Shown one piece after another: positions 1 to 31,435 of a stretch of 31,435 nt of DNA. Every line of letters begins with the position of its first letter. Positions within the stretch are counted from its first letter, which is position 1. The stretch is from positions 1 to 31,435 of the IMG/VR virus record IMGVR_UViG_3300010883_000245; one strand, given 5' to 3'. The position numbers and the translations under genes were made by a program. The stretch is from a virus. Below the pieces are notes generated by a model. The model did no database searches and had not been told where the DNA came from. It saw only the letters and a list, made by a program, of their open reading frames with translations.

Positions 1-170
1 CTGAACAGTACAGTGACTCAATGACAATGATCCATGTGGCCGGGATCGTTATGGGTATAGCAGCCGAGATGAACATGCAGATTAGGTGGGGCGGAGATTG
101 GAACCGCAACGCTGATCTCAACGACCAAGAGTTTAAAGACCTTTGGCATTTTGAAAGGGTGAATTTATGA
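1..170 (+). CDS. M15-family peptidase endolysin, C-terminal fragment
   Basis: The gene is cut by the left edge; the open frame starts at base 3 and ends with TGA at 168-170, leaving about 55 residues. The visible tail contains HVAGIVMGIA, then RWGGDWNRN and a final DLWHFER. A WGGDW segment followed by a C-terminal D-x-W-H-F-E is characteristic of M15 (VanY/L-alanyl-D-glutamate) peptidases used as phage endolysins; the Asp and His there belong to the zinc/catalytic site. The role would be cleavage of peptidoglycan cross-link peptides during lysis. It overlaps the start of the next gene by 4 bases (ATGA). The N-terminus, and therefore any signal-anchor, lies outside the window. Confidence 0.75.
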   Translation, partial: EQYSDSMTMIHVAGIVMGIAAEMNMQIRWGGDWNRNADLNDQEFKDLWHFERVNL

Positions 171-310
171 TAATATTTCGTATCTGTTTAATACCTGTTT
201 TTCTCACACTGGCGGGTTGTATTGCTACGGTGGCTGGTGTCGGAACTGCGTTGGTTCTAGTGGGTGAGAAAGCACAAGACGTAGGTAAAGCACTGAATGG
301 CACTAGATAA
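167..310 (+). CDS. Small lipoprotein of the lysis cassette, candidate outer-membrane spanin (Rz1-like)
   Basis: This 47-residue ORF starts with the ATG that overlaps the endolysin stop. Residues 1-18 form a short signal sequence ending in a lipobox (L-A-G-C, Cys18), which predicts signal peptidase II processing. The residue after Cys is Ile rather than Asp, so outer-membrane sorting is expected. The mature part is only about 30 residues, with a Gly/Val/Ala-rich stretch and a short charged end. Position right after the endolysin suggests an Rz1-like o-spanin, but there is no partner Rz in view and little Pro. The GEKAQDVGKAL segment also recalls entericidin-type small lipoproteins. Lipoprotein nature is well supported; function is inference. 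Confidence 0.6.
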   Translation: MIIFRICLIPVFLTLAGCIATVAGVGTALVLVGEKAQDVGKALNGTR

Positions 311-683
311 CATCGTCCGGTTCACCGGTCCAGCCGTCACAGAGTTTCACCCGACGACATTCACAACGCCGTGGTATTTCTCTGTCCATAAGCAGTTCCA
401 ATGCCGTTGGCGTATGATAAATATTCTGATACCTAAGGGGTTGAGAACTGACTTGGCAAGCATTCCGCAAGCCTTACAGAGCATCATGCCTCTAGTGGAC
501 AACCATCTCCAGATCGCCATTGTCCATGACCTGTGCTATCGACATAAAGTCGGCGTCTCGAAAGATGAGGCCGACATGATGTTTTACGACGGTATGATTA
601 CTTTGGGTGTGGGCTGGTGGAAAGCCAATATGATGTACCAAGCCGTTCACTGGTTTGGTGGGTCATCATTCAAGGGCGGTTGA
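297..683 (+). CDS. DUF1353 family phage protein
   Basis: 128 residues; ATG overlaps the end of the lipoprotein gene by 14 bases. The central motif GLRTDLASIPQ, a later HDLCY and a D-x-M-F-Y-D-G-M segment are the signature of DUF1353, a small family common next to phage lysis and tail genes. The biochemical function of the family is not established to my knowledge. The C-terminus is Gly/Ser/Lys and ends inside a 37-base convergent overlap with the minus-strand gene at 647-850. It is probably the last gene of the rightward late transcript (lysis cassette). Confidence 0.75.
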   Translation: MALDNIVRFTGPAVTEFHPTTFTTPWYFSVHKQFQCRWRMINILIPKGLRTDLASIPQALQSIMPLVDNHLQIAIVHDLCYRHKVGVSKDEADMMFYDGMITLGVGWWKANMMYQAVHWFGGSSFKGG

Positions 684-850
684 CACTTCGCCTCGCTGAA
701 ATACTGATCGTCCAGATAATGAATGTTCCGTTCCTCGATGACGGACACAACGGCGTTACACACCATTTCTGAATATGGGTTGCCGACAGTCGGTGCAATG
801 ATCCAGCCGAGCGTCGGGGTCAGGAGCATCAGAGTAAAGAGGGTTGGCAT
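647..850 (-). CDS. Small predicted secreted or periplasmic protein, unknown function
   Basis: 67 residues if started at the ATG at 850. An in-frame upstream ATG at 880 exists, but the 850 start has a good ribosome site (AGGA, about 9 bases upstream) and places a hydrophobic stretch right at the N-terminus. Residues 1-21 look like a signal peptide or anchor (LFTLMLL, then GWIIAP). The rest is polar with two cysteines (MVCNAVV and AKCQPP), compatible with a periplasmic disulfide. It is the last gene of the leftward operon and runs 37 bases into the opposing DUF1353 gene. I do not recognise a family. A membrane-level role such as superinfection interference is only a guess from size and location. 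Confidence 0.5.
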   Translation of the reverse strand: MPTLFTLMLLTPTLGWIIAPTVGNPYSEMVCNAVVSVIEERNIHYLDDQYFSEAKCQPPLNDDPPNQ

Positions 851-861
851 CGTCGTTTTTC

Positions 862-942
862 CTATACAAACATAACCCATGACATAAATAGTACAGTGAA
901 TATTGCTGTCACTGTTAATAGTTCTCCAATAAATGTATTCAT
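862..942 (-). CDS. 26-residue single-pass membrane microprotein
   Basis: A short frame from ATG at 942 to TAG at 862-864. It is preceded by a strong AAGGAG ribosome site about 9 bases from the start. After a polar MNTFIGE start, nearly all residues are hydrophobic (LLTVTAIFTVLF, then SWVMFV), so the product is essentially one transmembrane helix. It lies 11 bases upstream of the start of the secreted-protein gene at 850 and probably forms a translational pair with it. The good ribosome site and the exact helix length are the evidence for reality; homology cannot be judged at this size. Confidence 0.5.
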   Translation of the reverse strand: MNTFIGELLTVTAIFTVLFMSWVMFV

Positions 943-972
943 AATAATAACACTCCTTATCTATTTAGGTAC

Positions 973-998
973 GGGGACTGACACCATTGCCAGCCCCC
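973..998 (-). terminator. Hairpin between the LexA-like gene and the microprotein gene
   Basis: Bases 973-980 pair with 991-998 (GGGG, one A-C mismatch, CTG) around a 10-base loop. In the leftward direction it follows the stop of the LexA-like gene by about 14 bases. There is no T-run after it, so full intrinsic termination is doubtful. It may act as a partial terminator or an mRNA-end stabiliser before the last two small genes. Confidence 0.35.
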
Positions 999-1011
999 GC
1001 AAGGCCTGATT

Positions 1012-1254
1012 CTAAAGGACGACGAGTGATCGATCCTTCGATGGAGTATGTTGAACGTAGCCCCGCTCCGAGAGGATGACGACGACTCGGTGGACATGGG
1101 ACTTCTGTTTCCCGATCACTTCGGCGATCTCTCTGAACGATGGCGAGTGACCGTTATCCTTAATTAGCTTCTTGATCGTCGTCAGGATTTCAGTCTGCTT
1201 TTCGGTCAGGCCTATGCGAACCTTCGGCTTGCCACAAGTGGGACATCTATCCAT
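1012..1254 (-). CDS. LexA-type winged-helix DNA-binding protein with N-terminal Cys pair
   Basis: 80 residues, preceded by AAGGAG seven bases before the ATG and overlapping the upstream gene by 8 bases. After MDRCPTCGKP (a Cys-x2-Cys knuckle, half of a zinc ribbon), residues from about 15 onward match the LexA N-terminal DNA-binding domain. LTEKQTEIL, then GHSPSFREIAEVIG (recognition helix region), then an L-x-x-R-G-Y-V wing segment are in the right order. The C-terminal Ser-Lys autopeptidase domain of LexA is absent, so it cannot self-cleave in the RecA-dependent way. Likely a phage transcription regulator of this operon or of the lytic promoters. I saw no obvious LexA-like operator by eye. 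Confidence 0.7.
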   Translation of the reverse strand: MDRCPTCGKPKVRIGLTEKQTEILTTIKKLIKDNGHSPSFREIAEVIGKQKSHVHRVVVILSERGYVQHTPSKDRSLVVL

Positions 1255-2140
1255 CAGCCTTCTCCTTTTTGGCCTGTGCGCCCAACTTCCGGTTCAATTT
1301 TTTTCTCCAATCGGTGAGTTTTTTCTTCCCGGCGGGTGGGATCGCGTCGAGTCCCGACTTGTTATCAGCTTCGAGGGCCTTCAGCTGGGTCATCCTTTCC
1401 CGGCTGGGGTACTCATCGTTTTCTGCGATGTGCTTCAATTGTTTAAGGTACTCCTCATAAAATTCCTTGGCATTATCCATCTGATACTTCTCATCTCTCA
1501 GATATAGTTGGATCGAAGCATCAGTCTCCCCAGTTGCTTCAGGAAGAGCGGTCGTTTCCTCGGGTACGACAGGTGTCTGGGTGTCCTTCGCGCCATTCTG
1601 GGGCGAACTGGGCGGGTCCGATTCGGGGAACATCCCATCAAGATCAGGTTTTTGCCGCTCCGCGCCTGGAATTGAGTCGATCTCGGTATCGGTCATCCAC
1701 CCGAGTCCACAGATGGACAGAGTCACCCGCCTCTTCGCTTTGGTGACGGCTTTGGCATATGCATTCGCCTTGGCCTCGCCTCGAAGTCCAGCAATCACGA
1801 CCGCCCCGAAATCCTCGTCGGTTCTGCCGGTGGAATCTTGAGCGGCAACGTGAACCATCAGCAAGCCATCGACCTCTTCCTTGGAGATGACCTTGATGCT
1901 GACACCATACTTCTTGCGAAGCTGGTCGGCGGCATTCTTGGTTGCGTAGAGGGTCAGCTTTCCGTTCAGCTTGATGTAGTCAAACGGCTTGGTCAGCGGA
2001 TTGATCCCGACTGACTCACAGACTTGCGTGTAATATTTCACGCGATCTTTACCCGATAGTTTTTCGAGGTCGCCGACGATGACAACCTGTTCGAGGATGT
2101 CACCCGCGCCTTCGATGGTGGCTAGTGCTTTGTCGGTCAT
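1247..2140 (-). CDS. Probable single-strand annealing recombinase (phage RecT/Rad52-like group)
   Basis: 297 residues; ATG at 2140 with AAAGGA upstream, and an ATGA overlap with the exonuclease gene. The first about 160 residues carry a pattern I associate with a widespread phage recombination-protein group: KYYTQVCESVGINPLTKPFDY, LYATKNAADQLR, GRTDEDFGAV, GEAKANAYAKAVTKAKRR and LSICGLGW. The segment rich in conserved Lys/Arg (TKAKRRVTLS) would suit DNA binding. Residues about 170-230 are a Pro/Thr/Glu-rich linker and the tail is Lys-rich. Location directly after a YqaJ-type exonuclease, as in Red-like pairs, supports an annealing role: coating the 3' single strand made by the nuclease. The family identity is moderately certain; the RecT versus Rad52 class is not. 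Confidence 0.6.
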   Translation of the reverse strand: MTDKALATIEGAGDILEQVVIVGDLEKLSGKDRVKYYTQVCESVGINPLTKPFDYIKLNGKLTLYATKNAADQLRKKYGVSIKVISKEEVDGLLMVHVAAQDSTGRTDEDFGAVVIAGLRGEAKANAYAKAVTKAKRRVTLSICGLGWMTDTEIDSIPGAERQKPDLDGMFPESDPPSSPQNGAKDTQTPVVPEETTALPEATGETDASIQLYLRDEKYQMDNAKEFYEEYLKQLKHIAENDEYPSRERMTQLKALEADNKSGLDAIPPAGKKKLTDWRKKLNRKLGAQAKKEKADG

Positions 2141-3165
2141 GATGTTCCTTTCAATGAGAAGCGACGGGACGTTGACGCTGGCTTGATGTCAGCGATCTTG
2201 TCGGCGACCTCAGTGATGACGGCAAGGTGTTCGAGCGAGAGCTTGCTCATGTCCACCGTCGCCGTCGCTGGCTTCGCTTTGCTTTCGCTTGTCGTCCAGT
2301 TGATGTTGAAATCAGGCAGAATAATTTTCTCGACTCCACCGAGAACTTCACAGATTGCCAGCTGGGCCTCTTCCTTGTCTGCCTTGCACTGTTTTTCGAT
2401 GCCCTTCGATGTGTGATAAGTCTCGGCGAGGTTCATCAGCTGATCACGGTCATTGGCACTCAAGGGGCAATCCTTGTCGATGTCCTTGGTGGTCAGGTCG
2501 TGAGGTTCCGGGCGACGGTTGCCTTCGATGATCTTGTTCGCCTCGGTCGTCGTCATGGGCGGGTAGTCGGTGTCCTTTTCCATGTGTTCCCAGAAAATAT
2601 TAACGGACTCGACAATGGCTTCGATCATTCCCTGATGCCGCGAGAACACTGAAATCGTCCAGTTACACGAGACTCTGTCCAACTGAGCGAGGATAGCCCA
2701 CTCGGCTCCGTTGGCGCATTCCATCTGAGCCTGAAGCTGGAGATGGTAGTTCATGCCCTCGGGATTGTCTGGTTTGTAGGTTGGACACTTGAAGTCGATC
2801 ACGCCCATGCCCTTGAGGTCGTGGCTGACCCCTGTGTGGTCGGTGATGGTGATGCCGTCGAAGATGATGCCGTCTAGTGATGCGACGAGATTGCAATTCT
2901 CCGAGCGGAACCCCTCGGTCGCCGTCGCCACCTCGCAATTGAACTCATCCTCGAACCAATCATGGATGGCCCTCTCGAATCGGTTCCCGGCTTCCATGAT
3001 GCGGGATGCCGGGAAGAGATCGACACCGTCGAGCGCGGCACGATGCCGCTGGAGGACATCGTGTGGAGTATTACCGAATGGTAAAAGAAACTCGCCGTCA
3101 ACCGGCGTGATTGCCGGGATGTCGGACGCACCGGATTCGTATCCGGTCTTTGAAAATTTAGCCAT
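2137..3165 (-). CDS. YqaJ/lambda-exonuclease-like recombination nuclease
   Basis: 342 residues, ATG at 3165 with GGAG eight bases upstream. The N-terminal half shows the PD-(D/E)XK layout of the YqaJ viral recombinase family: GNRFERAIHDWF (Glu64), LVASLDGII (Asp98), GVIDFKCPTY (Asp124, Lys126) and YHLQLQAQM (Gln pair in the following helix). These residues would bind Mg2+ and cut the 5' strand processively, leaving a 3' tail for the annealing protein encoded next. Residues about 210-342 are charged and probably helical, with no recognised domain. It sits downstream of the hairpin terminator at 3202-3227, so its expression may be partly uncoupled from the recombinase gene. Confidence 0.75.
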   Translation of the reverse strand: MAKFSKTGYESGASDIPAITPVDGEFLLPFGNTPHDVLQRHRAALDGVDLFPASRIMEAGNRFERAIHDWFEDEFNCEVATATEGFRSENCNLVASLDGIIFDGITITDHTGVSHDLKGMGVIDFKCPTYKPDNPEGMNYHLQLQAQMECANGAEWAILAQLDRVSCNWTISVFSRHQGMIEAIVESVNIFWEHMEKDTDYPPMTTTEANKIIEGNRRPEPHDLTTKDIDKDCPLSANDRDQLMNLAETYHTSKGIEKQCKADKEEAQLAICEVLGGVEKIILPDFNINWTTSESKAKPATATVDMSKLSLEHLAVITEVADKIADIKPASTSRRFSLKGTS

Positions 3166-3201
3166 TAATTGTCACTCCAATTAGAGTTATTAAAAGGATC
3201 A

Positions 3202-3227
3202 GGCCGTAGCAATAAACGGCTACGGCC
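3202..3227 (-). terminator. Intrinsic terminator after the serine recombinase gene
   Basis: A perfect 9-bp stem (GGCCGTAGC at 3202-3210, GCTACGGCC at 3219-3227) with an 8-base loop. In the leftward direction it lies 22 bases after the recombinase stop and is followed by GATCCTTTTA, a short T-run. It should at least attenuate transcription into the exonuclease and annealing genes. Confidence 0.6.
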
Positions 3228-3249
3228 ACTGACCCCAAGATAAAGCCGA

Positions 3250-3909
3250 CTACGCTTCGCATCGTGCGAGGACGTTGCTGACCTGTTGAGCCGACCACAC
3301 TCCACCTCGGGAGGTGACGGCATCCTTGCGGTTCTCCAGTTCACGGGCGATGCCGCGATAGCTGGAGACGCCCATCTTCCTGATCATCTGGATGATCGGA
3401 AAGATTTCTTCGGCGAAGGCTTGCGCCTTGGCCTTGTTAGTCTGCACTCCGAGTGCGCCAATCGCGGTCACATTCGGGTTGCCGAGGACTTGGCCCCGAG
3501 CCTTTGCGGCCTGAAGCGCGGCCTTGGTGCGCTCTGAAATCTTGCGACCTTCTTCCTCGGCGATCAAAGCGCGGAACCCATACTCAAGGGAGCCAGCTGT
3601 CGGGCAGTCGCAGATCGTTACCGGCAGACCCTGATCGACGAGTCCGAGGGCGAAGGCGGCATTTCGGGTCAGCCTGTCCAGCTTGGCGACGATCAGTGTC
3701 GCCTTCTCTTTTTTGCACCTGTCCATCGCGGCCTTCAGCTGGGGACGATTGTTGTCCTTGCCCGAAGCAATGTCGGTATATGTTTCGACGAGGTTGAAAT
3801 CATCGAAGGCGATGAAGCGGGAGATTGCTTCGGCTTGAGCCGCGAGGCCGAGGCCAGACTTGCCCTGATCGGCTGTCGAGACTCTTGTATATGCAATGAA
3901 TTTGGTCAT
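3250..3909 (-). CDS. Serine recombinase (resolvase/invertase family)
   Basis: 219 residues from ATG at 3909, which overlaps the upstream stop as ATGA; the longer frame from 4008 is rejected because it lies wholly in the preceding gene. The N-terminal resolvase domain is clear: YTRVSTADQ with nucleophile Ser11, GLGLAAQ, Asp-Ile-Ala-Ser-Gly at about 46-50, and KLDRLTRN with Arg79 and Arg82. It is followed by EEEGRKISERTKAAL (the long E-helix) and a C-terminal helix-turn-helix (SSYRGIARELE, then SAQQVSNVLAR). This is the small resolvase/invertase size, not the 450-600 residue large integrase, so site-specific inversion, dimer resolution or a minimal integrase are all possible. No paired recombination sites were found in the window. 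Confidence 0.85.
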   Translation of the reverse strand: MTKFIAYTRVSTADQGKSGLGLAAQAEAISRFIAFDDFNLVETYTDIASGKDNNRPQLKAAMDRCKKEKATLIVAKLDRLTRNAAFALGLVDQGLPVTICDCPTAGSLEYGFRALIAEEEGRKISERTKAALQAAKARGQVLGNPNVTAIGALGVQTNKAKAQAFAEEIFPIIQMIRKMGVSSYRGIARELENRKDAVTSRGGVWSAQQVSNVLARCEA

Positions 3910-4607
3910 GTCTTTTCCCCCTTGATCAGATGTGCGTTGAAGAACTTCTCGGCCTTCGCCATGTCCCATGCCGCATTCCAGATCGCGACGATCTCGTCGG
4001 TCATGCATCCATCGTCTGCGCCGAGGGGATCGATGCCGTCAGCGTTGAAGGCCTGATCCATGATCATGTTGGCATCGCAGAAGTCGTGGGAGTGACAAAC
4101 GAGGGGAGATATTTCGGCGAAGTTTTTCTTGATGACCGTGAGCAAGTTGCCGCGACCAATCTCTTCGAGAAGTAGATGCGAGAAAGACTTCGCGATCCTG
4201 ATGATGGTGCGATCCTTGGAGGTCTGGTTTCCAACGGCGGCATCCCAACGGTGGATGAAGGTGTCGAGGTAGTCCTTCTCGGTTTCCGACAGACCGCTCT
4301 CGTCGCGAACCTCGTCGGCAGAGTTGGCTGGTAGGCCATGAAGGATGAGCCATAGATTTAACTCGGTCGAGAGGTCTTCGATACCCCAGCCGAGGATGCG
4401 AAGGCCCTCGTCAATGATCTCATCGACACAGGCCTTGTTGGAGTACCCTTGCCATGCCTCATCCTGATCGATGTCCATCTTGTTGGATGCCTCTTCGGTG
4501 AACACGTTGAAGGCGCGGTTGTTACGTTCCGATCCCCATTCATCTTGATCGACGGGACGGGCGGCAGTTGCCATAGCGGCCAACTGGTTTGAGAGTTCCT
4601 TATTCAT
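3906..4607 (-). CDS. Acidic protein of unknown function
   Basis: 233 residues, ATG at 4607 directly after the previous stop (4610-4612). I recognise no family. The protein is acidic (WGSERN then MDIDQDEAW, DEVRDESGL, GADDGCMTDE), mainly helical in pattern, with a cluster of His/Cys (LVCHSHDFCD) near residue 170 that might hold a metal ion. The N-terminal 30 residues look disordered. It is the second gene of the leftward operon and probably expressed early with 4610-5413. Large early acidic phage proteins sometimes counter host defence or act as DNA mimics; that is only a suggestion here. Confidence 0.55.
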   Translation of the reverse strand: MNKELSNQLAAMATAARPVDQDEWGSERNNRAFNVFTEEASNKMDIDQDEAWQGYSNKACVDEIIDEGLRILGWGIEDLSTELNLWLILHGLPANSADEVRDESGLSETEKDYLDTFIHRWDAAVGNQTSKDRTIIRIAKSFSHLLLEEIGRGNLLTVIKKNFAEISPLVCHSHDFCDANMIMDQAFNADGIDPLGADDGCMTDEIVAIWNAAWDMAKAEKFFNAHLIKGEKT

Positions 4608-4609
4608 TT

Positions 4610-5413
4610 TTACAGTCCCTTTTCCATGAGGTTGAGACGATCTTCGCTGTCGCCCATGTCGGACATTTCATAGTCCATGTAGTGGACGAGTTCTTCGATG
4701 GTCGCAAAACTTTCGGCGAAGCTATTCGGGTTGTGGACTTCCAAATCGTCGTCCATCGTTTCGAGCATGAAGCGGGTGAAATCTTTTTGCTCCCCCCACT
4801 CGGACATTTTGGGATCAGAATAGTCGGCCCAGATGCGAAGGTTGCGTTTCTCGTCGGTGAACTGGGGCATTGCATCGTTGTGCCAGCTGTTGTCCTTGAA
4901 CCCGCGAGGCATGATGAAGTCGAGATTCCAATTGGGGAACTCGCTCATGTGAGCGGAGTGCAGATCGGCGAGGGTCAGGCCCTCGTCGTCGAGGAAATCG
5001 AACAGGTGATCTTCGAGTTCTTCGGGCGTGTCGGCCATCCACTCGGAGCGTTCGATCAGGAGATGCCAGACCTTTTTGCCTTCGGTCGTCGTCAGCTGGG
5101 TCATGTGGTAATTTTCATCAAGCCACTTGGATTGCTGTGCGCCGTAGACCATTCCCGTCACCGGCTCTTCGGTGTCGATGTCCAGCAAGTGCGTGACCAG
5201 CTGGCGATGTATCTTGGTGCGATCAAGCAGTTCGGCTTTCGGGCGACGGGCGAGTTGGAGTTCCCCCAGCCGTTCATTGACCCGCTTGAGGTCTTGTTCC
5301 ATGCGAACTTTCTTGATGCCCCAGTTCGAGAGGTCTGCTTTGAGAGTGAGAACCCGCCCCGAGAGGTGGCGTTCTTCTTCGGTGACTCCGATGTCTTCTA
5401 CCTTACTAGTCAT
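4610..5413 (-). CDS. Acidic early protein of unknown function, N-terminal coiled coil
   Basis: 267 residues from ATG at 5413, chosen over the TTG at 5443 because AAAGGA lies eight bases before it. Residues about 10-60 form a likely coiled coil (LTLKADL, RMEQDLKRVNERLGEL). The rest is rich in Asp, Glu, Trp and Phe (EDHLFDFLDDEGLTLADL, METMDDDLEVHN) with no motif I recognise. It is the first gene of the leftward operon, next to the divergent control region, so likely the earliest expressed. The antisense frame across it (4589-5461, plus) is longer but has no ribosome site logic and is judged a shadow. Confidence 0.55.
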   Translation of the reverse strand: MTSKVEDIGVTEEERHLSGRVLTLKADLSNWGIKKVRMEQDLKRVNERLGELQLARRPKAELLDRTKIHRQLVTHLLDIDTEEPVTGMVYGAQQSKWLDENYHMTQLTTTEGKKVWHLLIERSEWMADTPEELEDHLFDFLDDEGLTLADLHSAHMSEFPNWNLDFIMPRGFKDNSWHNDAMPQFTDEKRNLRIWADYSDPKMSEWGEQKDFTRFMLETMDDDLEVHNPNSFAESFATIEELVHYMDYEMSDMGDSEDRLNLMEKGL

Positions 5414-5454
5414 GTCATGCGTCCTTTCCAATGTGTCAACCAAATGTCCCCCTA

Positions 5455-5483
5455 TAACTAGTCGCCATTATGCTTTATGTCAA
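5455..5483 (-). promoter_or_regulatory. Candidate leftward sigma70-type promoter
   Basis: On the minus strand a consensus TTGACA (5478-5483) is followed after exactly 17 bases by TAGTTA (5455-5460), a poor -10. It lies about 40 bases upstream of the first leftward gene, the right place for its promoter. A CATAAT on the same strand is a better -10 but has no good -35. Support is by eye only. Confidence 0.35.
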
Positions 5484-5491
5484 TAAGACAT
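5477..5491. promoter_or_regulatory. Candidate operator: inverted repeat overlapping the leftward -35
   Basis: ATGTC (5477-5481), five bases, GACAT (5487-5491): a perfect 5-bp dyad that covers the TTGACA of the leftward promoter and lies 25 bases before the RHH gene. Ribbon-helix-helix proteins typically bind such short dyads, so autoregulation by the adjacent gene is plausible. Confidence 0.3.
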
Positions 5492-5515
5492 CCTCACATT
5501 AAGGAAAAACTAAAT

Positions 5516-5722
5516 ATGACCAGCCCAGAGAAAGCGCATCGCACGACGATCAGACTGTCTTTATCTCTGACCGAGGCCCTAAAGCACCGGGGCGCTGTCG
5601 AGCGGCGTTCCCAGACCTCTATCCTTGAGGAAGCTGGCTGGGACTACCTTGAAAAAAAGGGTGACAAGGCCCATCAGGAGAAGCGGATCGACGATCTCGC
5701 CAATTCGGCTCGTTCCTTGTGA
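5516..5722 (+). CDS. Ribbon-helix-helix (Arc/MetJ-like) DNA-binding protein
   Basis: 68 residues from ATG at 5516, selected because AAGGAA stands eight bases upstream; the in-frame ATG at 5477 would fall on the operator-like repeat. Residues about 7-45 fit a ribbon-helix-helix fold: a beta strand TTIRLSLSL, then helix TEALKHRGAVER, a turn, and helix QTSILEEAGWDYLEKK. Such proteins bind as dimers and regulate promoters. It is the first rightward gene, divergent from the recombination operon, and overlaps the next gene (GTGA), so it probably represses one or both divergent promoters. Confidence 0.6.
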   Translation: MTSPEKAHRTTIRLSLSLTEALKHRGAVERRSQTSILEEAGWDYLEKKGDKAHQEKRIDDLANSARSL

Positions 5723-6279
5723 CCGGCGTCATATGCGGGATTGATCCCGGCATCAACGGGGGGATCGCCTTCCTCAATATAGAAGGCAACTCTCTCTGGT
5801 CGGACGATCTGCCAACCGTCGTTAAAATTCCAGGCGGGAAGAAGTGGCTGGATGCGACGGCCATCGGGGCCATGATCCAGAACTTCAATCCTGATGTCTG
5901 TGTTCTGGAACAGGTCAGTTCCCGTCCGGGCCAAGGATTATCATCAACCTTTCGATTTGGAATGGCATACGGAATATGCAATGGCGTTCTCGGGGCGTTG
6001 CAAGTTCCGATCTGGCTGATAACTCCTGGAAAGTGGAAGGGTGATGTGGGGTTACCACCGCCCCCGCCCTACCTGACCGACTCCGAAAAAGCATCATTTA
6101 GAAAGAGTGCGGCACTCGACCTCGCCAAGGAATTGTTCCCGGCGGCGGTCGATGACTTCGCAAGGAAGCGCGATCATAATCGGGCCGAGGCTTCATTGCT
6201 GTCTTACTGGGGCATGAAAAATGGAATCAAGGATATGCACGATGTGCGAGGGCAACGGGGAGATCACTCGGGACATTGA
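5719..6279 (+). CDS. RuvC-like Holliday junction resolvase
   Basis: 186 residues, GTG start overlapping the previous stop. The RuvC/RNase H-fold acidic residues are visible: GIDPGINGGIAF (Asp near residue 8), VLEQVSSRPGQG (Glu) and the C-terminal DHNRAEASLLSYWG (Asp and downstream Asp/Glu-type position). FGMAYGICNGVL and TPGKWKGDVG also match phage RuvC-like proteins. The enzyme would cut four-way junctions made by recombination or replication before packaging. The final dozen residues (after about 170) are read through a region that also encodes the start of the zinc protein at 6221. Confidence 0.8.
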   Translation: MTGVICGIDPGINGGIAFLNIEGNSLWSDDLPTVVKIPGGKKWLDATAIGAMIQNFNPDVCVLEQVSSRPGQGLSSTFRFGMAYGICNGVLGALQVPIWLITPGKWKGDVGLPPPPPYLTDSEKASFRKSAALDLAKELFPAAVDDFARKRDHNRAEASLLSYWGMKNGIKDMHDVRGQRGDHSGH

Positions 6280-6439
6280 GATCGTGATGGGCAAGACGAT
6301 CCATCACTGGCGTGATGACGAGGGCAATGTCAGGGAAATGGAAGTGGAAACGCAAACGCTGGTCGGCGGTACGGATGCCTGTCCCGAATGTGCCGAGGCG
6401 GCAGAACTGGAGTGGAGAATACACAATGACATCGGTTGA
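6221..6439 (+). CDS. Small zinc-finger-like protein with two Cys pairs
   Basis: 72 residues. Cys-x2-Cys at residues 6-9 (CTMC, followed by EGNGEI as in DnaJ-type zinc repeats) and Cys-x2-Cys at 54-57 (CPEC) could together hold one zinc. The ATG at 6221 is chosen because later starts lose the first pair. It overlaps the RuvC-like gene by 59 bases in another frame. Single CxxCxGxG-type modules are common in small phage proteins and their roles are unknown. Confidence 0.5.
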   Translation: MESRICTMCEGNGEITRDIEIVMGKTIHHWRDDEGNVREMEVETQTLVGGTDACPECAEAAELEWRIHNDIG

Positions 6440-6590
6440 AGTATTGAAAGAAGAACTGGCGAACCTTGAGCATCAACTCGACCTCGCCAATCACAATGAC
6501 AGTCTCGGGATGGCGCCGACGATCTCCCGGCTCTATGGACAGGTCGCCGAGAAGCGCCGGGAAATTGATAACGCTGAGTCCGAGGCGTGA
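6426..6590 (+). CDS. 54-residue coiled-coil protein
   Basis: ATG at 6426 overlaps the previous gene by 14 bases; the next gene starts inside its stop (GTGA at 6587). The sequence is mostly charged heptad-like helix (VLKEELANLEHQLDLA, then a short break, then QVAEKRREIDNAESEA). No family recognised. Coding is supported by the gapless overlap on both sides. Confidence 0.5.
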   Translation: MTSVEVLKEELANLEHQLDLANHNDSLGMAPTISRLYGQVAEKRREIDNAESEA

Positions 6591-7072
6591 CAATCATCAC
6601 CTTATCGTCGGCTGAACTGATCCAGATTGGAATCGCTGGGGTCATGCGTCGGGTCAGCGCGATCAATAAGAAGAGACGGCCCCAGCATGGCATCGGCCCC
6701 GAGAGAGAGTGGCAAGCTGACATCGAGGGTTTGATCGGCGAATATGTCCTCGCCAAATACATGGACAGGTTCTGGTCGCCGACCGTGGGTCACCTCGACA
6801 AGGAAGAGGGCGATGTCCACGGCTACCAAGTAAGAGCGACAGCCTGGAATCGGGGTCACCTTTTATTAAGCAAGGGCGATGCCGACGAGGACTATTTCTT
6901 CTTGATCACCGGCGAGGACACTGTCGGCTTGAGGTGGAAAGTCCGGGGCTGGATACAGGGCATCGACGGCAAGCTGGGTTGTTATTGGGCGTCGAAACAG
7001 AAGGATCGCTGGAGTTATTTTGTGCCACAGTCTGCCCTTGAGAACATGGACAGTCTGCCGGTGGCCGCATGA
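6587..7072 (+). CDS. PD-(D/E)XK-like phage protein of unknown function
   Basis: 161 residues, GTG start overlapping the previous gene. After REWQADIEGLIGEYVLAKYM it has EEGDVHGYQVRAT, then DEDYFFLITGED, a V-R-G-W-I-Q-G segment and a final YFVPQSALENMDSLP. This arrangement (Glu-containing helix, G-D-x-x-G-x-Q-V-R strand, hydrophobic strand) recurs in a widespread phage protein group that I believe adopts a PD-(D/E)XK nuclease fold. Here the position expected to be Glu-x-Lys reads Gln-Val-Arg, so catalytic activity is uncertain. It lies between the junction resolvase and the initiator gene, consistent with a DNA-processing job. Confidence 0.5.
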   Translation: MTIITLSSAELIQIGIAGVMRRVSAINKKRRPQHGIGPEREWQADIEGLIGEYVLAKYMDRFWSPTVGHLDKEEGDVHGYQVRATAWNRGHLLLSKGDADEDYFFLITGEDTVGLRWKVRGWIQGIDGKLGCYWASKQKDRWSYFVPQSALENMDSLPVAA

Positions 7073-7088
7073 GCGGGAACCCCTCAGT

Positions 7089-7910
7089 ATGAGCGTCAAG
7101 CTGATCAAACAGGCCCTGAAGTCCCCGGCGTCTGGAGCGGATCGTCTGGCCCTTGTGGTGCTGTCTCACCTCGCCAACGACGACGGCGATGTGGCCGTCA
7201 CATATAAAGAGTTGGCGTTGTCCCTGAACGTCACCCGCCGAGCCTCCATTAATACGGTGATCCGACTAATTGAGGATGATCACATCACATTGGTCGAGTT
7301 ATCGCCGGGAAGGACACCCAACATTTACAAGATCAACAGTGAAGTGGACTTCACCGTTAACAGTGAAGCCGACTTCACCGTTGAGACATCGAGGGCGGGT
7401 TCCAACAGTGAAGTGGACTTCACCGTTGAGCAATCCAACAGTGAAGCCGACTTCACCGTTAAAACGCCCAACAGTGAAGTGGGCTTCACCGTTGAACCGC
7501 CAATATCCCCAGTGAGGGGGGAGAGTAGAAGTAGTATAGCTATAGATAGTAATAGAACCCCCCCTATATCCCCCCCACAGAAATCGGACAAAAAGAAAAA
7601 CCGAAAACGCAAATCGCAATTGCCGGCCTCTTGGAAACCAAACGACAAAGCTAATCAAATCGCAACAGATGAAGGATATGAAAATGACGAAAAAGAAGTC
7701 ATCTTGGCCCAATTCAAAGATCACGCCAAAGCCACAGGCCGATGCCAAATCGATTGGGACCGAGCTTTCTACACTTGGATCAGATCAGGGATCACAAAAT
7801 CAGACATCTACCAACGTCGTCGCGCTGACCCTAAACGTCAGTCGAGACAAGGAAGCGAAAACCTGTCTGCCGTCGCGACTAGCCTCATGTCTCGAACCAC
7901 AGTTCAATAG
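7089..7910 (+). CDS. Lambda-O-like replication initiator with winged helix and DnaT-like C-terminus
   Basis: 273 residues from ATG at 7089; the longer frame from 7020 is not used because it overlaps the previous gene without a ribosome site. Residues about 1-82 form a winged-helix domain (SGADRLALVVLSHLAND, VTYKELALSLNVTRR, INTVIRLIEDDHI, then a wing). Residues 83-135 contain five copies of N-S-E-V/A-D/G-F-T-V encoded by DNA palindromes. Residues about 140-175 are a low-complexity Ser/Pro/Lys linker. Residues about 175-250 (LPASWKP, then FKDHAKATG, IDWDRAFYTWIR) resemble the DnaT/O-type C-terminal domain that contacts the helicase loader. The protein would bind the repeats inside its own gene and open the origin, as lambda O does. 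Translation may be coupled to the overlapping gene at 7684. Confidence 0.7.
   Translation: MSVKLIKQALKSPASGADRLALVVLSHLANDDGDVAVTYKELALSLNVTRRASINTVIRLIEDDHITLVELSPGRTPNIYKINSEVDFTVNSEADFTVETSRAGSNSEVDFTVEQSNSEADFTVKTPNSEVGFTVEPPISPVRGESRSSIAIDSNRTPPISPPQKSDKKKNRKRKSQLPASWKPNDKANQIATDEGYENDEKEVILAQFKDHAKATGRCQIDWDRAFYTWIRSGITKSDIYQRRRADPKRQSRQGSENLSAVATSLMSRTTVQ
7335..7493. repeat. Five palindromic iterons inside the initiator gene
   Basis: Five 24-bp copies at 7335-7358, 7359-7382, 7404-7427, 7437-7460 and 7470-7493. Each has arms AACAGTGAAG and CTTCACCGTT, complementary at nine of ten positions, around a 4-base centre (TGGA, CCGA, TGGA, CCGA, TGGG). The arms are identical in all copies, including silent codon positions; only the centres vary. 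Gaps between copies are 0, 21, 9 and 9 bases, all multiples of three, so the frame stays open. These are the expected binding sites of the winged-helix domain encoded just upstream. Confidence 0.85.
7516..7564. other. Candidate DNA-unwinding element of the replication origin
   Basis: Directly right of the iterons, bases 7522-7557 are AT-rich (10 G/C of 36) and contain the perfect palindrome TATAGCTATA (7535-7544). The block is bracketed by G6 (7516-7521) and C7 (7558-7564), which could pair with each other. In lambda ori an AT-rich melting region likewise follows the iterons inside gene O. Function here is inferred from that layout. Confidence 0.5.
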
Positions 7911-8334
7911 TGAGTGGGACACCATCCGATACGACCTCACCGCGACCATCGATGTCGAGGTTCTCAAGCACGGTCGATCCCAGATCCTGGACCTCTGTGA
8001 GGCCCCAGAACGCTCCACGGTCATCGAAGGATTGATAAAACTCCGCGCTCTCACCGCACATAGAAATGAAGAGAACGCCAACCTGGAATTGATCAGCGAA
8101 GCGTACATCGACAAGCTCATGGCATACCCTGCCGATGCTGTCGTTCAAGCACTCAATGAAGCACCCGACCGAGACAAGTGGTTCCCGGCATGGCACGACC
8201 TCAAGGATCGCCTTGATTACCTCACGACCGACCGGCGGCTCATGGTCAACTGTATCGACCGGGAGATCGCAAAGCTGGACAAGACATCAGTCCAAGGCCT
8301 CATCAAAGGAGCGATAACCAAATGCCCAAGGTGA
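7684..8334 (+). CDS. Replication-module protein with 227-base overlap with the initiator gene
   Basis: 216 residues if started at ATG 7684, which has AAGGA seven bases upstream; ATGs at 7669 and 7678 have worse spacing. No ATG or GTG was seen in this frame near the end of the initiator gene, so the long overlap seems real. Residues 1-75, encoded over the initiator's C-terminus, are Ser/Lys/Thr-rich and probably unstructured. The remainder is helical, with ERSTVIEGLIKLRALT, a YIDKLMAYPADAVVQAL segment and DKWFPAWHDLKDRL. The YP-x-D-x-V..KWFPAW pattern recurs in phage replication-region proteins. Its position after an O-like gene makes a helicase-loader (P-like) role plausible, but no ATPase motif is present. 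Confidence 0.55.
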   Translation: MTKKKSSWPNSKITPKPQADAKSIGTELSTLGSDQGSQNQTSTNVVALTLNVSRDKEAKTCLPSRLASCLEPQFNSEWDTIRYDLTATIDVEVLKHGRSQILDLCEAPERSTVIEGLIKLRALTAHRNEENANLELISEAYIDKLMAYPADAVVQALNEAPDRDKWFPAWHDLKDRLDYLTTDRRLMVNCIDREIAKLDKTSVQGLIKGAITKCPR

Positions 8335-9113
8335 AAGACGATCCTCAATTCGGCGATGCCGCCGGTAAACCGCCAAGCTGGTTCGCTAGAGTTCCAAGCA
8401 AAGCAATCATCGATGACCAGCTAACCCATGCCCAAGTCCGTATCCTCGCCGTCATCTGCACTTATGGCAATAATCAAGGCTTCGCATGGCCCAACCTGAA
8501 GACAATTCAAAAAAAGGCAAACGTCAACCCAAAGACACTCGACCGAGCCATGAGAGCATTGAAAAAGCAGGGCTACATCGAGGTCATCTCAAGGCATCGG
8601 AGCCATCCCAAATGGAAACGGATCATGGGATGTGTCTACCGCATCAAGTTCGATGATGGCCTCGAAACAGACAAGCTGATCGACCAAATGACCAATGAGG
8701 ACGCTAAGAGTGCGTCAGGTGGCCCCCAGATCGACGAGGCGGCAGTGATAGGTAGTCAGGGTCCAGATGGCACAACGTCTCTCAGTGAGCATCCTAGAGC
8801 CTCTGATGCCCTATCCGATGACAGCCAGATTGACATACCAGATGAGGGAGACAGTAACCAGAACGAGAGACTAGATGTTGATCTACTAGTTCATGCTACC
8901 AATCTCGCACAACAGTATTCCAAAGAAGCCGAGCAATCGCACGGTCAACTCAGGCTGGTGAATCCGAGGGCAGTCGAGGCGGCGAAGATGCTGATCGGCA
9001 GGGGCTGGAGTGACAACGAGGTCGTGCTTGAGTACCGCAAAGAACTGAAGAGGCGCAGGGAAGCAGGGCGTGACGCTCCACATCACCTCGGCGACTGCCT
9101 CGGTGTCCGTTGA
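8322..9113 (+). CDS. Helix-turn-helix replication/regulatory protein
   Basis: 263 residues, ATG overlapping the previous gene by 13 bases. Residues about 20-100 are a winged helix of the phage replication-initiator type: FARVPSKAIIDDQLTHAQVR, GFAWPNLKTIQKKANVNPKT, RAMRALKKQGYIEVI. The middle (about 125-185) is a Ser/Asp/Gly-rich linker. The end (VEAAKMLIGRGWSDNEVVLEY) is helical and unassigned. It differs in sequence from the O-like protein and lacks internal iterons. It may be a second DNA-binding component of the replication complex or a regulator. Confidence 0.6.
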   Translation: MPKVKDDPQFGDAAGKPPSWFARVPSKAIIDDQLTHAQVRILAVICTYGNNQGFAWPNLKTIQKKANVNPKTLDRAMRALKKQGYIEVISRHRSHPKWKRIMGCVYRIKFDDGLETDKLIDQMTNEDAKSASGGPQIDEAAVIGSQGPDGTTSLSEHPRASDALSDDSQIDIPDEGDSNQNERLDVDLLVHATNLAQQYSKEAEQSHGQLRLVNPRAVEAAKMLIGRGWSDNEVVLEYRKELKRRREAGRDAPHHLGDCLGVR

Positions 9114-9162
9114 CCAGACGGTGGATTGGAATCTTGATGCCATCGCCTAAAACCCGCCAAAA

Positions 9163-9218
9163 ACCGCCAGAAAAAAAAGGGCTTTGGGGGGGCGGGGGGG
9201 GCTTCGCTAGAAGGGGGG
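9163..9218. other. Homopolymer-rich G-tract cluster between genes
   Basis: The 107-base gap after 9113 holds an A8 run (9171-9178), G7-C-G8 (9186-9201) and G6 (9213-9218), the last directly before the next ATG. Four or more G-tracts close together could form a G-quadruplex on the plus strand, and CCGCC near 9165 could pair with GGCGG near 9192. No gene is seen in 9114-9220. Confidence 0.5.
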
Positions 9219-9220
9219 CA

Positions 9221-9349
9221 ATGACAAAACTATTTTCCTGTTTCGGATTGCGTATGAATTTGGAAAAAGAAGAGGCTGTCAGGGATATTTATCCGGTGAG
9301 AATGTGGATTCGTTGGAGTGACGGGTCACTAACGAGCGAGGAATATTGA
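9221..9349 (+). CDS. 42-residue hypothetical protein
   Basis: ATG at 9221, three bases after an AAGGGGGG tract that would serve as the ribosome site; an upstream in-frame ATG at 9110 would read through the G-tracts as poly-Gly and is rejected. The product (MTKLFSCFGL, then EEEAVRDIYPVRMWIRWSDG) has two strands' worth of alternating residues near the end. Not recognised. It is followed by a good ribosome site for the adenine methyltransferase 13 bases later. Confidence 0.4.
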   Translation: MTKLFSCFGLRMNLEKEEAVRDIYPVRMWIRWSDGSLTSEEY

Positions 9350-9362
9350 AAGAGGCGACCTG

Positions 9363-9857
9363 ATGGGCAAGCGCACCAGCTACAAGCGGAAAAAACAGGA
9401 TTTTTACCCGACACCTCTTGCCGCCGCCGAGCCGTTGTTTTCGTTTTTGAGGCCGGGGACTAGGTTTGATGAGCCTTGTTCTGGTGACGGGGCTTTAGTT
9501 GAGCATTTGAAGGACGCCGGGTTTAATTGTGTGAACTCTTCGGACCTGATCCGAGGTCAGGATGCGATGGACATCACGGGTACACCGGCGGATTATTTTA
9601 TAACGAACCCGCCGTGGACTTGGTCGGCTCTTGATTTGATGATCACTCATCTTTCGGATATGAAGCCGACATGGCTGTTGTTGAACGGCGACCTGATGCA
9701 CAACATTCGGATGGGGCCGCATATGAAGCGGTGCGAGATGGTAGCGTCGGTTGGCCGAATTAGCTGGCATCAAAACGGCAAGGCGGGTTTTGAGAACTGT
9801 GCTTGGTATTTGTTTCGGCCAGGTTGCGGCCAGACAAAATTTTTCGGTAGGGGCTGA
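9363..9857 (+). CDS. N6-adenine DNA methyltransferase-like protein
   Basis: 164 residues. DFYPTP near residue 13, FDEPCSGDGALVEHL (SAM-binding motif I, residues about 35-49) and ITNPPWTW (motif IV, Asn-Pro-Pro-Trp, near residue 80) identify a class I SAM-dependent methyltransferase of the amino-methylating type. It is short, with little room for a separate target-recognition domain. No restriction nuclease gene is nearby, so it is an orphan enzyme that may mark phage DNA against host restriction. Its stop overlaps the next ATG (TGATG). Confidence 0.75.
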   Translation: MGKRTSYKRKKQDFYPTPLAAAEPLFSFLRPGTRFDEPCSGDGALVEHLKDAGFNCVNSSDLIRGQDAMDITGTPADYFITNPPWTWSALDLMITHLSDMKPTWLLLNGDLMHNIRMGPHMKRCEMVASVGRISWHQNGKAGFENCAWYLFRPGCGQTKFFGRG

Positions 9858-11128
9858 TGCAAGTGCTTGATCTCTTCTCTGGCATCGGCGGGTTTTCGTT
9901 GGGGCTTGAGATGGCCGACCGGCGGTTTGATACGATGGCCTTCTGCGAGAAGGATGCATATGCTCGACGGGTCTTGCGAAAGAACTGGCCCGACGTTCCG
10001 ATCTTTGAAGATGTGAGGGAGTTGACCGGCGATGAGTTCTCAGGAATCGATGTTCTCTGTGGAGGGGTTCCATGCCAGCCCTACAGCTTCGCCGGGAAGC
10101 AGGGTGGCGATGGAGATGACCGCGATCTCCTCCCAGAGATGCTTCGGCTTATTGAAAATGTCAGGCCTCGATGGGCCATTGTTGAAAATGTACGGGGCTT
10201 TGTTTCGATGCCAATGGGCCTCGACCGCTGTATATCTGAAATGGAAGATCGCGGATATTCCGTCCAAGCATTTCTTGCCGGTGCTGTCGGTGTCGATGCC
10301 CCCCATCGACGGGAACGATGCTGGGTTGTGGGCCACCGCATCGGCGAGGGATTGGAAGGATTCGCCGGGGATGAGTCTGGAGAGGGTGAACCCGGACGGG
10401 ACGACGAGGGACAGGACCGACCAGCTGGCGCGGCAAGTTTATGCCGGGGAACTAGTTCCGACGCCGGTGCGCTCCGACAGTCAGGGTTCGGGTTCGAGGA
10501 ACACGCCGGGATCGAAGGCGCATCAGGGGACGAGCCTGACGGATTATGTTCGGGGGGACGGCGGGACGGGACGACTTCTGCCGACACCGACCAAGGCGAT
10601 GGCAGACGGGGGCCAAACAAATCGAAGCGGGTCCAGGCGGGGGGAACTTTTGCTGGGCGGGTACGCGAGACTGCTACCGACGCCGATGGTTTCCGATGTC
10701 GGCGGGGGGCCTCGGCAACCGGATGGGAAGCGCGGCATCAGTCTCATGGAAGTCGCGGCGACGGGATCGAAGCAGTGGCCGACGCCGAAGAGTTCGATCA
10801 GCGGCCCGGACTACGACCGGATGAATCGGAAGGAATCGGGCGGGGACGATCTGGTGACGGCAGTGGCGAAGTCCAGGATCTGGCCGACGCCGACCGCGCC
10901 GGGGAAAAACAATGTGGGGACGATCGGAGAATGGGGCGGGGCGGGAAATCCGTTGAGGACACCGGAAACGATGACCTTGGCTGGTGGCTCCCTGAACCCC
11001 CAGTGGGTAGAGTGGCTCATGGGATTCCCAATCGGGTGGACAGATTGCGATGTCTCGGCAACGCCGTCGTCGCCCAAGTCGTCGCAAATATTGGAAGAGC
11101 AATCATTGAAGCAGAAAGGAAAGACTGA
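9857..11128 (+). CDS. C5-cytosine DNA methyltransferase
   Basis: 423 residues. Motif I LDLFSGIGGFSLGLE (4-18), motif IV GGVPCQPYSFAGKQ with catalytic Cys73, motif VI VENVRG (Glu110), motif VIII DAPHRRERCWVV (148-158) and the C-terminal GRVAHGIPNRVDRLRCLGNAVVAQVV (motifs IX-X) are all present in order. It methylates C5 of cytosine using SAM, probably protecting phage DNA. The target-recognition region (about residues 160-385) is strange: very rich in Gly, Asp, Arg and Glu, with ADTD, TDADG, VADAE and LADAD repeats, and little hydrophobic core. That same stretch carries a better-looking protein in another frame (10032-11135). Overlaps the next gene by one base (TGATG). Confidence 0.85.
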   Translation: MQVLDLFSGIGGFSLGLEMADRRFDTMAFCEKDAYARRVLRKNWPDVPIFEDVRELTGDEFSGIDVLCGGVPCQPYSFAGKQGGDGDDRDLLPEMLRLIENVRPRWAIVENVRGFVSMPMGLDRCISEMEDRGYSVQAFLAGAVGVDAPHRRERCWVVGHRIGEGLEGFAGDESGEGEPGRDDEGQDRPAGAASLCRGTSSDAGALRQSGFGFEEHAGIEGASGDEPDGLCSGGRRDGTTSADTDQGDGRRGPNKSKRVQAGGTFAGRVRETATDADGFRCRRGASATGWEARHQSHGSRGDGIEAVADAEEFDQRPGLRPDESEGIGRGRSGDGSGEVQDLADADRAGEKQCGDDRRMGRGGKSVEDTGNDDLGWWLPEPPVGRVAHGIPNRVDRLRCLGNAVVAQVVANIGRAIIEAERKD

Positions 11129-11135
11129 TGGCTGA
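10032..11135 (+). CDS. Possible overprinted protein with repeated W/L-P-T-P motifs, inside the C5 methyltransferase gene
   Basis: 367 residues in a different frame from the methyltransferase, ATG at 10032 with GGAG ten bases upstream. It shows a repeating unit: LWATASARD (99-107), LVPTP (141-145), LLPTP (182-186), LLPTP (214-218), QWPTP (248-252), IWPTP (283-287). The units are 32-41 residues apart, most followed by a short L-x-x-x-V helix-like segment (DQLARQV, SLTDYV, SLMEVA, DLVTAVA). It ends with GSLNPQWVEWLMGFPIGWTD. I recall similar proteins among phage and metagenome entries, often labelled methyltransferase or hypothetical. They appear to be this same alternative frame, so they may be either a conserved overlapping gene or a recurrent annotation artefact. 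Coding status cannot be settled from one sequence. Confidence 0.4.
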   Translation: MSSQESMFSVEGFHASPTASPGSRVAMEMTAISSQRCFGLLKMSGLDGPLLKMYGALFRCQWASTAVYLKWKIADIPSKHFLPVLSVSMPPIDGNDAGLWATASARDWKDSPGMSLERVNPDGTTRDRTDQLARQVYAGELVPTPVRSDSQGSGSRNTPGSKAHQGTSLTDYVRGDGGTGRLLPTPTKAMADGGQTNRSGSRRGELLLGGYARLLPTPMVSDVGGGPRQPDGKRGISLMEVAATGSKQWPTPKSSISGPDYDRMNRKESGGDDLVTAVAKSRIWPTPTAPGKNNVGTIGEWGGAGNPLRTPETMTLAGGSLNPQWVEWLMGFPIGWTDCDVSATPSSPKSSQILEEQSLKQKGKTDG

Positions 11136-11466
11136 ACGATACGACCTGAAGACCGCGAGAGTGGATAAGAACGGAAAGACTTGGTGGACAAAAATCGGTG
11201 TGATGTTTCCGATGAAGGGCGACAAGGATGGGTTCAACCTGTCCTTCGAGGCCCTGCCGATCCCGACCTTGAATCAGGAGGGTAATCTTGAAGTCAGGGT
11301 TGTCGCATGGGAACCGTACAGAGAGGATAAGGACAAGGTAAATGGAACTAGCCGGTCGAATCCGGGGGATGTCATGTCCCAACCGACCGGCGCCCCTGCG
11401 ACCGAAGCTGATCTGGAAAAAATGAATGATGACGGGGAGAAACTCGATGACGAAATCCCTTTCTAA
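11128..11466 (+). CDS. Small protein with SSB-like acidic C-terminal tip
   Basis: 112 residues. The body (KTWWTKIGVMFPMKGDKDGFNLSFEALPIP) has the alternating pattern of a small beta domain and belongs to a group I have seen as conserved hypotheticals in Alphaproteobacteria and their phages. Residues about 70-105 are a polar linker, and the protein ends in DDEIPF, nearly the canonical DDDIPF tip with which bacterial SSB recruits partner proteins. A single-strand DNA-binding role or an SSB mimic is therefore plausible but not proven; the body is not an obvious SSB OB fold. Confidence 0.55.
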   Translation: MAERYDLKTARVDKNGKTWWTKIGVMFPMKGDKDGFNLSFEALPIPTLNQEGNLEVRVVAWEPYREDKDKVNGTSRSNPGDVMSQPTGAPATEADLEKMNDDGEKLDDEIPF

Positions 11467-11632
11467 CTCCGCATTGAGAAAAGTGTCCGAGGCTCTGGAG
11501 CGTCACGATTTTGTCCAGGCGGCGAAGGCGTTTCGAGATCAGGATATGGTCGTCGAAGGGCCATGCAGTCTGGCAGGGTTTCTGCTGATGGTGCGGAACG
11601 CGAAGAGCGTGAAGGTGACCAATGGCCCATGA
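11447..11632 (+). CDS. 61-residue hypothetical protein
   Basis: ATG at 11447, preceded by GGGGAG about eight bases upstream, overlapping the previous gene by 20 bases; an alternative start at 11426 is also in frame. The product is a helical, mildly basic protein (ALRKVSEALERHDFVQAAKAFRD) ending in NAKSVKVTNGP. Not recognised. It overlaps the terminase small subunit start by 11 bases, so it is probably co-translated with the packaging genes. Confidence 0.5.
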   Translation: MTKSLSNSALRKVSEALERHDFVQAAKAFRDQDMVVEGPCSLAGFLLMVRNAKSVKVTNGP

Positions 11633-12095
11633 TCCTGTCCAGAGGTTCGGCGGCGTCCGGGCATTGAACAATCGCCTCAAGGGTCGGTCGAAGGTCATCG
11701 CCGATAACAAGGAAGCCGTCGCCGCTGAACTCGTCAGCATGGCGATGGTCAACTTGACCGACATTGTCGAATGGGATGAGAATGGCAATGTCACGGTGAA
11801 ACCATCGTCGGAGATTTCAGATGAGGCGATTCGGGCGATTAAGAAAATCAAGATCACGACTCGACACTTCAAGGGAGAAGGAAACGAAACGACGCTTGAT
11901 GTTGAACTCTACGACAAGGTCAGGGTTCTCCAGATTCTGGCGAAGGCTTCTGGACTTCTTGAGCCGCCGCCGCCAGAAACAAACACACCCTCGGTAGTCG
12001 GGATCACGATGAAGGGGCCAGACATTATTGATGTCGATGTCATGGAGACATCAAAAAAAAGTAGTCAAGAAACAGAGGATCGTGAACATGAGTGA
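11622..12095 (+). CDS. Terminase small subunit
   Basis: 157 residues. The order VAAELVSMAMVNLTDIVEW, NVTVKPSSEISDEAIRAIKKIKIT, LDVELYDKVRVLQILAKASGLLE is typical of podovirus-type small terminases of the Terminase_2-like group, and the gene directly precedes TerL. The protein would recognise phage DNA, oligomerise and deliver it to the motor. The N-terminus is basic; the last about 30 residues are polar and probably disordered. Eight-base overlap with TerL. Confidence 0.75.
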   Translation: MAHDPVQRFGGVRALNNRLKGRSKVIADNKEAVAAELVSMAMVNLTDIVEWDENGNVTVKPSSEISDEAIRAIKKIKITTRHFKGEGNETTLDVELYDKVRVLQILAKASGLLEPPPPETNTPSVVGITMKGPDIIDVDVMETSKKSSQETEDREHE

Positions 12096-13614
12096 AGACC
12101 AACTAGCCGCCCTCAATCTCGACTTCTCGAAGGCGAAGACCGTCTGGGATTTTTTGCAGTCCGATGCTTTTGTGAGGGGCCTCGTCGGCCCTGTCGGATC
12201 AGGGAAGTCATATGCATCTGCCGCCGAGGTGATGTTACGCGCCGTAAAGCAGAAGCCGTCGCCGAAGGACGGCATCAGATATACCCGCTTCGCCATCGTC
12301 AGGAACAGCTATCCAATGCTTCGGACGACGACGCTGAAAACGTGGGCCGAGTTGTTTCCCGAGAATGTCTTCGGTCGGATGCACTGGTCGCCGCCGATCA
12401 CTCATCACATCAAGTTGCCGACAAGGGGCGATGCACACGGCATCGACTGCGAGGTTATCTTCCTCGCCCTCGACCAGCCGAAGGATGTGCGGAAACTGTT
12501 GAGCCTGGAATTAACCGGCGCATGGATCAATGAGGCGAGGGAACTGCCCAAGGCGATCATCGATGGACTGTCGCATCGCGTGGGCCGGTATCCGGTGAAG
12601 TCAGACGGTGGACCGACATGGCGCGGTATCTGGGCCGACACCAATCCGATGGATGATGATCATTGGTGGTTCAAGCTGGCCGAAAGGGGCGAAGCTCCCG
12701 GCGGCAAGTTCCCGTGGAAATTCTTCAAGCAACCATCTGGTGTCCTAGAAACGCCTGAGTCCGATCTACCTGACTCCCCCGAATCAAATGGCTTTGTTAT
12801 GTCGGCCGGCAAGTGGTGGATGGTAAATCCGGGGGCCGAGAATCTCAACAATCTGCCCGATGGATACTACGAGCAGCTGGTCGGCGGGAAGAATCTGGAT
12901 TGGATCAGGTGCTATGCCAAGGGCGAATATACCTACGTTCAGGAAGGCAAAAGCATCACGCCAGAATACGACGACGACCTGATGTCTGTAGACAATCTTC
13001 AGTTCGATCCCGCCCTGCCCCTGCACATCGGCCTCGACTTTGGTTTGACTCCCGCCGCCGTCTTCGGCCAGAGAACGGCGCACGGCCAGTGGCGGGTTCT
13101 CCATGAACTGGTGACCTTCGACATGGGTCTGGAGCGATTCGGAAATCTTCTCAAGCCAGAGATCGAAGCTCTCTTCCCGAATGCCAACGTTATGGTTTGG
13201 GGCGATCCCGCCGGTGTCCAGCGCGACCAGATTTATGAGGTGACGGCCTTCGATCACCTGAAGACCCTCGGCCTCATCGCGAGGCCAACACATACCAACG
13301 ATTGGAAAACCCGACGCGAGGCGATGGCCGCGCCGATGATCCGGTTCATCGACAAGAAGCCGGGACTCCTCGTTGATAAAAAATGTCTTCGGCTCCGCAA
13401 GTCCCTCGCCGGTGGATATCATTTTTCTCGGGTGGCGGTCGGGGCCGGTCAGGAAAGATTCCGCGATATTCCGAATAAAAACGAGCATTCACACTGTGGC
13501 GATGCATATGGATATCTAATGTTAGGGGGCGGCGAACATCGCGCCATGACCAAGCGGCCCATGCCGATAGGACAGGCGAACATCGCGGCGATGGACTTTG
13601 ATGTCTTTGCTTGA
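12088..13614 (+). CDS. Terminase large subunit (packaging ATPase and nuclease)
   Basis: 508 residues from ATG at 12088, chosen over the ATG at 12028 because AGAGGA stands eight bases upstream and it gives an 8-base overlap. ATPase half: Walker A GPVGSGKS (34-41), a Walker B-type strand LTGAWINEAR (143-151, Asn-Glu instead of Asp-Glu) and a coupling-like WADTNP (about 182-187). RNase H-like nuclease half: HIGLDFGLTP (Asp317), MVWGDPAG (Asp373) and HCGDAYGYL (Asp472). It packages concatemeric DNA through the portal and makes the terminal cuts. The length is normal for the family. Confidence 0.9.
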   Translation: MSEDQLAALNLDFSKAKTVWDFLQSDAFVRGLVGPVGSGKSYASAAEVMLRAVKQKPSPKDGIRYTRFAIVRNSYPMLRTTTLKTWAELFPENVFGRMHWSPPITHHIKLPTRGDAHGIDCEVIFLALDQPKDVRKLLSLELTGAWINEARELPKAIIDGLSHRVGRYPVKSDGGPTWRGIWADTNPMDDDHWWFKLAERGEAPGGKFPWKFFKQPSGVLETPESDLPDSPESNGFVMSAGKWWMVNPGAENLNNLPDGYYEQLVGGKNLDWIRCYAKGEYTYVQEGKSITPEYDDDLMSVDNLQFDPALPLHIGLDFGLTPAAVFGQRTAHGQWRVLHELVTFDMGLERFGNLLKPEIEALFPNANVMVWGDPAGVQRDQIYEVTAFDHLKTLGLIARPTHTNDWKTRREAMAAPMIRFIDKKPGLLVDKKCLRLRKSLAGGYHFSRVAVGAGQERFRDIPNKNEHSHCGDAYGYLMLGGGEHRAMTKRPMPIGQANIAAMDFDVFA

Positions 13615-14125
13615 GGACATCGAGGCCCTGAATAAAGCCGTCCGGTTGTCCGGGGATCGAAAGCTGGTTCCATTCAGCCCGACGCACATCCAGATGATGG
13701 AACTCGGACCCTTCGAGCAAGGGTATTGGAATGCGATCCCGCACTGGCTGGAAATGCTCGAAGGGATGGCCGCGCTGGGCTACGCCTTCACTGGCACAAA
13801 GGCCGGTCGGCCCTATTGTTCCTTCGGCGTTATGAAGATGTGGCCGGGTGTCGCGGAAATGTGGCTCATCCCAGATGCCAATTTGCCACAAGTCGCCATG
13901 TCTTTTCACCGAGCGGCTCTACGCTTTGCCGACATATGTATGTCCGACCTCCACCTTGTACGCCTTCAGGTCACCGTACATACAGCTAATGTCCCCGCTG
14001 ACAACTGGATTCAAAAAATGCTATTTCAGGAAGAGGGTGTTCTTCGAGCCTTCGGTCCTGATGGCTCCGATCACCGAATGTATTCACGGTTGAAGGAACA
14101 GAACGATGAGGCTGACACCTTCTAG
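13601..14125 (+). CDS. GNAT-like phage protein (T7 gp13-type)
   Basis: 174 residues; ATG at 13601, 14 bases inside TerL, preferred to the in-frame TTG at 13598. The pattern YAFTGTKAGRPYCSFGVMKMWPGVAEMWLI, FHRAALRF, RLQVTVHTANVPADNWIQ and LRAFGPDGSDHRMYSR matches an acetyltransferase-like fold found in small podovirus virion or morphogenesis proteins. Whether it binds acetyl-CoA is unclear: the usual R/Q-x-x-G-x-G/A loop is not evident. It lies between terminase and portal genes, suggesting a head-assembly or ejection function. Confidence 0.55.
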   Translation: MSLLEDIEALNKAVRLSGDRKLVPFSPTHIQMMELGPFEQGYWNAIPHWLEMLEGMAALGYAFTGTKAGRPYCSFGVMKMWPGVAEMWLIPDANLPQVAMSFHRAALRFADICMSDLHLVRLQVTVHTANVPADNWIQKMLFQEEGVLRAFGPDGSDHRMYSRLKEQNDEADTF

Positions 14126-14134
14126 GGCAATTTG

Positions 14135-14407
14135 ATGGCCGGTCTTTTTTCCGCGCCCCCCGCCCCTCAAGCCCCCCCCGGACCAGACCCTGCATTGCTC
14201 AAGCGACAGCAAGATCAGGAAGATCGACTCGCTCGACAGGAACGAGCGCAACAACAGGAACTCTCGGCCCGTCGCAGAGCGAGAGGTTCCGGTGGAACTC
14301 GACAACTTATTTTTCAGGCCCGGATTGATCCCGCTCTCGGTGTCCCGACCGACACTTCCCTCGGGCCAGCCTCTACCCCCCGCAACCCTGACAGAAGGAC
14401 ATCATAG
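14135..14407 (+). CDS. Small Pro/Gln/Arg-rich head-module protein, first of a pair
   Basis: 90 residues from ATG at 14135 (an in-frame TTG at 14132 is less likely). It starts MAGLFSAPPAP, followed by a Pro-rich segment, a charged helix (LLKRQQDQEDRLARQERAQQQ) and an R-R-R-A-R-G-S-G-G-T-R stretch. Its N-terminus matches that of the next gene (M-x-G-L-F-S-A-P-x-A-P). Small proteins of this design are common just before podovirus portal genes; no function is established to my knowledge. Confidence 0.6.
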   Translation: MAGLFSAPPAPQAPPGPDPALLKRQQDQEDRLARQERAQQQELSARRRARGSGGTRQLIFQARIDPALGVPTDTSLGPASTPRNPDRRTS

Positions 14408-14409
14408 AT

Positions 14410-14625
14410 ATGGGTGGATTATTTTCAGCCCCGTCAGCCCCGGCCCCCGCTCCAGTGGCGGTTGCTCCCGCGCCAGAGCCTCGTCCCGAGAATCGCGTTG
14501 AACAGGAAAACGCCGCTGCCTCTCGCGCCCGTCGCCTGTCGGCACGACCGCTGGTTTCAGGTTCACCTCTCGGCATTCAGGATGGTGGCCTGAATACGAC
14601 ACTCGGTCCCCGTGGGGCTGGCTGA
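14410..14625 (+). CDS. Small Pro/Ala-rich head-module protein, second of a pair
   Basis: 71 residues, starting two bases after the previous stop. MGGLFSAPSAP, a Pro/Ala/Val stretch, then NRVEQENAAASRARRLSARP and a Gly-rich end. The order of parts copies the preceding protein but is shorter, suggesting duplication and divergence. Its stop overlaps the ATG of a 12-codon frame (TGATG) leading to the portal gene. Confidence 0.6.
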   Translation: MGGLFSAPSAPAPAPVAVAPAPEPRPENRVEQENAAASRARRLSARPLVSGSPLGIQDGGLNTTLGPRGAG

Positions 14626-14663
14626 TGGCTTTTCAAAGGAATCCGAAGAAGCGAGTTAAGTAA
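14625..14663 (+). CDS. 12-residue basic minicistron coupling to the portal gene
   Basis: ATG at 14625 inside the previous stop, TAA at 14661-14663 sharing its last A with the portal ATG. The peptide would be MAFQRNPKKRVK. The exact overlaps at both ends suggest a ribosome re-initiation bridge across an otherwise 37-base gap where the portal gene has only a weak ribosome site. Too short to judge further. Confidence 0.3.
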   Translation: MAFQRNPKKRVK

Positions 14664-16246
14664 TGCCGGGACTGACAGCCGAGCAACTTCGCAAACGATC
14701 CAACGCCGCCTGGAATCGGAAAGAACCGTGGAGGGCGATATACGACGAGGCCTATGAGTTCGGCTTGCCCCAGCGCAATCTCTACGATGGCACTTGGGAA
14801 AGCGGCACAACCGGACAGAACAAAGGCCTTCGCGTGTTCGACTCGACTGCCGTCCATTCCACCCAGCGGTTCGCCAACCGATTGCAGTCCGGTCTGTTCC
14901 CGCCCGACAAAAGGTGGATGGATTTACAACCCGGAACCGACATCCCGGCAGAGCGTAACTCTGATGTGCGAGAAGCCCTTCAGCTATTCACCAAGCGATT
15001 TTTTGCCCTGATTCGCCAGACTAATTTTGACCTCGCGATGGGAGAATTTCTCCTGGACCTCTGCGTTGGGACTGCCGCGCTGATGGTGCAGAAAGGAAAA
15101 GGCGACCAGAAAATTAATTATACTGCCGTCCCCTCTTTCCTAATTGCTTTCGAGGAAGGCCCGGATGGGAACGCCCAGAATGTGTATCGGCGAATGAAAA
15201 TGCCGGTCGAAAATATCCTTCGCACTTGGCCCGATGCCGAATTGGATGCTGTCTTGTTGCAACTTCTCGAAGATGACCCGACCAATAATGTCCAGCTTCG
15301 CGAGGCGACGATCTTCAATGTCGCAGATAACCAGTGGGGTTATTACATCTGGCATCAGGCCAACGAGGACGAGACGGCGATAATTCTTGAACGGAAGCTG
15401 AAAAGATCGGTCTGGGTTGTGTCTCGTTTTTTGAAAGTCTCGGGCGAAATTATGGGCCGTGGGCCTTTGCTATCGGCCCTCGCCGACATCAAAACGGTCA
15501 ACAAGGCCATTGAACTTCTCCTCAAGAATGCGTCGATCAACATCGCAGGTGTCTACACTGCCATCGATGACGGCGTCCTGAACCCCTCGACGATCCGAAT
15601 AGTCCCCGGAGCGGTTATCCCCGTCGCCAGAAATGGCGGTCCACAAGGCCCATCCCTCCAGCCTTTGCCCCGCTCCGGGGACTTGCAACTTTCGCAACTG
15701 GTGATCAACGATCTCCGTTTGCAGATCAAGAAGACGCTCCTCGATGACTCCATGCCGCCAGATAATATGTCGGCCAGATCGGCTACCGAAATCATCGAAA
15801 GAATGCGCGACCTTGCCGTCAACCTCGGCTCCAGTTTTGGTCGGATGATCCATGAAGCAATGGTCCCGATTGTAAAACTGACGCTTGAAGAAATGGGCGA
15901 TCAGGGCCTCATCGATCTGCCTCTCAAAATCGACGGCCTCGAAGTTCAGATCGTGCCGGTTTCGCCCCTCGCCCAAGCCCAGAATCTCGACGAGGTTCAA
16001 AACGTCCTTCAGTGGTTGAGCGTGGCCTCACAACTTGGTCCGGTCGGCCTGGCGACCGCCAATATGGAAGGCATTTCCGATTGGGTTGCCGACCAGCTGG
16101 GTGTCCCGATTGGCCTTCGCACGACACCAGAAGAACGCACCGAGACTGCCGAGATCGGCTCACAGTTTTTGCAAGCACAAGCTGGTCAGCCAGCGACTCC
16201 GGTTGATGCGGGTCAGCCGCCGCCGGGGTCCATACTTGGTGGCTAA
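14663..16246 (+). CDS. Portal protein (head-to-tail connecting protein)
   Basis: 527 residues, the usual length of the podovirus head-to-tail connector family. Recognisable stretches: LRKRSNAAWNRKEPWRAIYDEAYEF at the start, RVFDSTAVHSTQRFANRLQSGLFPP, FLLDLCVGTAALMVQKG, GRGPLLSALADIKTVNKA and LLDDSMPPDNMSARSATEI. Twelve copies would form the dodecameric DNA gate at one vertex, docking terminase during packaging and the tail afterwards. The Pro/Gln/Gly-rich tail is probably flexible. It belongs to the head gene string and is followed by a 48-base gap without features. Confidence 0.9.
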   Translation: MPGLTAEQLRKRSNAAWNRKEPWRAIYDEAYEFGLPQRNLYDGTWESGTTGQNKGLRVFDSTAVHSTQRFANRLQSGLFPPDKRWMDLQPGTDIPAERNSDVREALQLFTKRFFALIRQTNFDLAMGEFLLDLCVGTAALMVQKGKGDQKINYTAVPSFLIAFEEGPDGNAQNVYRRMKMPVENILRTWPDAELDAVLLQLLEDDPTNNVQLREATIFNVADNQWGYYIWHQANEDETAIILERKLKRSVWVVSRFLKVSGEIMGRGPLLSALADIKTVNKAIELLLKNASINIAGVYTAIDDGVLNPSTIRIVPGAVIPVARNGGPQGPSLQPLPRSGDLQLSQLVINDLRLQIKKTLLDDSMPPDNMSARSATEIIERMRDLAVNLGSSFGRMIHEAMVPIVKLTLEEMGDQGLIDLPLKIDGLEVQIVPVSPLAQAQNLDEVQNVLQWLSVASQLGPVGLATANMEGISDWVADQLGVPIGLRTTPEERTETAEIGSQFLQAQAGQPATPVDAGQPPPGSILGG

Positions 16247-16294
16247 TACATTTACTCCGCATTCCTTGGACTTCGCTGACTGCTAGGAAAGACA

Positions 16295-16588
16295 ATGGAA
16301 AAAGACAACATAGTATCAATCGCGACCCCCGGATGGGAAGGCGTCGAAGCCGTCCCGCCGACGCAACCCGAGTATGCGGCAACGGAACAGGCCAAGATCG
16401 ACAAGGCCATCGCCCGGATGTTTGGGAGCAAGGAAGGCGAGAAGGTGATGACCTATCTCGTTGATGCCTTTTTGCACCAGCCTTGCTGGGCGCCGGGATT
16501 CACAACCGACTATGGATTTTTTCGCGAGGGGCAGAATACCCTGATCCGCGAACTGCAAGCCCGAGTTAAACGAGCGAAGGAGAGTTGA
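16295..16588 (+). CDS. Bbp19-like small phage protein
   Basis: 97 residues, AGGAAAG six bases upstream of ATG. The core (KEGEKVMTYLVDAFLHQPCWAPGFTTDYGFFREGQNTLIREL) fits the short domain known from podoviral Bbp19-like proteins, usually found between portal and scaffold genes: a helix, an aromatic loop, then an F-x-E-G-Q-N/R helix. Function unknown; probably structural or assembly-related. Confidence 0.6.
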   Translation: MEKDNIVSIATPGWEGVEAVPPTQPEYAATEQAKIDKAIARMFGSKEGEKVMTYLVDAFLHQPCWAPGFTTDYGFFREGQNTLIRELQARVKRAKES

Positions 16589-16589
16589 G

Positions 16590-16709
16590 ATGGTGAAAAA
16601 AAAGACAACAAAGAAACCCGCGCCGAAGGCCAAACCCGCCCCGGCCAAGAAATCAAAACCACAGAAAAAGAAAGCCGATAAGCCGATGGGCTTGGGGCTG
16701 TTCTTCTAG
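16590..16709 (+). CDS. 39-residue Lys/Pro/Ala-rich basic protein
   Basis: ATG at 16590 with AAGGAG seven bases upstream, TAG at 16707-16709, fitting exactly between its neighbours. About half the residues are Lys (MVKKKTTKKPAPKAKP start), and it ends MGLGLFF. The composition resembles histone H1-like tails, so nucleic-acid binding or condensation is likely. The hydrophobic GLGLFF end may dock it to another protein; a similar G-L-F start is seen in the pair at 14135-14625. Confidence 0.55.
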   Translation: MVKKKTTKKPAPKAKPAPAKKSKPQKKKADKPMGLGLFF

Positions 16710-16717
16710 GAGAGAAT

Positions 16718-17542
16718 ATGGCTGAAAAACTAGAACCCGCTGCGCCGACCGGACTCATTGACGGTGTCTCATCTGAGACTGAAGAGAAGGTCGAAAACGC
16801 ATCGGAAGAAAACACGACGGTTGATCATCATGCCAAGGATCCAGGAGAATCTTCTGACCTGAAGACCGATTCCGAGATCGGTGAGCGTCCCGAGTTCATC
16901 CCAGAGAAGTTCTGGAAAGATGGAAAAACCGATACCGAAAGTCTAGCCAAAGGCTATGCGGAACTCGAAGGCAAGATGCGCGGCGGGAAACACAAAGCAC
17001 CTGAAGACGGCAAGTATGACGGTAAGTTCCTCGACGACAAAATTCCAGGCGACGATCCGATGTTGATGGAGTTCAACAAGATGGCCTTGGAGAAAGGAAT
17101 CTCACAGGGAGACTATGAAGACCTGATCGGTTTGGTCTTGCAGAACGGGGCCAACGTAGAACAACAGACGACCTTCAATAAGGATGCCGAGATGAAAATT
17201 CTCGGACCCAACGCCGAGAAGATAATCGATGAGCAAGTCGATTGGGCGAGGAGTCTGGTCAAGGCAAAATATTGGGGCGAAGACGACTTCGAGGAGTTCA
17301 AGGTTTTTGCCGGGACTGCCGGGGGCGTGAAGGCCCTCATGCAGATGCGTCGATATTACGGAGACACGACGACGATCCCGACCGATATCAATCCAACCGA
17401 GGAAGCCCTGCCGTCAAAAGACGAATGTTACCAGATGGTCAACGATCCGAAATACCAAAGCGATCCAGCATATCGGGCCAAGGTCGAGAAGACTTTTGCC
17501 AAGGTATTTGGTACTGAACCCGATAATCGGGTCGCGCATTAA
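16718..17542 (+). CDS. Capsid scaffolding protein
   Basis: 274 residues with AGGAGA upstream. The composition is strongly acidic with a disordered N-terminus (EKVENASEENTT, DPGESSDLKTDSEIGE), then FIPEKFWKDGKTDTESLAKGYAELEGKM, which is the classic podovirus scaffold start. It is followed by long helices with a GTAGGVKALMQMRRYYG segment. Located immediately before the major capsid gene. It would direct procapsid assembly and leave before packaging. Confidence 0.8.
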   Translation: MAEKLEPAAPTGLIDGVSSETEEKVENASEENTTVDHHAKDPGESSDLKTDSEIGERPEFIPEKFWKDGKTDTESLAKGYAELEGKMRGGKHKAPEDGKYDGKFLDDKIPGDDPMLMEFNKMALEKGISQGDYEDLIGLVLQNGANVEQQTTFNKDAEMKILGPNAEKIIDEQVDWARSLVKAKYWGEDDFEEFKVFAGTAGGVKALMQMRRYYGDTTTIPTDINPTEEALPSKDECYQMVNDPKYQSDPAYRAKVEKTFAKVFGTEPDNRVAH

Positions 17543-17550
17543 ATCGCAAG

Positions 17551-17585
17551 ATGTGGGGGCTTCCCCATTGACGGAGTCCCCACAT
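17551..17585 (+). terminator. Hairpin after the scaffold gene
   Basis: An 11-bp stem (17551-17561 with 17575-17585, ATGTGGGG outer arm, one G-T pair) and 13-base loop, nine bases after the scaffold stop. It is followed by TCTGTGTAAG, not a T-run, so it may limit rather than end transcription, or set the different levels of scaffold and capsid by processing. Confidence 0.4.
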
Positions 17586-17606
17586 TCTGTGTAAGAACGT
17601 AATTGA

Positions 17607-17734
17607 CTGATAACCCATCCAAGGACGGGCCGGTCTGGTAGCGGGGAAAACCCGTAGTGGTATGGGGGGCTAACCCCCAAGCGACAGCCAGCCTAGCTGA
17701 TAACTGTAGCGTCTTTTCACAAACTCTTGGATGG
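17607..17734 (+). promoter_or_regulatory. Structured leader of the major capsid gene
   Basis: CCATCCAAG (17615-17623) is perfectly complementary to CTTGGATGG (17726-17734), just before the capsid ribosome site (GGAG at 17733-17736, two bases of it in the helix). The 102 bases between hold two local hairpins: CGGG-GAAAA-CCCG (17642-17654) and TGGGGG-GCTAA-CCCCCA (17663-17679). CTGATAAC occurs twice (17607-17614, 17697-17704). Nothing codes here. The layout suggests an RNA element controlling capsid translation; this is inference from pairing alone. Confidence 0.4.
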
Positions 17735-17744
17735 AGATAGCCCA

Positions 17745-18584
17745 ATGGCTGTTAGTCTTTCAACCAACTTTGTGACATTGTTCGATGCCGAGGTGAAGCA
17801 AGCTTATGCGGCCCAGCAATTGCTGGCCGGGACTTGTCGAACCAGAACCGGCGTTGTGGGATCGACGGTACAGTTCCCGAAAATCGGCAAAGGCGTTGCC
17901 GGGATTCGTATCCCTCAAACTGATGTCACTCCGCTAAATGTTGCCCATACTAATGTGACGGCGACATTGAGCGATTTCGCCGCCCCGGAATACACTGATA
18001 TTTTTGACCAGACGCACGTTAACTATAACGAGCGGTCAGAACTTGTCGAAGTCGTATCCGGTGCGATTGGCCGCCGCGCTGATCAGATTAAGCTCGATGC
18101 GCTTGCAGCATCGTCCACTTCTCTGACTGTTGCTAATAGTATTGGTGGTGCTGCCAGTAACCTAAACGTGGCTAAGATTCGCGAAGCGAAACGTCTGATG
18201 GACGGCAACAACGTCCCATCAGGAGATCGCTTCTTCACCATGTCAGCCGATGGCTTGGCAAACCTTCTCAGTGAAACTGAAATCGCAAGTTCAGATTACA
18301 ACACGGTCAAAAGTTTAGTAAATGGACAGGTCGATACGTTCCTCGGCTTTAAATTTATCATGATGGGCGACCGTGATGAGGGTGGTTTGTCAATCGACGG
18401 CTCCAGCGACCGGACGACTTTTGCGTGGCACAAAGCCGCGCTGGGTTTTGCCGAGTCAATGGCGCAGTCAACCGAGATCAACTACATCGCCGAGAAAACT
18501 TCTTGGCTGGTCACGGGCAAACTGTCAGCTGGTGCAACCGCAATCGATGATGAGGGTATCGTTATCCTCACCACAAGGGAGTAA
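17745..18584 (+). CDS. Major capsid protein
   Basis: 279 residues from ATG at 17745; the frame is open from a TTG at 17727, but GGAG nine bases before the ATG decides. It lies directly after the scaffold gene. Sequence features (FVTLFDAEVKQAYAAQQLL, GSTVQFPKIGKGVA, the N-arm strand region, FAAPEYTDIFDQTHVNYNER, RRADQIKLDAL, GLSIDGSSDRTTFAWHKAALGFA) match the HK97-fold major capsid proteins of many podoviruses. It forms the icosahedral shell. The length is short but normal for this group. Confidence 0.85.
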   Translation: MAVSLSTNFVTLFDAEVKQAYAAQQLLAGTCRTRTGVVGSTVQFPKIGKGVAGIRIPQTDVTPLNVAHTNVTATLSDFAAPEYTDIFDQTHVNYNERSELVEVVSGAIGRRADQIKLDALAASSTSLTVANSIGGAASNLNVAKIREAKRLMDGNNVPSGDRFFTMSADGLANLLSETEIASSDYNTVKSLVNGQVDTFLGFKFIMMGDRDEGGLSIDGSSDRTTFAWHKAALGFAESMAQSTEINYIAEKTSWLVTGKLSAGATAIDDEGIVILTTRE

Positions 18585-18589
18585 TTGAT

Positions 18590-18895
18590 ATGGCTTTATC
18601 GCTTGAAAATCTCTCATTGATTGGTGGCGGCTCGAAGGCGGGTAATGCTCCACAGGTTTGGAGTTATGTGTCCACCGATACTCCCGCTGTTATTGATAGT
18701 GCTGGCTACTTCGACAACGGCACTACGACCAACACCGGACTCCGTGATCTCTTTAAGGTCGGTGATCTTATGTATATTCATGGAACTTCCGGTGGCACGG
18801 CTGTCTTCGGGTTGCACATTGTGACCGAAATCACGGCGGCTGGTATCATCGACGTTACCGATGCCACCGCGCTTGGTGCAACCGACACCGATTAA
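18590..18895 (+). CDS. Capsid-adjacent protein, possibly head decoration
   Basis: 101 residues, five bases after the capsid stop. Starts SLENLSLIGGGSKAGNAPQVWSY, then DSAGYFDNGTT, LFKVGDLMYIHG and beta-rich repeats. Proteins with this G-N-A-P-x-x-W-x-Y and A-G-Y-F pattern sit next to capsid genes in many podoviruses. A decoration or head-stabilising role is likely from position and beta content but not demonstrated. Followed by a strong terminator hairpin. Confidence 0.5.
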   Translation: MALSLENLSLIGGGSKAGNAPQVWSYVSTDTPAVIDSAGYFDNGTTTNTGLRDLFKVGDLMYIHGTSGGTAVFGLHIVTEITAAGIIDVTDATALGATDTD

Positions 18896-18907
18896 CCCAC
18901 TAGGGCT

Positions 18908-18929
18908 TGGGGGGGCTTCGGCCCCCCCA
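18908..18929 (+). terminator. Strong UUCG-tetraloop hairpin after the head genes
   Basis: A perfect 9-bp stem TGGGGGGGC / GCCCCCCCA closed by the extra-stable C(TTCG)G tetraloop, 13 bases after the decoration-like stop. The downstream bases (GCTACTTCTGATT) are only mildly T-rich. Probably a terminator or partial terminator giving high capsid and lower tail expression. Confidence 0.7.
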
Positions 18930-18952
18930 GCTACTTCTGATTGGGGGCCTTA

Positions 18953-19591
18953 ATGGCCGCTGGAGATACTGATGTAAAAATTTGTTCCCATGCATTAATA
19001 ATGCTGGGCGAGGGCGAAATAACGTCGTTTACGGATGGCACGACTCGGGCCGGTATTTGTGAGGCCCTGTATCCACAGATTCGCGATGTGACCCTCGCTA
19101 TGTATCGATGGGCATTCGCGCAAAAGAAAGTCCAGCTTCAGGAGTCAGTCGGCGATCCTGTGAATGAGTTCGACAATTCGTTCCCGATGCCGTCCGACTC
19201 TTTGACGGGTGTTCCCATTGCTGTATTCAATTCCACCGGGACCGGAATTACTTCGATCACCGCTGGCTGGGAAATTCTCGGTTCTGATTTGGTGACCAAT
19301 CAGACGACCATCGTCATCGATTATATGTTCATCCCGCTCGAAGCGGAGATGCCGACCTACTTTATCCAGCTGTTGAAATACTTCATGGCGATGCATCTCG
19401 CCGAGCCTATTACCGATCAGATCACCAAGGCTCAACATTGGGAACGCATCGCCATCGGTAACCCAGCCGAGGGTGGCCGGGGCGGGTTTTTCCGACAGGC
19501 CGCGACCATCGACGGCCAAGGAACGCCGACCGAGTTTATCAATAACTATCCACTAATTGATGCTCGGCTGACCCTTGCGAATACCTTTTAA
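18953..19591 (+). CDS. Tail tube / adaptor protein (T7 gp11-like, tail tubular A)
   Basis: 212 residues from ATG at 18953 (GGGGG just upstream). The N-terminus KICSHALIMLGEGEITSFTDGTTRAGICEALYPQIRD, then MYRWAFAQKKVQL, is the well-known pattern of podovirus tail tubular A / adaptor proteins, followed by IDYMFIPLEAEMP and a C-terminal helical part. It forms the ring linking portal and nozzle. The stop overlaps the next ATG (TAATG). Confidence 0.8.
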   Translation: MAAGDTDVKICSHALIMLGEGEITSFTDGTTRAGICEALYPQIRDVTLAMYRWAFAQKKVQLQESVGDPVNEFDNSFPMPSDSLTGVPIAVFNSTGTGITSITAGWEILGSDLVTNQTTIVIDYMFIPLEAEMPTYFIQLLKYFMAMHLAEPITDQITKAQHWERIAIGNPAEGGRGGFFRQAATIDGQGTPTEFINNYPLIDARLTLANTF

Positions 19592-22320
19592 TGAGCCGAG
19601 TTGTAAAATTACAGACCAACTTTACGGTTGGTGAAATTAATCCTGAACTCCGGGGAAGGATTGACCTCCAACAATATGAGAGTGCGTTGGAACGAGCGAG
19701 GAATGTCATTATCAACCCTCGCGGCACTATCGACCGTCGCCCCGGACTTCCGTTCAAGTTTCTGATCCCGTCAGCCGCGACTCCCGAAAGTGGTATCGCC
19801 CTGATCGGCTTCGCCTTCTCGACGACCCAGACCTATATGCACCTTTTTACCGGAAGCAGACTTTACATTTTCAAGACCGGCGTCCTCGTTGAGGACATCA
19901 ACGGCATCACGGGCCGGGACTACCTCGATGTGGACCCGCAAGTGACTCTGACTATCTCCTCGGCCAGCGGCACGTTTACCCAAGGCGAAACAATCACCGG
20001 CGGCGGCAGTGGATCGACCGCCGAAGTCCTCTCCGATAACGGGACGACGTTGCTGGTCAGGTCGGTGTCGGCTGATTTTACATTGGCCGAGCAGATCACA
20101 GGCGGCTCATCAAGCGTAACGGCAGATGTGGATAGCTTTGTGGATACAGTTGTGGATGGAATAACCTCCTCGGAACTGGGCGACATCTGGTGGACGCAAT
20201 CAGCTGACACCTTGTTGCTGTTTCATGAAGACATGAAGTCCATTCAGATTCAGCGCGGATCGACTGATGCCGATTGGACCGTTCAGGATATTGTGTTTGC
20301 AAACATCCCCCGGAATCTGTTCACCGCGACCGACACCAATCCCGCCCAGACTCTCACGCCATCGGCGACTGACGGCAGGGTTGATCTGACAGCTGGCGCG
20401 GCAGTCTTCCATGACGGTCGTGAAAATACGGCACAAGCTGGCGGGGCCTCGACCATCACGCTGGATGCCGGGGCCTTGGCGACAGACGACATTTACAACG
20501 GATCGTCGGTCATCATTCAATCAGGGACCGGCCTCGGTCAGGAACGGATCATCTCGGATTATGTAGGCGCGACCAAGGTTGCGACGGTGTCTGTGGCGTG
20601 GGCGACGCAACCTGATTCTACATCGGTTTTCACCGTGACCAGCCATGTTGGTCAGAAGATTTATGACGACGGGAGCGGCATCGGCCAGGCCAAGATCCTG
20701 GAAGTTGAAAGCTCGACAGTCGTCAAGGCCGTCACCGAGGCCCCCTTCTTTGATGCGGACGCCATCCCTTCTGGCGATTGGCGGCTAGAACAGGGCTACC
20801 GGGATGCATGGTCAACGACTCGCGGATGGCCCCGGACAGCGACGTTCCATGAAGGCCGTTTGATTGTGGGCGGGTCCAAGTCCCTGCCGACGACAGTCTG
20901 GGGGTCCAAGGTCGGGTTTTTCTTCGACTTCGATCAGGGGACATCCCTCGACGATGAAGGCCTCGAATCGACAATCGACACCGATCAGGTCAATGCCGTG
21001 ACAGCGGTCATCTCCGGTCGAGAGTTCCAGTGCTACACCACAGGTACTGAGTTCACCGTTCCCCAGCTTCAGGGAGAGCCTCTCACGCCGACCTCGTTCC
21101 TATTCAAGCCAGCCACCCGTCGCGGATCGTCCACAGGGATCAGGCCGCAGATCAGTGAAGGCGGGGCGTTCTATGTTCAGCGTGGCGGCAAGGCGATCAG
21201 GGAACTAATTTTCTCCGACCTCGAAGGGTCTTTCACATCCAACGACATCAGCCTTCTATCCTCGCACCTCTTGCAAGCACCAACGAGGATGGTTCTACGC
21301 CGGGGAACCAACGTCGATGAGGGCGATCTCTTGCTTATTCTGAATGGTGGGACCGGGACGCTCCTCGGCTCCATCGCCGCCTTCTCAATTCTCCGATCAC
21401 AGAACGTCATCGCCCCGGCCCTATGGACGACCGAGGGAACCTTTATTGACATCGGCATCGACGAGTCCGACACGCCGGTCGTCTATACGGTCTGTAAGCG
21501 GTTGGTCAACTCGACCGATGTTTATTACCTCGAAGCCTTTGATGACAACTACACCACTGACTCATCCCAGCAAACCCTGCCACCGGCGTATGGCACGTTG
21601 ATTGAGGTGAAGGGGGCCTCTCAGACCGGGACGACTCTGATCATTGATGGCTTGACCGTTCAGCCCCAGACCGGCGACACCTTCACCATCGAAGGTGTTG
21701 CCGAATCTTACACCATCTCCACGGCGACGACGATCTCGGGGACGACCTCGACGCTGGTTCTTGAGGAAACCCTCGACTCTTCGCCAGCCGACAATGCAGA
21801 CATCACGTTCTCCAGCGTCTCCCAACTGGACAACCTGTCGCACCTCGACACCGAGACTGTGAAGATAATCACCGACGATTCGGAACAGGCTGATCAGGCC
21901 GTCGCCTCGAACTCTCTCACCCTATCCCGTCCTGCCTACACTTATGTGGAGGTCGGCCTCGAATACCCGACGTTTGTCGATGATCTAAACAACGACACCG
22001 TCACGACGACACCTTATGGGCGCACCATGCCGGTTGAGACTCGACTGCCGTCCGGGCCGGTGTCGGGATTTAAGAAGAGAGTCATCAAGGTTAATGCGAT
22101 TCTCAATGACACCCAGAACCTTATCATCAATGGAGACATCGTTCCGTTTAGGAAATTTGATGTGGACAGCTTGGACAGCGGTGTCGCCTTCTTCACCGGG
22201 ACAAAAGAAGTTGGGCCGTTCCTCGGATATGACCTCAAGGGTCAGGTGGAATTTAAACAGGACGCTCCCCTGTTTTTCACCTTACTTGCTCTTGATTACA
22301 CAGTGAGTGTAGGACAATGA
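19591..22320 (+). CDS. Tail nozzle protein (T7 gp12-like, tail tubular B)
   Basis: 909 residues. The start (QTNFTVGEINPELRGRIDLQQYESALERARN, then NPRGTIDRRPGLPF) is diagnostic of podovirus nozzle proteins; the remainder is beta-rich. Residues about 118-180 contain two copies of an F-T-x-x-E-x-I-T-G-G module (129-138 and 163-172), an insertion type seen in phage tail proteins, perhaps for surface contact. A second Thr/Ser-rich insertion follows at about 675-735. It forms the tip of the short tail through which DNA leaves. ATGA overlap with the next gene. Confidence 0.8.
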   Translation: MSRVVKLQTNFTVGEINPELRGRIDLQQYESALERARNVIINPRGTIDRRPGLPFKFLIPSAATPESGIALIGFAFSTTQTYMHLFTGSRLYIFKTGVLVEDINGITGRDYLDVDPQVTLTISSASGTFTQGETITGGGSGSTAEVLSDNGTTLLVRSVSADFTLAEQITGGSSSVTADVDSFVDTVVDGITSSELGDIWWTQSADTLLLFHEDMKSIQIQRGSTDADWTVQDIVFANIPRNLFTATDTNPAQTLTPSATDGRVDLTAGAAVFHDGRENTAQAGGASTITLDAGALATDDIYNGSSVIIQSGTGLGQERIISDYVGATKVATVSVAWATQPDSTSVFTVTSHVGQKIYDDGSGIGQAKILEVESSTVVKAVTEAPFFDADAIPSGDWRLEQGYRDAWSTTRGWPRTATFHEGRLIVGGSKSLPTTVWGSKVGFFFDFDQGTSLDDEGLESTIDTDQVNAVTAVISGREFQCYTTGTEFTVPQLQGEPLTPTSFLFKPATRRGSSTGIRPQISEGGAFYVQRGGKAIRELIFSDLEGSFTSNDISLLSSHLLQAPTRMVLRRGTNVDEGDLLLILNGGTGTLLGSIAAFSILRSQNVIAPALWTTEGTFIDIGIDESDTPVVYTVCKRLVNSTDVYYLEAFDDNYTTDSSQQTLPPAYGTLIEVKGASQTGTTLIIDGLTVQPQTGDTFTIEGVAESYTISTATTISGTTSTLVLEETLDSSPADNADITFSSVSQLDNLSHLDTETVKIITDDSEQADQAVASNSLTLSRPAYTYVEVGLEYPTFVDDLNNDTVTTTPYGRTMPVETRLPSGPVSGFKKRVIKVNAILNDTQNLIINGDIVPFRKFDVDSLDSGVAFFTGTKEVGPFLGYDLKGQVEFKQDAPLFFTLLALDYTVSVGQ

Positions 22321-22961
22321 GTTTTGCCGCCGCCGCATTAGCGATGTCATCTGTCAGCGCACTGGGCCAGATCAGACAGGGTCAGGCACAGGCTAATTCC
22401 CTGACGGCCAGAGGGATGGGCCTGAACGTCGAGGCTAAGTTCAAGCGGCTCGAAGGTCGCCGGGAAGCCCTGAAGGACAAGAAGGTCGTCGTCGATAAGC
22501 TGACCGAAGTTGTGCAGAATCTTGCCAGCATCAATGCCGCCGCCGGGGCCGGGAACATCGATCCATTCAGTGGCAACCCGCTGGGCCTGAAGATCAAGGG
22601 TCGGAAGATCGGTGGGACCGATGCGCTGGTCGCGAAAGAGAATGCCGCCATCACGATTCTGTTATTTAACGAACAGGCCAAGCAACTTGAGTTCGCGGCA
22701 CAGCAAGCCTTCGCCGCCGCCGGTGCGGCACGGTCGGCTGGCGTGACCAATGCGCTCATGACCTTCGGTTCATCTCTTGCCATGTTCGGAATGTCAGGTG
22801 GCTTCGGTGCATCGCCGGGGGCCGGGGCGGGTGCAGGGGCTGGCGCGAGTTCGGGACTGCAAGCCGTTCCGCGAGGACTCCCGTCACTAGGTAATACTGC
22901 CGGTGCGCCGTTCCGATTCCAAGGATTTGGCACATCATCGAATGCAATGCAGAGGATTTAG
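22317..22961 (+). CDS. Internal virion (ejection) protein, gp14-like
   Basis: 214 residues, near the size of T7 gp14 (about 196). Ala-rich with a hydrophobic start (FAAAALAMSSVSALGQI), a charged helix (KFKRLEGRREALKDKKVVV), a second hydrophobic Ala/Gly region (about 145-165) and a Gly/Ala low-complexity end (GAGAGAGAGASSG). The position after the nozzle gene and before two larger ejection proteins matches the T7 gp14-15-16 order. It would pass into the cell envelope to form the outer part of the DNA channel. Confidence 0.65.
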   Translation: MSFAAAALAMSSVSALGQIRQGQAQANSLTARGMGLNVEAKFKRLEGRREALKDKKVVVDKLTEVVQNLASINAAAGAGNIDPFSGNPLGLKIKGRKIGGTDALVAKENAAITILLFNEQAKQLEFAAQQAFAAAGAARSAGVTNALMTFGSSLAMFGMSGGFGASPGAGAGAGAGASSGLQAVPRGLPSLGNTAGAPFRFQGFGTSSNAMQRI

Positions 22962-22964
22962 GGA

Positions 22965-24740
22965 ATGGCATTACCTAAAATTAGTAGCGTTCAGACGGTG
23001 GCCCCGAGAGGGTCCATCCCCATCAGCGTGTCCAAGACTTCGCCGGTGAATGAAGTCATCGCGGCATCGGCCGGCAATCTGTCAAAACGTCTGGACGGCT
23101 TCGCGGCATCGGCAAACAAGATGGCCTTCAGTCAGGGAAAGATGACCGGCGAGAGACAGGGTGCGATTGATGCATCCGAGTTACTCAAACAGGCAAGGGA
23201 AACTGGTGAGCCGATCAACCTGTCCGATTTACCCGGTGACTTTTCATCCTTCAGTGTCGTCGAACAAGCCGCCCGGAAGGGCGCATTGAAAGTCATCTCG
23301 TCGAACTTCGCCGTCGAGGGGCGCAAGGCAATTACCGATGCCGCGCTGGCCGCATCAGATGATCCGACAGTCTCGCCACAGGCCTTCGGCAAGACTCTCG
23401 ACAACATCGTGCAGAATCATACCGAGGCCCTAACGGCTCTGTCCCCGACCGAGGGCGCGAAGCTGGGAGCATCGTTGTCTATCGTCGCCAACTCCACTGG
23501 CGTGAGCCAAGCGCGAACATTCGCGACGGCGCAGAAGAACATTCGCAAGACCAACGCCATCGCCAGCGTGTCCACGTTCCAAGATAACATCAAGACCATC
23601 ATCAGCGGTTTTGTTCCAGACCCGGATGGAAAGGTCACCCTGAAGAACATCATCGACAGCGAACTGCATCAGATGGAAAGTCACCTGATCAATGAGGGTG
23701 TCGCCGGTGCGACGGTGAAGCAGAAGATCGACGCGACCAAGAAGGTTTTAAAACAGCATCGCATCGCCGTCATCGCAGACTATGCCCGGACCGGAATGGG
23801 GAACCCCATCGGCGGGATGTTCGACACCATCAGCCGGTTGCAGAAGGGGGAGAAGCTGGACAACCCACAGATGACCTCTCTCGCCAAAAGCCTCGATGCT
23901 GTCGGCAGGGATGAGTTGCTCACCAAGCTACGGTCGGAACACTCGGGCCTGATCTCGACACTTCAGGCTGATGAGGGCTACAAGGAACTGGGCCGCAACC
24001 AGACCCTGTTCAACCAGACCAACGACTTCCATCAGGCCCTCAAGACAGACCGCGCATTAGCACGGGCCATCGTCGAGGATGTGAAGAAGTTCGATTGGAA
24101 GGCCGGTAAGGAACTGGAAGAAATATTCAATGAGGGGGCAACGCCAGACACTCCCAATAACCCAGTTGTCAAACAGCTGTTGGCGAGGATGGGCGATGGC
24201 CGGGAGAACGTCGGCGCCCTGAAAAATGAAATAATGAATGGCAACTTCAGCATCAACGAGAGGGCTGAACTGTTCAAGACCTTGAAGACGTTTCAAGGCA
24301 ACAAGACCAAGGCGGCATTGACCATTGCCCGATCTGAGATTGGCATTGACCCGGACCTGATCAGGACGATGGGCAAGGGTGCGGGACCGGAACAGCGTCG
24401 GCTCTTGTCAATCTATGACAAGTTCAAAGGCAAGCTGGCACGGGAAGCACTGAACCCTGCCTTCGATCCCATCAACTTTGTCGATACCCAGCTGATCGTC
24501 ATCGCAAAGACAGAGACTGAAGCCCTAACTAAAACACTAAGGAAGAGCATCACCAGAAGGCTTGGGTTTCTGCTTCCCGAAGCCGAGAGTTTTGATGTCA
24601 CTACAGTTCCAGGCTTGAGGGTTCTTCAGAAACAGCTAACCCAGCTTCAGAAAGACCCGTCGAAGCGCCGGGGCGCACAAAGAATTTCAGAACAGATATC
24701 AGACCTCATGGATGCGATGAATGATTTGGCAGGTCAGTGA
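22965..24740 (+). CDS. Internal virion protein, gp15-like
   Basis: 591 residues, largely helical and charged (LKQARETG, EVIAASAGNLSKRLDGFAASANKMAFSQGK at the start, DLMDAMNDLAGQ at the end). No enzymatic motif is visible. The start with a short Ser/Val tail then a K-R-L-x-x-F helix is common in podovirus ejection proteins. Based on order and composition it corresponds to T7 gp15, a periplasmic tunnel component; sequence recognition is weak. Confidence 0.55.
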   Translation: MALPKISSVQTVAPRGSIPISVSKTSPVNEVIAASAGNLSKRLDGFAASANKMAFSQGKMTGERQGAIDASELLKQARETGEPINLSDLPGDFSSFSVVEQAARKGALKVISSNFAVEGRKAITDAALAASDDPTVSPQAFGKTLDNIVQNHTEALTALSPTEGAKLGASLSIVANSTGVSQARTFATAQKNIRKTNAIASVSTFQDNIKTIISGFVPDPDGKVTLKNIIDSELHQMESHLINEGVAGATVKQKIDATKKVLKQHRIAVIADYARTGMGNPIGGMFDTISRLQKGEKLDNPQMTSLAKSLDAVGRDELLTKLRSEHSGLISTLQADEGYKELGRNQTLFNQTNDFHQALKTDRALARAIVEDVKKFDWKAGKELEEIFNEGATPDTPNNPVVKQLLARMGDGRENVGALKNEIMNGNFSINERAELFKTLKTFQGNKTKAALTIARSEIGIDPDLIRTMGKGAGPEQRRLLSIYDKFKGKLAREALNPAFDPINFVDTQLIVIAKTETEALTKTLRKSITRRLGFLLPEAESFDVTTVPGLRVLQKQLTQLQKDPSKRRGAQRISEQISDLMDAMNDLAGQ

Positions 24741-27262
24741 TGGATATTAATGAAAGGTTATCAACCCGCAACTCCATGAACGCGAATCCGCAAGGGTTCG
24801 AGATCGACGAGGAAGGTGCGCCAATCGATCCCGCATTCGAGGGGGCGCAGGGCGTACCCATTGACACGCCGATCAACGACATCGATCCGCTGGGCGAAGA
24901 TATGCTGGGTGCAGACCCAGCTGGTGATGCCACCGCCGCCGGTGCGATGGATGTCGTCGGCGACTTGGGGCAAGGCCTTCTCAAAGGAGCAGCCAAGGGG
25001 TTTGAGCAAATTAACAAGGCAGTTCCGGGTTTGAGTTTTATGCAAGATCAGTTCGGAAAACTGTTCAGCGCACTCGGCATTGATAGCAGTGTCGATGAGC
25101 CGACGACACTCCCCGGCAAGCTAGTCGAGGGTGTAAGTCAGGCCCTGCCCGGAATCATCCCCGGCGTTAAGGTTGCCCGGACCCTGATCGGCACAAGCAC
25201 GGCCATCAGACGGATCGGCGCAGAGGTTGTTGGGGGAACCCTTGGAGACTTCTTTACATCAGGCACAGATGAGGCCGAGGGGCTGGTCGAACTGATCAAG
25301 CTGGCCGACACAAAAACCACAGACAAGGTCGCCACCGCTCTCGAAGAGTTCCTCGCCGAGGGCAAAAACGATCCCTCCGAGTTCAGGGCGAGGGTCTTGG
25401 GTTCAGTCCCCGGCGCAATTCTCGGGCCGCTTCTGGAGCCGCTCATAGAACTGGGCGGTGCGGCACTGAAATCCGGTTCGGCCAAAGAGGTCATCGATCT
25501 GATTGACGAATTGAAGCGCGACGAGAGCGGGACGGTCAACATCCCGACAGGTGGTAAGGGACTTGTGTCAGCGGTCCAGGATCCTGTGACAGGCAAAGTA
25601 TTCACCGGCACAAACCACGGGACAGCATACAACGATGCCATTGAGGGGACCGTCGATGTGTCGGATGAGTTCGGCGATGCCCCCATCGAAGGCTATGTAA
25701 AAAGCGATGGAGAATTTATCACAAGGGAAGTAGCCGAGGCGCCGACTTCAACCGAGGCCCTGTTGAATGGGATGACCGACAAGCAGTTGAAGGCAAGGAC
25801 TGTCGAAGAATTTGGTTTATCCGAGACTGATGCCGCGAACATGGTTGCCTTGGATCGCGATGGTCTGATCGTTGAACTGGCCGACGACATCGACCGTGGG
25901 ATGGCAAGCCGAGGCGAAGGCCCGGACGTTGACCTTGATGTAGACGAGGCTCCGACCAGTATTAAGCCGACCACTCCGACAACAGGTCAGGTCAACATGA
26001 GGATCAGCCAGCTGACGCTGGAGAACGACATCAGGAATGGCACGGTCAGTGATGTCCCCAATGTAGACCCGGAAGAGATCGCCGTCATTCAGTCCCGGCT
26101 CAACGCCGACGACATCGCATCGGTCGAAGAGGTCACGGCCATCCTGAACACAGCGTCCGAGCAAATGGAATTGCCTATCGATCAGCGCATCCAGCCCAGC
26201 GGCGGGAACAAATTGCTGGACGATTCGGTCGAGAGTTATGAAGTGGACATCCCAGAACAGATTGAAGTCTCTGTCCCCCGTACTCCCGAAGGCAAGGCCC
26301 TGCCCAAGAAGGGGCGCAATCAGATTTTGGTGGATCGTAAGGACGAGATCGCCAATGTCCTCGCCGAGAGAATGCGTCCTCACCTCGGTAGCTTCGCGCA
26401 GTTCTTCTATCACACAGGACCGATGGTCAGGAAGGCAGTCGAACTCGGCATTCCCGAAGAAGAAGCACGGGAACAGCTGGAACAGTTCGCGTTGGCCTAT
26501 GCCGCGACCAGCCCCCGGACATCAACGACATCGAACCTCCGCAACGCCAGCTTGGTCCGGGCGAAGGAGACTATCGATCAGCCACTCGACAGCATTCTCG
26601 GGCCTGGAACCGGCGGCATCTCCGAGCGCGGGTATGCCATGATGATTGGCGAGGGCGGCATTCATCGCCAGCTGATCGAAGCAGTGCAGAACGGTGGCAT
26701 CGATATCAATACCAATCCGAAGCCCTTCACCTTCGCCGAGAATGTGCGCGGCAATCTGGATGGTGTGACCGTGGACACTCACGCGATCCGCGCCGTCATG
26801 GATGTCCTCAATGAACTGGAGCCGGGGAGTATTCCCGACACCTATATCAAGCCGAAGTACCGCGCTGGGTACAAGGCAGACCCGTCGTCCCTTGACCCTG
26901 CCCTTCACATCAACGACAAGCTGAATGGCGAACTGATTGATGGCGTGAAAACCCAGACAGAATATGCCCAGTTCTCCGACATCTATCGCAGGGCATCGGA
27001 GATACTCAATGTCCAACCCGCCGAGGCACAGTCACTTGGCTGGTTCGGCAGTGGAGATCGCACTGGCCTCACCTCGGAACCGAAAACCATCGTCCAGCTG
27101 ATCGAAGACAGGGTCGATGTCACGGCACAGGCGACAGGAATACCGAAGGTCGAAGTGTTCAGGAAATTTATGAAGGGCCAGATTCCATTGCTGTCACTGG
27201 GTGGGTTTACGCTTCTCGGAGCCGGTGCTAATAACGAACAGATAGGTGAGCCAGATGGCTGA
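24740..27262 (+). CDS. Large internal virion protein with an embedded conserved domain
   Basis: 840 residues from ATG at 24740, preferred over the GTG at 24737. Layout: acidic disordered N-terminus (1-70), hydrophobic helices at about 85-165 (GIIPGVKVARTLIGTSTAI) that could enter a membrane, an acidic middle (about 250-520), then a compact domain at about 540-760. That domain has FAQFFYHTGPMVRKAVELGIP, FALAYAATSPRTSTTSNLRNAS, FTFAENVRGNLDGVTVDTHAIRAVMD and a final ILNVQPAEAQSLGWFGSG; I have seen it in large phage proteins (possibly DUF7178) and do not know its reaction. A second hydrophobic segment ends the protein (IPLLSLGGFTLLGAG). Co-delivery with DNA is likely from its position among ejection proteins. 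Confidence 0.6.
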   Translation: MDINERLSTRNSMNANPQGFEIDEEGAPIDPAFEGAQGVPIDTPINDIDPLGEDMLGADPAGDATAAGAMDVVGDLGQGLLKGAAKGFEQINKAVPGLSFMQDQFGKLFSALGIDSSVDEPTTLPGKLVEGVSQALPGIIPGVKVARTLIGTSTAIRRIGAEVVGGTLGDFFTSGTDEAEGLVELIKLADTKTTDKVATALEEFLAEGKNDPSEFRARVLGSVPGAILGPLLEPLIELGGAALKSGSAKEVIDLIDELKRDESGTVNIPTGGKGLVSAVQDPVTGKVFTGTNHGTAYNDAIEGTVDVSDEFGDAPIEGYVKSDGEFITREVAEAPTSTEALLNGMTDKQLKARTVEEFGLSETDAANMVALDRDGLIVELADDIDRGMASRGEGPDVDLDVDEAPTSIKPTTPTTGQVNMRISQLTLENDIRNGTVSDVPNVDPEEIAVIQSRLNADDIASVEEVTAILNTASEQMELPIDQRIQPSGGNKLLDDSVESYEVDIPEQIEVSVPRTPEGKALPKKGRNQILVDRKDEIANVLAERMRPHLGSFAQFFYHTGPMVRKAVELGIPEEEAREQLEQFALAYAATSPRTSTTSNLRNASLVRAKETIDQPLDSILGPGTGGISERGYAMMIGEGGIHRQLIEAVQNGGIDINTNPKPFTFAENVRGNLDGVTVDTHAIRAVMDVLNELEPGSIPDTYIKPKYRAGYKADPSSLDPALHINDKLNGELIDGVKTQTEYAQFSDIYRRASEILNVQPAEAQSLGWFGSGDRTGLTSEPKTIVQLIEDRVDVTAQATGIPKVEVFRKFMKGQIPLLSLGGFTLLGAGANNEQIGEPDG

Positions 27263-30200
27263 AGAACTACCCATCATTCCAGAGTTGAACACGACACCTG
27301 AACCGCTGTCCGATCCCGCACTCGATGGGCCGGTGCAATTGAGTGTCGATCAGGACGAGGGCATCGACGACCAGCCCCAGCTGTTCGACGAGGAGACTGT
27401 CTCAACCGAGAACGTCGAGCCGGTCCCGATGACAGATGTCCAGCGACCGGAAGAACCCATTGAGGTTGCTGGTCTGGTGGATGATTTTATCTTGCCGGTT
27501 GCCAAGCGGATCAAGGCCGAGGCTGACAAGGGCAGGGTCGTCGGTGGATCAAAGGGAATAGATGAGCCGGTCGAAAAAGTCGGCGACTTCTTTGTCATTC
27601 GCGAGGCGACCGATGAGGAGGTGACATCCTTCAATAACATCATCGGCACAACAGAGGGCAATCCCCCGTCTGTCGCCATCAACTACGACCGGCACATCGG
27701 AACCGAATCAGAACTCGCCACCTTCGATCAAATATCACAGGTGATGAAAGAATACATCGACAAGCAGAAGCGAGGATCGGTGACGTTCCTCGAAACCATC
27801 AAGGCCGCTGAACGGAAGCTGGGGGGCGGTGTCATCGATGCCGTCAGAGGTGAGACAGGAACAACTGCGAGATTAAGAGAAGGCAACATCGATGGTGTCC
27901 TCGACCTGTTGTTCAAGCGCAATATAGGACAGCCGATCAACGCCGAAGATTTGATTGCCGGCCGGTTAGCTTTGGATGTTATCAATCGCGATGTCACCCG
28001 CCTGTCCGAGATCGTACTGTCCGGGGCCGCGACCGATGCACAGAAGGTTAAGTTCCGACAGGCCATGTCTCTCGAAGGCGCGGCTATGGCATCCCTGCTT
28101 GGGGGCCGAGCCGAGGCCGCGAGGACGACGGCGGCGGGGCGCATCATCTCCGATGTCAGTCAGTCCCGAGCCGACGAGATCACCCGGATGCTGACCGAGG
28201 GTGGAGACAATACAGTTGAATGGCTGGCCGAGCGGTATGCGATCCTCCCGACACAGGAAGCCAAGGCCCAGTTTTCCCGAGGCATCCTCGGCAAGGCGGC
28301 TGATGTATGGCAGACCATCTTCCTCAATGCATGGCTGTCAGGTCTATCTACCCAGACGGTCAACATCGCGGGTAACGCCGGGATGGCAGTCCTTCAGCTA
28401 CTTGAGCGGGGGGGGGCAGAAATCATCGGCGGCACTCGTCGAGCCTTAACCGGAAGCACTCGCGGTGTCCAGCGCGGTGAGGCTCTCACCATGCTCCACG
28501 GTCTGGTCGTCGGTACGCCCAACGCCTTCCGCTTGTTGGTCAAGTCCTTCATTGAAGACACGCCACAGTCCGGGGGCCTCACCACAAAGCTGGATGTGAG
28601 AACCCGCAACCCGATCACCGGCGAGAACCTCGCGTCCGAGAGCGTGAGGAACTTCGGCATCGGTCCCGTCGCCAACGTGGGCAGAGCCATCGACGGCCTT
28701 GGATTTATTTTCTCCTTGCCTGGCCGGACGCTGATGTCGGTCGATGAATTTTTCAAGGCGTGGAACGGGAACGCCCAGCTTTACGCGATCACCCTTCGAC
28801 GCATGAAACAGAACATCGCCGATGGTATGACACCGGCCAAGGCAGAGATCAGGCGTGACGTTGAACTCCGCGATCCACCGACCGAGGTAGTCGAGGCGGT
28901 CAGGGACTTCGCCGATGTGTCCACCTTCACCAACGACCTCGAAGGCGCACTCGGAAATCTACAGACAACCTTCAGCCATCCGCTGGCGAAGGTCGCGGTT
29001 CCATTCTTCAAAACACCGACCAATATCCTCTCTCAGGTGGCACAACGGGCGGGGCCGCTGGCCGCACTGTCGCCCAGATTCTGGAAGAACGCCACCAGTG
29101 CCGATGCCGCCACCCGTGACCTCGCCATGTCCCGCCTTGCCATCGGATCGACGATCATGGGTAGCTTCGCCATGTATGCCGGGGGCGAAACCTTCGATGA
29201 TCAGGGCAACGTCATCGACGATGTCATCATCACTGGCTCCGGGCCGACCGCCCGTGGATCACAGGATGCCTTCAGGCGGCAGAACCTCTCGCCCTATTCC
29301 GTATGCTCGAAGCAAGACGGCGGCAGTTATGATTGCATCTCCTTCGCACGGTTCGATCCTGTCTCCGGGTTGCTGGCTATCGCGGCAGACTTCAAGGAGT
29401 ACTCCCGATATTCAAATGACCCAGCTGAACTGGAGACACTTGCGACGGCGGCGGCTCTCGCGGCAGAGAATTATGTCGATCAGTTGCCGATGCTACAGGG
29501 TATGACACAGATCGTGTCTCTCTTCGGACGCAAGGACAGCGATGGCCTGTTTCTCCCCAACCTTCTCGACAAGCTGGCCGAGATGACAGCGACCACTGTC
29601 CTCCAGCCGGGGATGGCGATCATGACAACTGGGACCAACTACTCATCGTTCATTGCCAGCATCGAGCGAATGCAAGACCCGACTGCCAAGGACACGACAC
29701 CGGACCCCAACCTTCCGCTGGTCGTGCGTGGATTTTATGCCGCCTTGCTGAAGGCCAAGGCGCGGAACCCGTTCTTCAGTGATGACGTTCCAGACCGGCT
29801 GACCCTTTTTGCTGAAAAGGTCAACCAAGGGAACGGTCGGGCCTATGAATTGTTCAGTCCGATTCGGATCAGAGAAGCGAAGTTCAACAAGCTGGACTCC
29901 GAGATTCAGCGGCTGAACTTCTTCGTTGGCGGTCGGCTGACCATGAACTCTTTCAAGAAGGTCAATGGCGTGAAGCTGACAACCACCCAGAAAAACATCC
30001 TCATTGAGGAGACAAACGATATTGAGATCAACGGCGCACTGATGAAGGAAGCGATGCAAGACCTCATCGTCAGCGACAGGTACATCGACCAGCTGTCCAA
30101 CGAGGAAAAAGTCCAGGAGTTGGGCGAAATAATCACGACCTACCGGGGCAACGCCGGTTCGGTTCCGAGCGGGGGAATCAAGGCCTTGCTGGAACAGGAC

Positions 30201-30284
30201 ATCGAACTCGAAGACCAAGTAAACTTCAATGATCTCCCGGCATCGGAGCAACGCAAGCTAAAGTCAGAAGGATTAGCCCCTTAA
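27255..30284 (+). CDS. Large internal virion protein, gp16-like
   Basis: 1009 residues from ATG at 27255 (AGGTGAG upstream; the GTG at 27246 is in frame but less likely), 8-base overlap with the previous gene. N-terminal 70 residues acidic and disordered; then helical. Segments such as IFLNAWLSGLSTQTVNIAGN, MSVDEFFKAWNGNAQLYAI, FSHPLAKVAVPFFKTPTNIL and IGSTIMGSFAMYAGG (near 630) are typical of very large polyvalent or ejection proteins of podoviruses. No lysozyme motif (as in T7 gp16) was seen. It probably completes the trans-envelope channel. Confidence 0.6.
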   Translation: MAEELPIIPELNTTPEPLSDPALDGPVQLSVDQDEGIDDQPQLFDEETVSTENVEPVPMTDVQRPEEPIEVAGLVDDFILPVAKRIKAEADKGRVVGGSKGIDEPVEKVGDFFVIREATDEEVTSFNNIIGTTEGNPPSVAINYDRHIGTESELATFDQISQVMKEYIDKQKRGSVTFLETIKAAERKLGGGVIDAVRGETGTTARLREGNIDGVLDLLFKRNIGQPINAEDLIAGRLALDVINRDVTRLSEIVLSGAATDAQKVKFRQAMSLEGAAMASLLGGRAEAARTTAAGRIISDVSQSRADEITRMLTEGGDNTVEWLAERYAILPTQEAKAQFSRGILGKAADVWQTIFLNAWLSGLSTQTVNIAGNAGMAVLQLLERGGAEIIGGTRRALTGSTRGVQRGEALTMLHGLVVGTPNAFRLLVKSFIEDTPQSGGLTTKLDVRTRNPITGENLASESVRNFGIGPVANVGRAIDGLGFIFSLPGRTLMSVDEFFKAWNGNAQLYAITLRRMKQNIADGMTPAKAEIRRDVELRDPPTEVVEAVRDFADVSTFTNDLEGALGNLQTTFSHPLAKVAVPFFKTPTNILSQVAQRAGPLAALSPRFWKNATSADAATRDLAMSRLAIGSTIMGSFAMYAGGETFDDQGNVIDDVIITGSGPTARGSQDAFRRQNLSPYSVCSKQDGGSYDCISFARFDPVSGLLAIAADFKEYSRYSNDPAELETLATAAALAAENYVDQLPMLQGMTQIVSLFGRKDSDGLFLPNLLDKLAEMTATTVLQPGMAIMTTGTNYSSFIASIERMQDPTAKDTTPDPNLPLVVRGFYAALLKAKARNPFFSDDVPDRLTLFAEKVNQGNGRAYELFSPIRIREAKFNKLDSEIQRLNFFVGGRLTMNSFKKVNGVKLTTTQKNILIEETNDIEINGALMKEAMQDLIVSDRYIDQLSNEEKVQELGEIITTYRGNAGSVPSGGIKALLEQDIELEDQVNFNDLPASEQRKLKSEGLAP

Positions 30285-30332
30285 TATTGGGGGGCGTTTA
30301 GTGTATAACCAAAAGATGAAGTAGGAAAAGAC

Positions 30333-31355
30333 ATGGCAGACATACCTATTAATGCAGTCCACCGGCGGGCGCAGTACACTAGCACTGGATCGGCTGGGCC
30401 TTACAGCTTCAGCTTCGCCATCTTGGCAGAGGGTGACCTCGCCATCTATGACGCTTCCTCTCTGAAGACCCTAACCACTCATTACACGGTAAGTATCACA
30501 GCCGGGACCGGCACTGGATCGATCACGTTCACCAGCGGTAACGAGCCGACCAGTGGCAACATCGTCACCATCATCTCCGATCAGGCTGTCGCCCGGACCT
30601 CGGACTTCACGACCTCTGGCGACTACCGAGCCGCGACGATTAATGATGAACTCGACCGGATCACCATCGTTCAGCAACAACTCGAATCGGTATTGCGTCG
30701 CGCACCACAACTGGATGTGTTTGCAAATCGCGACGTTTCTGATTCGGGCCTTGGGCCGCTGGCGTGGCCTTACGATGACACGGTCGCGAACAATGCCAGC
30801 AAGACGGTCGCCTTCGATAGTGCTGGCACGGCCCTGGAGATAGGGCCATCAGTCGGCGACATCGCTGCCGCAGCGACAGAGGCAGCGGCAGCGGCAGCAT
30901 CGGCAGCGGCGGCTCTGGTCTCTGAAAATGCAGCGGCAGCGGATGCGATAATTACTTCGGCTGATGCCGTACTGACTGCCGCCGATGTCGTTACGGTTGC
31001 CGCTACGGCAGCTACGATGACAGGTGCAGCAAGCACAACATCACTAGCAATCGCTACTGGAAGTAAGGCATTCACAGTTGCCTCTGGTCTTGGATTTATT
31101 GCTGGTGATTGGGTGTTGGTTACATCTGATGCAGACATTACTAATTATATGCATGGACAAATCGCCTCATACACTGGCACAACGATGACTGTTACCGTCG
31201 ATAATATCGGCGGGTCAGGCACTCTGGCTGATTGGACTATTCGACGGTCTGGGACGCAGGGAAATACCGGGGCTACAGGTTCCACAGGTTCTACAGGGGC
31301 AACTGGTCCCACTGGCCCCGTCGGGGTCGGATTATCATTAGCACTAGGAGGCTGA
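30333..31355 (+). CDS. Tail fibre protein with T7 gp17-like N-terminus and collagen-like end
   Basis: 340 residues with AGGAAAAG before the ATG. Residues 1-150 match the T7 tail-fibre N-terminal, virion-attaching domain (YTSTGSAGPYSFSFAILAEGDL, TTHYTVS, SGNIVTIISDQAVARTSDF, LDRITIVQQQLESVLRRA). About 175-235 is Ala-rich and probably a trimeric coiled coil. After a small beta module (235-305) the end is collagen-like Gly-x-Thr/Pro repeats (GNTGATGSTGSTGATGPTGP). No large receptor-binding domain follows, so receptor contact may belong to the next gene. The 48 bases before it hold only the ribosome site. Confidence 0.8.
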   Translation: MADIPINAVHRRAQYTSTGSAGPYSFSFAILAEGDLAIYDASSLKTLTTHYTVSITAGTGTGSITFTSGNEPTSGNIVTIISDQAVARTSDFTTSGDYRAATINDELDRITIVQQQLESVLRRAPQLDVFANRDVSDSGLGPLAWPYDDTVANNASKTVAFDSAGTALEIGPSVGDIAAAATEAAAAAASAAAALVSENAAAADAIITSADAVLTAADVVTVAATAATMTGAASTTSLAIATGSKAFTVASGLGFIAGDWVLVTSDADITNYMHGQIASYTGTTMTVTVDNIGGSGTLADWTIRRSGTQGNTGATGSTGSTGATGPTGPVGVGLSLALGG

Positions 31356-31356
31356 C

Positions 31357-31435
31357 ATGGCTGACACACTAACTGGCAAGGGTTACGCCATCACGACTAC
31401 AGATGCAGTCGCCCTAACCGCTGCCGCTGGCGAAA
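31357..31435 (+). CDS. Start of a further virion-associated gene (partial)
   Basis: ATG at 31357, AGGAGG eight bases upstream, one base after the fibre stop; 26 codons are visible before the window ends. The start (MADTLTGKGYAITTTDAVAL) is Thr/Ala-rich as in tail-fibre accessory or small virion proteins. Too short to assign. Confidence 0.45.
   Translation, partial: MADTLTGKGYAITTTDAVALTAAAGE

Follow-up and report, generated by a model that had tools for sequence, protein, structure and literature searches.

A probable lambda-type replication origin, with five dyad iterons, inside a divergent winged-helix initiator gene of an IMG/VR phage

In phage lambda, the O protein binds as dimers to iterons that lie in the middle of its own coding sequence and adjoin an AT-rich tract (PMC7466680, PMC5043065). 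Iteron plasmids of the P1, F and RK2 type also carry an array of initiator sites adjoining an AT-rich region, and are bound by monomeric initiators (PMC5043065). The window, which is the whole stretch of DNA that was analysed, is the complete 31,435-nt virus record IMGVR_UViG_3300010883_000245 from IMG/VR. It resembles the plasmids in this arrangement of array and AT-rich region, whereas its sites are dyads inside the initiator gene. The region is very probably a phage replication origin of the lambda type, located within the initiator gene, with dyads that are most likely bound by the winged helix encoded in the same gene. The features concerned are the following.

7089..7910, + strand: O-like replication initiator gene, P0001, 273 aa (PHROG matches)
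7089..7334, + strand: winged-helix DNA-binding domain, P0001 residues 1-82 (AlphaFold2, mean pLDDT 94)
7236..7274, + strand: recognition helix, residues 50-62 (AlphaFold2 prediction and family covariation)
7335..7358, + strand: dyad iteron 1 (exact motif match)
7359..7382, + strand: dyad iteron 2 (exact motif match)
7404..7427, + strand: dyad iteron 3 (exact motif match)
7437..7460, + strand: dyad iteron 4 (exact motif match)
7470..7493, + strand: dyad iteron 5 (exact motif match)
7494..7509, + strand: putative degenerate AACC[AG]TC-like form, GAACCGCCAATATCCC (family comparison)
7522..7557, + strand: AT-rich block, candidate melting region (36 nt, 72% AT)
7617..7793, + strand: C-terminal DnaT-like domain, P0001 residues 177-235 (weak match, 15.6 bits, below the Pfam cut-off of 25)
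7669..8334, + strand: ORF in the lambda P position, P0002, 221 aa (overlaps the end of the P0001 gene by 242 nt)
8322-9113, + strand: second winged-helix initiator-like protein, P0003 (HTH_36, E 1e-8; replication-initiation PHROGs)

P0001 matches phrog_1408 (E 7e-11, covering the stretch 103-238), the O-like phrog_8540 (E 2e-8) and phrog_1032 (E 7e-7), and is, as far as sequence comparison goes, best placed among the O-like initiators of phrog_8540 and its relatives. The AlphaFold2 model of residues 1-82 contains helices at 3-10, 16-28, 39-46 and 50-62 and strands at 34-37, 67-70 and 78-81, with the codon for Asn55 (7251-7253) falling within the predicted recognition helix. The domain is divergent, none of the aligned family members exceeding 32% identity to it; the Pfam HTH_36 profile matches 37 of 38 of those members, but not the P0001 domain itself. 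No close P0001 relatives were found in IMG/VR, a PDB sequence search returned nothing meaningful, and an Rfam search gave no match. The protein likewise has no match to Phage_rep_O (Pfam PF04492), a profile against which lambda O scores 123 bits (E 6e-36), and BLASTP detects no similarity between P0001 and lambda O (E 22).

P0002 has no match in Pfam, PHROG or NCBIfam, and its 28% identity to a protein of Pseudanabaena phage Pam5 is weak (E 1e-4); it may be the helicase loader. Further along the record, the late genes (12028-30284) have matches in families of terminases, head-tail adaptors, tail proteins and internal virion proteins, and the early genes include a RecE-like exonuclease, a Holliday junction resolvase and two methyltransferase ORFs.

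The array consists of five exact AACAGTGAAG-N4-CTTCACCGTT dyads on the (+) strand, starting at 7335, 7359, 7404, 7437 and 7470 and separated by spacers of 0/21/9/9, and none is expected by chance (0 in 100 dinucleotide-preserving shuffles). No further copies, and no other dyad family, occur anywhere in the 31,435-nt record. The original prediction of five 24-bp dyads, in the P0001 frame and directly behind the winged-helix domain, is exact in its positions. Its description of the arms as identical holds between the five copies; within a single copy the match is imperfect, with the arm pair complementary at 9 of 10 positions (AACaGTGAAG vs AACgGTGAAG). The core shared with other genes (vide infra) is 18 bp, [AG]GTGAAG-N4-CTTCAC[CT]. 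The exact 24-mer has a single IMG/VR match (L005), which was rejected as chance, lying in a predicted capsid-like ORF that encodes NSEGGFTV.

Beyond the last dyad, starting 31 nt after it rather than directly adjoining it, lies the 36-base AT-rich block, which, like the bracketing G6 (7516-7521) and C7 (7558-7564), agrees with the original description. Only 0.33% of the 36-mers in the window match its AT content, with richer ones near 166 and 911-936. The block is rich in TAG triplets (TAGAAGTAGTATAGCTATAGATAGTAATAG), recalling DnaA-trio-like strings. Across 96 genes of the family, the 40 nt past the last dyad are the only stretch in which AT content increases, from about 0.37 to 0.53. GC skew, which had been proposed as a check on the origin, shows a local sign change near 7-9 kb and no clean inflection.

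Relatives of this locus were sought both from the DNA and from the protein. A scan of 2.9 million IMG/VR viral contigs for two copies of GTGAAG-N4-CTTCAC within 30 nt, made without protein information, returned six contigs, and in all six the array comes immediately after the DNA-binding domain, within a gene for a winged-helix initiator; a control palindrome with the same letters reversed was found in one contig. The looser pattern GGTGA-N8-TCACC, required twice, occurs in at least 120 stretches, and among the matches listed the domain directly precedes the array in 92 of 115 loci analysed, with the array starting between 6 residues before and 46 residues after the end of the domain in those 92. 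The expectation that iteron sequence and spacing would be specific to one phage group does not hold, as unrelated phages and prophages also carry GTGAAG-N4-CTTCAC arrays, with spacing that varies from gene to gene. A scan of genome collections for the dyad array mostly recovered mycobacterial chromosomal repeats, along with a few prophage-like initiators. Mycobacterial chromosomes contain many pairs of GTGAAG-N4-CTTCAC spaced about 45 nt, nearly all without an initiator domain (loci L131-L248, mostly from Mycobacterium, Mycolicibacter and their relatives).

A collection assembled by protein similarity only contains 160 loci, reduced to 106 non-redundant genes. Because half-sites vary, a de novo dyad finder was required; it detected a family of dyads with a shared half-site (score >=28) behind the domain in 35 of the 106 genes; 300 control segments drawn from the contigs that carry these genes gave none. 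In 37 of the 106, a 6-mer occurs six or more times on either strand, as against 0/388 controls. The finder is conservative: most of the genes that it missed hold repeats visible by eye, as do most of the named phages inspected. Exact GTGA dyads occur in 5/109 of the protein-only set, all with Arg55 and base C. Broad family alignments contain no stretch conserved enough to be used as a query.

The half-sites found in different genes include GGTGACA, GGTGACG, GGTGAAG, GGTGTCG, GGTGGCG and GGTGCGC, among others. When every residue was compared with every base in 91 genes that have 18-bp dyads, the strongest association linked the position of window residue 55 with half-site base 6 (z=13.5). Arg is paired with C in 51/53 cases, Lys with C in 12/14, Gln with A in 6/7, Thr with T in 2/3 and Glu with G in 1/1, while Tyr, Ser, Leu, Val and Asn are paired with A. 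Arg or Lys for the G opposite C, and Gln or Asn for A, are the base contacts that would generally be expected. In a set of 63 domains, Arg is present for base C in 39/41 and never for A. When genes of opposite base 6 were paired with their closest partner by similarity outside the helix, 21 pairs were concordant, none opposite and two tied, these pairs being disjoint yet not strictly phylogenetically independent. The domain is short and its trees are poorly resolved; the best tree implies 11 changes, with 1 or 2 independent pairs on well-supported branches. G or T at base 6 is rare, appearing in four contigs only in one IMG/VR scan. The window combines Asn55 with base A and fits the residue-55 rule; direct support for Asn at position 55 with A comes from the window and from a single cluster of genes in actinobacterial prophages. 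This covariation between helix and base supports the encoded protein as the binder of the dyads. The original prediction had named relatives that keep the protein while their palindromes are scrambled as evidence against an origin; in the relatives found, the array is kept, and its letters change together with the recognition helix.

A second family-wide signal follows the dyads. In 153 family regions, AACC[AG]TC occurs in 159 copies on the coding strand and five on the other, as opposed to 9 on each strand in 283 control segments. The distance from one copy to the next is mostly 10-13 nt (a period of about 11 nt), and all three frames are used. The element is common rather than universal, being present just past the last dyad in 89/153 relatives; among the 49 genes that have it behind a called array, the distance from the last dyad to its start is exactly 2 nt in 32. 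Examples directly behind the array include L009, L014, L273 and L282, where it is a candidate melting or loading element. There is no exact AACC[AG]TC in the window between 5820 and 10685; a degenerate form, GAACCGCC, is found at 7494. No published description of HTH_36-type origins, of AACC[AG]TC or of the recognition code was found in the open-access literature.

Three other explanations of the array must be weighed, of which one does not involve a DNA signal at all. The dyads could be a tandem protein repeat, NSEVDFTV, with the palindromic DNA a by-product of codon choice or of recent duplication. All five window copies do share one reading frame and identical codons, and as a consequence the window alone cannot separate DNA-level selection from duplication. 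However, the unequal spacers between the copies indicate that whole units were not simply duplicated, and the relatives make such a repeat very improbable. GGTGA can be read without a TGA stop in two frames only, and the family dyads use both of these (141 and 103), with both used within one gene at 67/92 loci among the matches listed; the same dyad then encodes GEAHFT, VKPTSP or RKLHLR in different relatives. The iterons in the lambda O gene are similarly spread over three frames (0, 2, 2, 1). Since both frames are in use, often in one gene, the dyads across the wider family are, to judge from these sequences, DNA signals and not protein repeats, and the protein-repeat reading was rejected at the family level. 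DNA-level selection and recent duplication had both been proposed for the identical silent positions; the former is upheld at the family level, and the latter is not.

If the dyads are DNA signals, they could nevertheless be operators through which P0001 regulates transcription inside its own gene, with the origin elsewhere. Winged-helix proteins are usually regulators, a fold search with the P0001 domain returns generic winged helices, with CodY and MarR-type regulators as the closest solved structures, and binding alone is no proof of initiation. Yet the P0001 gene matches replication-initiation families, the record contains no second dyad family, and two to six in-gene sites, succeeded by a step up in AT content and a periodic, strand-specific element, resemble an origin, so that an operator function is unlikely. 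P0003 is also a potential binder in view of its HTH_36 match and its replication-initiation PHROGs. There are, though, no dyads within its own gene, and in relatives the array sits in the gene of its binder; the P0003 recognition helix, VNPKTLDRAMRAL, has Arg at the residue-55 position by hand alignment, which across the family pairs with GGTGAC and not with GGTGAAG. Binding of the array by P0003 is therefore scarcely probable. A lambda-type origin bound by P0001, as originally predicted, is supported by the architecture, by the frame independence of the relatives and by the helix-base covariation.

For such an origin, the N-terminal winged helix would most likely bind each 18-bp core dyad as a dimer, each half-site taking one recognition helix, in which Asn55 would lie opposite the A:T pair at base 6. 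Once all five dyads are filled, the resulting nucleoprotein complex may strain the downstream AT-rich block and open it, after which the C-terminal DnaT-like domain and the P-position protein would load the host helicase. We infer that dimer binding, melting, helicase loading and initiation all take place at the window site.

On a broader scale, it is probable that O-like initiators of the HTH_36 kind constitute a very large natural set in which the domain and its target sites are contained in one gene, with a readable recognition code (in window numbering, residue 55 sets base 6, and base 5 is influenced by residue 52). A strand-specific melting or loading element common to the set, AACC[AG]TC about every 11 nt, would follow the sites, usually 2 nt past the last dyad. 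If this is true, prediction from sequence could extend to the origins of uncultured phages and to the specificity of their initiators, and origin positions could be assigned in phage genomes where the initiator now carries no annotation beyond 'helix-turn-helix protein'. One curious repeat would then lead to a general, testable rule, namely that many phage initiator genes hold both a DNA-binding domain and its sites, and initiator-origin specificity, along with part of the winged-helix recognition code, could be learned directly from sequence.

The GTGAAG-N4-CTTCAC dyads of the window also occur behind the winged helix in coriobacterial and actinobacterial prophage-like genes (L222, L172 and L144). 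These genes have Asn where P0001 has residue 55 (CSRRSAINNV) and 39-43% identity to P0001 over 51 aa, but differ from the window in having two dyads in two frames and a different C-terminus. The HTH_36-type O-like initiators (phrog_8540, phrog_1032, phrog_391), including those of Bifidobacterium phage PMBT6, Arthrobacter phage Decurro, Pseudomonas phage TC7 and Sphingopyxis phage VSN-002, share with the window the succession of a winged helix (predicted for P0001), in-gene repeats or dyads, an AT-rich stretch and a varied C-terminus, whereas half-site letters, copy number and spacing differ. With lambda O and ori-lambda, the window shares an N-terminal DNA-binding domain, downstream in-gene iterons and an AT-rich tract next to them; the iterons are 18 bp in lambda, as is the window core, and in both a P-position gene overlaps the end of the initiator gene. 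The half-site differs from that of lambda, there are five dyads rather than four, and AACC[AG]TC is absent from lambda. P0001 is outside the Phage_rep_O family of lambda, yet probably works like lambda O/ori. The anatomy is of a known kind, of which the proposed origin is a variant by virtue of its initiator family, the half-site rule and the periodic element.
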